A stretch of DNA of 51,405 nt, taken from positions 1 through 51,405 of the IMG/VR virus record IMGVR_UViG_3300031772_000051; one strand, given 5' to 3'. Source of the DNA: a virus. Made by a program: the position numbers and the translations under genes. This document shows, piece after piece, positions 1 through 51,405 of the stretch (positions are counted from its first letter, which is position 1; each line of letters starts with the position of its first letter). Under the pieces are notes generated by a model. The model saw nothing but the letters and a program-made list of their open reading frames with translations, did no database searches and was not told the DNA's origin.

Positions 1-2
1 AA

Positions 3-506
3 AGATTGTATGTTGCAAATTCTTCATTGTCTCGTCTCCCATTGTTGCCAGATTCCATGTCAAATGGATACATAAATTGTTCTCAAAATGCAATCACTAC
101 CCTACCGGCAACATTGCCAGTCGGACTAAAAGAACTCTATTGCGATGCTAACAGTATCGTTGGGCCGCCTGCATCATTCCCTTCGAGCGTTGTAAGCATG
201 TCATTCTCCAGCAACACAAATTTGTCCGGATGGTTGACTACTCTTCCATCATCTTTGGTATGGTTTTGGGTTCGAGACAATCCATCATTGGTTAATCTCC
301 CAACCATTCCTCCACTTGTAAAATATTTGGATGCATCCTATAACAACTTATCAGCGGTAGTTCAAGATAGTAGTTGTGCTGATTTGGTTACAAATGGATT
401 ACTTTCCGGCTCGTTGGATATCCGTGGAAATGCCGCATTGCTGCCCGTTACTCTTACGAGAATAGCAACATTACAATCAAGGGCGTGGACAGTTCAGTAC
501 GTGTAA
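3..506 (+). CDS. Leucine-rich-repeat protein, 3' part only (probable tail fibre or adhesin)
   Basis: The reading frame is open to the left edge, so the true start lies outside the window; the TTG at 6 is only the first possible start codon inside it. The 166 visible residues hold about four leucine-rich repeats of the bacterial type (units such as LPATLPVGLKELYCDAN, LPSSLVWFWVRDN and IPPLVKYLDASYN) and end in a short non-repeat tail. LRR folds bind proteins or glycans. It lies 10 bases ahead of a collar-domain fibre gene, so a role as a tail-tip or receptor-binding protein is inferred from family and context. The repeats are seen directly; the function is inference. Confidence 0.7.
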   Translation, partial: RLYVANSSLSRLPLLPDSMSNGYINCSQNAITTLPATLPVGLKELYCDANSIVGPPASFPSSVVSMSFSSNTNLSGWLTTLPSSLVWFWVRDNPSLVNLPTIPPLVKYLDASYNNLSAVVQDSSCADLVTNGLLSGSLDIRGNAALLPVTLTRIATLQSRAWTVQYV

Positions 507-516
507 GGAATAACAT

Positions 517-2721
517 ATGAGCGTAATTAAAATCAGTGAACTAAATCCAATTCCAAGTTCTCCAACGTCGGATGATTTTCTGCCGTTGGTGGACAGTGGA
601 TCAATGACGACCTACCGTGCTACATTGGCACAGATCGCACTGGCAATTACTCAGAGTCAATATAGTATTGGAGCGCAGTATGCATCTCAGTCGTATTATT
701 CCACTCAATCGTTATTCGCCACTCAATCGTTATTCGCCACCAACTCGCTAACTTCTTTAACTGCCAGTATTGCGATCAATTCCTTTTTTGCATCAAGCTC
801 TGCGTTCACTACTCAATCATTGTTTGCCACTCAATCATTGTTTGCCACTCAATCATTAACCGCAAGTTTTACAACCGGATCTAGAAGTCACATAACTTCT
901 TTAACTGCCTCCGCAATCACGACAAGCATTATCAATGCAAGTCTTAAATACTCTTGTAATGGGTCTGAAGGACAGAGTGGAACATTTACCCAATTTGATT
1001 CAGGAAGTCAACTGTGGAAAAAATGTACATATGAAGGAGGAATTCTAATCCAATCGTCTTCCACTGATGTATCTCCAGTCTCAACAAATGTAGTAGATAC
1101 TGTTGGTATTGGAACCATCATGGCATATGGTGGTCAAATAGTTCCAAACAACTGGTTAGAATGTGATGGTGCAGCATTGCTAACCGCATCATATCAAGAC
1201 TTGTTTGCTAAAATAGGAAATACCGACCTTGATTCTATTCATGGGTATGTGTGTGACCAATTCGGAAACAGAAACAGTTCCGGATTCTATTTCAAAATGC
1301 CCGACCTACGTGGTGAGTTTATTCGTGGATGGGATCATGGTCGTGGAATAGATTCGGGGAGAACAACGGCAAGTGCTCAAGTCGCCGGACAAGGACTTCA
1401 CTATCACGGTGTTGGAAATTTTGATAGTTCGGGAAATAATGATGGATTTTTCATCTATCGCAGTTGGAGCGATGGATTGTCTTATACTGGAAGACAAATT
1501 CCGGGAGATGGTTCGGGAGGACCGGATTTTCATACTGTTCCCGGCAGCTTGAGTGCATTTCCAATGGCCACGTCAAATCCGGTCAATGGTTCTTCAGGAG
1601 ATAGTCGCCCACGAAACATTGCCTTTACTTATATCATCAAGTATTCCAATGCCGTTAATTTTGCTGCCAGTGGAAGTACACTTGCGGGTGACGTAACTGG
1701 AAACACGGCGGCGACAACCGTTGTTGGTTTGCGTGGAACATCCATTGATGTAACTGCACCAACCGATGGACAGTTTCTTAGGTATGATCTTGCAACCAAT
1801 AAATGGACACCCGCAAGTATTTCAGGAGTTTCTGGAATTGGTCGTTCGTGGATTATTGCAAACCCGGGAAATGCAGTTGTTGCATCTAATGGAACGGACC
1901 TCTATGTCATAAATTCCAATCGACACACGAGTAGGCGTGACGTATCCAAACTTGATATGCTTACGAACGTGGTGACTTTTGTTTGTACTGCATCAAACAA
2001 CAGTTGGAATTTCAATGGTAGATTGTTCAACACCGCAAATGTTCCGGCAGTTACGGGTTCAGTGGAACGTGCGTATCTTTGGACTGATGATGGTCTGTAT
2101 GATTTCCCAATTTCAACTCTAAACATGAGATTGATTCCCGGTACCGCCGGACATTACAACGATCTTCCTATTTCTGTAAGTTTTGCAGCATCAAGTGGTT
2201 CGAAACCTACAGTTTGGACATTGTATGCTGGATATGGTGCTACGACTGACGGACTTTACCCAACTGTAAGATGGCGCAGACACCACTGGACTACTGGTGG
2301 AGGATGGACTTATACGTGGGCACCAAACACAATTGATTTGAGAGCCATTCAAAATGCTCCTAGTATGTCGTTGTTTTACAATGATTATCCGGCTTATTCT
2401 GGAAATGGTTCTTCTATGATGTTGTGGGATTACAACTACATCCTGAAACGTTATTATATCATAGATACTTCTACGGGATATCTTCACATTCTCCAACAAA
2501 ACACCGGAACGTTTATGACGCATTGGAACAACCTTTACATAACATATGTCAAAACTCTAGCACTTCCTTCACAGGACAGCGCAAAATGGGAATCTGAAAA
2601 CAGCGAGAGAATGACCGTTGATTATGACCCGGTGACGGGTGCAGAACGTGGAATCATTTATTCCAGAAGAAACAGTACAGAACTTCTGGGGGTCATTAAC
2701 TACGTCAACTGGCCCGAATAA
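517..2721 (+). CDS. Tail fibre protein with phage tail collar domain
   Basis: A 734-residue protein with a good ribosome site (AAGGA, then AACATATG). The N-terminal half carries hexapeptide repeats TQSLFA and related SLTAS units, the kind of low-complexity beta repeat seen in trimeric fibre shafts. Residues about 196-375 match the phage tail collar domain (Pfam Phage collar): the segment around GTIMAYGG, WLECDGAAL, MPDLRGEFIRGWD and finally SRPRNIAFTYIIKYS is diagnostic. The remaining roughly 360 residues are an unrecognised C-terminal domain rich in Trp, Tyr and Gly, probably the receptor-binding tip. It is followed by a strong terminator. The collar domain is certain; the fibre role is known for the family; the tip role is inferred. 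Confidence 0.85.
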   Translation: MSVIKISELNPIPSSPTSDDFLPLVDSGSMTTYRATLAQIALAITQSQYSIGAQYASQSYYSTQSLFATQSLFATNSLTSLTASIAINSFFASSSAFTTQSLFATQSLFATQSLTASFTTGSRSHITSLTASAITTSIINASLKYSCNGSEGQSGTFTQFDSGSQLWKKCTYEGGILIQSSSTDVSPVSTNVVDTVGIGTIMAYGGQIVPNNWLECDGAALLTASYQDLFAKIGNTDLDSIHGYVCDQFGNRNSSGFYFKMPDLRGEFIRGWDHGRGIDSGRTTASAQVAGQGLHYHGVGNFDSSGNNDGFFIYRSWSDGLSYTGRQIPGDGSGGPDFHTVPGSLSAFPMATSNPVNGSSGDSRPRNIAFTYIIKYSNAVNFAASGSTLAGDVTGNTAATTVVGLRGTSIDVTAPTDGQFLRYDLATNKWTPASISGVSGIGRSWIIANPGNAVVASNGTDLYVINSNRHTSRRDVSKLDMLTNVVTFVCTASNNSWNFNGRLFNTANVPAVTGSVERAYLWTDDGLYDFPISTLNMRLIPGTAGHYNDLPISVSFAASSGSKPTVWTLYAGYGATTDGLYPTVRWRRHHWTTGGGWTYTWAPNTIDLRAIQNAPSMSLFYNDYPAYSGNGSSMMLWDYNYILKRYYIIDTSTGYLHILQQNTGTFMTHWNNLYITYVKTLALPSQDSAKWESENSERMTVDYDPVTGAERGIIYSRRNSTELLGVINYVNWPE
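703..857 (+). repeat. 18-bp tandem repeats encoding TQSLFA hexapeptides
   Basis: Two perfect 18-base units (ACTCAATCGTTATTCGCC) lie at 703-738. A second group of a sister unit (ACTCAATCATTGTTTGCC) lies at 811-846, with a partial third copy to 857. Each unit encodes six residues, so copy number can change without shifting the frame of the fibre gene. Confidence 0.9.
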
Positions 2722-2742
2722 TTGAATACGTGAATACGCATC

Positions 2743-2766
2743 AGACCCCGATTTCCGGGGTCTTTT
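2743..2766 (+). terminator. Rho-independent terminator after the collar fibre gene
   Basis: A perfect 8-bp stem (AGACCCCG paired with CGGGGTCT) with a 5-base loop is followed by TTTTGCTTT. It lies 22 bases after the fibre stop codon and ends the left-hand tail-fibre operon. Confidence 0.9.
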
Positions 2767-2780
2767 GCTTTGCGTAGGAA

Positions 2781-2788
2781 TATTTATA
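2781..2788 (+). promoter_or_regulatory. TATTTATA motif, candidate late promoter (leaderless geometry)
   Basis: The octamer lies just after a terminator and ends 5 bases before the ATG at 2793. With T4 late spacing the transcript would begin within one base of that ATG. AGGAA sits 12 bases before the ATG, so a weak ribosome site also exists. See the matching sites at 5262, 7276, 31113, 32613, 43138 and 45323. Confidence 0.45.
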
Positions 2789-2792
2789 AAGA

Positions 2793-3728
2793 ATGAAAGA
2801 CCGTATTCTCGACCGTATCATCCGATTCGATAAACTCCTTGGCATCACAGCCATCGTTATTGCTCTCGTGGCAGCATTTTTCTCCGTTTATGGTATTGCG
2901 ACACTCTTTGCGGGTGCGTTCGTTCTAACCGCAATTATGGCATCTTCCTTGGAAATTGGAAAGCTGGTTGCCGTGACGTTTTTATACCGCTATTGGCATA
3001 AGACTCAAGGGTTCTTAAAAACCTATCTCAGTATAGCTACGCTTGTCCTCATGTTGGTAACTTCACTTGGTATTTTTGGATACTTGAGTGCTGCTTACCA
3101 GAAATCCGCCATAGAATTCAAAGCGAGTCAGGAGAAGATTGTTTTGATTGAAGGTAAGAAGACCTATCTGAACGACAAAATCGCTCAATCTAAAATCCGT
3201 GTTCAAACTCTCAACGACATGAGAAAAATTCAAGAAGGTCGTTTGAGTGAGACATTGACCAATGCATACCTTACGAGAAATCCTATCCAACTGAAACAGA
3301 TTCAGGAACAGACCGTTGACATGGTGAAGTCCGCAGATGAGTCCATTAAGGTGGAGCAGGAGAAGATTCAGAACACTGCCGATGAAATCCAAAAGGTTGA
3401 CCAACAAGTGAACGAGATGAAATTTGCTTCTGCGGGGACAAAGGACATACGAACTTTTCAATTTGTGGCAGACCAGTTCGGGACCACTCTTGACAATGTT
3501 GCCAAGTGGTTCATCTTCACTATCATCTTTGTCTTTGATCCAATGGCAATTGCACTCATCCTTGCCTACAACGTAGTCTCCTATAAAAAAGACGAGGAAG
3601 TTTTGACTTCTATACGCCCGACTCTAACTGATGAATTGCCCGCACCACCTGTGGCGGATAATCCACTCCCTCAATCCACCGGCGCACCAGAGGCAAAACC
3701 ATCACCAAGACCTACGTGGCTTCACTAA
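2793..3728 (+). CDS. Multi-pass membrane protein with central coiled coil, unknown function
   Basis: A 311-residue protein with three hydrophobic segments near the N terminus (about residues 15-37, 40-62 and 75-100), a long Glu/Lys/Gln-rich coiled coil (about 105-215), a fourth hydrophobic segment (about 235-260) and a Pro-rich C-terminal tail. I do not recognise the family. The coiled coil between two membrane anchors suggests an inner-membrane protein that assembles with itself or another partner. It lies alone between a terminator and the early-type promoter at 3749, behind a candidate late motif, so a late function is possible, but that is inference. Confidence 0.65.
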   Translation: MKDRILDRIIRFDKLLGITAIVIALVAAFFSVYGIATLFAGAFVLTAIMASSLEIGKLVAVTFLYRYWHKTQGFLKTYLSIATLVLMLVTSLGIFGYLSAAYQKSAIEFKASQEKIVLIEGKKTYLNDKIAQSKIRVQTLNDMRKIQEGRLSETLTNAYLTRNPIQLKQIQEQTVDMVKSADESIKVEQEKIQNTADEIQKVDQQVNEMKFASAGTKDIRTFQFVADQFGTTLDNVAKWFIFTIIFVFDPMAIALILAYNVVSYKKDEEVLTSIRPTLTDELPAPPVADNPLPQSTGAPEAKPSPRPTWLH

Positions 3729-3748
3729 ATAAGAATAGATAAAATAAG

Positions 3749-3777
3749 TTGACTAATCGAGTGGAGTGGTGTAATAT
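3749..3777 (+). promoter_or_regulatory. Sigma70-like promoter for the sigma-factor operon
   Basis: TTGACT (3749-3754), an exact 17-base spacer and TAATAT (3772-3777). The element AAAATAAGTTGA covering the -35 recurs at the second host-type promoter at 34300. The predicted start is near 3784. It would drive the 45-aa ORF, the 98-aa membrane protein and the gp55-like sigma factor before late transcription. Confidence 0.75.
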
Positions 3778-3786
3778 TCAATTATG

Positions 3787-3806
3787 AAGTGAAAAAAGTT
3801 TCGCTT
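3787..3806 (+). other. Hairpin at the predicted 5' end of the early transcript
   Basis: AAGTGAAA pairs with TTTCGCTT (one G-T wobble) around a 4-base AAAG loop. It begins about three bases after the predicted start from the 3749 promoter. A 5' stem-loop could protect the mRNA from decay. There is no downstream T run, so it does not look like a terminator. Confidence 0.5.
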
Positions 3807-3862
3807 TAGCTGAATGAAATATATGTATGGGTCAGTTAACCTTAAAATAAGGCTACGATTCT

Positions 3863-4000
3863 ATGGATCAATCCGACATCAAATACATTATTGAACTTAT
3901 CAGCGATGGAATAACAACCAAAGATTGGGACGTTGTTGAAGAGGCACGAGAGACACTGAAAGAATTTATAGACACTGGCGAGCCTCCAGACGACGAATAA
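3863..4000 (+). CDS. Small acidic protein, 45 aa, unknown
   Basis: This short ORF begins MDQSDIKYIIELISDG and ends TGEPPDDE. It has AAGG ten bases before the ATG and is the first ORF after the early-type promoter and its 5' hairpin. It is acidic and predicted helical, with no motif I recognise. Its stop lies 4 bases before the next ATG, which fits a translated operon member. Small acidic early phage proteins often bind host proteins, but nothing here shows that. Confidence 0.5.
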   Translation: MDQSDIKYIIELISDGITTKDWDVVEEARETLKEFIDTGEPPDDE

Positions 4001-4004
4001 ACAC

Positions 4005-4301
4005 ATGATTACATTTTTTTTGATTGTAGGACTAATTATCTCTTTAGGACTTAACATAGCAACTTTTATACTTATTCAGAGGCTCCTAGAGAAGGTCAGA
4101 ACCTACGAAACGTGGGTAGTAGAATTCAAGCAAAACGTGACAGACACACTTGGAGAGATGAGAAAGATTGATGAGAACTCTACGTTCAAATCGTCATTTG
4201 AATCTACTGGCAAGGGAGTATTTGAGTCGGATGATGAAGTTGGACAGGTCTTCAAAGAGCTATTGGCCCTCGTCGAGAAATTAGACGATAGGATTCAATA
4301 A
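4005..4301 (+). CDS. Small single-pass membrane protein, 98 aa
   Basis: Residues about 3-27 form one strongly hydrophobic helix (FFLIVGLIISLGLNIATFIL), followed by a charged, probably coiled-coil cytoplasmic domain ending in LLALVEKLDDRIQ. It sits 4 bases after the 45-aa ORF and 4 bases before the late sigma gene, so the three are co-transcribed. The topology is seen in the sequence. The function is unknown. Confidence 0.7.
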   Translation: MITFFLIVGLIISLGLNIATFILIQRLLEKVRTYETWVVEFKQNVTDTLGEMRKIDENSTFKSSFESTGKGVFESDDEVGQVFKELLALVEKLDDRIQ

Positions 4302-4305
4302 CTCT

Positions 4306-5214
4306 ATGCCAAAAAAGAAAAAGGTTACAAAAAACGTTCGACAGAAGTCTCCCCGCAACACCGAAAAGAAACCGGCTAAGGTCCAAAAGGTTATTCAGCC
4401 AAAAGTTCCAATAAGACAAATTATTGAAACAGTTCCGTCTGAGGTAGTCGGAAAGATTAAAATCCCACGCAAGAGACGCAGCAAGAACGGAACCACCCGA
4501 ATGTATTTTACTCAGGACACTGAGGACGCCATCATTGCGTACAACAAGGAAGAAAACTTAGATGTCCGTGAGCAGATTTTCCGTGAGCGAATCCATCACG
4601 CACTTCAAAAGCTGGTGGAGAATGTTTTTAACACATTCAAGTTCTCCTATTTTGAAACTGGTCCTCAAGATGTTCAGAAGGAATGCCTCACACATCTTGT
4701 CGCCAACATGCACAAGTTTGACCCCAACCGAACAAGCAAACTCGACCCCACCAAAAAGGCACGGGCGTTTGCCTATTTTTCCATCATTGCAAAACACTAT
4801 CTTATTTTGTTGAACAACACCAACTACAAGAAATTCAACCAAAATGTGGAAATCAGCGAGGAACGTGATGAGCATACGGTGCAACTTCAGGCACATGACA
4901 AGTATTATGCTCAACAAGAGATGTCAGATTTCATCCGATTGATAGTTGAATTTTGGGAAAAGAACGTCAACAAAATCTTCACCAAACAAAGAGACCTTAA
5001 CATTGCCAATGCGGTGGTTGAGTTATTCCGAAATTCAGATAGGATTGATGCATACAACAAGAAGGCACTGTATCTTTACATTCGTGAAATGGCCATGTGT
5101 AAGACGCAGCAGATTACCAAGGTCATAAACCGAATGAAACAGTATCACGACAACATCCAGCGTTCATATCAAGACGATGGTTACGTGAATACTGAACGTT
5201 ACGCTACGGCGTAA
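4306..5214 (+). CDS. 55: Late transcription sigma factor, T4 gp55-like
   Basis: A 302-residue protein, longer than the 185-residue T4 gp55. The first 75 or so residues are a Lys/Arg-rich extension starting MPKKKKVTKNVRQK. Residues about 97-176 match the gp55/sigma region 2 pattern, including FDPNRTSKLDPTKKARAFAY followed by FSIIAKHYLILL, which in T4 gp55 contacts core RNA polymerase and late promoters. The C-terminal part (YLYIREMAMCKTQQITKVIN) is helical. In T4 the C terminus binds the sliding clamp, which could not be checked here. The gene is expressed from the host-like promoter at 3749, fitting an early/middle product that switches on late genes. The family assignment is fairly secure; the promoter specificity is inferred. 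Confidence 0.8.
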   Translation: MPKKKKVTKNVRQKSPRNTEKKPAKVQKVIQPKVPIRQIIETVPSEVVGKIKIPRKRRSKNGTTRMYFTQDTEDAIIAYNKEENLDVREQIFRERIHHALQKLVENVFNTFKFSYFETGPQDVQKECLTHLVANMHKFDPNRTSKLDPTKKARAFAYFSIIAKHYLILLNNTNYKKFNQNVEISEERDEHTVQLQAHDKYYAQQEMSDFIRLIVEFWEKNVNKIFTKQRDLNIANAVVELFRNSDRIDAYNKKALYLYIREMAMCKTQQITKVINRMKQYHDNIQRSYQDDGYVNTERYATA

Positions 5215-5235
5215 CCGTTAAAATAATTGATAGTA

Positions 5236-5256
5236 GGACGCTCAAAGTGGGCGTCC
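5236..5256 (+). terminator. Hairpin after the sigma gene, possible weak terminator
   Basis: GGACGC pairs with GCGTCC around a 9-base loop, 21 bases after the sigma-factor stop. No T run follows, so it may act by pausing, by Rho, or as an mRNA end-protecting stem rather than as a classical terminator. Confidence 0.35.
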
Positions 5257-5261
5257 CGGTC

Positions 5262-5269
5262 TATTTATG
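5262..5269 (+). promoter_or_regulatory. TATTTATG, candidate late promoter (leaderless geometry)
   Basis: A one-base variant of the TATTTATA motif. Using the T4 late geometry, the transcript would start at 5275, exactly the A of the ATG of the 132-aa gene. No Shine-Dalgarno sequence is visible before that ATG, which favours a leaderless reading. Confidence 0.45.
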
Positions 5270-5274
5270 TATGT

Positions 5275-5673
5275 ATGGCAACCTTTGATTTCGATGTATA
5301 TGATGGAAAAACCTTTCGTGATTTGTGCAAAGAGGTCGTAGATCGTTCACAAAGCAAGAAGGACCAGTTGGACACTCTCTTTTCAGACGTGCGTGGGCAT
5401 ATCAAGAACATAAATGATGCTCAAGTCTTTCTTCCTCGCATCAAAGAGTTGATGGATGTAGGTATCAAGAATGATGAGCAACTCATCAAACTCGCCGCAG
5501 TACTTCAACGACTTCAGTCTGCACAATTGGAAGCATCTGGTGGAGACTCTACCGGATTAACCGATGAAGAGAAGGAACAACTCATCGAAAGCGTCTCCAA
5601 GGCAAAACTTTCCGAGATAATCAAAGAAGTCTCTGCTCCCACCGTCCTTCCACCATCATCATCCGTTGTTTAA
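5275..5673 (+). CDS. Hypothetical protein, 132 aa, baseplate-block neighbour
   Basis: The start is set at the ATG at 5275 (MATFDFDVYDGKTF) rather than in-frame upstream codons, because those would overlap the hairpin and the TATTTATG motif. The protein is helical and charged (residues about 12-90), then becomes Ser/Pro-rich at the C terminus. It lies 3 bases before the gp5-like hub gene. In T4 small hub-assembly factors (gp26, gp28, gp51) act with gp5, so a hub-assembly role is conceivable, but I see no sequence signature for it. Confidence 0.6.
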   Translation: MATFDFDVYDGKTFRDLCKEVVDRSQSKKDQLDTLFSDVRGHIKNINDAQVFLPRIKELMDVGIKNDEQLIKLAAVLQRLQSAQLEASGGDSTGLTDEEKEQLIESVSKAKLSEIIKEVSAPTVLPPSSSVV

Positions 5674-5676
5674 CCT

Positions 5677-7272
5677 ATGTCTTACTGGAAATCTACTACA
5701 AAAAATTCCCGAGAGTTAGACAGTTTTGGTCTGGCAACAACCAATACTTCCGGAAAAGGTTCCGCTCCAATAGAATTCTATGAGATGGAAATTGGGGTTG
5801 TGTTGGACATCGTACTGGATGATAAACACCCCATCCTCACAAAGGGAGACATTTTGCATCGGTATGTTGATGCTGACCGATGGCCGGGCGACTTGTTGGA
5901 TAAAAAGGCAGACCCGAAGAAGGACATAGACTATACGTGGATTGGACGGGCGTTGGTGCGTCCCATGATTTCAGAAAAGGTGACGAGCAAGGATCAACTT
6001 CTGTGGGCATATCCGCTCGAAACCAACCTTTCAGAATATCCTCTTATCAACGAAACTGTAATTCTCACTACGTTCGGAGGAAAGCTTTACTACAGTCGCA
6101 AGGTCAACTGTCACAATTGGCCAAACAACAATCTTGATTTTTCCTCCAACGAATCGGTATCTGGACAAACAAACACCGAGTTATACACCAACACTCCATT
6201 TACTGGAAAGAAAGAATCCGTTCTCAAAGCTCCCACCACAGAAATTCTAAAAGACAACACCGGATATCATGGGTATGCGGGAAAATATTTCGTTGCAAAC
6301 AACAAGATACGCACTGTAAAACGATTTGAGGGAGACTTGTTGATTGAAAGTCGTCATGGGCAGACGATTCATATGACTGCATATGATTCTCTGAGAGGCA
6401 ATGACGTAGGAGACCCGAAGAACCGTGATTATAGAGACGGTGGGAACCCGATGATTTTGATTCGCAATCGTCAGAGAACACTTTTGAAGGAGGGGCAGAC
6501 GCTTTCGTTGCAGCATAGTCCTAATCCAGCGACCATTCAAGGAACCAAATACGAAAAGAACGCCGGTGGATTTTTGGAAGAGAACATCAATCACGATGGG
6601 TCAACCATGCAAATAACCAGTGGTCAAACCGTAAGTGGATGGGTGACGACTTGTTATAAAAAGATGTTCGGCGTGGGTGAAGAAGTGTCCAAATTTGCTG
6701 GAAAGTCGGCATTTAAGTATCCAATTCTAAATGGAGACCAAATTGTTATCAACACGGACAGAATGGTATTGTCTGCCCGATATGCTGAAATGATGCAATT
6801 TTCAAAAAAGAGATTTGCCATCGTGACCGACAATGAATATACGGTGGATGCCCACCAACAGATAGTTTTGACCACAAATACCAAGACAGTCATCAATTCT
6901 CCTGCTATCTATTTGGGAGAGTATGACATGACAAACGAGCCAGCATTGCTAGGTCAAACGACGGTCAACTGGCTTTATGAACTTTGCAATTGGTTATTGG
7001 CACATACTCACTGGTATAAACACTCGCATGTGGATGCGGGAAAAGAGTCTCCGTCACAGACTCAGTTGCCAGTTCAAGTTCAACAATTGATTGCATTACG
7101 AGATAAACTACACACACTAATGAGCCGAAGAGTCTTCATGACTGGTGGAGGATTAGCACCGGGACAGAACGGTGGGTCCATACCCGAGGGAACGGAACCT
7201 ATAAAAATAGGAATTGGTAATGGTTCTGGAGTACCGGGAGAGTGGAAAGGTAAGAGCTATCGGCCCGCATAA
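5677..7272 (+). CDS. 5: Baseplate hub / central spike protein, gp5-like
   Basis: A 531-residue protein. An N-terminal OB-fold-like region (to about residue 150) contains GRALVRPM and a following segment around PLINETVILTTFGGKLYYSRKVN, typical of gp5-type hub proteins. The middle (RFEGDLLIESRHGQTIHM, NHDGSTMQITSGQT) and the later beta-rich stretch (INTDRMVLSARY to SPAIYLGEYD) resemble the gp5/VgrG spike. A helical C-terminal end follows with His/Trp-rich HTHWYKHSH. I see no T4-lysozyme-like insert, unlike T4 gp5 (575 residues). It stands just before gp25 and gp6, consistent with a baseplate operon. Family assignment is by pattern recognition and context, not alignment. Confidence 0.6.
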   Translation: MSYWKSTTKNSRELDSFGLATTNTSGKGSAPIEFYEMEIGVVLDIVLDDKHPILTKGDILHRYVDADRWPGDLLDKKADPKKDIDYTWIGRALVRPMISEKVTSKDQLLWAYPLETNLSEYPLINETVILTTFGGKLYYSRKVNCHNWPNNNLDFSSNESVSGQTNTELYTNTPFTGKKESVLKAPTTEILKDNTGYHGYAGKYFVANNKIRTVKRFEGDLLIESRHGQTIHMTAYDSLRGNDVGDPKNRDYRDGGNPMILIRNRQRTLLKEGQTLSLQHSPNPATIQGTKYEKNAGGFLEENINHDGSTMQITSGQTVSGWVTTCYKKMFGVGEEVSKFAGKSAFKYPILNGDQIVINTDRMVLSARYAEMMQFSKKRFAIVTDNEYTVDAHQQIVLTTNTKTVINSPAIYLGEYDMTNEPALLGQTTVNWLYELCNWLLAHTHWYKHSHVDAGKESPSQTQLPVQVQQLIALRDKLHTLMSRRVFMTGGGLAPGQNGGSIPEGTEPIKIGIGNGSGVPGEWKGKSYRPA

Positions 7273-7275
7273 GGA

Positions 7276-7283
7276 TATTTATA
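7276..7283 (+). promoter_or_regulatory. TATTTATA motif, candidate late promoter (leaderless geometry)
   Basis: It ends 4 bases before the ATG at 7287. AAGGA lies 11 bases before the same ATG, so conventional initiation is also possible if an upstream promoter is used. Confidence 0.4.
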
Positions 7284-7286
7284 TCT

Positions 7287-7952
7287 ATGAAAAAGTCAGA
7301 ACTCACACAACTCACACAGATAATTGAGCACATCGTAGCAAAAGAAGTGCGTAAACAACTTCCTGCAATCATTGCAGAGACGTTTCAGAACATGATGGGC
7401 AGACAGGTCGTATCCGAGCAAAGAAACGAGCCAGAACCCATTCAGGAGCAAGTGGAACCACAAGAACCACGGGTTGGGGAATCACCAACAGATTTCAAGG
7501 CGTCTTTAAGGGAATTGTTCGCCGGAACCCCTGTTATGAAGACTCCACCGGCATCAAATCAACCGAGACCAGTTCGGCAGTTTGCCAAAGACCCGATTCT
7601 TAACCAAATTTTGAACGAGACGACATCAGACCTGCGAGATAGGGAACGCTTGGTCGGTGCAGCCGCTTATGCGGGTGGATATTCCCCGGGGTTGACAATG
7701 GTACCGGGATTCAACCCAGATGCAGCATCGTCAATGCCAATGGAAGAGGAACCCACATTTGCAAGAAATATGCCGTCAATGGCACCGCCCGTGAACGCAG
7801 CACCAAGGTCAAGACCACAAGTGTTTCAAGAAGGAATGATTCCTTCAACTCCGATACCAGATGGAGTGCCAGCCGCAGTTAAAGGGGCGTTGACTCGCAA
7901 TTACTCATCCATGATGAAGTTGATTGATAAGAAAAAGAAGGGTATAGCATAA
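7287..7952 (+). CDS. Hypothetical protein with disordered centre, 221 aa
   Basis: Residues 1-45 form an amphipathic helical region (IIEHIVAKEVRKQLPAIIAE). The middle (about 45-195) is rich in Pro, Gln, Glu and Met and probably unstructured. A basic C-terminal segment (YSSMMKLIDKKKKGIA) ends the protein. It lies between the gp5-like hub and gp25, with one base between its stop and the gp25 ATG, so it is translated with the baseplate proteins. A baseplate assembly or chaperone role is a guess from position; no family is recognised. Confidence 0.6.
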   Translation: MKKSELTQLTQIIEHIVAKEVRKQLPAIIAETFQNMMGRQVVSEQRNEPEPIQEQVEPQEPRVGESPTDFKASLRELFAGTPVMKTPPASNQPRPVRQFAKDPILNQILNETTSDLRDRERLVGAAAYAGGYSPGLTMVPGFNPDAASSMPMEEEPTFARNMPSMAPPVNAAPRSRPQVFQEGMIPSTPIPDGVPAAVKGALTRNYSSMMKLIDKKKKGIA

Positions 7953-7953
7953 G

Positions 7954-8376
7954 ATGGCAATAGTTAAAAATACTCCGATCGGATTGAATTTGCCTATTCG
8001 TAGTGGACCTACGAGTGGGTATTTTGACCAGTCCACGGATACTTTTACGGCGTACCGGATGAATATCATCAACCTCATCCGAACCGCACCGGGAGAAAGA
8101 CGCATGAATCCTACGTTTGGATGCCGTCTGTGGAACATTGTCTTTGAACCAAACGACGATTTTATTCCTGACAAGGTAGGTAAAGCGATTAGAGAGGATG
8201 TCGCACAGTGGATTCCGGGAGTGTCGGTCACATCCGTTGATGTTAAATACTTCGGAGATGACCAAACTTCCGACCTCCGAGATATTTATAAACTGTACAT
8301 CGCTGTAAAGTTCACGGTTGATGCAATCAATCAAGAGGATGTCGTCGAAATTATTCTCGATACCAACAAAGTATAA
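7954..8376 (+). CDS. 25: Baseplate wedge subunit, gp25 (GPW/gp25 family)
   Basis: 140 residues, close to T4 gp25 (132). The family core is clear: INLIRTAPGERRMNPTFGCR followed by LWNIVFEP, then a helix (IREDVAQWIPGVSV) and the final beta strands. gp25 joins the gp6-gp7 core bundle at the inner baseplate and helps start sheath polymerisation. It is followed 2 bases later by gp6, its direct structural partner, the same pairing found in T4-like phages. Confidence 0.92.
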   Translation: MAIVKNTPIGLNLPIRSGPTSGYFDQSTDTFTAYRMNIINLIRTAPGERRMNPTFGCRLWNIVFEPNDDFIPDKVGKAIREDVAQWIPGVSVTSVDVKYFGDDQTSDLRDIYKLYIAVKFTVDAINQEDVVEIILDTNKV

Positions 8377-8378
8377 CT

Positions 8379-10358
8379 ATGGCAACCACAATTCAGAAAT
8401 CGTTTGCGCCAAATAGCAAAGAGATTCGCTATCTTAACCGTGATTTTTCACAGTTGCGTGAATCCCTGATCAATTTTGCCAAGACCTATTACCCAAATAC
8501 CTACAAGGATTTTTCTGCCGCATCTCCCGGCATGATGTTCATGGAACAAGCGGCATATGTTGGTGACGTGTTGAGTTACTACACCGATTACGCTTTCAAA
8601 GAAGGGTTGATGCTAAGTGCTACGGAGCGTCGTAACATCATCAGTCTTGCTGCGTACCTCGGATACAAAGTAAAACCAAGTCGTGCCGCAGCAGGAGTAA
8701 TCAATATCATGCAACTTTGTCCATCGGCAGATGATGGAAATGGAAACTATTATCCAGACACAAACTACATGTTGTTGGTCAAGGAGAATAGTCAATTTTC
8801 AAACAACGGGGGTTCGTACTACAATCTGATTCAGGGAGTTGATTTTACTGTCAGTTCGTCAGTGTCTCCGAGAATTGAGACCGTCTATTCTCGCAATCCA
8901 GATGGAACTCCTCAGTTTTTCCTGCTTGAGAAGCAAGGAAATATTGCGTCGGGACAAATCTACACCAAACAGGTGGTGGTATCTTCCCCATCAGCATTTT
9001 TTGAAATTCAACTCGAAGAGGATAACGTTCTTGGTATAGTTGACATGGTTGACTCCGACAACAATAAGTGGTATGAAGTTGACTACATTGCACAGGAAAT
9101 GGTTCCTATTGCAATTCCAAATGATGCCGAGTACGAGGGGTCATTGCGTTACTATCGTGATTCAGTTCCATACATCTTGAAGTTCCTGAAGACTTCTCGT
9201 CGCTATGTTACTATGGTTGATGAGAATAACATCACCAAAATTCAATTCGGTGCGGGCGTCAACGGTGTGGATGATGAAATTGTCACATTCGATTCCAATC
9301 TGATTAACGTAGGGTTGACAAATTCAACAAACGTCAATGTTCCCCTTGACCCTAGCAACTTCCTGAAGAATGAAAACTACGGAATTGCTCCATTCAATAC
9401 GACGTTAACGGTTCGCTATTTGGTTGGTGGAGGTTTGCAGAGCAACTGTCAGTCTGACGAAATCAGAACTGTAGTTCAAGCAGACTTTGATAATTCTTCT
9501 GAGGGGTTGTTGCCAGAGCAAGTTGATTTGCTCAATACGGTTAAGAATTCTTTGACCGTTACCAATCCATCTCCATGTGTTGGTGGTAAGGATTCAGAAA
9601 CCGACGAAGAAATCAAGATGAATTCTATGGCGAATTTTGCTGCACAGAGCAGAACAGTGACGCAGAACGATTATCTGGTTCGGGTGTATAGTTTGCCATC
9701 AAAATTCGGGTCTATCGCCAAAGCACAAGTCATTTCAGATACGAACTTGGAAGTAGGTGTAAACAAGATTCTGGTCGGTGTGGTTGACCAGAATAACGTT
9801 GCCTCGGTCAGAAACATCAGCAACAGCAGCTATTTCCGAAAGATTGCCTATGACGCAACCAATCCATTTGCTATTAACGTATATCTTCTGTCTTTTGATG
9901 CAAACAAGAAGTTGGTAAGTCCAAACGAGGCATTGGTGTCAAATTTGATTACCCATCTGAAACAATCCAGAATGATAACGGATGGCGTTAACATCATTGA
10001 TGGATACGTCATCAATATCGGAGTCAATTTCGTAATCACGGTGTATAAAGGATTCAACAAAAAGGATACGTTACTGTCTTGCATTCAAACGGTGCAGGAT
10101 TTCTTTAACATTGACAACTGGAATTTTTCTCAACCTATCAATCTAAGTCAACTGAATCTTCAAATTGCCAAAGTAGATGGAGTTCAGTCAGTGATCGAGG
10201 TCACGATTTACAACAAGACTGCTTTAGATGGTGCATATTCACCAGTAGAGTATGACGTTGCTGCGGCAACAAAGAACGGAATCATTTATCCATCGGTTGA
10301 TCCATCAATTTTTGAAGTCAAATATCCCGACTCTGACATAAAAGGATCAGTACTCTAA
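8379..10358 (+). CDS. 6: Baseplate wedge subunit, gp6 (baseplate J-like)
   Basis: 659 residues, the size of T4 gp6 (660). The N terminus (IRYLNRDFSQLRESLINFAK, then YKDFSAASPGMMFMEQAAYVGDVLSYYTDY) is the conserved gp6/J-family start, and ATERRNIISLAAYLGYKV follows as usual. The C-terminal half contains the baseplate-J region around QSRTVTQNDYLVRVYSLPSK. gp6 forms the continuous inner ring of the baseplate, with gp7 and gp53. It starts 2 bases after gp25. Confidence 0.92.
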   Translation: MATTIQKSFAPNSKEIRYLNRDFSQLRESLINFAKTYYPNTYKDFSAASPGMMFMEQAAYVGDVLSYYTDYAFKEGLMLSATERRNIISLAAYLGYKVKPSRAAAGVINIMQLCPSADDGNGNYYPDTNYMLLVKENSQFSNNGGSYYNLIQGVDFTVSSSVSPRIETVYSRNPDGTPQFFLLEKQGNIASGQIYTKQVVVSSPSAFFEIQLEEDNVLGIVDMVDSDNNKWYEVDYIAQEMVPIAIPNDAEYEGSLRYYRDSVPYILKFLKTSRRYVTMVDENNITKIQFGAGVNGVDDEIVTFDSNLINVGLTNSTNVNVPLDPSNFLKNENYGIAPFNTTLTVRYLVGGGLQSNCQSDEIRTVVQADFDNSSEGLLPEQVDLLNTVKNSLTVTNPSPCVGGKDSETDEEIKMNSMANFAAQSRTVTQNDYLVRVYSLPSKFGSIAKAQVISDTNLEVGVNKILVGVVDQNNVASVRNISNSSYFRKIAYDATNPFAINVYLLSFDANKKLVSPNEALVSNLITHLKQSRMITDGVNIIDGYVINIGVNFVITVYKGFNKKDTLLSCIQTVQDFFNIDNWNFSQPINLSQLNLQIAKVDGVQSVIEVTIYNKTALDGAYSPVEYDVAAATKNGIIYPSVDPSIFEVKYPDSDIKGSVL

Positions 10359-10359
10359 T

Positions 10360-13029
10360 ATGCATCATTTCATTTATCCATCTAAAGACACGTATGTAAC
10401 CAACCGCTCGCAGTTGGAAGACAAAAACTTTGGCATTGATGAAATTCTTCAGGTCGGGACAAAGAACACTCCTGTTGAAACATCTAACCCAACCAAGGAT
10501 TACATCTATACAGATGTCATTTTCAATGGTCAGGGAGTTTCGTATTTTACGGGCACTTTCTCGGGGTCGTTGCATGGCACAGTTGCATTTGCAAGTGGTA
10601 GTATTTCCGGAAGTGGATTGAGATTCAGTGCTTCATATTTTTCTGGAAGCGTAAATGGAACGGGATCGGTTGGCAGCGGAAGCTTTGGAGATCCTGCATC
10701 TGGAAGTGCAATCATAGGATACGTCACTGGGTCAATTATTTCTCCACTTGAATTTGGGAAATTTGTCGGACAGTTGACTGGTTCAGATGTATGTTTGACT
10801 GGAACTGGTTCTGGAACGGACACCCGCACTCAGCAGAACTGGACAACTACCGCTACACAATACGTTGACCGAGCATTCCTGAAGTTTGATTTGGTTGCTA
10901 TTTCAGCATCTATCGCTGCCGGTGAAATTGCCAGCCCCAAGTTTGCAATCAAATTGAAGGTTTGTAATGAATACAATCTTCCAATCACATACATCATCTA
11001 TGCTCTGCCAATCAGTCAGAGTTGGAATATGGGAGACGGATACATGTCCGACGAAGGTTCAGACACCGGCGTAAGTTGGCAGTATCGTGATAACAACTAC
11101 GGAACTGAGTGGTTTTCGCAATCGGTTGACCCAATTCCACGTCCAGCAATTGATTTTATTCATAACCCGCTATTGATTACTGCCTCGTTTGCCTATGGTG
11201 GGGGAACGTGGTACACTTCTAGCTGGTGCTCACAGAGTTTCAGTTATCAATCAGCGGATATTGATATGGATGTGACGCCAATGGTTTTGGCGTGGTTGAG
11301 TGGAAGCATTCCAAATGAGGGATTGGTCCTAGTTTCTTCCGATGAACTTCAGGCAACTGGTTCGGGATTCACTCTAAAGTTTTACAGTCGTGATACTAAC
11401 ACGATTTTCTCCCCCTTCTTGGATGTTGCGTGGGATGATATTGTTCTCGCAGGTGGATTTGTCACGGGTAGCCAATCAACTGGTAGCGTAGTCATTTCAA
11501 CTATCGCAGCGGGCATCTCCTCATCTGTTCAGAGTGGTTCTTCCTTTAACATTGCCGGTGGAGTCAGTGGCAGTTTCTCAGGAAGTGCTATAATCACTAC
11601 TACCGCAAACTACATAACCGCCAGCAATCAAAACTTTGATTATGCTGCTCCCGGCGACCCAAATGAAAACTCACTTTGGTATGCCAACAATGGATATCAC
11701 TATGATAGTTGGCAGTCTGCGTGGGATTTGGATCCATTTCATGGAGGATATTTGCCGAATACAGATATTCAGGTTAACCCTCCTGCTCCCGATTATGGAA
11801 GTTCTCCAATCTATCAGTTCACGGGAAGTTTCACTGGTTCGTTCAGCGGTTCCGTATCTACCGTTGGAACAATCTCTGGAAGCGGACTTTTCACGGCATC
11901 CTATTTCTCGGGTTCGGTTGATGGAATAGTCCAAGAAAGCAACAACGTAAGCATTTCTGGCAGTGTAAGCGGTAGCATTTCCGGCAGCGTAAGCGGTAGC
12001 GTTGGATTCCTCGGGGTCTATGTCGGTCAACTGACAAGCTCCTTGGTTTATCTCAACGGCACTGGTTCGGGATACTATCTTGACCCACTATTCTATGCGT
12101 TTAGTGGATTCACGAATGGACAAGGATTGACCGGAAATATCAGCGGCATCCCTGTGTTTGGAATGGTCAACGGATTTGTAACCATTTCTCAATCACTTGT
12201 AGCTGGTGCTTGCGGAAAATCATTTAGTGCTTCACTGGCAAAGGCAATTTTTACAAGTGGAGTATTTAGCGGAAGTTCCTTTGCTGCACTATATGTTGAC
12301 CACAAATTTGAAAACGCCATCCTATCCGGATCGTGGACCGTGGCGGCGTTGTTGGGTGCTACGGTAAACATTCCACTGCCATCTACCATCGCCCCATATG
12401 CCTATGCATACGTCAGTGGATTGTATGTCAACGGAAAGGCACTTGGAATTTACACCATTTCTGGCTCCAATGGGTCTCCTACCACGGCAAGTGCTGGCGC
12501 AAACAGTGCAAGCTTTAACGGACAGTTCGTAGATGGAAATCTGTTGGGAGGGATTTTGAGTCTCCAATTGAGCGGAAGTATGTTTACTTCATCTTACACC
12601 TATACCTCCAGCGTAGAAATGTCCTCAAGTGTAATGACCGCATTGGATGCTGCAAGACCATTCACGGTGGTAGTTCAGAACCTTCTTCCTACCTATAAGG
12701 CGGGAGATATTGTTAAGGTAGGAGTATTTAGTCGCAAGCAATTCCCACTCAAAACTTTTGGAAAAACAACACAGCAAGCACAGTATCTCATCCCTGAGTA
12801 CTTGCCAACATCGTCATACTACGCATTAAAGGATAATGAGACCGACGAAATAGTCATGAATTTTGATAGTTATACACAGATAGGTTGTCAGTATCCGGGC
12901 GGAAACTACTTCGTGATTGACACGACGAGTCTTCCACAGGACCGATACTATCGGGTGCTCATTCGTGTAGATGATGGTCAGTCAATTTACACGTTTGACT
13001 GCGGCAAGACATTCAAGTTGACGAGGTAA
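10360..13029 (+). CDS. Large virion protein with DNRLRE-like domain and Gly/Ser repeats
   Basis: 889 residues. The N terminus (FIYPSKDTYVTN, KNFGIDEILQVGT) and a later YVDRAFLKFDL match the DNRLRE domain pattern of secreted and cell-wall adhesins. Two Gly/Ser-rich modules, about residues 60-155 and 485-572, share the sequence order ASYFSGSV then VGQLT and GTGSG and are internal duplicates. A central block contains aromatic-rich sheet regions. The C-terminal 120 residues look like an Ig-like fold (SYYALKDNETDEIVMNF, RYYRVLIRVDDG). It starts 1 base after gp6 in the baseplate operon. A baseplate- or fibre-attached adhesin is inferred from domains and position. Confidence 0.65.
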   Translation: MHHFIYPSKDTYVTNRSQLEDKNFGIDEILQVGTKNTPVETSNPTKDYIYTDVIFNGQGVSYFTGTFSGSLHGTVAFASGSISGSGLRFSASYFSGSVNGTGSVGSGSFGDPASGSAIIGYVTGSIISPLEFGKFVGQLTGSDVCLTGTGSGTDTRTQQNWTTTATQYVDRAFLKFDLVAISASIAAGEIASPKFAIKLKVCNEYNLPITYIIYALPISQSWNMGDGYMSDEGSDTGVSWQYRDNNYGTEWFSQSVDPIPRPAIDFIHNPLLITASFAYGGGTWYTSSWCSQSFSYQSADIDMDVTPMVLAWLSGSIPNEGLVLVSSDELQATGSGFTLKFYSRDTNTIFSPFLDVAWDDIVLAGGFVTGSQSTGSVVISTIAAGISSSVQSGSSFNIAGGVSGSFSGSAIITTTANYITASNQNFDYAAPGDPNENSLWYANNGYHYDSWQSAWDLDPFHGGYLPNTDIQVNPPAPDYGSSPIYQFTGSFTGSFSGSVSTVGTISGSGLFTASYFSGSVDGIVQESNNVSISGSVSGSISGSVSGSVGFLGVYVGQLTSSLVYLNGTGSGYYLDPLFYAFSGFTNGQGLTGNISGIPVFGMVNGFVTISQSLVAGACGKSFSASLAKAIFTSGVFSGSSFAALYVDHKFENAILSGSWTVAALLGATVNIPLPSTIAPYAYAYVSGLYVNGKALGIYTISGSNGSPTTASAGANSASFNGQFVDGNLLGGILSLQLSGSMFTSSYTYTSSVEMSSSVMTALDAARPFTVVVQNLLPTYKAGDIVKVGVFSRKQFPLKTFGKTTQQAQYLIPEYLPTSSYYALKDNETDEIVMNFDSYTQIGCQYPGGNYFVIDTTSLPQDRYYRVLIRVDDGQSIYTFDCGKTFKLTR
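11953..12000 (+). repeat. 24-bp tandem repeat in the Gly/Ser module
   Basis: Two adjacent 24-base copies differing at two positions encode ISGSVSGS twice inside the duplicated module of the DNRLRE-like protein. Confidence 0.85.
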
Positions 13030-13030
13030 T

Positions 13031-13489
13031 ATGAGCGATTTTTCGCAAGACATTCAAAACTTTCAGCGATATGGAACCTACACTTACAAGTTTGATAGTG
13101 TTGGGAACATGACGTTCGACAGCTCCTCTGCCAACTTCAATCAAGTGTATTTGGCATTTCCACTTCAAAATGTTATCTACAACCCCGTCAAGGTCAAGAA
13201 TATTTATAATACGGAATTTGAGGAGTTTATACCGGGCCCAGTCTCCGAGACGGAGCAGAGGGTGGACACCCTTCAACAACAGTTGGATGTTGTTCAGGAA
13301 GAGAACGTCACACTGAAAACACAGCTCGATTCGGTCATCTTGCAGAATGAGTCCAGTGGTTCGGTAGCAGATATTATGGCGACGAAGCAAGTTATTATCG
13401 AACTCCGAAAAGCAGTCGGACAGGGAAGAGTGGAGACTGATTTTTCCGATACATTCCCTTACACGCCAATAAGAAAACCAACAACATAA
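13031..13489 (+). CDS. Small virion-region protein with coiled coil, 152 aa
   Basis: The N-terminal half is beta-rich (FQRYGTYTYKFDSVGNMTFD). Residues about 72-105 form a strong coiled coil (TEQRVDTLQQQLDVVQEEN). The C terminus is short and basic. One base separates it from each neighbour, so it is translated together with the 889-aa and 1567-aa proteins. I do not recognise the family. A trimerising connector between larger baseplate proteins would fit, but is inference. Confidence 0.65.
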   Translation: MSDFSQDIQNFQRYGTYTYKFDSVGNMTFDSSSANFNQVYLAFPLQNVIYNPVKVKNIYNTEFEEFIPGPVSETEQRVDTLQQQLDVVQEENVTLKTQLDSVILQNESSGSVADIMATKQVIIELRKAVGQGRVETDFSDTFPYTPIRKPTT

Positions 13490-13490
13490 T

Positions 13491-16400
13491 ATGGAGTTTA
13501 CGTCATATCAAATGGTGTCTAACAACACCGCAAGTCTGAATACAGGTTCGTATCTGAACCGAACGGAGTATTCCCTGTTTGTTAATGGGTTTGCATCAGA
13601 TTTGTGGTATGGATTTTCCGAAAATGACGTGGTTGAGCTGGCGGTTTGGGACCGTGAAAACAATTTCATCGCATGGGATGTTCTGGAAGATTCCAAGAGT
13701 TACAGTGAAGTAACACTCTCGTATCTGAATGCGCTCGATTTCCCAATTACATATTCTTACTCGGAGTTGCAATCAAATCTCATTCTATACAAGAATGCCA
13801 AGATATTGGTGAACCCTACGGCAGAGTTGTCATCCTCAATGGGAATTCTTGATGGAAGTTACTTTCTTGCATACAATTTTACCCGAGAAATGGCTGGACG
13901 TTCAGACACCCCGCTCATCATCAAGGATATTTCCCCGTCCAGACGTGAGTTGAAACTGATTCCTCTGACGACTGTAAGTGCTTCCTACGAAGCATTTTGC
14001 AAAAAGAAGGTGTTAGTCAGAGACGTATCTCCTCTTTACTTGCAGGCAATTAAGGGATGTCCATACGGACAAATTTACAACAAAGTAAGTCCGTTGTATG
14101 AGAATCAGATTAACACGATCAAGTCAATCTTCTTCTTGAACACGGATGGGGCAATGGTAAACTTCCTACGAAATTTGTATGAAGACATTACCATCTACAC
14201 AACCACTCCCGTTTCTACTCCATCCGGCCCGTCAAGCATCAGCGGAAGCGTGGTACGTATTCAAGGAATTCAGACGTATTTCAACAATTATCTGTTGTCT
14301 AACTCAGATAACATCGTTGATTTCCCGGACATGGATGCTCAGTTTGATGGATATGTTTCGGCGTCCATCGAAAGAAAATTCGCTCCGATTGGACAACATC
14401 CGCTTCCACAATACGTGCAAGCGAAAGCGTTTGTGTATGATTACTTCACGAAGTATTTCTACCAACCCATTTCAGACATCCTCCGCACGACGTATCGTGA
14501 AAAATACTTTGCCGACCTAAAGAACGCCATCAATCTGGGCGATAACCGACTTTTGCCGATTCTTCAGCACGGAGTCATGGACGAGAGACAGTCTCCAAAT
14601 GAACCCCTGACCTTGTTAGTAAAGTTGCAATCTGAATTGCCGCCCGACCTTGCAATTCAATCCTCATGTTGGGTTTCCAACATATCACTTTCGCCATACG
14701 TGGTCAATGCGATTGTTAAGAATCCACAGGGCAACGTTATTCACAAGATTGGACCTCCAAACTTTTCCGTTCCAATTCCACACGTCAGTTTGACGAATAC
14801 GAATCAGTCATATACTGCGACGGATTTGCAACACGATAATGAGACTGATCGTGAACTGACTGTTAGCAGAAATTTGACAGAGCTGAACGTGGATTATACG
14901 GATTTCCAAAATTTCGTAGTGTTTTCGTCGGCAGAGCTTCGTCTGAAAATCTTCAAGAACAAGATCATAAATGCTTCGGCATTGAGTTCATCCATAAGAA
15001 CGTTGGACCAGCGAAATACTACGTTCATGTTGGCAAGTGGAAGCAGTTATCCATATTATACCCAAGAGTGGACATCTACTCAGGGAGAGATAAACGGCAT
15101 CGTAAACTCTTTTGATGGATTTGAATCGTATCTGTACCGAAGCGGAGACTACGCATATGTCAATGGAAATTTCATAAGCTCAAGCTTTGTTGCTGAGATG
15201 GATGTTTCCGCAAGTGCATATGATAAGAATAACCGTGACAGTTTGATTAACAACTGTCCTTACCACATTCTTTCCGATTCCTTAAACGATGACTACATCA
15301 TTTTCCTTTCGATGATTGGTCACTTCTTTGATGAAATCTACATCTACATCGCTAACATGCCTTCGGAAAGGCACGTCGGTTCGGGGGCAACAGAAGCATT
15401 TACTCGTCGCATTGTAGAATACATGCTTGAGACTTTTGGTTGGACGCTGGATGATTCGTTGGAACAGGCGAACATGCTGAACAACTACTTGACTTCTGAA
15501 CAACAGGAGGGGTTGAATGGTATGTCTGCGGAAGACCGTCTCAAGGAAGTGAGAAATCGTATTCTCATCAACTTGCCACGCATTTTCAAGACTAAGGGAA
15601 CCGAAGAGTCTGTCCGTGTCATTCTTGCTTGTTATGGCGTTCCGTCTTCGCTGTTGACTATTCGTGAATACGGTGGAGTCAACTATACAGATGAAAAGGC
15701 GTCATACACCACGTATGAGCGTTCCTTCATGTATCAGTGGGACACGTCTTCCAAGTACGACCATTTCAGAAACAATCTCACTACCAATTGTAACACGTTT
15801 CTCCTGAAGTTCTGCATCGGCGATGCGGACAGTTATGTTTATGGAAGAGAACAAAACATGTTGGGAGTGGTTGGGGGAGGCGTCACTGCAAATTCCCCAT
15901 CTGGTTCGGGAGATTGGACCGTTGGATTTATTCGTGAACCAGGACCAAATCTCGGACGAGTGTACTTCCGAATTGGATATGATAACAATCCTCAGTTCAA
16001 AATTACCAGCTCAACATTCCCGCTCTTTGACGGAAGCATCTATAGCTTGATGCTTCGTCGTAATCTGGTTCCTACGGGATTTGAATACAATACAAACACA
16101 GATGCTATTCCAAGTATATTTGATTTGTATGTTCAGAAGAATGAGTTTGGAAACCAGACACTAAGACTTACTTCAAGTAAAGTCTCGTATGATTATGCAA
16201 TCAATCATAGATTCTCGGTTGATTCATCTGGGTCTTACCTTATGCTCGGTGGTTGGTTTGCTGACCGAAACGGACAAGGATTTACCGGAGCAATGGACAA
16301 ACTTCAGGTATGGTATGATGCCATTACCGATAGTAACTTTGAAGATTACGCCAACAGCATAAACGCCTACAGTTTTAGCGGGTCACGTCCCGCTCACCAA

Positions 16401-18194
16401 TCTCTATTGTTCCGTATGCATACGGACTATCCATTTGACATGCGTCAAATTGCCCCGGGTGATGCCGTACCAAACAACTTCATAGGGTTGTCTGGACCAT
16501 ATAACGTATGGGTAGGACAGTGGAGAAATGCAAACCCATACTATGCAACAAACTCGATAAACAAGCAATTTGATTGTCTGACGCCAACGCCAACACAAAT
16601 CAACAACATGGATTTGATGGCCAATTATGCGGCGTGGAGTGGTTCGCAAAAGTTGGTTTATGATACCGCCTCCTGCCGATACGTGTCACAATCTACATAC
16701 CCGTGGCAATTCAAGGTAATTGATTATCCAAGCACTTGGGGAGTGTCCAAATATGGTCCAAACAAATTCAGAAATGAAAAGGTAAGGCATACATCCCAAT
16801 CTATTGCTGCCCGATTTGACAACAAGGAGCGTTCTACGTATGTTCCTCGCAACAACACGGCACCAGATTCCAACCAAGTAGGATTCTTCGTTGACCCACA
16901 GGATTTCCGTAACAAAGATACGGTAAGATACTTTGGAAATTTCGATTTCATGGATGCAATCGGTGCGCCATTCAATCAGTATTCACAGAGTTATCAATCG
17001 CTCAATCTTTTCCGCAAAGAATACGCCTCATCACTTAATGAAGGCAGCGGAAGCAGAACTTTGTTCAATGAGTTAATCACACTCTACAAGCTATACTTCA
17101 ACCGTTCCATATTTGAAGCAATCAGGAACGTTGTGCCCGCCCGTGCGAATGCACTTGTTGGAGTGTTGATAGAACCCTCCATTTTGGAGCGTCCGAAGTA
17201 TCCAATTAAACCAATCGGAAGCGAAATGAACAGTGGTTCGGTGTGGTATGGTGAAGCGACTGCATCACATTATTTCCGTGACCCAAACACCAAGTTGTGT
17301 CGCCTTACAGAGTCGCTTCTCTATGCGGACTTCAACTTTAATACGAACTCCGTATCAAATTTCAACACCAATTCTATGCCCGAAAATAGAATTATTGATG
17401 TGAATTTGTCATATCTCAATTTGCCAAACAGAATGTACCCCGTCAACTATTTGATGGGTGGAACGTATATCGGGGATATGATGGACCCATATCAACTTGG
17501 GCACTTTGCTGGTGGAATCGTCGCCGATCCAAACATCATCCTTGCTCCGGTCACAGTGGTTCCAATAGCAAACTTCATTGCGGATGTTACGTCTGGAAAT
17601 TACCCATTGACTGTAAACTTCTCCAACCTAAGTGTGGATGCCGATGGATATTCGTGGGACTTTGGAAATGGAACTGGTAGCGTAGAAGTTGCTCCTACCT
17701 ATGTTTATAACATACCCGGCGTTTACACGGTTACGCTTACTGCCTTCCGTGGTGAATTGTTTGATGTAGATACTCAAGTGGGGTATATCACCGTCAATGC
17801 AATACCTGCGGTTTCATGTTTTAGTTCTGGAAGCTCACGCAGCGGAGTCGCTCCCGGTGGATTCCCAACTCAATACACCATCACTCTTGGATCTGCAACG
17901 GGTTCTATTCAGTTGAAATTCAATTCTTACAATGTTCCTGACAAATACATCGTTATTTATGAGGGTAACACCGTGATTAACACTGGATACCGTGGCGCAT
18001 CATCGTATCAGGCAGCATTGAATACCGCACTTCTGTCGAGAGGATTGCCATCCGAAACCATTATAACCCCCGGTCATGGTACGGCAACGTTCCTCAAGAC
18101 GGGTAGTTCTTCCACGGCAATTGTTCAAACGTGGTCGCCATTGACGGGAACGGGATGGAACTGGACTGCAAGTTGCCCGGGAGTCACACTATAA
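13491..18194 (+). CDS. Giant baseplate/tail protein with LamG-like and PKD domains, possible gp7 counterpart
   Basis: 1567 residues. Around residues 680-720 the segment RILINLPRIFKTKGTEESVR followed by ILACYGVPSSLLTIREYGG resembles the KGT...YG(I/V) signature of tail protein I and gp7-like wedge proteins. With gp25 and gp6 just upstream this suggests the gp7 role (T4 gp7 is 1032 residues). Residues about 767-963 form a LamG/concanavalin-like sandwich (KLQVWYDAITDSNFEDYANS at its end). Residues about 1357-1437 are a typical PKD domain (YSWDFGNGTGS, PGVYTVTLTAF). A further unrecognised beta domain ends the protein. The PKD domain is secure; the gp7 link rests on motif and gene order only. Confidence 0.65.
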   Translation: MEFTSYQMVSNNTASLNTGSYLNRTEYSLFVNGFASDLWYGFSENDVVELAVWDRENNFIAWDVLEDSKSYSEVTLSYLNALDFPITYSYSELQSNLILYKNAKILVNPTAELSSSMGILDGSYFLAYNFTREMAGRSDTPLIIKDISPSRRELKLIPLTTVSASYEAFCKKKVLVRDVSPLYLQAIKGCPYGQIYNKVSPLYENQINTIKSIFFLNTDGAMVNFLRNLYEDITIYTTTPVSTPSGPSSISGSVVRIQGIQTYFNNYLLSNSDNIVDFPDMDAQFDGYVSASIERKFAPIGQHPLPQYVQAKAFVYDYFTKYFYQPISDILRTTYREKYFADLKNAINLGDNRLLPILQHGVMDERQSPNEPLTLLVKLQSELPPDLAIQSSCWVSNISLSPYVVNAIVKNPQGNVIHKIGPPNFSVPIPHVSLTNTNQSYTATDLQHDNETDRELTVSRNLTELNVDYTDFQNFVVFSSAELRLKIFKNKIINASALSSSIRTLDQRNTTFMLASGSSYPYYTQEWTSTQGEINGIVNSFDGFESYLYRSGDYAYVNGNFISSSFVAEMDVSASAYDKNNRDSLINNCPYHILSDSLNDDYIIFLSMIGHFFDEIYIYIANMPSERHVGSGATEAFTRRIVEYMLETFGWTLDDSLEQANMLNNYLTSEQQEGLNGMSAEDRLKEVRNRILINLPRIFKTKGTEESVRVILACYGVPSSLLTIREYGGVNYTDEKASYTTYERSFMYQWDTSSKYDHFRNNLTTNCNTFLLKFCIGDADSYVYGREQNMLGVVGGGVTANSPSGSGDWTVGFIREPGPNLGRVYFRIGYDNNPQFKITSSTFPLFDGSIYSLMLRRNLVPTGFEYNTNTDAIPSIFDLYVQKNEFGNQTLRLTSSKVSYDYAINHRFSVDSSGSYLMLGGWFADRNGQGFTGAMDKLQVWYDAITDSNFEDYANSINAYSFSGSRPAHQSLLFRMHTDYPFDMRQIAPGDAVPNNFIGLSGPYNVWVGQWRNANPYYATNSINKQFDCLTPTPTQINNMDLMANYAAWSGSQKLVYDTASCRYVSQSTYPWQFKVIDYPSTWGVSKYGPNKFRNEKVRHTSQSIAARFDNKERSTYVPRNNTAPDSNQVGFFVDPQDFRNKDTVRYFGNFDFMDAIGAPFNQYSQSYQSLNLFRKEYASSLNEGSGSRTLFNELITLYKLYFNRSIFEAIRNVVPARANALVGVLIEPSILERPKYPIKPIGSEMNSGSVWYGEATASHYFRDPNTKLCRLTESLLYADFNFNTNSVSNFNTNSMPENRIIDVNLSYLNLPNRMYPVNYLMGGTYIGDMMDPYQLGHFAGGIVADPNIILAPVTVVPIANFIADVTSGNYPLTVNFSNLSVDADGYSWDFGNGTGSVEVAPTYVYNIPGVYTVTLTAFRGELFDVDTQVGYITVNAIPAVSCFSSGSSRSGVAPGGFPTQYTITLGSATGSIQLKFNSYNVPDKYIVIYEGNTVINTGYRGASSYQAALNTALLSRGLPSETIITPGHGTATFLKTGSSSTAIVQTWSPLTGTGWNWTASCPGVTL

Positions 18195-18197
18195 TTT

Positions 18198-18899
18198 ATG
18201 AACTACGGCGAAATATCATTTGACATGACGGTGGATCAACACGCAACGGGTTCACGTTCAGATTACCTGCTCAAGCGTTGGCGGAAGTTCACTATTTATG
18301 CAAAAAGCGGGTCTTACAATAGGACAGACAACCCGTTGGAAAATCTGTATTCCACGTCGTCGGTATATCTGTATGACTATGTAGTTGTCCGAAAAGATTG
18401 GTACAGCAGCATGGTTTACACGTCGTCATTTATTGATACGACTCCTGCGGATTATACGTCGGAAACGGGTTCAAACCAGTGGTTTCATAGAGAAAACACC
18501 TTCCGCAACAGTCCCAATGCAATCGTCAACAATTACCAATTGCAGTACAACCCAATTGCATCTGGAATCTTTCCGGCAAGACCAAGGTATGGTTATTCCC
18601 CACTATTTCCATCCTTCAATCCGCCGCCTATTTATACAGATCAAGGTGAATACTTTGAAATAGTGGGGAGTTACCCACTCAATCATTTTACGCATAAGCG
18701 TTCATTGTTCTCGTTGTTTAACATGACAACCTATGGTATGGAGGCGGGCGTAGTTACCTCTGGTTCGTACTTTAGATGTCAGCAAACTATCACGACAACC
18801 ATCGGGGAAAATGGATTGGAAGATGGTTCGGCACCAGTTCAGTCAACACAAGTCGGAAATCTTAACCTGATCCAGAGCGATAACGTAATAAACAAATAA
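18198..18899 (+). CDS. Virion-region protein, 233 aa, unknown
   Basis: This protein is rich in Tyr, Asn, Ser and Phe and is probably all-beta (YGEISFDMTVDQHATGSRSD, then many aromatic strands such as FHRENTFRNSPNAIVNNYQL). It begins 3 bases after the giant LamG/PKD protein and is the last gene before the homing-endonuclease insertion. The composition matches the neighbouring tail proteins. No family is recognised; a tail or baseplate accessory component is inferred from position. Confidence 0.65.
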   Translation: MNYGEISFDMTVDQHATGSRSDYLLKRWRKFTIYAKSGSYNRTDNPLENLYSTSSVYLYDYVVVRKDWYSSMVYTSSFIDTTPADYTSETGSNQWFHRENTFRNSPNAIVNNYQLQYNPIASGIFPARPRYGYSPLFPSFNPPPIYTDQGEYFEIVGSYPLNHFTHKRSLFSLFNMTTYGMEAGVVTSGSYFRCQQTITTTIGENGLEDGSAPVQSTQVGNLNLIQSDNVINK

Positions 18900-18940
18900 A
18901 AAAGGGTTGCTCGCTGATACTTATTAGATGAGAACCTTTT
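18898..18940 (+). terminator. Imperfect hairpin before the homing endonuclease
   Basis: AAAAAGGGTTGCTC can pair with GAGAACCTTTTT with two bulged G residues, and the downstream arm ends in a T run. It could be a weak terminator that separates the endonuclease from the tail operon. The pairing is imperfect and the loop is about 17 bases. Confidence 0.3.
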
Positions 18941-18951
18941 TATAAAGACAT

Positions 18952-19533
18952 ATGGCCACAATCGGCATCTATAGAATAAGAAACACCAAAAATGGAAAGT
19001 TCTATCTTGGTAGTTCGGATGACATTGTTCGTCGTTGGAAAGAAGGTCATAAAGCAAAGTTAGTTCGAGGAGTTCATGACAATCCTCATCTACAAAATGC
19101 TTGGAACAAGTATGGCAAAGACTCATTTTTGGTGGAGGTTTTGCGAGAGTGTTCCAAAGAAGATTTATTGGTGGAAGAGCAAAAAGAGTTGGATGTATGG
19201 GTAGGGTGTCCTGAATGTTATAACATTAGGAAGGACGCAAAATGTATTGTTTTGCCGGGGAGTAATAGACCGGAGTGGGTAAAACAAAAAATATCACTTG
19301 CTCAAAAAGGGAAACCTCGGTGGACAGAAGAACAAAAGAAACAGATGTCTATTCAGAGAAAAGGTAGAAAGCATTCACCAGAAACCATAGAAAAATTTAT
19401 TGGGCGAAAAAGCTCTCGTGAGAATATCAAGAAAGCACAACTGTTCAATGTCGGACGTGTTTATTCGGAAGAACACAAAGCAGCAATTTCCGTTGGAAAA
19501 ATAATTTCTCACAGAGAAAAAATCGGAGCATAA
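18952..19533 (+). CDS. GIY-YIG homing endonuclease with NUMOD3 repeats
   Basis: 193 residues. The N terminus has the GIY-YIG nuclease core: GIYRIRN, then KFYLGSS (the YIG position is YLG), the arginine of DDIVRRWKEGH, and the glutamate of KDSFLVEVLREC. The C-terminal half contains NUMOD3-type DNA-binding repeats (KQKISLAQKGKPRWTEEQKK, HSPETIEKFIGRKSS, YSEEHKAAISVGK). This layout is that of free-standing Seg/I-Tev-type endonucleases, which cut an unoccupied allele so that the gene is copied in. It lies between two virion genes. TATAAAG lies 11-5 bases before the ATG, and a GGAG in its last codons serves as ribosome site for the following gene. Confidence 0.9.
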   Translation: MATIGIYRIRNTKNGKFYLGSSDDIVRRWKEGHKAKLVRGVHDNPHLQNAWNKYGKDSFLVEVLRECSKEDLLVEEQKELDVWVGCPECYNIRKDAKCIVLPGSNRPEWVKQKISLAQKGKPRWTEEQKKQMSIQRKGRKHSPETIEKFIGRKSSRENIKKAQLFNVGRVYSEEHKAAISVGKIISHREKIGA

Positions 19534-19534
19534 T

Positions 19535-20179
19535 ATGGCATATATTGACAATCAAACCATAACTGTAGATGCGGTTTTGACCAAAAAAGGTCGTGAACTG
19601 CTTGCCAAGACTGGCAATCTGAACATCACGTCATTTGCTTTGGCAGACGACGAGATTGATTACACGCTTTACCAGCCAAACCACCCCAACGGAAGCGCAT
19701 TCTACGACATCGCTCTACGTAACACCCCTGTCTTTGAACCATTGACTGATGAAACGCAGACGATGAAGTATAAACTCGTCACGTTGAACCAAGGTGTTAC
19801 CGCCATTCCAGTCATCACGATTGCTCAAGACAAGATTCTCGTTACTCGTGACTACACTGGCGACATCATTATCAGTCCTTCCACAAACCCCGCTTACAAC
19901 CTTCAGGCCGGTTACACAGCGATTTTGGGAAACAAGAATGTCGGAACTCTCATTGTTCAGCAAACGAACTCAATCAATGCGGTGTCCAATACTATCCCCA
20001 CGTTCGCCGGGGACATCAACACCACAAGTGCTCAGGTTGTTGTCGGAAACACTTTCCGCTTTGTTCCAAACAGCAGTCTTGGAAAGACAACCACAACCAA
20101 TTTAACCATTGTCGGAAATGAATCTGGTGGAAGTATCTCTATCGAGGTAACTGTTACCGTTCCTCCATCCAATGCCTAA
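19535..20179 (+). CDS. Virion structural protein, 214 aa
   Basis: The N terminus (MAYIDNQTITVDAVLTKKGR, ELLAKTGNLNITSFALADDE) is a pattern seen in tail/baseplate-associated proteins of large phages, where a short helix is followed by beta strands. The remainder is beta-rich with Thr/Asn-rich sheets and an Ig-like C-terminal part (TTTTNLTIVGNESGGSISIE). It starts 1 base after the homing-endonuclease stop. A tail component is likely from composition and context; the exact role is unknown. Confidence 0.65.
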   Translation: MAYIDNQTITVDAVLTKKGRELLAKTGNLNITSFALADDEIDYTLYQPNHPNGSAFYDIALRNTPVFEPLTDETQTMKYKLVTLNQGVTAIPVITIAQDKILVTRDYTGDIIISPSTNPAYNLQAGYTAILGNKNVGTLIVQQTNSINAVSNTIPTFAGDINTTSAQVVVGNTFRFVPNSSLGKTTTTNLTIVGNESGGSISIEVTVTVPPSNA

Positions 20180-20187
20180 GATGACCT

Positions 20188-21330
20188 ATGATATTTAACA
20201 CATTCAACCCAAATCAAGACATTGTAGCTGGACGCACCACTCGTATTGCAAGTGGATTCTGGCCAAGCGGAGTGACAAACTTCTCCCAAAGCTTTTTGGT
20301 TGATGACTTCTGGTCGCTAACTGGTTCCAATGGTAATCCATCGTATGGCACATCCGTATATGATGTCAAGAAGACGATGTATTATCTGAACATGTATCCC
20401 GGCGCAGCGGCGTTTGCAAACAACGACCCATACTTTTCCATTTCATATGGAAGTATTGCGGGCGACATTGGCAGCGGTTCTTTCAATACGGAATCGTCCA
20501 GTATTCAAGCATCCCCGGCCAAAGCGGTTTATACGCAATACAAGAATTTGTTGCTTGGTTCGGCAGATTTGGATGGACAGTTCACAATTCAGAGTGGAAG
20601 CACAACGGTTACAGCAACCGACATTTGGGTTCTCAATTTTTCCGCTTACAAGATGAAGGACAGAATTGATGAAGGACAATTTGAGTTGACTTTGAGCGGT
20701 TCATTGGGAACCAAGTTTACTGTCATTGACAACTCGTCTTACACCACTCAAACACAGGCAGTATATCAACTCATTGTTGGAACGCAAGCTGCGCCTCCTG
20801 CTACTCCGACCTATGAAGGTTTGGGATTGATTTATCCGTCTGATGGTATCGTAATTTTGAATGCTGGTTTAATCGCTGCGAAACTCGGTCTTTCGGGAAG
20901 CGGACCCGGCATTGGATATAGCGAAGGTGGTCCTGCTACAAACGGAGGTTGGTGGTACACTCCCGGCACAGCGACAACCGAATTCACATACAATCACAAG
21001 ACTCTGGCAAAATCAATTGAACTGTGCGTAACCGAATCCATGAAGGTTCGTAAGAGCGAATACGTTCCCGCACGCCACTACTTTGTCAGAGTAATGAACC
21101 GTGATTTCAACTACAGTAACAATCCAACCTACGTTTATGATGGTACTGATGGAACTCATGCTAAAGGAACGATTTACAACTCCGACTTTATCAATGACCC
21201 AAAGACATACATTACGACAGTTGGATTGTACAACGATAGTAACGAACTCGTCGCCGTAGCAAAACTGAGCAGACCGGCAGTAAAGTCGTTCGACCAAGAA
21301 TTGCTTATCAAAGTTCGCCTTGATTTCTAA
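20188..21330 (+). CDS. Virion structural protein, 380 aa
   Basis: A Gly/Ser/Asn-rich, beta-structured protein. The ATG at 20188 is used because the ATG at 20181 is in a frame that stops after five codons. The last 38 residues (TTVGLYNDSNELVAVAKLSR, then a basic strand ending IKVRLDF) strongly resemble the last residues of the 800-aa protein ending at 31108, suggesting a shared structural module such as a docking or oligomerisation strand. It lies between the 214-aa protein and the first of two paralogous fibre-adaptor genes. Role in the tail is inferred. Confidence 0.65.
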   Translation: MIFNTFNPNQDIVAGRTTRIASGFWPSGVTNFSQSFLVDDFWSLTGSNGNPSYGTSVYDVKKTMYYLNMYPGAAAFANNDPYFSISYGSIAGDIGSGSFNTESSSIQASPAKAVYTQYKNLLLGSADLDGQFTIQSGSTTVTATDIWVLNFSAYKMKDRIDEGQFELTLSGSLGTKFTVIDNSSYTTQTQAVYQLIVGTQAAPPATPTYEGLGLIYPSDGIVILNAGLIAAKLGLSGSGPGIGYSEGGPATNGGWWYTPGTATTEFTYNHKTLAKSIELCVTESMKVRKSEYVPARHYFVRVMNRDFNYSNNPTYVYDGTDGTHAKGTIYNSDFINDPKTYITTVGLYNDSNELVAVAKLSRPAVKSFDQELLIKVRLDF

Positions 21331-21346
21331 GTTCAACGCTGAATGA

Positions 21347-22546
21347 ATGATCAAGCACATAAATCATCAAAACCTCTTAACGACTCCCTTCGTTGCTGTT
21401 AAGCAATGGGAGTTATTTAGCGTTCAAAATGATGATGTAGTGTTGATTGAACCTCCGGATTCGTTGCCGGAATTTGCGGTAGCCCTAGACTACGTTGATT
21501 ACAATAACGGAGTTCCTATCATCAACCGTGATTGTGATATTGCACTTGAGCAACAGGACTCAGATGTTATCTCATATCAAGAAGGTGCAACAGGGTCGGG
21601 AATCTTCTATCCCGACAGTGAACCAAAAAATTCCGATGGCACTTACAAGCGCATGGTCCATGTTCAGACCAAGGCAGCTTTTTATAACCTTCGCCGCAAT
21701 CCTACTCAGATATTCGGAGTGGAATATATTGACTTCCCCCTTGGCAAGACCGATCGTGAATTATCAGATGTTTTCCGCCTATTCAGCATCCCCCGCCACT
21801 TTTTTGGGGATAAATTGGTCGAGAGTAGCATTCATTTTTATGACACATCATTGGATGATAATGTAGAAATTCATGATGATGGGTATCAAAACCTATTGGC
21901 GGGACCAAATTTATTCTCAAAAATTCAAGAAGTTCGTGGATTTAATAGTCCCGAGGCATTTACAAATATAATTATGCCGGGAACGGCTAGCTGTGATTGC
22001 CCTACGTATAACGGAACGGTATTCACGGCATCCGCACATGCCACATCATCCGTTAATGTAGGATTTTTGAGTGGTAGATTGGAATTGCCGCCGCCAACCG
22101 GAAGCGAATCCAGCAGAGAGTTGAGGGTGTCCTTCTTGTTTGGAAGTATAACCGATTATTTCATGACTGATGAGATTAGGGCTTCTACAGTCTCGTTCGG
22201 ACCATCGGGAAGTACTCATATAGGAGCGGTTGAGACAAGCATTACAGAGTCGTTTGGAGAAAACTGGGTTACATTCGGACCTACGGGGTCAATGCAAAGT
22301 TTGGTGTATGAAGTGAGCGGAAGCGACCTTAACCAAGCAGAAATGAGCGTAACATTCCCCGACACGGGGTCGGGATTGAATAACATAGTTCTTCCAACAA
22401 GCGGAAGCGACCTTAACCAAGCAGAAATGAGCGTAACATTCCCCGACACGGGGTCGGGATTGAATAACATAGTTCTTCCAACAAGCGGAAGCGAAGCGAT
22501 ACAAGATTTGTCAGTAGGATTTGGATCAGGATTTATTGCAACATAA
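21347..22546 (+). CDS. Tail-associated protein A1, N-terminal module shared with the 23922 gene
   Basis: 399 residues. Residues 1-200 match the first 205 residues of the 504-aa protein at 23922 closely (both start MIK.I..(Q/H)NLLT(T/S)PF.AVK.WEL and share DCDIALEQQDSD or DCNIALEQQDSD, LFSIPR and GxQNLLAGxNLFSKIQE). Residues about 205-399 are unrelated to the paralog and include two exact 28-residue repeats. The pattern is that of a conserved attachment domain with a variable distal part, as in tail fibres. No clear ribosome site is seen before the ATG. Confidence 0.7.
   Translation: MIKHINHQNLLTTPFVAVKQWELFSVQNDDVVLIEPPDSLPEFAVALDYVDYNNGVPIINRDCDIALEQQDSDVISYQEGATGSGIFYPDSEPKNSDGTYKRMVHVQTKAAFYNLRRNPTQIFGVEYIDFPLGKTDRELSDVFRLFSIPRHFFGDKLVESSIHFYDTSLDDNVEIHDDGYQNLLAGPNLFSKIQEVRGFNSPEAFTNIIMPGTASCDCPTYNGTVFTASAHATSSVNVGFLSGRLELPPPTGSESSRELRVSFLFGSITDYFMTDEIRASTVSFGPSGSTHIGAVETSITESFGENWVTFGPTGSMQSLVYEVSGSDLNQAEMSVTFPDTGSGLNNIVLPTSGSDLNQAEMSVTFPDTGSGLNNIVLPTSGSEAIQDLSVGFGSGFIAT
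22316..22494 (+). repeat. 84-bp perfect tandem repeat
   Basis: Two identical 84-base units begin at 22316 and 22400, and the first 11 bases of a third begin at 22484. Each encodes 28 residues (SGSDLNQAEMSVTFPDTGSG and eight more). The two copies show no difference, so the duplication is recent or kept uniform by recombination. Confidence 0.95.
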
Positions 22547-22585
22547 ATCTTGACGTAAAAAACAGTCAACATTAGGAGAAAATAT

Positions 22586-23899
22586 ATGAATAACAAAAAC
22601 AGTCCTCTTCATCAGACACTTGAGGGACGATACAAAGTCTCGGTAGTGTCGGGAGATGGAAAAACAGTCATTTGGGAACAACCCGAATGGAAAAAGAACT
22701 TGATTCTTAATAACGGCATGGACCTTATTGCTTCCACACCATATACGGCATGTTTTTATTATGCCGTGGGCGGGACAGGTACCAGAGTGAACAGCGTTCT
22801 CAGCGGAGATTCGCCATCTTCACAAGCGGGAACGACGGTGACACTAACACCGGGAACAACTATCACCAGCTTCACACAATCGCTGGGCGGTCATGCCCAA
22901 CTATTGAGCGTCGGCGATGTCATAGCATACGACACATCCAGCGCAGTGACCGTTCAAACAGTGTCCAACACAACTTGTACGGTTGATATTTCTCAAACCG
23001 TTAGTCCTGCCGAAGGATTTACCATTTGGAAAACTTCTCAGACAGGATTGCACAATGCAGTTGAAACTGCGGGCGGTGACAATGGTTCATCAAAACCATC
23101 ACCATCTGGGTCTTACTGGTTGAGTGGATTTTGTGGAAATTCGTTTTCGGGCAATACATATCATATGTATCGCACTTACGATTTCCGCCTAGAACCGTCA
23201 CTTGTAAGTTACACCGAAATTGGCGTTGCATCTCAACATATACATGGGGTACTTCCGAGCACCACGTTTAGTCGTATTCTTTTGGGCGTTCCCGTATCAG
23301 TTGATGCCGGACAGCGTTTGCGTGTCGCTTATGCCTTGGATGTTAGGGTTCAGCCCACGGCATCTATCTTCCGCTCTGGTTCAACGGTTCCAATTATTAC
23401 AAACTGGCCAGTTGCACCAACACCAAATCTAAACGCAACGGAATCATTACAGGGAACTTCGACGAACAGTCAGATCGAACTGGTCACTTCTACGGGTGGT
23501 GCTTCCAACAGTGGGCAGGGATTCCCCTTGGACCCAATGTCTAGTGGAACAAATTGCGCTGCTTGGATTTCGGAAAAAAGTGCTTCGCTATCTTCGTTTG
23601 GTAGTGCTACGGATAGAACCGGAACTTGGACTGGATTCACGTCAATTGGAATGACCAGAGCAGCATATGCAGGCACAGGCACATACTATGCTGACAAGAC
23701 GGTAACATTTGGATTGACTCAGGCAAACAGTACCAATCTCAGAAGTATGGGATTTGGATACCTAACAACCAATGCACATCTCACCACACAGCAGTCGTAT
23801 GTGTTGTTGTTCAACTACAGTCAGTCCAAGACGAACGTTCAAACACTTACGCTCTCGTGGCGTTGGAGTTGGGCAAGATCACTCAGTAACGGAGAGTAA
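22586..23899 (+). CDS. Probable tail fibre / receptor-binding protein, 437 aa
   Basis: It has one of the best ribosome sites in the region (AGGAGA, 6 bases before ATG). The N terminus (YKVSVVSGDGKTVIWEQPEWKKN) resembles fibre-attachment starts. The body is Thr/Ser/Gly-rich beta structure with VTLTPGTTITSFTQSLGG and YTEIGVASQHIHGVLPSTTF, and the protein ends in a Trp-rich strand (LTLSWRWSWARSLSNGE). It lies between the two paralogous adaptor genes, suggesting that it pairs with one of them. The receptor-binding role is inferred from composition and context; no named domain is recognised. Confidence 0.6.
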   Translation: MNNKNSPLHQTLEGRYKVSVVSGDGKTVIWEQPEWKKNLILNNGMDLIASTPYTACFYYAVGGTGTRVNSVLSGDSPSSQAGTTVTLTPGTTITSFTQSLGGHAQLLSVGDVIAYDTSSAVTVQTVSNTTCTVDISQTVSPAEGFTIWKTSQTGLHNAVETAGGDNGSSKPSPSGSYWLSGFCGNSFSGNTYHMYRTYDFRLEPSLVSYTEIGVASQHIHGVLPSTTFSRILLGVPVSVDAGQRLRVAYALDVRVQPTASIFRSGSTVPIITNWPVAPTPNLNATESLQGTSTNSQIELVTSTGGASNSGQGFPLDPMSSGTNCAAWISEKSASLSSFGSATDRTGTWTGFTSIGMTRAAYAGTGTYYADKTVTFGLTQANSTNLRSMGFGYLTTNAHLTTQQSYVLLFNYSQSKTNVQTLTLSWRWSWARSLSNGE

Positions 23900-23921
23900 G
23901 GTGGTCAATCTACATTGAGCC

Positions 23922-25436
23922 ATGATAAAACAGATTGGCAAACATAATCTCTTGACTTCGCCCTTTGCGGCGGTGAAGGCATGGGAATTGTCCAATGTAG
24001 ATAATGAAGATGCCGTTTTGCTAGAACCGCTGTCTCAGAGCCTTCTCATTCCAGATACATTAGTCGCTGTTGATTACATTGCGTATTCTCCTACATGTGT
24101 TCCTATTCTAAACACTGACTGTAATATAGCACTTGAGCAACAAGACTCTGATTTGGCCATCTTTGAAGAAGGTGTTAGCGGGAGTGGATTATTCACTCCC
24201 GCTGATGAGGCGCAAAACGACGATGGGACATACAAGCGACTTGTGTATGACCAGATGGGACGAGCATTCTATAATCTCTACCGAAATCCGTTGCAGATTT
24301 TCGGAATGGAGAATATAGATTTTCCGCTAAGTAAAACAGATAGATACCTCGCCGACCGATTCTTGTTGTTTTCCATTCCGAGGCGTATGATGGGGGATCG
24401 GTTGGTCGAGGGGTCTATTGAACTCTTTGATAATACTTTGGATGACCACGTTGAAATTCATGATGACGGGAATCAGAACCTATTGGCTGGGTCAAATCTG
24501 TTTTCCAAGATTCAGGAGATTCGTCATATTGAAAATGAGGTAGTGGTTCCAATTACATCCGGCCCGGCGGGTATTCCTACAATTACGGGAAGTCAGGGAA
24601 CTACACTTTCCATTGAAAACATAAATTCTTTTGGATTGGACATCTCCGTTGTTGGTGAGTATGCTATAGTAGTTGGATTCAGCGGAACGGTTAGAACTTC
24701 CACAGACGGAATCAACTGGAATTCGGAAACATCCAACGCCAGTGGAAGACATCTAAGAGGAATCGCTTATAATAGTAGTTCGCTATATGTTGCGGTGGGA
24801 CAGGCGGGCGTATGCATAACTTCGCCAGATGGTATGGCGTGGACCGCCCAGTCAAATACCGATGTATTTCCAAATTGGAATATGAACAGCATAGTTTATA
24901 ATGGAACCAAATTCTATGCAATAACGGATACCGGAATTGTCAAGAGTTCTACCAATGGAGTAGCATGGGCAGTTGAATCCACGCTTCCAAGCGGTGTTGG
25001 AGCAAAACAGATTATCTGGGACGGAACCCAATTCTTAGTGGTAAATGGAAACCTTGCGGATTCCCTCGAAACTTCTCCGGATGGTATTACATGGACGGCA
25101 CAGACCACAGGAACCAGTAATAATCTAACCGACATTGTTTATGCCGCAGGATTGTATATTACGGTTGGAGATGCTGGGGACATACTTTACTCGTCAGATT
25201 CAATTACGTGGAATGCTGCGGTCACTGGACCAGTGGTAGCCGGAGACTCCATTGCATCTATCGTATATGGAAATGGATACTGGGTATTGAATACCGACCA
25301 CGGGGAACTGTGGTATTCTGTTGATGGCATCAATTGGTATCTGTGGCCATTCTGGGCGGAAGACGGAATACTCAGGACATTTTATTACACAAGATTGGAA
25401 TTCCTTACTTCGGGAGATCCACTTGTACCAAGATAA
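23922..25436 (+). CDS. Tail-associated protein A2: paralogous adaptor module plus Asp-box beta-propeller
   Basis: 504 residues. Residues 1-205 are the paralog of the 399-aa protein at 21347. Residues about 215-490 contain repeated units of the type TSxDGxxWxxxT (TSTDGINWNSET, TSPDGMAWTAQS, SSTNGVAWAVES, TSPDGITWTAQT, YSSDSITWNAAV, YSVDGINWYLWP), which is the Asp-box/BNR beta-propeller pattern of sialidase-like and glycan-binding proteins. No sialidase catalytic site is visible. The gene ends with TAA, and the next large ORF continues in the same frame 33 bases later. A glycan-binding role is inferred from the fold. Confidence 0.75.
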   Translation: MIKQIGKHNLLTSPFAAVKAWELSNVDNEDAVLLEPLSQSLLIPDTLVAVDYIAYSPTCVPILNTDCNIALEQQDSDLAIFEEGVSGSGLFTPADEAQNDDGTYKRLVYDQMGRAFYNLYRNPLQIFGMENIDFPLSKTDRYLADRFLLFSIPRRMMGDRLVEGSIELFDNTLDDHVEIHDDGNQNLLAGSNLFSKIQEIRHIENEVVVPITSGPAGIPTITGSQGTTLSIENINSFGLDISVVGEYAIVVGFSGTVRTSTDGINWNSETSNASGRHLRGIAYNSSSLYVAVGQAGVCITSPDGMAWTAQSNTDVFPNWNMNSIVYNGTKFYAITDTGIVKSSTNGVAWAVESTLPSGVGAKQIIWDGTQFLVVNGNLADSLETSPDGITWTAQTTGTSNNLTDIVYAAGLYITVGDAGDILYSSDSITWNAAVTGPVVAGDSIASIVYGNGYWVLNTDHGELWYSVDGINWYLWPFWAEDGILRTFYYTRLEFLTSGDPLVPR

Positions 25437-25469
25437 CACTCTAAAAAAAGATATGTATCTACAAGAATA

Positions 25470-28400
25470 ATGAGTGCATTCAATACACAATCGCTAATAA
25501 ATTGGGACTACGCCTTAGCGGATTACAATGGATTTTTATTAGAAAAATCCTCAAATTCGGGTTCTACGTGGACTTCCAGCTTATCCTGCTCGGCAGCAAC
25601 TACTAGCTACGTTGATAATAACGTGACGTGGGGCGATACAAGGTGGTACAGAGTGTCTGCTCTTAATTCGGTTGGTTCTAGCACCCCAAGTGCATTGTTT
25701 GAGTTGTTTATACATAGTCCCGGCGTTGATACGCCGGTGCTTGCCGGTGCTCAGTATCTTTTTGAAACTCAATCCGCAATGTCGTGGACTTACAGTGGTT
25801 CTTCACAGGGCGGATGTGATTATTTTATTCTCGAACGTTCCATTGATTCTGGGTCTAGTTGGCCATATTCGGCATCTATAAATCCGACCAGTACAAGCTA
25901 CAATGATTTCTCAGTCTCTTATGCAAGCAATTACTGGTATCGCATTAAAGCACATTGCACATTTGGTCTTTACGGACCATACAGCGATACTGCCAGCGTC
26001 TTCATTTTTTATCCACCGAGTTCGTGTGTTTCTCCCGACTTCGGACCATCGGTTCAGGCGGGATACATCGGATATGGTAGCGCATCATACTATGCCTACA
26101 ACTATGGCGTTCGCCTGAACTTTACAAACAGTGTAATCAGTCAATCTGTATCTCTGTGGGCTCGTTCACAAGATTTTGATACTTATGTTACATTGGTCGA
26201 TCCAGATGGAGGAGTTGTGGGAATTTCTCGAAACGGATTTACTCCAGATGGAGATTTTAACGGAGATGGAGATACCGCATTGTCAGCCATATTGACCAAG
26301 AGTGGGTCATATACCGTTGAAGTTGCGTCTCAAAACAACGGTCTTGGAAGGTATGCACTTTATGTGTCGCCCGGTCCAAAACTGGAAACTTCGTGGAGTG
26401 CTGCGGGTGAAACGGCAGACGTGGTTTACATTTCCTCTTCCAATTATATCGTAATTGGAGAATCGGGTCCAAACTTGGTGTTCTATGACATCACCAATCA
26501 AACGACCAACAAGATTGTTTATTCAAATGGAGTGCAAGGAGCTGCATATAGTCCAACACAAGACAAGGTGTACGCTTGGGTTTATTACCAAACTGCGGGA
26601 AAATACACTGCATCTATTGATGAATACGACAATACCGGCAGTTTTTTGCAGAGCAATTTCTTTTATAGAGACCCGATTTCTCAATCCTCCGTACCACCAA
26701 CCATTGATTTTAATGGATACTTGTCGTATGACAGTTTCAATGATAGAATTCTGTTTGCGAGATATAACTACACTGCTGTAGCTAACATAACCATTTGGGA
26801 TTGTGCTACGAGAACTGTTCTCGCTACTCTCAGTTCATCGGCATATCAGAATTTTTCCGGGTTTTGGATGTCTTGCTACTCTGCCGTCAATAACTCATAC
26901 TATCTTGCTACACAAGGTATGAATCCAATGGTTAAGGTTGATGCCTCCAGCTTTGCTATGAGCAATACGGCGCAGAGCGCAAAAATAGTGGTGACTTACA
27001 TTCCATCAAATGGCACGATGATGATTCGTGGTACTACTGATACACTGAAGATATATGACCCCGTGTCAGATACAATTGTGCATACTCAGACGGGAGTGCC
27101 GGGATTTGGTCTTTTTGAAGAGGGCGCAGATGACACCTGTACTGACAGCTATATCGCTGCGGTGGATGACCAGAACAATCCGAACAGTGCGGGTATTGTT
27201 GTAATAGACAAGAACACTTATGCCGAGAAGAATTTCCTTCAATTTACCAATGAAGACTCGGACCCTCCGAATGGAGCTGGTTGGTATCAATACAGCATCA
27301 CATTCGTCCCGTCAAGCTCACGGGTGTATTCTGCAATGCAAGAATTTGATTTCAATACGGGGCGTCTTTACTCTATTGGAACATCTACGGCAACCGCTCC
27401 GGTACTTGCCCCCTTCACGGCGTCCAATTTCCCCTTCACGGCGTCCTGCATGACATATTCAGGAAGTTTTTTGATTACCTCTTCCAACCCCGGTCCTACC
27501 GACTGGATGGGACGTGCTTACCCAAGTTACATCACATCAACGGATGATTTGAATTTTAGAACGATGGTGGTTTCTGATAATGAGTATCTATTGGACGGAA
27601 CGTTTCAACACAATCGTCACAACTGGTTCTTCAACTTTGATGGAACTGTGAGATACAATGACTACACCGAATCATACATTCATACTTGGCCAGGAAAAAA
27701 TGCAGTATTTTGTGGAGGAAAATATTTCATGATGAGTGATGGTCTAAACCATCAAACGTTTTTGGATGAACCAATGACTGCATCTGCAATGTTGATGTTT
27801 GATAGAACTGGAAGTTTGTTATCCACAATTCCACTTACTTATGGAGGAATGGATTGGTCCACCGATGGAAAAAACGTATGGGTTTTTGAGCATGACGGCA
27901 CGACTCTGTGGTTGGAACAATTGACCGGATCGGATGGCAGCATTTTGAATACGCAAAACATCTATGATGGTGGATTTATTGCCATGAATGTTTCTGCCAC
28001 GGCATCTTTTAGCACCAGCATTGACAATGGTTATTATGGTGGAGCGATAGTGTCGTTTACCGATGGCAATACCAATTGGTCATTTGTTAACAATGCAATA
28101 AGCGGAAGCACGGAAAGTGGAAGTGGAGATTTGCTAACTGCCGTTCAGGATGGATTTTATGCTGGAAATGGATATTTTCTGTCAATGGCAGACGATGGAA
28201 TAACGCCATATGGTGGATGGGCCGGGTCTATGGCATATTGTCAGTTGACCAATACCGTTTTCATTGGAGCATTTGGTGCAGCACCAGATTATCAACCCTT
28301 GATTTTGGAAACGGACTCCCATCTTAACGTTATTTATACATACGACTTGTCTGAATTTACGGGAAGTGTTTTTGCGGTGGATGACATCAAGTACAACCGA

Positions 28401-28640
28401 AAGAATCATACGTTGGAACTTCTCAATTATTGGAGTAATCCTGCGGGAGCGGTACTGGTACTTGACCCCATAGCGCATACTGTAGTTTGCGATATTTATC
28501 CCATTTCGGAGATTCCATTGGGAGCATCGGCAGGACGTTCGATTGCGGTTGAACCTTACAGTGGCGACCTTTATTGGCCACAACGATTTGACGGAGATGT
28601 CAACGCATACACAGGATCGGTTAAGAGGTATCATGTTTAA
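25470..28640 (+). CDS. Giant adhesin-like tail protein with FnIII, PPC-like and propeller domains
   Basis: 1056 residues. Two fibronectin type III-like domains come first (about 1-88 and 89-180; each has an INWDY or MSWTY strand, an LE(K/R)S..SGS.W strand and RWYRV or YWYRI). A PPC-like jelly-roll follows (about 187-300; DFDTYVTLVDPDGG, GSYTVEVASQNNGLGRYALY). A long repetitive beta-propeller-like region fills the rest. The first FnIII domain lacks its opening strand at the proposed ATG, there is no good ribosome site (only AAGA), and the frame is the same as that of the preceding gene. The start is therefore uncertain. It probably forms part of a large host-binding appendage. Confidence 0.65.
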   Translation: MSAFNTQSLINWDYALADYNGFLLEKSSNSGSTWTSSLSCSAATTSYVDNNVTWGDTRWYRVSALNSVGSSTPSALFELFIHSPGVDTPVLAGAQYLFETQSAMSWTYSGSSQGGCDYFILERSIDSGSSWPYSASINPTSTSYNDFSVSYASNYWYRIKAHCTFGLYGPYSDTASVFIFYPPSSCVSPDFGPSVQAGYIGYGSASYYAYNYGVRLNFTNSVISQSVSLWARSQDFDTYVTLVDPDGGVVGISRNGFTPDGDFNGDGDTALSAILTKSGSYTVEVASQNNGLGRYALYVSPGPKLETSWSAAGETADVVYISSSNYIVIGESGPNLVFYDITNQTTNKIVYSNGVQGAAYSPTQDKVYAWVYYQTAGKYTASIDEYDNTGSFLQSNFFYRDPISQSSVPPTIDFNGYLSYDSFNDRILFARYNYTAVANITIWDCATRTVLATLSSSAYQNFSGFWMSCYSAVNNSYYLATQGMNPMVKVDASSFAMSNTAQSAKIVVTYIPSNGTMMIRGTTDTLKIYDPVSDTIVHTQTGVPGFGLFEEGADDTCTDSYIAAVDDQNNPNSAGIVVIDKNTYAEKNFLQFTNEDSDPPNGAGWYQYSITFVPSSSRVYSAMQEFDFNTGRLYSIGTSTATAPVLAPFTASNFPFTASCMTYSGSFLITSSNPGPTDWMGRAYPSYITSTDDLNFRTMVVSDNEYLLDGTFQHNRHNWFFNFDGTVRYNDYTESYIHTWPGKNAVFCGGKYFMMSDGLNHQTFLDEPMTASAMLMFDRTGSLLSTIPLTYGGMDWSTDGKNVWVFEHDGTTLWLEQLTGSDGSILNTQNIYDGGFIAMNVSATASFSTSIDNGYYGGAIVSFTDGNTNWSFVNNAISGSTESGSGDLLTAVQDGFYAGNGYFLSMADDGITPYGGWAGSMAYCQLTNTVFIGAFGAAPDYQPLILETDSHLNVIYTYDLSEFTGSVFAVDDIKYNRKNHTLELLNYWSNPAGAVLVLDPIAHTVVCDIYPISEIPLGASAGRSIAVEPYSGDLYWPQRFDGDVNAYTGSVKRYHV
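27410..27446 (+). repeat. 16-bp direct repeat, 21-bp period
   Basis: CCCCTTCACGGCGTCC occurs at 27410-27425 and again at 27431-27446, in frame, giving PFTAS twice inside the propeller region. Confidence 0.85.
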
Positions 28641-28705
28641 GAGCGCACAGCACGAATGAAGTTGATAAAAGACGGTCCATCGGACTAATTATACTAGGGT
28701 AACAT

Positions 28706-31108
28706 ATGTTTGTTCAAGTAAAAAATGAAAATTATGGGTATGCAGTCGCCACTTACGGTGATTACGTAGTGGTGTCGAATCCAGATTTTTTGCGTTTCAA
28801 CGCTGCTACTGCCAGTGTGTATCACACTGGTTCAGTGGACTTTTTTCGTTATAATAAGAGCACTGACTCCCACGATTATGTAAATACCATTTACAACGTC
28901 GGATTTGAGGTCAATGTGATTTTGGAAACCGAACTCACTAACAGCACGGTTTACCAAATAAACACCGAAACAGGAAGCGTAGTGGGGCCACTGGCAGATC
29001 TTATTATTGATAAAGACCGATACACCGCCTCGGTGGATAACGCATTCGGCAAATCCATTGACATGTATGGAAAACTGTTGATTGTTGGTTCTCCATATGC
29101 TACACAAATTGTTATCACAAGTGCGAGTATCATCACCGCTTCAGGTGCGTCGGTTGACGTTCACGATTTCGGAAGAACCGAGTTTATTCCTCTAAGTCAG
29201 AGTAGTTTTGTATTCAGTTTCAACAATCCAGATATAGCCGTCACTTCTTCATTTGGATGGGGAGTAAGCATAAACAGTTCGTGGATTGCAATCGGGTCTC
29301 CTCATGTAAGTTCTTCCAAAGGAACGGTTTACATGTATCGCAACATCTCCACCGGAAGCAATTACAGTTGGAGTTTCTTCCAGAGAATTGAGCCATCTGG
29401 TTCGGTGGCGGATGCCCAATTTGGATGGGACTTGAAGCTCAATAAACAGAGCGGGTCTGTAAGTCAAAGCATGGTTGTTGGATGTGGAAATCAAGCCAAT
29501 GGTCAAGCATATTATTTTGAATTTGTAAGTGGAAGTTGGACCCAGACATTTGAGTTTTTCCCAACGACTGATATTCTTCCACTGACGTTTGGAGGGTATG
29601 CACCCTATAACCCAACCATGAACATCACCAATGGATTTGGATACGCAGTATCCACATTTGATGAAGCGGTTGTGGTTGGAGCACCCCTAGACCGACTGGT
29701 GTATGAATTCAGCGGGTCATCGGTTTACGAACAGGGTTCGGTTTACGTATTTGAAAAGTGTAAGAATCTTCCCTATACAAAGTTTGATTTGGTTTTGAAG
29801 ACTTACGGCACGGACTTGACCATGAAGAATAACCGCCTCGGGTATTCGGTGGACATATTTCAAAGCAATGCGGTTGTCGGAATTCCAAAAACAGACAACG
29901 AAACTTTGACCTCGTGTTATGTTGCTGCGACGATAGACCAACTCCATCAATGCACAAACAATTTGGAGAACACTCTCAATGGTCAGGCAATGCTTCTTCA
30001 AAAAAACACTTCCTCTCTCGATTGGGAAATCACCAACGTCTATCAAAAAAAGAAGAAGTATCTAAGTCCATATCGTGACTTTGGAAACGATGTATCTATT
30101 GCTGACAGGTCTATGGTTGTCGGCGCACCGATGATTCTGTCTAACGACATCCGTCAGATGGATATTTCCACTACACAAAGCAATAACATTTCCTTAGATG
30201 ATATAATGGGCAAGGCATACATCTACAATCTCAAGAATCTGCGTGATGAGTTTCACGTCGGAAACGTTTTCTATAGAAACGGAAAGATTGTCATCATGAC
30301 CTCTGGGTCTGTGTTTGACGGGTTGTTCTTCAATGCGGTGAATACGAGCACTTACGAATACGACCTGCAATTCAAGGGTCAACATACCATTTTTGAGAAG
30401 CAGGTTGTTTGCACAGTAAGCCCGGGCGAATTCAACGTCAGCACCAACCCTACGGCAGTGTACAAGCCAACCGCATCCCTTGACATCAACGGAAATGGAG
30501 AGTTTGATTTCCAAGATGCCGACATCATTCTTCGTTACATGCAGTACAAGAATACCTCGTTTTTGGGACAGCCGGTCTCGACCGATTGGAGTTCATCCAT
30601 CGTAACGTCTGATGATGAAATCAGCTTCCTAAATTACCACCAAGATGCTAATACCTACAACAACGAATACACTTCATTCCTCGCCAGCGAAAGCATAGTG
30701 AGATGGGAGTTGGTTGATACATGGGTTCAAGACGTGTTGGATTTGAACGAGGATAACCGAATTGACATTCGAGACATGAACATTGTGTGGAAGTATTTCG
30801 CCAATCGTTTGACTCAGGAGAATTACGCAACTTACATCACTCCTTCCTGTAAGAAAAAACTCTTCAGTGATGTCATTGATTATCTAAACTTCGTGACTCA
30901 AAAGACTGCCACTGCACAAATCGTTCCAGAATTTTTTGATTACGAGCATTCGGTTGCATTGGATAAAACGGGGTCGTTTTTGGCTCCAATGGCAACAACC
31001 ATTGGACTTTACAGTGGTTTGGACTTGGTTGGTGTCGCCAAACTAGGAACACCCATCAAGATTATTCCCGAGCTTCCAATCAATTTTGTTGTCAAAATGG
31101 ATTACTAA
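28706..31108 (+). CDS. Tail protein with FG-GAP-like propeller and dockerin-like calcium-binding repeats
   Basis: 800 residues. Residues about 1-500 contain repeated units such as FGKSIDMYGKLLIVGSPYAT, FGWGVSINSSWIAIGSPHVS, FGYAVSTFDEAVVVGAPLD and FGNDVSIADRSMVVGAPM, the integrin-alpha FG-GAP propeller pattern. Near residue 590 (LDINGNGEFDFQDADIILRY) and near 670 (LDLNEDNRIDIRDMNIVWKY) are two dockerin-type calcium loops, D.N.(N/D)...D..D, each followed by a helix. The last 38 residues match the C terminus of the 380-aa protein at 20188. Family folds bind cell-surface proteins or sugars with calcium; the tail role is inferred. Confidence 0.75.
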   Translation: MFVQVKNENYGYAVATYGDYVVVSNPDFLRFNAATASVYHTGSVDFFRYNKSTDSHDYVNTIYNVGFEVNVILETELTNSTVYQINTETGSVVGPLADLIIDKDRYTASVDNAFGKSIDMYGKLLIVGSPYATQIVITSASIITASGASVDVHDFGRTEFIPLSQSSFVFSFNNPDIAVTSSFGWGVSINSSWIAIGSPHVSSSKGTVYMYRNISTGSNYSWSFFQRIEPSGSVADAQFGWDLKLNKQSGSVSQSMVVGCGNQANGQAYYFEFVSGSWTQTFEFFPTTDILPLTFGGYAPYNPTMNITNGFGYAVSTFDEAVVVGAPLDRLVYEFSGSSVYEQGSVYVFEKCKNLPYTKFDLVLKTYGTDLTMKNNRLGYSVDIFQSNAVVGIPKTDNETLTSCYVAATIDQLHQCTNNLENTLNGQAMLLQKNTSSLDWEITNVYQKKKKYLSPYRDFGNDVSIADRSMVVGAPMILSNDIRQMDISTTQSNNISLDDIMGKAYIYNLKNLRDEFHVGNVFYRNGKIVIMTSGSVFDGLFFNAVNTSTYEYDLQFKGQHTIFEKQVVCTVSPGEFNVSTNPTAVYKPTASLDINGNGEFDFQDADIILRYMQYKNTSFLGQPVSTDWSSSIVTSDDEISFLNYHQDANTYNNEYTSFLASESIVRWELVDTWVQDVLDLNEDNRIDIRDMNIVWKYFANRLTQENYATYITPSCKKKLFSDVIDYLNFVTQKTATAQIVPEFFDYEHSVALDKTGSFLAPMATTIGLYSGLDLVGVAKLGTPIKIIPELPINFVVKMDY

Positions 31109-31112
31109 ACGA

Positions 31113-31120
31113 TATTTATA
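31113..31120 (+). promoter_or_regulatory. TATTTATA motif, candidate late promoter
   Basis: It lies between the dockerin-like fibre and the 100-aa gene, ending 17 bases before the ATG. AAAGGA lies between motif and ATG. A T4-spaced start would fall inside that ribosome site, so its use as promoter of this gene is uncertain. Confidence 0.4.
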
Positions 31121-31136
31121 ACAAAGGACATAACAT

Positions 31137-31439
31137 ATGCCAACACCAGTAGATAGACCATCATTGACCAAGACCCTTGACCAACGCTATGCCACGCAAC
31201 ATGCGGGTGGAGCCTTTGAGGTTAAGCAGCGTCTTGGTGCTCCCGGAGCACCGCCAAACGCCAGAATGCCAGTTGACGGCAATGAAGTGTTCTACACCAT
31301 TGACGACTTCAAGACCAAGGCAATCCAAGGTATTACTGAACTGAAGGATGCGCTCCAAGCAAATACTTCTCCGTCTCCAAAATCAGCGGAATTGTCATTG
31401 TATATTCGTGGTTTCAACAATCAGAAATACAAGCCGTAA
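31137..31439 (+). CDS. Small virion-region protein, 100 aa, unknown
   Basis: It begins MPTPVDRPSLTKTLDQRYAT and ends LSLYIRGFNNQKYKP. It has a strong ribosome site (AAAGGA then AACATATG). The protein is short, basic, with a Pro/Gly-rich middle and one helix (DDFKTKAIQGITELKDALQA). It is the last gene before the strong hairpin terminator at 31463 and closes the tail-fibre block. No family is recognised; fibre-tip chaperone or small virion component are both possible. Confidence 0.6.
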   Translation: MPTPVDRPSLTKTLDQRYATQHAGGAFEVKQRLGAPGAPPNARMPVDGNEVFYTIDDFKTKAIQGITELKDALQANTSPSPKSAELSLYIRGFNNQKYKP

Positions 31440-31462
31440 ATAACCAAAAAAGATTCTTTCGA

Positions 31463-31509
31463 AAAAAAGCTTCACTGCCCTATGTATTAGGAGTCAGTGA
31501 AGCTTTTTT
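31463..31509 (+). terminator. Strong hairpin terminator between tail and nucleic-acid modules
   Basis: A perfect 15-bp stem (AAAAAAGCTTCACTG paired with CAGTGAAGCTTTTTT) with a 17-base loop. The A run on one side and T run on the other make it a terminator in both directions. The next ATG is only 28 bases on. Confidence 0.92.
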
Positions 31510-31537
31510 CACTGTACTGTTACGAAAGGAAAAGTTT

Positions 31538-32107
31538 ATGTCACTACAGCAAGTCAAAGTTTCGAGAGAAGAAGTTCTGAAAATTGTTCAAGAGAACAAG
31601 ACCAAACACGATTTGGTTCTAACTGAGGCCATCGCCGGATACTGGTTGGATGCAGAAACTCATTTGAAAAAGAATGAGAAGGAACAGTTGGAACAAATCA
31701 ACAAAAGTCATCGTGAAAAGCTCAAACAGCTTAGAAAAGCACGCAAAGAGGCGACCAAACTGCTAAAAGTCTATACGAAGAACGATTTGGATTTGGTCAA
31801 GGCCAAAGACAAGACCAAGCGGTTCAATTATTGGCAAGGGAAATATCCCGAAGACCACGGAGATGATTACACGGGAACAATTCGTCGTTTGGAGTTGTGC
31901 GTTGAATCTGAGGTTGAGTTGGATACCAATGAATTTGATGCCTACATCCGAAACAAGTGGCAATGGAGGGATTCGTTCCTCGGATCCAATACTTGCTATG
32001 TGACCTCATATCGGTCTTCGCCATATGCGGTCTCTGCGTCGTGGGCAACGTGCTCAGTGTCCGCATCATATGCTGGCACCGGGTCACTTGGAAAAATTGA
32101 CTTCTAA
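31538..32107 (+). CDS. Coiled-coil protein with fibre-like C-terminal tail, 189 aa
   Basis: It has AAAGGA 8 bases before the ATG. Residues about 1-95 are highly charged and predicted to form a long coiled coil (LKKNEKEQLEQINKSHREKL and following). A short globular part follows. The C terminus (residues about 158-182) reads SPYAVSASWATCSVSASYAG, the ASWA/SASYA type of repeat found in beta-helical fibre shafts. It starts just after the terminator and ends 4 bases before the RuvC-like gene. The combination is odd for a nucleic-acid module. Function unknown. Confidence 0.6.
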   Translation: MSLQQVKVSREEVLKIVQENKTKHDLVLTEAIAGYWLDAETHLKKNEKEQLEQINKSHREKLKQLRKARKEATKLLKVYTKNDLDLVKAKDKTKRFNYWQGKYPEDHGDDYTGTIRRLELCVESEVELDTNEFDAYIRNKWQWRDSFLGSNTCYVTSYRSSPYAVSASWATCSVSASYAGTGSLGKIDF

Positions 32108-32111
32108 GATT

Positions 32112-32612
32112 ATGGTGCTAGGATTTGATGCATCAACAACGATTTGTGGGTGGGCGTTCTATGATGGAACGGTTATACTGGATGCTGGATTTGTAGATAT
32201 TTCCGAGTGTCCGACAAACAAAGAAAAGGCGTTACGAATTATATCTCTCATGGACGCCCATCCACTGATTTCAAAGGTACTTCAAATCAACTTGGAGTCT
32301 GCTCTCTCCGGATTTATGATGGGGAGAACCAGTCAACAAGTCATCATCAAACTTGCCCGTTTCAATGCTGTCTTTGAATACATAGTTTCAGAACACTTCA
32401 AAATAGGGGTCCGTTTGATAAATGCTACCACTGCCCGCAAGGCTGTTTTTGGAAAGGCCAGAGTCAAAGGTATGACTGGCAAGGAATATGTTCGGCAGCA
32501 AATTGATGCTCGGTTTCCATATGTCCATTCTTTTGATAAAATGAACAAGCGGGGAACGTGGGATGCTCATAACGAAGACACATATGATGCAGTTGTTATA
32601 GCAATGGCGTGA
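32112..32612 (+). CDS. RuvC-like Holliday junction resolvase
   Basis: 166 residues from the ATG at 32112 (MVLGFDASTTICGWAFYDG). In-frame codons upstream lie inside the previous gene and give non-family sequence. The RNase H-like fold motifs are present: the first acidic residue in GFDAS (Asp6), a second in INLESALSG (Glu near residue 62), and the C-terminal acidic pair in NEDTYDAVVIAMA. RuvC-family enzymes cut four-way DNA junctions in recombination and before packaging. T4 uses an unrelated endonuclease VII (gp49) for this. It lies in a recombination/replication block. Confidence 0.8.
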   Translation: MVLGFDASTTICGWAFYDGTVILDAGFVDISECPTNKEKALRIISLMDAHPLISKVLQINLESALSGFMMGRTSQQVIIKLARFNAVFEYIVSEHFKIGVRLINATTARKAVFGKARVKGMTGKEYVRQQIDARFPYVHSFDKMNKRGTWDAHNEDTYDAVVIAMA

Positions 32613-32620
32613 TATTTATT
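32613..32620 (+). promoter_or_regulatory. TATTTATT, candidate late promoter (leaderless geometry)
   Basis: A one-base variant of TATTTATA beginning at the RuvC-like gene's stop codon. A T4-spaced start falls at 32626, exactly the ATG of the zinc-ribbon gene, which lacks a clear ribosome site. Confidence 0.4.
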
Positions 32621-32625
32621 GGTGT

Positions 32626-32832
32626 ATGAAGAACATCACGATAACGTGTGACCGCTGCGGGAAATCTGTGGAGGGAATCATTGACAAGTGTAAAACGACG
32701 GGAGCAATTGTCACTGGTGGTTATTATCTGGTTGCCGAGGGAAGTTGGAAAGAATTTGCCCGAGACACCGAAGAATATGTGTGCGACGATTGTATGCACA
32801 CGGACCCAAAATACATGGAGATCTACAAGTGA
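32626..32832 (+). CDS. Small zinc-ribbon protein, 68 aa
   Basis: Two cysteine pairs, CDRCGKS near residue 8 and CDDCMHT near residue 53, separated by about 40 residues, form a likely four-Cys zinc ribbon. The middle (IVTGGYYLVAEGSWKEFARD) is beta-rich. The stop overlaps the next gene's GTG start (GTGA), so translation is coupled. Such small zinc ribbons in phages may bind nucleic acid or host proteins; which one applies here cannot be seen. Confidence 0.7.
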   Translation: MKNITITCDRCGKSVEGIIDKCKTTGAIVTGGYYLVAEGSWKEFARDTEEYVCDDCMHTDPKYMEIYK

Positions 32833-33317
32833 TTGAATGGAACAAAATAGTCACCAATGCAATTAGCGCATTGGTAGTTGCGGTATTTTTAGGAGCTTCC
32901 ACCATTGTATGGAAAGGTGCGACATCGGTTGACGACAAGGTTCAGGGCACTCGCCGAGACATGACCCATTTGATCGATTCTCTGTCCGGCAAATTGGCGG
33001 GGTATGAAGTTCAATTAGAAAGTCTTTCAAATCAGTTATCCATCGTTATCTACAATCAATCCAACATAGTCAACACGGCGGTTGCACAATCAATGAGTGC
33101 TGCACAAGCTCGTTGGAGAGAAAGTCGTTCAAATCAATTGGCACTTACTACTCCTCCACTTTTAACTCCACTGGCAGTGCCGCCGACGAATCGCATTTCA
33201 GAACTCCTCATTCCACAGAAAGAAGTAACCGCCGAATCAATAGCGGTTCAAGCAGTTCAAAAAAAGGCATATACCCAAGACATTAAAGACTCGTTGAGTC
33301 GTCCTAAGACAGAATAA
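32829..33317 (+). CDS. Membrane-anchored coiled-coil protein, 162 aa
   Basis: The GTG at 32829 is chosen because it overlaps the upstream stop as GTGA and gives a clean start (IEWNKIVTNAISALVVAVFL). Residues about 8-28 form one membrane helix. Residues about 35-105 are a coiled coil (LIDSLSGKLAGYEVQLESLS), and the C-terminal part is Pro- then Gln-rich. The topology resembles an inner-membrane spanin or another lysis accessory protein, and the alginate lyase gene is two genes on, but no outer-membrane partner is seen. The lysis idea is speculative. Confidence 0.6.
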   Translation: MIEWNKIVTNAISALVVAVFLGASTIVWKGATSVDDKVQGTRRDMTHLIDSLSGKLAGYEVQLESLSNQLSIVIYNQSNIVNTAVAQSMSAAQARWRESRSNQLALTTPPLLTPLAVPPTNRISELLIPQKEVTAESIAVQAVQKKAYTQDIKDSLSRPKTE

Positions 33318-33322
33318 GTTTT

Positions 33323-33643
33323 ATGAAATCGGGTTACTTGTACCTCATTACAAATGACGCATTCCCCAACTGGGTTAAAGTTGGAACAACTTTTGACTTG
33401 ACTCAACGTCTTCATGTTTATCAAACCGGAGACCCTTTCCGCCGCTACCGCATCGTCTATTCCGTCCATCATCCCGACTTCCGCCAAGCGGAGAAAAACA
33501 TCAAAGAGACCATGAAGCGGTTTGCCCATGATATTAAGGGGGAGTGGTATGAAATTGCCTTGCACATGGCAAAGAGTCGCTTGGAGGAGCAATTGGAAGA
33601 ATATACAGAACGGGCATCGGAAACAAAACAATCATCCCTATGA
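33323..33643 (+). CDS. T5orf172-type GIY-YIG nuclease-like protein, 106 aa
   Basis: The whole protein is one domain: GYLYLITN, then WVKVGTTFDLTQRLHVYQTG and DPFRRYRIVY, then a helix and GEWYEI. This is the T5orf172/Mug113 branch of the GIY-YIG superfamily, with the tyrosine, the KVG in place of YIG, the arginine and the glutamate in order. It has no DNA-binding extension, unlike the homing endonuclease at 18952. Such small proteins may be DNA-processing nucleases or selfish elements. The stop overlaps the alginate lyase ATG (ATGA). Confidence 0.8.
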   Translation: MKSGYLYLITNDAFPNWVKVGTTFDLTQRLHVYQTGDPFRRYRIVYSVHHPDFRQAEKNIKETMKRFAHDIKGEWYEIALHMAKSRLEEQLEEYTERASETKQSSL

Positions 33644-34293
33644 CAAAATACAATATCGACCTTTCCCATTGGAAGCTAACTCTTCCAGATTCTACGCCTC
33701 CCACAGAAATCTCCCCCGCTAACTTGGTGGGTGGGTGGACACATCCCGAATGGTTTACAAAGGGAAGTGACGGCGAACTCATATTTTCCACACCTACAAA
33801 CGGAGGACACACGCTTGGGTCATCTTATCCAAGGACAGAACTGCGAGAGCTTATAGATGGGAAGTCAGACAGAGTAAACTGGAAACTGACCGGCACAAAC
33901 ATTCTTTCGGCAACGTGTGCCATAAACAAAGTCCCTCCTTCTAAAAAAGTAATCATTGGACAGATTCACGGGAAAGACGGAACCTCGCTTCCCCTATTTA
34001 AGATGGTTTATAATGCGGGCAAGTTAGTTGCTGAATTCAAGAAGTCTCCATCGGACAGTACAGATATAAAACTTGATTTTGGAAAGTACTCATTGAGCAA
34101 ACAAATCAAGTATGAAATAAAGGTTGTAGATCTTACGGCAACAATCACCGTGAACGGCAAAAGTAAAACCGTTCAGTTAGTGCCTGAATGGAACCCCTGC
34201 ACTTTTTATTTCAAGGCAGGATGCTATTGCATTGACAATGTGGGTTCAAAACAGGCAAAAGTGACATTTTACGAGTTGGCGGCGTCACATTAA
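33640..34293 (+). CDS. Alginate lyase, polysaccharide lyase family 7
   Basis: 217 residues, the size of a single-domain PL7 enzyme. The three family blocks are present with their catalytic residues: RTELRE (Arg65 onward), QIHG (Gln108, His110) and YFKAGCY (Tyr190 to Tyr196). The start YNIDLSHWKLTLPD is also typical. PL7 enzymes cleave alginate by beta-elimination. QIH rather than QVH is usually linked to guluronate-containing substrate. There is no signal peptide and no fibre-attachment domain, so the enzyme probably gathers in the cytoplasm and is released at lysis. It is coupled to the upstream gene by ATGA and is followed by an early-type promoter for primase. Confidence 0.93.
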   Translation: MTKYNIDLSHWKLTLPDSTPPTEISPANLVGGWTHPEWFTKGSDGELIFSTPTNGGHTLGSSYPRTELRELIDGKSDRVNWKLTGTNILSATCAINKVPPSKKVIIGQIHGKDGTSLPLFKMVYNAGKLVAEFKKSPSDSTDIKLDFGKYSLSKQIKYEIKVVDLTATITVNGKSKTVQLVPEWNPCTFYFKAGCYCIDNVGSKQAKVTFYELAASH

Positions 34294-34299
34294 AATAAG

Positions 34300-34328
34300 T
34301 TGAGTTTCCTCAAGAAGTCGAGTATTCT
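34300..34328 (+). promoter_or_regulatory. Sigma70-like promoter for primase and recombination nuclease
   Basis: TTGAGT (34300-34305), an exact 17-base spacer and TATTCT (34323-34328). The upstream element AAAATAAGTTGA is identical to that of the 3749 promoter. The predicted start is near 34335, the A of the primase ATG. Confidence 0.6.
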
Positions 34329-34333
34329 TGAGG
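34308..34333 (+). other. Hairpin ending one base before the primase ATG
   Basis: A perfect 9-bp stem (CCTCAAGAA paired with TTCTTGAGG) with an 8-base loop covers the -10 element and the only purine-rich ribosome-site candidate (GAGG). It may be a DNA operator or, on readthrough RNA from upstream, a translational block. Confidence 0.55.
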
Positions 34334-34334
34334 C

Positions 34335-35270
34335 ATGTTGGTGCAATCTCAGATTGTTGGGTTACTCAATGAATTGCTGAATCAGACTGCCCGTATGCGT
34401 AAGGGCGGTATGCAAGCGGTTTATTTCTGCCCCTGTTGTCATCACTACAAGCGCAAGTTGGAGATTAACCTAGAGACTGGACAGTGGCACTGTTGGACAT
34501 GCAATATCAAGGGGTCTTTCCTTGGGTCATTTCTGACCAAAGTCAAAGCACCGAAGACTTATCGGGATCGTCTTCTTAAACTGACGGGAGACGTTCGGTT
34601 TACGATGCAGAGCAAGTATGTGGCATCAGCCGAGGTTGCCCTTCCCGGGGAATTCCACCCCCTCTCCCAACCCAAAACCTCGCCGGAATATAAGAACGCC
34701 ATGATGTATCTGAAACGTCGTGGAATCATCCGTGAAGACATACTTAGATATAACATCGGTTATTGCGAGACTGGTCCATATGCATATCACATTATCGTTC
34801 CATCATACGATGCAAAAGGTAATCTGAATTTTTTCATGGGCAGACGCTATTACGAGAGTGAAGGAACAATTCCCCACAAAAAACCCGAAGTGTCAATGGA
34901 CCTTGTTGGGTTTGAAATCTTTATCAACTACAACGAACCACTCAATCTCTGTGAAGGTGTATTCGATGCCATTGCCATCCGCAATAATGCCGTTCCTCTT
35001 TTTGGAAAATACCCATCAAAGAAACTACGAGAAAAGATGATTATCAACGGCACGAAGCGAGTTAACATCGTGTTGGATAGTGATGCTTTGAGAGATGCTG
35101 TGAAGAACTATTCACTCCTGATAAAAGACGTTCCAAACATTGAGGTTCACGTTGTTAAGTTGAACGGCAAAGATCCGTCATCGCTTGGGTTTGAGCGAGT
35201 CTCGGATCTGATTAACACGTCTAGGGAATTTGACTTTACCGATTTACTGAATTACGAACTAGGATTATGA
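34335..35270 (+). CDS. 61: DNA primase (DnaG/gp61-type, zinc ribbon plus TOPRIM)
   Basis: 311 residues (T4 gp61 has 342). A zinc ribbon lies at residues 32-56 (Cys32, Cys35, Cys53, Cys56; FCPCC then HCWTC). The middle (YLKRRGIIREDILRYNIGYC) is the usual primase linker. The TOPRIM domain follows, with the glutamate of LCEGVFDAIAI near residue 205 and the acidic DSD motif of VNIVLDSDA near residue 247. It makes RNA primers for lagging-strand synthesis; in T4 it works with the gp41 helicase, which is not in this window. Its stop overlaps the next ATG (ATGA), so primase and recombination nuclease are translated together. Confidence 0.88.
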   Translation: MLVQSQIVGLLNELLNQTARMRKGGMQAVYFCPCCHHYKRKLEINLETGQWHCWTCNIKGSFLGSFLTKVKAPKTYRDRLLKLTGDVRFTMQSKYVASAEVALPGEFHPLSQPKTSPEYKNAMMYLKRRGIIREDILRYNIGYCETGPYAYHIIVPSYDAKGNLNFFMGRRYYESEGTIPHKKPEVSMDLVGFEIFINYNEPLNLCEGVFDAIAIRNNAVPLFGKYPSKKLREKMIINGTKRVNIVLDSDALRDAVKNYSLLIKDVPNIEVHVVKLNGKDPSSLGFERVSDLINTSREFDFTDLLNYELGL

Positions 35271-38200
35271 TAACTGTACTTGCCTCACCATTTCCAAAAT
35301 ACACCAATATTCTGCATGTCGCAGACATCCATATCCGTCTGAATAAGCGACATGATGAATACAAGGAGGTATTCGCCAACCTCTATGAAGAAGTTAAGCA
35401 AACGCCACCGGAGACCGTGGTAGCGTTGTTAGGCGACGTATTTCATAGCAAGTCGGATTTGAGTCCTGAGTGTATTCAAATGGCGACGGATTTGTTCAAG
35501 GCACTTGCTGACATTCGTCCACTGGTTCTCATTGCGGGCAACCACGACGCCACATTGTCAAATAAGAGTCGCTTGGATAGTTTGACTCCTCTGGTTGATT
35601 CTCTCAATCATCCCAACTTGTTTTATCTCAAGACCACGGGTCTGTATGGATTTGGAAACATTCTGTGGAACAACATGGGCGTGTTTGACGCCCCCGAACA
35701 CTACATCGCAGGTAACACCATTCCTGACATTTACCGCAATCAGTATGAGCACGTCATCGCCATGTTCCACGGGGCGGTAGATAAGGCGGCGTTGGAGACG
35801 GGATATGCCATCAGCAACCCTGCTATTATGAACCCGTTATTTGACTACAACGATATTGCGTTGCTCGGGGACATACATAAGAAGCAAGATATGCAGGACT
35901 ATGCGCCTGACGACCACAAACCATGCATACATTACGTCGGCAGCATGATTCAACAGAATCATGGTGAAGGTCTGCGTGGTCACGGATATTCATTGTGGGA
36001 CTTGAAGACTCGCACTTACGAATTTTACGAACTCAGGAACGATTATGGATACTTTACGGTTGACGTGAATAAGGGACAGCTCACAACCGACTTAAAAGAC
36101 CTTCCCAAGAAGGTGCGTCTTCGTCTCAAGTGTTACGACAGTATTGCGTCCGAAGTTAAGGCAGTCATTTCCAAAATAAAGGAATTGGCACTCGTCGTGG
36201 AAACTGCCTATGTCCGCATGGATCAAGAGCGAGACAAAAAAGACATCATTCCACTCTGTAAAGACATCGTTCTGACCGACCTGACGAACGTTGATTATCA
36301 GAATCGTCTCATCACTGAGTTCTTACAGAAGAAGGTTCTAATCACAGACCAATCCAAAATTGATGAGATTTTGAAAATCAATCGAAACACGAATTTGCTC
36401 ATTAAGCGTGACGAATTTGCTCGCAATCTCAAGTGGAAACCCATCCGATTTGAGTTTGACAATATGTTCACGTATGGAGAGAACAACGTTGTGGATTTCA
36501 CATCTATGGCGGGAGTGTATGGAATATTTGGACCGAACAAATCCGGTAAATCAAGCATTCTTTCAGCAATCATTTTCTGTCTGTTTGACAAATTTGATCG
36601 TGGGTTTAAGGGGGTTCACGTCATGAACGTGCAGAAGACCTCATTCAAATGCAAATTGGAGTTTGAAATTTCCGGCGTGCGCTACTTCATTGAACGCAAG
36701 GGTTCTACGACTCGTTCCGGCAATGTCAAGGTAGATGTGAAATTCTGGAAGATGGAGAATGGGGTGGAGGAAGAATTGCACGGCACGGCAAGACGTGACA
36801 CCAACGATATTATCCGTGACTACATTGGAACATATGAGGATTTCATTCTCACAGCAGCATCATTCCAAAGTGCTAAGAATCTATCGTCATTCATTGACAT
36901 GGGTAACAGCGAGAGAAAAGACCTCATGGTTCAATTCATTGGGTTAAACGTCTTTGACCGCCTACAGGAGTCGGCAGGAGAACGAAATAAGGAACTGAAT
37001 GCCGTTCTAAAACTCCACAAAGACAAGAACTATCCACATGAAATTCAGCAGAACGACAGTGCGTTGGCACATGCCGTTTCTCTCTTCGATGAAAACCAGA
37101 AAGAAGTGGATAGTCTCAAGAAGCAGATTGCCGACGTTAATAACCAAATCATCTCGGAGACTGCCAACCTGATTCGTTTGGATGCAGAAGTTCCGACCAA
37201 TCTTCCCGCCTTGGAAACCAAGAAGACATCTTCCGAAAATTCGGTTAAACAGAAGCGGCAGGCGTTGGAAGGATTTAAGACTCTGCTCTCCGAGAAAGAA
37301 AAGACGGTTGCAGACCTAAATGCACAAATCAAGAAGATTGAAGAGTCCAATTTGGTTGAGAGTCACAAAACTTACAAGTCTCTTTCGGATAAAATTAACG
37401 AAGTCAAGCAGAAGATGGATCTTAAGAAGGTTGAGATTAAGGGTAAGTTGGAAAAGGTCGCTCGTCTGGATAAACATGAGTATGACCCGAATTGCAAATT
37501 TTGCACCAACAATGATTTCGTCAAAGATGCGAGTAAAGCAAAGAAACAGTTGTCCGACGATAAAAAGGAAGCGGACAAAATGTTGGAGCATCTGGATAAT
37601 CTTAGGAGTGAACTCGCCAAGTTCGTTTGGGTTGAACAGGTGTATGAAACCTATACCAAGGCACTGACAGACCGAAGCAAGGTCAAGGATGAAGCGGCAG
37701 TTTTGAGCCGCAACATCATTGTCACGACGAATGAGTTAGAAAAGTTGGACACGGTTCTTAAAGAAGCAACCCACCAAATTGAACTGTATCATCGCAACGA
37801 AGCGTCAGTAATGATGAATGAAAGAGTACAGGCGAAAATCGGAACATATCGCAATACTCTCACTCGCTTAGACGTGGAGTTTCAACGTCAGAATCGCTTG
37901 TTGATGGATATTTCTGGAAAGCGGGAACTTTTCCGCAGCACCATCGAAACCTTGACCAAAACCATGAAGGAGGTTGCGGAGTTGGAAAATGAATCAGACT
38001 CTTATCAGCACTACATGCTGGCGGTGGGGCGTGATGGTATTCCCTATCAAGTTATCTGCAATACTGTGCCAGAGATTGAGAAGGAAGTGAACTCCATCCT
38101 AAGTCAAGTGGTGGATTACACCATTCAGTTTGAGACGGATGGTAAGAACATCATCCCCTACGTCGTTTATGAGTATGGTCGTTGGCCAATTGAGTTGACA

Positions 38201-38473
38201 TCGGGATATGAGCGGTTTGTTGCGTCTATTGCCATTCGTGTCGCTCTCACAAACATATCCAATCTCCCCAAAACGACCTTCTTGGCGATTGATGAGGGAT
38301 TTGGAACACTTGACCCCGACAATCTGGCGTCCATGTACACGCTCTTCTCCTTTTTGAAGAATAATTTTGACTTCGTATTGGTGATTTCTCACCTTGATGC
38401 CCTCAAGGATGCTGTGGACAAACAGATAGAGATCAAGCGGGAAGGCAACTTCAGTAAGGTTATTTTTGAGTGA
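35267..38473 (+). CDS. Single-chain Mre11/Rad50-like (gp47-gp46 fusion) recombination nuclease
   Basis: 1068 residues uniting two proteins that are separate in T4 (gp47, 339 residues; gp46, 560). Residues 1-340 carry the metallophosphoesterase motifs of Mre11/SbcD: HVADIHIR, LLGDVFHSK, IAGNHDATL, AMFHGAVD and LLGDIHKKQ. From about 390 the Rad50/SbcC ATPase begins, with Walker A GIFGPNKSGKSS. A long coiled coil follows, with a zinc hook at Cys743 and Cys746 (NCKFC). The signature motif (LTSGYERFVASIAIR, near 977) and Walker B (TTFLAIDEGFGTLD, near 1004) close the protein. The enzyme resects DNA ends for recombination-dependent replication and host DNA breakdown. No internal stop or frameshift is seen. 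Confidence 0.92.
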   Translation: MITVLASPFPKYTNILHVADIHIRLNKRHDEYKEVFANLYEEVKQTPPETVVALLGDVFHSKSDLSPECIQMATDLFKALADIRPLVLIAGNHDATLSNKSRLDSLTPLVDSLNHPNLFYLKTTGLYGFGNILWNNMGVFDAPEHYIAGNTIPDIYRNQYEHVIAMFHGAVDKAALETGYAISNPAIMNPLFDYNDIALLGDIHKKQDMQDYAPDDHKPCIHYVGSMIQQNHGEGLRGHGYSLWDLKTRTYEFYELRNDYGYFTVDVNKGQLTTDLKDLPKKVRLRLKCYDSIASEVKAVISKIKELALVVETAYVRMDQERDKKDIIPLCKDIVLTDLTNVDYQNRLITEFLQKKVLITDQSKIDEILKINRNTNLLIKRDEFARNLKWKPIRFEFDNMFTYGENNVVDFTSMAGVYGIFGPNKSGKSSILSAIIFCLFDKFDRGFKGVHVMNVQKTSFKCKLEFEISGVRYFIERKGSTTRSGNVKVDVKFWKMENGVEEELHGTARRDTNDIIRDYIGTYEDFILTAASFQSAKNLSSFIDMGNSERKDLMVQFIGLNVFDRLQESAGERNKELNAVLKLHKDKNYPHEIQQNDSALAHAVSLFDENQKEVDSLKKQIADVNNQIISETANLIRLDAEVPTNLPALETKKTSSENSVKQKRQALEGFKTLLSEKEKTVADLNAQIKKIEESNLVESHKTYKSLSDKINEVKQKMDLKKVEIKGKLEKVARLDKHEYDPNCKFCTNNDFVKDASKAKKQLSDDKKEADKMLEHLDNLRSELAKFVWVEQVYETYTKALTDRSKVKDEAAVLSRNIIVTTNELEKLDTVLKEATHQIELYHRNEASVMMNERVQAKIGTYRNTLTRLDVEFQRQNRLLMDISGKRELFRSTIETLTKTMKEVAELENESDSYQHYMLAVGRDGIPYQVICNTVPEIEKEVNSILSQVVDYTIQFETDGKNIIPYVVYEYGRWPIELTSGYERFVASIAIRVALTNISNLPKTTFLAIDEGFGTLDPDNLASMYTLFSFLKNNFDFVLVISHLDALKDAVDKQIEIKREGNFSKVIFE

Positions 38474-38482
38474 TGTCTATAT

Positions 38483-38511
38483 GTATTCAGGGGCAGTGTG
38501 CCCTTGAATAC
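38483..38511 (+). other. Hairpin ending two bases before the ATG of the 756-aa gene
   Basis: A 12-bp stem with one G-T wobble (GTATTCAGGGGC paired with GCCCTTGAATAC) and a 5-base loop AGTGT. No T run follows, and no ribosome site is seen outside the stem. It may regulate translation or mark a processed 5' end. Confidence 0.6.
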
Positions 38512-38513
38512 TT

Positions 38514-40784
38514 ATGGCTCAATTGTTGTCCAGTTTCGGAAAAAAGGGTGTCAATCTAGGACTTTTAGTCCTTAAACCCGACATCGAAGATACCAGTTAC
38601 CTATCAAAATACTTCGTTATTGCCGAGTTCAACCCTGTCTTTACAGGTGGAAAAAACCCAGTGGCATTCAACGGGTCATCCCTCCTAAAGGCCGGAACTG
38701 AAATTCAAGTTGAGTGTCTCGACTCCAATGGCAATTCTCTCTACATAGAGCGTCCTGACAGCAATGTATCCTATTCTGACGTAGCAAACTTCTTAATATC
38801 CATCGGCGTTTACGAGGAGACTTACAACGGTGCCGGAAAACTTATCTTATTGGGAACCACGGTCAAGGGGGAAACTGTCCGTTGGATTGGAAACATCGCA
38901 ATTGATAAGACGTTGCAAAATACCTCCAAGGTTAGATTCTATAATAAACCGACGATTGAATCTCGTGGTCTGTTGTATCCAATCGTAACAAACAACACCG
39001 CCGACCTATTGACCAAGACCGTCAATTTTTACGGAAACTTCTACTCGCTTGCAGTAACCCCCAAGAAGGATGTCAACCGAAAGTCGATCAACCCAAAGAA
39101 AGCGGATATTGACTATCGTATCATTTTGAATATTCCCGACTCTCAGGCGGGACCAACCTTGTTTCCAACCAAGTCTTTCAATACTCAGATGGAGGGACAA
39201 TCCATCACCGTTACAAGCACCACGCTTCAAGTTCCATATTCTTATGTCACCAAAGATACGAGGCAGACTGCTTCGTTCACAATAAAAAACATTCTGGACA
39301 GCAAAACGATGCAGGTTAGTGATCCATTTTTCTACACTGTAGGAAAGGACCAGTTTGTTACGAATGTCAACGAAGGAACATTTACTTCGTCTTACACATG
39401 GACTGCATACAATACTGCGTCGGACGACTATCTGAAATTTGTTGACGTATCAACCGGGGCAACCACATACATCAAGCAGTCATATGCCGAAGTAGTTTAT
39501 AGAAACATAAGACCCTTTTCTGGATTCGTTGCTCGCCACAAACTTTATAGAAAGAGTTTGGTTTACCCCGGAGATTTCCAACTTATAGCAGACGAACCTC
39601 TCAATGCATTGGAATTGCTGACAGATCCAATCACCAATAACAAGACGTATGCTTTGATGGGGTCTTTTTACAATCAGTCACATATTCAAAGATATTGGTT
39701 TACCAGTTCGGTCTTCATGGCGGTTTCGCATTCTGTAAAACCGTATATTGATGCAATGAAGATTTCGACCAGTCAATATTCGCAGATGGATGGAACGCAA
39801 TATGTCATTGTAAAGGCAGATTCAATCAACACGGTCAACGACAGGATTTACTATCCATATGATAGCGAATCATTTAATAGAATATCTGGTTCGGCATACA
39901 ACTCAAATTTCATTTCTCTAAAGGCGGGAGCGTTGTACGTTTTGTCTGCGAATGTGGTCATGGAAAAAACCAAAACAACGCATGACGCCAAGATCGATTT
40001 TTACTTCACTAGCTCAAGTCCACGAATAAACATAGAAAAAGATTACATCAGTCCGTATGGATTGAAGCTGGGTACGGTTGCCACAAACGAAAATACTACC
40101 ATAAAAGTGTTTTCAGACAAACAGTACCTATATTTCACGCCGAACTCAGACTATTATGGAACTATGGTAATTGTGCCGTTCCACTGTAGCGTAACTCTTT
40201 CGGAGTTGTCATTAAAGGTTTACAGCGATTATGGATTTTCTCCTGATCTTTTGTTTACAAAAATACCGTTCAAAGTAAACGTCGCCAATGAACCTTTTCA
40301 ATTGAAGGCAGAGTTGTATGATATCAACTCTACTTTGGTGTATTCCAACCTGTCAACGATTCAGACGTTTGACCCCAACGGAGAGAGTCTGTATGCGTTC
40401 AATGGAAATGGACTTTCAGACCCAACCCTACTTACCTTCGTATCTGGAAGTTTGACTATTTCTCAGAGCTTGTATATTCCAAACATTGGGAGTTGCCCGG
40501 TTCTTGGAACCCGACTCTTGGGTTGGAAGTTCCCCACACATTTTCCTCCCAATCCAGCATTGGGCGACGGCGCAGTGTGTTACACAAACGTCTCTGATTT
40601 GAGTAATGTTGAAGATGACTACGTAAATTTGACCACAACACAGGGAACAATCAGCACAACCAAAACTGCTAGGTCAATTGCAGTTAAATATACTGGAAGT
40701 GCCGTGGCGGATGGACTTCTTACAGGACCGTTTGGAAAAAGAATTTGGATAAACCCCGCCGGAACAAAAACCGTCTTTTCTTAA
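38514..40784 (+). CDS. Probable virion protein, 756 aa, unknown
   Basis: The N terminus (LLVLKPDIEDTSYLSKYFVI, FNGSSLLKAGTEIQVECLDS, GNSLYIERPD) has an Ig-like beta pattern seen in tail/baseplate proteins of large phages. The rest is rich in Tyr, Ser, Thr and Asn, with strands such as YKRKSLVYPGDFQ-like segments and a Gly-rich C terminus. The composition matches the tail proteins at 10-31 kb rather than the enzymes beside it, yet it lies between the recombination nuclease and the packaging genes. A structural role is inferred; no family was recognised. Confidence 0.6.
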   Translation: MAQLLSSFGKKGVNLGLLVLKPDIEDTSYLSKYFVIAEFNPVFTGGKNPVAFNGSSLLKAGTEIQVECLDSNGNSLYIERPDSNVSYSDVANFLISIGVYEETYNGAGKLILLGTTVKGETVRWIGNIAIDKTLQNTSKVRFYNKPTIESRGLLYPIVTNNTADLLTKTVNFYGNFYSLAVTPKKDVNRKSINPKKADIDYRIILNIPDSQAGPTLFPTKSFNTQMEGQSITVTSTTLQVPYSYVTKDTRQTASFTIKNILDSKTMQVSDPFFYTVGKDQFVTNVNEGTFTSSYTWTAYNTASDDYLKFVDVSTGATTYIKQSYAEVVYRNIRPFSGFVARHKLYRKSLVYPGDFQLIADEPLNALELLTDPITNNKTYALMGSFYNQSHIQRYWFTSSVFMAVSHSVKPYIDAMKISTSQYSQMDGTQYVIVKADSINTVNDRIYYPYDSESFNRISGSAYNSNFISLKAGALYVLSANVVMEKTKTTHDAKIDFYFTSSSPRINIEKDYISPYGLKLGTVATNENTTIKVFSDKQYLYFTPNSDYYGTMVIVPFHCSVTLSELSLKVYSDYGFSPDLLFTKIPFKVNVANEPFQLKAELYDINSTLVYSNLSTIQTFDPNGESLYAFNGNGLSDPTLLTFVSGSLTISQSLYIPNIGSCPVLGTRLLGWKFPTHFPPNPALGDGAVCYTNVSDLSNVEDDYVNLTTTQGTISTTKTARSIAVKYTGSAVADGLLTGPFGKRIWINPAGTKTVFS

Positions 40785-40837
40785 CATTTTATACCATTGG
40801 TATTGATATGTAGATATGGTAACAAGGATATACAGTT

Positions 40838-41488
40838 ATGAAACGTGGAGTAAACAAGAGCAATATTGACATTTTGAAGGACTACGTAGCGGGCGTTCGT
40901 CCTTTTGTACAAGTTGGTTACACAGGTAACGAAAAAAAGTATCGTCGCAATGGTGATAAGTGGAAAGACTCCGATGGAGTGGAATGGGAAATGAGGGGCG
41001 GAAGAACTATCCGAATAACCAAGACCCAAGGCGACATGATCCGTGAGTTGATTACCCAAAAATGCAAGTGTGGGCAAGTCATAAAATGGGGAAGTAAGTT
41101 GGATCAGAAATTTTTCAATCGCACAGGGTTGTGTGCCAACTGTCTCATTGATTACGAGACCAAACTCCGAATAGTTGGAGCATATCCAGATTACGAGAAC
41201 TACAAATTGATTTCTTACGAGCTTGGCGAAATCCTCGATATCACAAACCGATTGGAGGAAGTAATCAAGTTTTTCTCCCGAGATTCGGGCGATGTCACGA
41301 TGCTCTGTAACTCGGAAGGTTTCCTTGAACGATGGAAGCACAATAATCCTGAAGAGATTTTGATAGGAGCAAAGCGAGACTTGAAGCTCGCAAAGAAGCG
41401 GGTAGCGTTCCTTAAAAAGTCAAAAGCAGTAGCCAAGAAAAATTATTTGGCAAGTGCTCGCAAGTTCAAATTGGAAACGTATGTCTGA
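40838..41488 (+). CDS. Zinc-finger protein upstream of the terminase, 216 aa
   Basis: It has AAGGA about 13 bases before the ATG. The N-terminal half is basic (KKYRRNGDKWKDSDGVEWEM). Residues about 76-106 contain a zinc ribbon (KCKCGQVI, then LCANCLIDYE). The C-terminal half is a charged coiled coil (GAKRDLKLAKKRVAFLKKSK). Its last 8 bases overlap the terminase start. In T4 the small terminase gp16 holds this place, but the visible zinc ribbon is not a gp16 feature. A packaging-related DNA-binding role is a reasonable inference only. Confidence 0.65.
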   Translation: MKRGVNKSNIDILKDYVAGVRPFVQVGYTGNEKKYRRNGDKWKDSDGVEWEMRGGRTIRITKTQGDMIRELITQKCKCGQVIKWGSKLDQKFFNRTGLCANCLIDYETKLRIVGAYPDYENYKLISYELGEILDITNRLEEVIKFFSRDSGDVTMLCNSEGFLERWKHNNPEEILIGAKRDLKLAKKRVAFLKKSKAVAKKNYLASARKFKLETYV

Positions 41489-43130
41489 TAAACCGCAGAT
41501 TTCATATCAAGAAATAATCCGCCAAGAGTTCGCCAAGTGTGCTGCCTCTCCGGTATATTTCATGAAGCACTATGTCAAGATTAAACATCCAATTCGTGGA
41601 ATGGTGCTGTTTGACCTTTACAAGTTTCAAGAAGAGACTCTAACCTCATTTCACGATTTTCGATTCAACATCATCCTCAAGTCTCGTCAGATGGGCATAT
41701 CAACACTGGTCGCTGCATATTCGCTGTGGTTGATGACATTCAACAAGGATAAGAACATTCTTCTAATCTCGTTGAGACAAGATGATGCCAAAGACGTTGT
41801 TACCAAGGTTAGAGACGCCCAACAGGAACTTCCCACATGGCTCAAAGTGCAATGCATTGAAGATAACCGCTTATCTTTGAAGTTCTCAAATGGGTCTCAA
41901 ATCAAGGCGGCATCTACGACGAAGAAATCAGGTGTAGGTCAAGCACTATCCCTTCTTATTATTGACGAAGCTGCCCTTATTGATGAGGCATCTGAATTGT
42001 GGACTTCCGCTTCTCCTACGTTGTCAACTGGTGGTAACGCAATCATCCTCTCAACTCCTCGTGGTGTTGGTAACTGGTTTCATCAAATGTGGCAAGGGGC
42101 GGAAGAAAACAACGACGGGAAGGTTGGTAAAAACGGATTCCATCCGATTACCCTCCCGTGGCAGTTGCACCCCGAGCGTAATGAAGAGTGGAGACGGGTT
42201 GAGGGAGAGAAGCAAGGCAATCCCAAGAAAGCAGCACAAGAATTTGATTGTAACTTCCTTGCCTCCGGTGACAACGTGGTGGATCTTGCCATTGTAGAGT
42301 TCTACAAGAAGAACCGCCAGAAAGACCCGGTGGACATCCGTGGAGCAGATAGGGGACTGTGGATTTGGCACTATCCAGACTACTCCCACTCATACCTTGT
42401 ATGCGCCGACGTTGCCCGTGGTGATGGCGCAGACTTCTCCGCTGCTCATGTGATTGATATTACAGGCGAGACGCCAATTCAATGCGCCGAATATAAGGGA
42501 AACCTTGGAACCAAGGACTATGGAAATTTCCTCGTAGCACTCGCCACCGAATATAATAATGCTCTCTTGATTGTTGAGCGTGAAAACGTAGGTTGGGCAA
42601 CTCTTCAAGCCATCATTGATCGTGAGTATAAAAACACTTTTTATAGTTCCACCGACTTGAAATATGTGGACGTTCAGCGTCAACTGACAAATCGCTATGA
42701 CTCGGAAGAAAAGAAATTGGTTCCGGGATTCAGCACGAATATAAAAACACGTCCACTGGTTATCAACAACATAGAGATGTATTTCCGAAGTCAGGCAGTT
42801 GACATTTATTCCAAGAGAACACTAGCAGAATTGGACACTTTCATTTGGAAGAATGGAAAGGCGCAGGCAATGGATTCTTACAACGATGACTTGGTTATGG
42901 CGCTGGGAATCGGACTATGGGTTAGAGACACCGCTCTACGCCTTCGCCAAGAAGGAATGGACCTAACCCGGGCTTCACTTGGACAGATGCATATGACACG
43001 TCCTGTTGACACAAGTCCCGTTTACAAGCAAAATGCTGCCATCGCTGGGAAAAAATCGTGGGAGATGCAGACGGGCCGCCAAGGTAGGGGTAATCAGGGA
43101 ACCGAAGATATTCGCTGGCTTCTGGGGTAA
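41481..43130 (+). CDS. 17: Terminase large subunit, gp17
   Basis: 549 residues from the ATG at 41481 (MSDKPQISYQE), which overlaps the upstream stop; nine codons further upstream are in frame but not family-like. ATPase motifs: a variant Walker A, LKSRQMGISTL (near residue 67), Walker B LLIIDEAALID (near 160) and the coupling motif ILSTPRGVGNWF. The RNase H-like nuclease has its acidic residues in VCADVARGDGADF, LIVERENVGWATL and YNDDLVMALG. It pumps DNA into the prohead and cuts the concatemer. In T4 the P-loop is SRQLGKTT; here the usual lysine is isoleucine, with a lysine five residues earlier as in several other terminase families. Confidence 0.95.
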   Translation: MSDKPQISYQEIIRQEFAKCAASPVYFMKHYVKIKHPIRGMVLFDLYKFQEETLTSFHDFRFNIILKSRQMGISTLVAAYSLWLMTFNKDKNILLISLRQDDAKDVVTKVRDAQQELPTWLKVQCIEDNRLSLKFSNGSQIKAASTTKKSGVGQALSLLIIDEAALIDEASELWTSASPTLSTGGNAIILSTPRGVGNWFHQMWQGAEENNDGKVGKNGFHPITLPWQLHPERNEEWRRVEGEKQGNPKKAAQEFDCNFLASGDNVVDLAIVEFYKKNRQKDPVDIRGADRGLWIWHYPDYSHSYLVCADVARGDGADFSAAHVIDITGETPIQCAEYKGNLGTKDYGNFLVALATEYNNALLIVERENVGWATLQAIIDREYKNTFYSSTDLKYVDVQRQLTNRYDSEEKKLVPGFSTNIKTRPLVINNIEMYFRSQAVDIYSKRTLAELDTFIWKNGKAQAMDSYNDDLVMALGIGLWVRDTALRLRQEGMDLTRASLGQMHMTRPVDTSPVYKQNAAIAGKKSWEMQTGRQGRGNQGTEDIRWLLG

Positions 43131-43137
43131 TTCTCTA

Positions 43138-43145
43138 TATTTATA
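43138..43145 (+). promoter_or_regulatory. TATTTATA motif, candidate late promoter of the portal operon
   Basis: It lies 7 bases after the terminase stop and 52 before the portal ATG, leaving room for a normal leader. A T4-spaced start near 43151 would put a 6-bp hairpin (GGGGAA with TTCTCC, 43149-43163) at the 5' end. AAGGA stands before the portal ATG. Confidence 0.5.
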
Positions 43146-43196
43146 GCAGGGGAATTGTTCTCCATACACATACACACAAAGACAGAAGGATAAAAT

Positions 43197-45275
43197 ATGC
43201 CCAATCCAATACTAAAACCATTTGACGACGAAGTACTAGACGTTAAGAAACAGTCTCTATATGCGAGACTGAAGAGACTCTTTTCTACTGACGTTATCGT
43301 TCGCAATGTCGGTGGTAAGCAGCTTAAAATCAAAGATACTGATAGCATCATGTATGCTACAGACAGAAATAGTCTTCGTGACCGTTTCAATCGTATCCGT
43401 TCTACAGCCTACAATGCTTACACCCGTGACTTCGCACTTTCTTACCAAGCAGCACGCATGGACTTGTTCCGTGACTATGATACGATGGACATGGATCCAA
43501 TCATTTCATCTGCCTTGGACATTTACGCTGACGAATGTCTTACCTATAACGAGATGGGTAAGATGTTGACGGTTCATTCTACCAACAACAATGTAAAGCA
43601 GATTCTTGAGAACCTCTTTACAGATATTCTGAACATTCAATTTAACATGTGGTCGTGGACTCGAAACATGTGTAAATACGGTGACTTCTATTTGAAGTTG
43701 TATGTCACACCAGAATACGGTGTTTACATGGTAGAGCCAATTTCGGCATACAATGTTGAACGTATTGAAAACGCCGATCCTTACAACAAACGCTACGTCA
43801 AGTTCCAACTTCGTCCTACCGATACAGCACAAGCAGAAATCCTTGAAAATTATGAGATGGCACACTTCCGTCTCATGTCTGATAGCAATTTCCTGCCGTA
43901 TGGTAAGGGTATGATCGAGGGTGCTCGCCGTGTGTGGAAGCAGCTTTCATTGATGGAAGATGCTATGTTGATTCACCGTATCATGCGTGCTCCTGAGAAG
44001 CGCATTTTCTATACCGATATCGGAAACATTCCTCCTGCTGAAGTTGATAACTACATGCAGAAGATGATGGATAAGATGAAGAAAGTTCCATACATGGACG
44101 AACAGACGGGTGAATACAATCTCCGTTTCAACCTACAGAACATGGTGGAAGACTATTACATCCCGGTTCGTGGTGGTGATAGTGGAACAAAAATTGACAC
44201 TCTTGGCGGCATGGAGTGGACCGGAACCGAAGATATTGAATATCTTCGTAACAAGCTGATGTCAGCTTTGAAGATTCCAAAAGCATTTCTAGGATACGAA
44301 GAAGGTATTTCGGGTAAAGCAACCCTTGCATCAGAAGACGTGCGCTTCGCCCGAACAATTCAACGTATCCAACGTATTCTTTGCTCAGAATTGACCAAAA
44401 TTGCAATCGTGCATTTGTATGCCCAAGGGTATCGTGACGAAAGCTTGGTTGATTTTGAGCTTGAACTTACCAACCCATCTACCATCTTCGAGAAGGAAAA
44501 GATTGAGATCTGGTCTGACAAGGTTGCAGTCGCAACCGATATGGTGGAAAACAAGTTCTTCTCGTTCAACTGGATTTACAAGAACATCTTCAACATGTCT
44601 GAGGATGACATCAAAATCGTTAAAGACGAGGTTGTGGAAGATGCCAAGCAGCGTTATCGCTTTACTTCAATTGAGGAGGATGGTGATGACCCGGCGAAAC
44701 CGTTCAAGAAAATTGGCGGCAAGGGCGGTAAAGATTCTGAAGATGGCGGCGGATCCAGTAGCGGCGGCGGTGGTGGATTGGATGATTTGGGAGATTTGGA
44801 CGACCTAGACCTTGGCGATGACGAGGGTGGGGATGGTGGAGAGGGTGGCGACAAGGGCGGGCCCGGAGATAAAGACTTGGATGGTTCTCCAGAGGACTTG
44901 GTTAAAGAAACCAAAGTCGTAGATAATCGTGACCGAAGTGACCGAGACACCAGTGAACGTGATCAAAGCGGAGAACATAAGTCTGATGTAAGACGTGAAG
45001 ACCCATTGGGCAGGCATCAGATGCACGATAATCCAAATAAAAACAGCGAAGGAAAGAAGAAAAGTGCCATCAGTCATAATTATGAAGGTGGTTCTCCATT
45101 AAGATTGAGAGAGCAGACGACGAAACAACAACCCAAGAAGGTAGATGCGGCTCTGTTTAGTAGCTTATCTGGGTTTATGGGAAAGACCCAAAAAGAAACG
45201 ACCAAAGAATTGATTAAAGAAAGTCACTCACCAAATAGTTCGTCGCTAATGGACGAGCAAAATATACGAGAATAA
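43197..45275 (+). CDS. 20: Portal protein, gp20, with Gly/Asp-rich C-terminal extension
   Basis: 692 residues (T4 gp20 has 524). The gp20 core is clear: YNAYTRDFALSYQAARMDLF, MDMDPIISSALDIYADECL, YGDFYLKLYV, IHRIMRAPEKRIFYTDIGN, GGMEWTGTEDIEYLRNKLMS, ALKIPKAFLGYEEGISGKAT. It makes the dodecameric ring at the head vertex through which DNA enters. After about residue 500 comes a 190-residue tail of low complexity, first Gly/Asp/Ser-rich (LDDLGDLDDLDLGDDEGG) and then charged, absent from T4 gp20. A good ribosome site (AAGGA) precedes the ATG. Confidence 0.95.
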   Translation: MPNPILKPFDDEVLDVKKQSLYARLKRLFSTDVIVRNVGGKQLKIKDTDSIMYATDRNSLRDRFNRIRSTAYNAYTRDFALSYQAARMDLFRDYDTMDMDPIISSALDIYADECLTYNEMGKMLTVHSTNNNVKQILENLFTDILNIQFNMWSWTRNMCKYGDFYLKLYVTPEYGVYMVEPISAYNVERIENADPYNKRYVKFQLRPTDTAQAEILENYEMAHFRLMSDSNFLPYGKGMIEGARRVWKQLSLMEDAMLIHRIMRAPEKRIFYTDIGNIPPAEVDNYMQKMMDKMKKVPYMDEQTGEYNLRFNLQNMVEDYYIPVRGGDSGTKIDTLGGMEWTGTEDIEYLRNKLMSALKIPKAFLGYEEGISGKATLASEDVRFARTIQRIQRILCSELTKIAIVHLYAQGYRDESLVDFELELTNPSTIFEKEKIEIWSDKVAVATDMVENKFFSFNWIYKNIFNMSEDDIKIVKDEVVEDAKQRYRFTSIEEDGDDPAKPFKKIGGKGGKDSEDGGGSSSGGGGGLDDLGDLDDLDLGDDEGGDGGEGGDKGGPGDKDLDGSPEDLVKETKVVDNRDRSDRDTSERDQSGEHKSDVRREDPLGRHQMHDNPNKNSEGKKKSAISHNYEGGSPLRLREQTTKQQPKKVDAALFSSLSGFMGKTQKETTKELIKESHSPNSSSLMDEQNIRE

Positions 45276-45322
45276 CAAACACGTACATGAATATTAACTT
45301 AGAGTTTCCAATTCTGAGAACA

Positions 45323-45330
45323 TATTTATA
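45323..45330 (+). promoter_or_regulatory. TATTTATA motif, candidate late promoter
   Basis: It is followed by AT, so the site also contains a -10-like TATAAT (45327-45332). It lies 28 bases before the ATG at 45359, leaving room for a short leader. Confidence 0.5.
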
Positions 45331-45358
45331 ATTAAGTTGAAGAGTGAAGTCTAATACT

Positions 45359-46255
45359 ATGCAGAAAAGAATGCGCCATTCAAAGTTCAGAAATACCGGC
45401 ATTCTGTTCGAGCTCCTGACAAAACAGGTGACGGCAGATATTATTGCGGGCAGAGAAGAGTCCGTAGCCAAAGATCTACTCTACAAGTATTTCCGTGAAA
45501 ACACCGAGCTCGCAAGTGAGCGTCAGCTGTATAGTACCCTACTCAACGAAAAGATTAAGGATGAGACTCACGCAGAACGATTTTTTAATGTGATTGTTGA
45601 AGCTCGCAAGAAACTTAACAACAAGAAACTTACCCAACTCAAGTTCGATCTAATCAAAGAAGTAAAAGATGCTTATCCAATTGAAGAAATGTTGAAAGCA
45701 CCCGTGAGGAACTACCGAGTATTGGCTTCTATCTATAAAGTTTTCGAAGATGTTGTATCCTCGGAATGTAAATTTGATGTCAACGAAGTGTATCAGGCTA
45801 AAAACTGCATAGTTGAGCACTTAATTGACAAACCAAAAGCAATGCATTCTGAAGACGATCTCATCAACTACTATCAGACTCAGACTGAGGATATACGTCT
45901 TCTTACTTACAAACTTTTGTGTGAAAAACTCAACGAGAAATACGACAGTGTTCTTGATGACGAACAAAAGTCGGTTTTGCGTGAATACATCTGCAATGTT
46001 GCCAACACGAATAATTTTGATGTATTTGTTAAGGAACGAGTTTTGGAGATTAAGAAATCTCTTACAGAAATAGTCGCCAAGATTAAAGATTCGGACGTGA
46101 TGCGAATCAAAATCCGTGAAGTTGTCAATCAATTGGATAAGATCAACCCCGGCAAAATCGTCAAGGACAATCACGTCATGGTATTGATGCTCTCCTACGA
46201 ATTGCTGAAAGAAGTCAAAAAGCAATCAGAGGCAAAGCATGAAAATAAATCTTAA
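45359..46255 (+). CDS. Head-region helical protein, 298 aa, unknown
   Basis: The ATG at 45359 (MQKRMRHSKFRNTGILFELL) is preferred, since GAAG lies 9 bases before it; a GTG at 45344 would add five residues. The protein is almost all helix, rich in Lys, Glu and Leu, with no cysteine ribbon or membrane segment. It overlaps the next gene by 17 bases. Position between portal and protease suggests a prohead core or head-assembly factor, roughly where T4 has gp67/gp68, but no sequence signature proves it. Confidence 0.6.
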   Translation: MQKRMRHSKFRNTGILFELLTKQVTADIIAGREESVAKDLLYKYFRENTELASERQLYSTLLNEKIKDETHAERFFNVIVEARKKLNNKKLTQLKFDLIKEVKDAYPIEEMLKAPVRNYRVLASIYKVFEDVVSSECKFDVNEVYQAKNCIVEHLIDKPKAMHSEDDLINYYQTQTEDIRLLTYKLLCEKLNEKYDSVLDDEQKSVLREYICNVANTNNFDVFVKERVLEIKKSLTEIVAKIKDSDVMRIKIREVVNQLDKINPGKIVKDNHVMVLMLSYELLKEVKKQSEAKHENKS

Positions 46256-47642
46256 AGTTCTACAAAAACTGGCTCCTACCTATGGAGTAAATCCTTCCTC
46301 CGCCGTTGCTGGTCTGGCTGAAACGCTGGCTCTCTGCGAAAAGGCACCCGCCAAATACGAACCCATTGTAACCGGAGCTGGATACGAATGGAGTGACGAA
46401 ACAAACTGCTATTTGCTTGATGACCAAAGAATGTATTTCTTTGCTCCAAAAAAGATTTTCATTTGGGTTTGGGGTGGGGCATTCATGCGTGTTCTCCAAG
46501 GCAGTGATTTGATAACCAAATGGGTTCAAGGAAATGACAAATATCCCGAGGGAAAGGCAAATTCTTTCATGGGAATCTATAAACAGATGACCGGACAATC
46601 TGACGACGGTGGAGGTACTGCGGTTGCTGAACCAGATGAGCCAGATGAAGATGACGCACCAATTGACCGTTCAACAGGCGGAAGTGACATCGAAGTTACC
46701 GGCAATGCTACCCGTGGCGGCGACTATGAACCAAAAGACATGGACCCGGCAGATGCTCTTATCGTAAGGACAAAGAAGAAGATGGGGTCAAAGGGAACTC
46801 TTCCTGCTGATGACATCATTGATTTGTATCAGCAGGCCAAGAAAATGGGAAGTAACAAATTGATGAATTTCATCAAGACCATTAAGCCTCTAAACGAGAA
46901 TTTCATAAAGAAATCAACCCTTGACCAAATCATAAGACATATTGTCCGAAACGTTGTGAATGAAGCGGTGGATAGTTCGTGGAGTCCTACCCCAAAACCA
47001 AACTCTGAGGATAATGTCGTATTGTCTATTGCGGATAAAACATGGGGCAGTCCTGCCGGAAAACAATGGCGTTTGGTTAAGAGCAAGGGGAGCGAGAACG
47101 GAACAGTATATCAACTGCAAGTTACTCACCCTATCAGCAGATTTGTATGGAAGACAAAAGACGGCGGGTGGAAAGTATTGGATCCAAAAACAAAACAGTG
47201 GAGTGATGTCGCTGCCGATGTTCAGGAGATGTCGGTCTGTGCCGCTGCCGGTCCAGTAACTGGACCAAACGCATTCAAGAAAAAGAAGATTGAAGAAGAA
47301 CCTATTTCCGAAATGACCACAACAGGTGCGGTCCAAGGATACAATGTTCCCGGCGCATTTGCCCGTAAAGGCGGGAGCGACAAGGGCGTTAAGGGTTCGG
47401 AAGCACTTGGATATACTTTGACCAAGACCGGAAAGAAAGATATGCAGCGTTCTGCTGATAAGCTTTTTGAAGGAAGCGGACTTGGAAAGAATTTTGATAA
47501 AGCTCAGCGAGCATACGATAACCAAGAACCACCGGAAGATCATGATTGTGAAGAAGATGGTCATAGGATGAAACGAGTTCGTTCTAAAGGTGATATGACG
47601 CTGTATAAGTGCGGCGTTTGTGGACACGAAGAAGTGGACTAA
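46239..47642 (+). CDS. Head-region multidomain protein with C-terminal zinc ribbon, 467 aa
   Basis: It has AGAGG 7 bases before the ATG. Residues 1-115 form a folded domain (YFFAPKKIFIWVWGGAFMR). An acidic disordered region follows (EPDEPDEDDAPIDRS), then a helix (LDQIIRHIVRNVVNEAVD) and a beta domain (residues about 245-330). After that comes EMTTTGAVQGYNVPGAF, a motif I associate with head-core proteins of large T4-like phages. The last 30 residues hold a ribbon of the form C..(G)H with KCGVCGHEE. It may be a scaffold or internal head protein processed by the gp21-like protease. That role is inferred. Confidence 0.55.
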   Translation: MKINLKVLQKLAPTYGVNPSSAVAGLAETLALCEKAPAKYEPIVTGAGYEWSDETNCYLLDDQRMYFFAPKKIFIWVWGGAFMRVLQGSDLITKWVQGNDKYPEGKANSFMGIYKQMTGQSDDGGGTAVAEPDEPDEDDAPIDRSTGGSDIEVTGNATRGGDYEPKDMDPADALIVRTKKKMGSKGTLPADDIIDLYQQAKKMGSNKLMNFIKTIKPLNENFIKKSTLDQIIRHIVRNVVNEAVDSSWSPTPKPNSEDNVVLSIADKTWGSPAGKQWRLVKSKGSENGTVYQLQVTHPISRFVWKTKDGGWKVLDPKTKQWSDVAADVQEMSVCAAAGPVTGPNAFKKKKIEEEPISEMTTTGAVQGYNVPGAFARKGGSDKGVKGSEALGYTLTKTGKKDMQRSADKLFEGSGLGKNFDKAQRAYDNQEPPEDHDCEEDGHRMKRVRSKGDMTLYKCGVCGHEEVD

Positions 47643-47649
47643 GGATAAT

Positions 47650-48510
47650 ATGATTAGTTTGAAACGCATAGTTGAACAGCAAGGGTCAGAACAATTCTAT
47701 GACCTTGGGAGAGACTTTGCCAATTTCAAACGTGCTATGGATGGAACATCCGAGCAAATCAAGCAAAAGTTTGAACAAGCAATTGGAACCAGATTGAATG
47801 GTAAGCGTGTTCGTGCTCGTGCTTCCCGTGGATACAAGCAGTATGTCAAAGACTACGAATTTGATATATCAAAGGTAAGTCTGGACGATTACTATGATAA
47901 TTATGTAGTAGTGGCGTATGATAACTCCACTCCCAAGCCAAAAGAATATTTTCTAAAGCCGGGTTTCAAGATTCAAGTTCTTGGAGCGGCAACGGGACAA
48001 CCATCGCCTCAGAAGGGTGATAAGCCGGGAGACCAACAACCTCAAGCGGCACATGCACCAGTCCAGCCGAAGGAAGACCCAAATGCAGCACAGCATCAAG
48101 TAATGGCACAAGCACCGGCAGGAAAAACACCCGGCGAATTGCCAGTAAAAGAAGACGCTGGACCGGACCATTATGATGCATATTCGGTTGACAGTATTAC
48201 ACAAGATATCAAACCTTGGTTGACAAGTTTGCTTATCAAACCCGAGACTGCGCTGAGAGATTTTATTAAGGGTCTTGGATGGATGAAAAATTTAGAGCAT
48301 GGCAAGTCTGTTGCCATGTTTGACTTGAAGATTCCTACAAATGCTTTGAAGACTCGTCTTGATAAAAACATGCTTTCGGCAATTCTGGCCAAGATGAACA
48401 AAGAAGGAACTGTCAATACTCGCTATGATATAGTGAATATGACTCCTAACGAGACCAATGACGAATGGCAAGTCAGAATCAAGAAAACAATGATGGACAC
48501 AAGCGTATGA
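47650..48510 (+). CDS. Head-region protein with Pro/Gln linker, 286 aa
   Basis: The ATG at 47650 is chosen because AAGGA lies just before it; a GTG at 47620 would overlap the previous gene. Residues 1-110 form a basic folded domain (RLNGKRVRARASRGYKQYVK). About 115-185 is a Pro/Gln-rich linker. The C-terminal 95 residues are a second small domain (LTSLLIKPETALRDFIKGLG). The stop overlaps the protease ATG (ATGA), so it is translated just before the protease and may be its substrate or core partner. No family is recognised. Confidence 0.55.
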   Translation: MISLKRIVEQQGSEQFYDLGRDFANFKRAMDGTSEQIKQKFEQAIGTRLNGKRVRARASRGYKQYVKDYEFDISKVSLDDYYDNYVVVAYDNSTPKPKEYFLKPGFKIQVLGAATGQPSPQKGDKPGDQQPQAAHAPVQPKEDPNAAQHQVMAQAPAGKTPGELPVKEDAGPDHYDAYSVDSITQDIKPWLTSLLIKPETALRDFIKGLGWMKNLEHGKSVAMFDLKIPTNALKTRLDKNMLSAILAKMNKEGTVNTRYDIVNMTPNETNDEWQVRIKKTMMDTSV

Positions 48511-49142
48511 ACAACGACAAGAAACTATTGGTAGAGTGTATTACTTTTGAAGCGGACCCGACAATGCTTCACGAGTCCACTCAGCATCCAAATCAACCAT
48601 TTCGTGTTTCGGGGATATTGCAGCGTAAGGGTAAGAAGAACCAGAATGGTCGCATCTATCCAGACGAAATCCTTATCCGTGAAGCAGAGAAGTATGCCAC
48701 AACCTTCATCAAGGACCGAAGAGCTATGGGCGAGTTGGACCATCCTGAAAGTTCCGTCGTCAACCTGAAGAATGTGTCTCACAACGTTGTTGAGATGCAC
48801 TGGAACGGAGATGATTTGATGGGAACGGTTGAAGTCTTGACTACTCCAAACGGAAACATTCTTCGTGAGTTGTTCCGCAACGGCATCAAGCTGGGAATTT
48901 CCAGCCGTGGTCTTGGGTCGCTCAAAAAGATTTCCGAGAACTCCGCTATCGTCGGCGACGACTTTGAATTGATTGCATTTGACTTTGTGTCGAACCCTTC
49001 AACTCAAGGTGCATTCATGGGTCTTACTCCCGGCGCACAGGGTCAGATTGCCCTCGCTGAAGGTGTAGTTCGCAATCCAGTAAGTAACCGTTGGGAACGC
49101 ACTGACGATATCGTCCGAAACATTCTCTCCGAATTGGGATAA
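48507..49142 (+). CDS. 21: Prohead protease, gp21-like
   Basis: 211 residues (T4 gp21 has 212) from the ATG at 48507, which overlaps the upstream stop. The serine protease motifs match: NGRIYPDEIL near the N terminus, His79 in AMGELDHPESS, and Ser132 in LGISSRGLGSL (T4: GVSTRGLGSL). It cleaves scaffold and capsid proteins after LxE/IxE-type sites during head maturation. It stands downstream of the portal, as in T4, but gp22 and gp23 are not seen immediately after it. Confidence 0.93.
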   Translation: MNNDKKLLVECITFEADPTMLHESTQHPNQPFRVSGILQRKGKKNQNGRIYPDEILIREAEKYATTFIKDRRAMGELDHPESSVVNLKNVSHNVVEMHWNGDDLMGTVEVLTTPNGNILRELFRNGIKLGISSRGLGSLKKISENSAIVGDDFELIAFDFVSNPSTQGAFMGLTPGAQGQIALAEGVVRNPVSNRWERTDDIVRNILSELG

Positions 49143-49145
49143 TTT

Positions 49146-49574
49146 ATGTTCTCAAAAAATGCATTCAAAAGTTTAGTGAAGCAATGTCTTGCTGAAGTCA
49201 TTGTTGAAGCTCCGACAGCGATTGAGAAAGTCTCTACCGGAGAACGTCATCAAATTGGAAAAGCATTTGCCAAAGCAGGACTTGATGGTAATGGTCGTTT
49301 TGAGAAGAAGGAACATGGTCTTCAAGCTATCACCAGCGCACTTCACGCTTTGGGATTTCAATTGGATATGGTAACCGGAGATATAATCATGGGCGACAAG
49401 GGTAGTCGTATGTTGACTTATCGTCGAGTTAACGCTCCCGGCGCAGATGTATTCACGGAGAATCCTGAGATTCAAAACAGTCGTATCGTTTTCAATTGGG
49501 AGAGAATGGATGGTCCAACCCATCAGTATCCAAACTCTCCAAGCAAATTTGAAATCCTAGCATATGCCAGTTAA
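49146..49574 (+). CDS. Probable head-associated protein, 142 aa
   Basis: The first 25 residues form a helix ending in VIVEAP, where IVE before Ala matches the type of site cleaved by T4 gp21 (aliphatic-x-Glu before a small residue). The rest (KAFAKAGLDGNGRFEKKEHG, VFNWERMDGPTHQYPNSPS) is a small alpha/beta domain of unknown family. It follows the protease by 3 bases and overlaps the next gene by 11. A capsid or internal head protein with a cleaved leader is inferred. Confidence 0.55.
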   Translation: MFSKNAFKSLVKQCLAEVIVEAPTAIEKVSTGERHQIGKAFAKAGLDGNGRFEKKEHGLQAITSALHALGFQLDMVTGDIIMGDKGSRMLTYRRVNAPGADVFTENPEIQNSRIVFNWERMDGPTHQYPNSPSKFEILAYAS

Positions 49575-50703
49575 TCATCGAAATCTTATCAAGGAATGTG
49601 TGCTCGAAGTTCTTCAAGAGAACTTATCTGAAACCTCGACCCCACATCCCCACGCAAAAACCAAGGCAGATGTTTATGCTCTTCTTGAAAAGGCTGGGTT
49701 TAGAAAAGAAGGACAGACCCCAAGAGATTACATGGAGTATTATCTGAGTGGATTTGCCACGGTGTTTTGTATGGTTCGTTTGGATGCAAATGAAAATGAA
49801 GTTTTGATTCAACGCTATTATGATAGCGAACGAATGGATACTATGACGGGAAACCACATTGAGAAAAGTATGCCGCTCCCAGAAGCATATTCTCCAGAAT
49901 TTGTGAAAGAAGTCGTTAAGGAATGCCTTCGTCTTCAACGCTCTGTTCGTGGTGATGAATCTATTTTTGGCGGCATGGATGATGTAGGGGAAGGATTTGA
50001 CCCACAGTCTCAAGGACCAAACCCCGTGGATGACACGGGAAACCCATATGCCAAATGGAACTCTGACATGCAGAAGATGGAAGAGAACAAGGTATGCTCT
50101 CAATGTAATGGTAGCGGTGAAGGACGGCATGAGGGTGCAAAATGCACCGCTTGTCACGGCAGCGGCGAGGCAGGATACAAACCAGCTCTCACCAAACATA
50201 CCGACCCCGATTATGATTGGGATAAGGACCGTGAAGAAAAAAGATTGGGGCTTGACGAAACGATTGAATTGACGCCCACGGGTGAAGATGATTGGTCTCG
50301 CCCAGTCTATACTGACCAGAATGGTAAGACTTATGTGGACATCAATCTTGGAAATGGTACCCCATCCATCCACTCCGTAACGGACCAAGGAGAACCGGAC
50401 GTTCCAATCACAAATTTCAAACTCGTTGGTTCAACACCACAGAATAAACATCCCAATGCTCTATGTCCAAGATGTAAGAATAGTAAACCCGAGTTGATGA
50501 AGAAGACACCAGATGGAAAGGTGCAATGCACGTCTTGCCATGCGGTAAATGAGTGGGAAACGCTGTCTCCAGAACGAAGGAAAAAACAACTTTCAGTTCG
50601 TCCACCCGGACATGCCACTAAAATGTCAAAACATAGAAGCGACCAAGACGCTAAAGACCTAGTTGCTCACATGAAGAAGCAGCATCAGTCCGGCCAACAG
50701 TAA
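49564..50703 (+). CDS. Multi-zinc-finger head-region protein, 379 aa
   Basis: The N terminus (LIKECVLEVLQENLSE) resembles the leader of the preceding 142-aa protein. A domain of about 90 residues follows (residues about 30-130). Near residues 178-201 lies a DnaJ-type double CxxCxGxG (CSQCNGSGEGRHEGAKCTAC, then HGSG). A second four-Cys ribbon lies near 300-328 (LCPRCKNSKPELM, CTSCHAV). DnaJ cysteine-rich modules bind zinc and unfolded proteins, but no J domain is present, so this is not a co-chaperone of the usual kind. An internal head protein or assembly factor is possible. The motifs are seen; the role is unknown. Confidence 0.6.
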   Translation: MPVNHRNLIKECVLEVLQENLSETSTPHPHAKTKADVYALLEKAGFRKEGQTPRDYMEYYLSGFATVFCMVRLDANENEVLIQRYYDSERMDTMTGNHIEKSMPLPEAYSPEFVKEVVKECLRLQRSVRGDESIFGGMDDVGEGFDPQSQGPNPVDDTGNPYAKWNSDMQKMEENKVCSQCNGSGEGRHEGAKCTACHGSGEAGYKPALTKHTDPDYDWDKDREEKRLGLDETIELTPTGEDDWSRPVYTDQNGKTYVDINLGNGTPSIHSVTDQGEPDVPITNFKLVGSTPQNKHPNALCPRCKNSKPELMKKTPDGKVQCTSCHAVNEWETLSPERRKKQLSVRPPGHATKMSKHRSDQDAKDLVAHMKKQHQSGQQ

Positions 50704-50759
50704 TGTTGGAATTATAATAACTTTACTTCCCCCCTAATCTCAGGTATGCTTGCCTGTAT

Positions 50760-51405
50760 ATGCAAGATTTCCTGTTTTCATACGACGACATTCACCTGCG
50801 CCCAAAGCATTCTGCGCTTGGAAGTCGGGCAGATGCCGACACATCTATAACCTTCCTCGGTCACAAATTCAATCTCCCAGTAGTCCCAGCAAACATGGAA
50901 GATGTAATTGGACGCTCATCTGCTGAGTTTTTGTCTGCCAACGGATATTTTTATATCTACCACCGATTTGGAACCAGACTTGCCGTTCAATCGTTCGTCC
51001 AGATGGCGAATGATGAGAAATGGAAACTTATCAGCGCATCTATCGGCGTTGGAGCAAACTCCCTCGCAATCCTAGACGATATCCGAAATGATGACTATCG
51101 GGTTGATTTTTGGACAGTGGACGTTGCTCATGCTGACCACGAAAATGTCCGTCCCATCGTTTCTTTCATAAAGCGAGAGTTTCCATCCACAAAAATCATC
51201 GCAGGTAACGTTGCCACATACGAGGGATACCGCTTCCTTTGCGATTTGGGAGTAGATGCCGTCAAAGTGGGCATCGGTGGGGGTTCTATCTGCTCGACTC
51301 GCTACAAGACGGGTTTCCACGTCCCTACGGCGTATTCTATAAGAGATTGTGTTACCTATGGCGATAGAAATGTGCCAATCATTGCCGATGGCGGGGCAAC
51401 CCATT
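50760..51405 (+). CDS. GMP reductase / IMP dehydrogenase-family enzyme, 5' part
   Basis: The reading frame opens with ATG at 50760 and stays open to the window edge (215 codons), so the gene is partial. It starts [20 protein letters not shown], with SRAD and [11 protein letters not shown] as in Gua[34 protein letters not shown] (active Cys178) and PIIADGG are the hallmark loops of the family. No CBS pair interrupts the barrel, which favours GMP reductase (GMP to IMP, with NADPH) over IMP dehydrogenase. The active loop reads GGGSICST instead of the common GPGS.CTT. TATAAT at 50713 may be a -10, but no good -35 was found. The ORF on the minus strand here is a shadow. Confidence 0.85.

Follow-up and report, generated by a model that had tools for sequence, protein, structure and literature searches.

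A predicted PL7 polyuronate lyase without export signal, inserted beside the primase gene of a T4-like phage

What use would a phage have for a matrix-degrading enzyme that has neither a signal for export nor a module for attachment to the virion? An open reading frame at 33640-34293 (+ strand) raises this question. It lies in a window of 51,405 nucleotides, the whole stretch of DNA analyzed here, from a large, T4-like bacterial virus recovered from a metagenome. We asked what the gene encodes, how it reached its position and what role its product could play.

A single-domain PL7 protein

The preliminary description of this DNA had assigned the reading frame to the PL7 family of alginate lyases, and comparison with profiles, sequences and structures confirmed the assignment. 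Pfam PF08787 (Alginate_lyase2) spans residues 6-217 of the 217-residue, leaderless product and is covered from position 1 to position 225 of 225. With an E value of 2.8e-50 and a score of 171.7 bits against a cut-off of 29.7, a chance match is excluded. The top sequence match in the PDB was the polyuronate (alginate) lyase A1-II′ (2cws; E = 1.1e-40). An AlphaFold2 model, for which the input was an alignment of 24 sequences, had a mean pLDDT of 94.5, and Foldseek matched this predicted structure best to A1-II′ (TM 0.92, rmsd 1.7 Å), followed by PA1167 (TM 0.91). The protein, with a predicted mass of 23.9 kDa, is therefore modeled as the β-jelly roll typical of PL7. Since a second, 62-kb record (IMGVR_UViG_3300031707_000016) encodes the identical 217 amino acids (100%), the gene is not an assembly quirk; this is a near-identical record of the same phage, with a 99.98% match to window positions 1-46480.

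All three conserved sequence blocks, described earlier as intact, were found. SA3 (RTELR, 33832-33846, +) contains R65, E67 and R69, which align with Arg146, Glu148 and Arg150 of A1-II′; SA5 (QIH, 33961-33969, +) contains Q108 and H110, at Gln189 and His191; and SA4 (YFKAGCYCI, 34207-34233, +) contains Y190, K192 and Y196, at Tyr278, Lys280 and Tyr284. In A1-II′, His191 is the proposed catalytic base and Tyr284 the proposed acid (PMC8286568). Since the A1-II′ mutants H191N and Y284F in the PDB set anchor the alignment at H110 and Y196, respectively, these residues are the equivalents of the proposed base and acid. Thus, the catalytic Arg, Gln, His and Tyr of A1-II′ (R146, Q189, H191 and Y284) are present as R65, Q108, H110 and Y196. 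The earlier statement did not hold for the end of SA4, as the published consensus is YXKAGXYXQ (PMC8618178) and the final Gln, a substrate-binding position in A1-II′ (Gln286), is replaced by Ile198. Isoleucine also occupies this position in phage proteins of the phiK7A1 type, described below, and other residues occur there in several cellular PL7s. Because the last position varies among related sequences, a complete SA4 block is a weak criterion for PL7, and I198 may reflect a possible shift in substrate preference rather than lost activity. The QIH motif in SA5 is no safe predictor of polyG or polyM preference, as QIH/QVH rules are unreliable for PL7 specificity (PMC6165035, PMC8618178).

It had also been proposed that the protein has no export signal and no virion attachment module, and that its gene lies outside the fibre genes. 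Our results bear out all three proposals. Leaders of PL7 proteins were scored by hydrophobicity and visual inspection rather than by a trained predictor. Because the highest mean Kyte-Doolittle value over 12 residues within the first 50 amino acids was only 0.23, we scored the window protein as having no signal or membrane segment. A concealed upstream start that adds a signal peptide was ruled out, since the start codon is the sole ATG, GTG or TTG within the open frame. The protein contains no carbohydrate-binding module or tail domain, its 217 amino acids being catalytic domain end to end, and comparison with the tail proteins of the phage revealed no module in common. The gene is placed between the T5orf172 and primase genes, outside the tail/fibre cluster. 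As judged from sequence, it is a further predicted phage alginate lyase of the PL7 family, with a soluble, non-virion architecture.

The T5orf172-primase junction

The phage itself offers weak pointers to its host. Its terminase and portal proteins are about 50% identical to those of Flavobacterium phage immuto and of the Microcystis phage Mel-JY01, and Shine-Dalgarno motifs are sparse (14 of 37 genes). In some relatives the match to the terminase begins only at residue 191 (L168, L170), or that to the portal only at residue 94, 95 or 159 (L153, L156, L170), which suggests interrupted genes, with introns, inteins or homing insertions as examples. In the tail region of the window, the proteins encoded at 21347-22546 and 23922-25436 have about 200 N-terminal residues in common (62%) and different C-termini; the common segment resembles a reusable attachment module. 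A third tail-region protein (28706-31108; 800 amino acids) contains FG-GAP repeats and a weak match to dockerin type I. In L013, the portion of the phage that extends past window position 1 carries eleven tRNA genes within about 8 kb (11961-19750 of that record), where a tmRNA call that overlaps two tRNA-Ala genes looks spurious.

The lyase gene was said to sit beside nuclease genes, and profile matches support this. Upstream are a RuvC-like resolvase gene (32025-32612; PHROG 159, E = 2.5e-9) and the T5orf172 (GIY-YIG-like) gene (33323-33643; Pfam E = 3.2e-10), the end of which overlaps the PL7 start in the sequence ATGA. Downstream are the DNA primase gene (34335-35270; PHROG 47, E = 6.5e-34, and synteny) and a fused SbcD/SbcC-like gene (35267-38473; PHROG 77, E = 6.7e-54, and PHROG 100, E = 4.6e-19). 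All are on the + strand.

Relatives, identified by searching with the primase and terminase of the phage, have terminases that are 71-86% identical to that of the window. In nine of these contigs (L128, L129, L142, L150, L152, L157, L158, L165 and L170), T5orf172 is followed by the primase with no PL7 gene between them, and in six of the nine the gap is only 33-42 nt. At the same junction, L150 carries a homing-endonuclease-like ORF on the opposite strand, and L152 and L158 carry other inserts. A search with the PF08787 profile, which detected all known positives, found no PL7 in the records of 15 relatives, most of which are fragments.

Alignment with eight relatives revealed a conserved leader immediately upstream of the primase gene (34289-34334, +), with the architecture ATTAAAATAAGTTGAGTTT-N12-TAnTATTG-ATG. 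Where the gap is short, this leader in most relatives includes the stop codon of T5orf172. In the window phage, the leader instead contains the PL7 stop codon (34291-34293), and T5orf172 ends just upstream, overlapping the PL7 start. This comparison shows the PL7 gene to be an insertion between T5orf172 and the primase leader, with the leader as its right boundary and the primase gene as its right flank. The preliminary description had coupled the lyase to T5orf172 through the ATGA. The overlap is real; however, because nine relatives retain T5orf172 before the primase without PL7, it is best read as the left insertion boundary, with no functional pairing. We rejected a functional T5orf172-PL7 pair on the same grounds, and T5orf172 is best read as a core gene of the phage group rather than a partner of the lyase. 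The PL7 gene fitted the codon usage of the phage less well than any of 186 comparison segments, as a recent arrival would be expected to.

Several other features of the region were examined. No extra copies of the primase leader above chance occur elsewhere in the phage, and the T4 late promoter motif TATAAATA is absent from the window. The leader at 34289-34334, which contains a TTG-N20-TAnnnTTG pattern resembling Bacteroidota promoters, could act as the promoter of the primase gene. A perfect 9-bp inverted repeat (34308-34333; CCTCAAGAA, 8-nt loop, TTCTTGAGG) lies after the stop codon of PL7 and before the start of the primase gene; it is present once in the window and was not seen in the aligned relatives. 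A GIY-YIG-type homing endonuclease gene lies among the tail genes (18952-19533), and a gene related to it occupies the T5orf172-primase junction of L150. We also considered whether T5orf172 is homologous to the GIY-YIG gene found at the same place in Mel-JY01; there was no match, and this was rejected.

Cellular and viral relatives

In two trees, the window protein falls outside the phage PL7 clade and groups with cellular enzymes around Verrucomicrobiota, Planctomycetota, Paenibacillus and A1-II′ (supports 97/93 and 100/100). Since it sits on a long branch and an AU test leaves a joint phage clade unrejected (p = 0.225), acquisition independently of the phiK7A1-type clade is favored by the trees, not proven. 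We identified no close donor, identities reaching about 45% at most. That value comes from the proteins nearest by sequence, of Verrucomicrobiota and Planctomycetota (L044-L048 and L052-L056), which differ in being cellular and in having signal-like leaders or large multidomain architectures. The closest, L044 to L048, all begin with signal-like leaders, and the rest of this part of the tree consists mostly of proteins with lipoprotein- or signal-like leaders or of large multidomain proteins.

Among characterized folds, A1-II′ of Sphingomonas sp. A1 has the same fold and catalytic residues and is 40% identical over the domain, but it is a bacterial enzyme with Gln286, while the phage cargo protein has Ile198. 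PA1167 of Pseudomonas aeruginosa (1vav) is likewise a single-domain PL7, and its chromosomal kin (L075, L078 and L096) are leaderless and begin at the domain, as the phage protein does; it differs in being 34% identical, encoded on a bacterial chromosome and in a separate part of the tree. Among leaderless cellular proteins, one group of Pseudomonas chromosomal PL7s is single-domain, and an Azotobacter/Microvirga group has long C-terminal extensions. L016 was considered as the nearest viral relative and rejected, as it groups with the Pseudomonas chromosomal PL7s. Its other ORFs resemble, by eye, chromosomal chemotaxis-methylesterase and GGDEF proteins, and L016 probably represents host DNA.

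Leaderless PL7s with lengths of about 205-227 amino acids form a distinct clade, which is common in viral contigs (L018-L039, L041 and L043) and is also present in Pseudomonas phages (phiK7A1_116, Arace01_00041 and Ep020). In phiK7A1 and several contigs, the gene lies between primase/helicase and exonuclease genes, and in phiK7A1 it is distant from the structural block. The window protein has the length, single domain, lack of leader and non-structural location that characterize this type. Its likeness to phiK7A1 gene 116, annotated as polysaccharide lyase family 7, and to the rest of that clade thus extends to being free-standing, leaderless and beside such replication and nuclease genes; the clade differs in identity (28%), in its separate place in the tree and in lacking the first part of the Pfam profile. 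The matching PHROG family is still annotated as of unknown function.

Other viral PL7s are built differently. PL7 carries a C-terminal extension in Nican01 and in QdP_Psa3, where it comes immediately after the major head protein; a signal-like leader precedes it in L017, and in L040 and L042 the match forms part of very long ORFs. Because extensions, a leader and very long ORFs were all found, phages deploy the PL7 domain in several ways. The closest viral structures in BFVD, A0A3G5A6J6 and A0A3G4ZVM8, are alginate-lyase-like proteins of giant viruses (Hyperionvirus and Edafosvirus), not phages. Alginate lyases on record for phages include those from Pseudomonas phage PT-6 and from a phage of Azotobacter vinelandii, of about 30-37 kDa (PMC5380687). 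These are phage-associated alginate lyases, as our candidate is predicted to be, but they are active proteins that were measured and recorded without sequence, while the window protein is a 23.9-kDa prediction. According to a 2023 review, phages of P. aeruginosa and A. vinelandii were still the only ones known to carry alginate lyase genes (PMC10621286), and we found no literature on the phiK7A1 lyase.

Release at lysis and alternative roles

On balance, we favor a model in which the gene is horizontally acquired PL7 cargo whose product, having no export signal, is released at lysis, cuts alginate or a similar acidic exopolysaccharide and aids the progeny. The T4-like phage would have acquired the gene as cargo, and the export signal of the bacterial source would have been lost or never taken along. 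The lyase would then build up in the host cytoplasm, be freed by host lysis and cut the polymer around the burst site by β-elimination, which may help progeny escape the matrix and reach neighboring cells. The lyases of flavophages have been proposed to let progeny escape from matrix (PMC8776804). Since we found no export route and no attachment module, soluble action after lysis, as suggested in the preliminary description, is the most likely mode. The intact domain, the catalytic residues, the absence of a leader where most of the nearest cellular kin bear signals, the insertion and the leaderless PL7s of other phages are all consistent with this role. Counting against it are the isoleucine at the substrate-binding Gln286 position and the fact that bacteria, too, have leaderless PL7s of similar size, the function of which need not involve lysis.

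That PL7 occurs in a single phage among those sampled from its group would fit equally a neutral or short-lived passenger, brought by recent recombination to a site that accepts mobile genes and of little or no benefit to the phage. The atypical codon usage and the homing-endonuclease-like ORF and other inserts at the same junction in L150, L152 and L158 point the same way. We nevertheless consider a passenger unlikely, as the reading frame and active-site residues are intact and leaderless PL7 is kept in a second phage group, in some 20 contigs and in cultured phages. It is more doubtful still that the lyase belongs to the virion, attached to the tail or packaged in the particle as a bare domain that has no recognizable attachment module, and acts at adsorption as classical depolymerases do. 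The tail gene cluster does end just 2.5 kb upstream on the same strand, and the extended, head-adjacent (QdP_Psa3) and long-ORF (L040 and L042) forms of other phages speak for such a placement. However, the window protein is wholly catalytic domain, has no module in common with the tail proteins and is encoded at the primase rather than among the tail genes.

Release at lysis would operate in the same way if the substrate were another polyuronate, such as a glucuronan-like host capsule or matrix. PL7 includes the β-glucuronan lyase 7nde, which matches the phage protein by sequence (E = 1e-17) and its model by fold (TM 0.87); the replacement of Gln286 favors a non-alginate substrate, and the poor predictive value of the QIH/QVH rules (PMC6165035, PMC8618178) leaves room for one. 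As the nearest matches in both sequence and fold, A1-II′ and PA1167, are alginate enzymes, we regard such a substrate as improbable. Least probable, in our assessment, is an auxiliary metabolic gene whose product nourishes the infected host by breaking down alginate, as oligomers or as polymer. A role of this kind has been suggested for the PL6 genes of viruses in estuarine viromes, and alginate lyases have been proposed as viral metabolic genes in phages of Bacteroidota and Gammaproteobacteria (PMC12285232); moreover, there are bacteria that take alginate up as the whole polymer and cleave it once it is in the cytoplasm (PMC8286568). However, such whole-polymer import is described as an entirely separate strategy, and in Bacteroidetes alginate is degraded outside the cytoplasm (PMC8286568). 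A leaderless lyase would not reach outside polymer before lysis, and no transporter or uronate catabolism genes were recognized among the window proteins scanned.

The usual description of phage depolymerases is as parts of the virion. Free-standing, leaderless PL7 genes are frequent in Pseudomonas-type phages, and one is present in a T4-like phage that belongs to another group. Tentatively, at least two phage groups may have independently trimmed a PL7 that bacteria secrete down to the catalytic domain alone and set it beside the primase, although we hold this with less confidence than release at lysis itself. If true, it would reveal a general, virion-independent strategy, in which a matrix lyase is stockpiled in the cytoplasm and released in the burst, freeing progeny and opening up neighboring cells. 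The leaderless phage PL7s are a concrete, easily expressed set of enzymes with which the part played by lysis-released matrix enzymes in biofilm spread may be tested.
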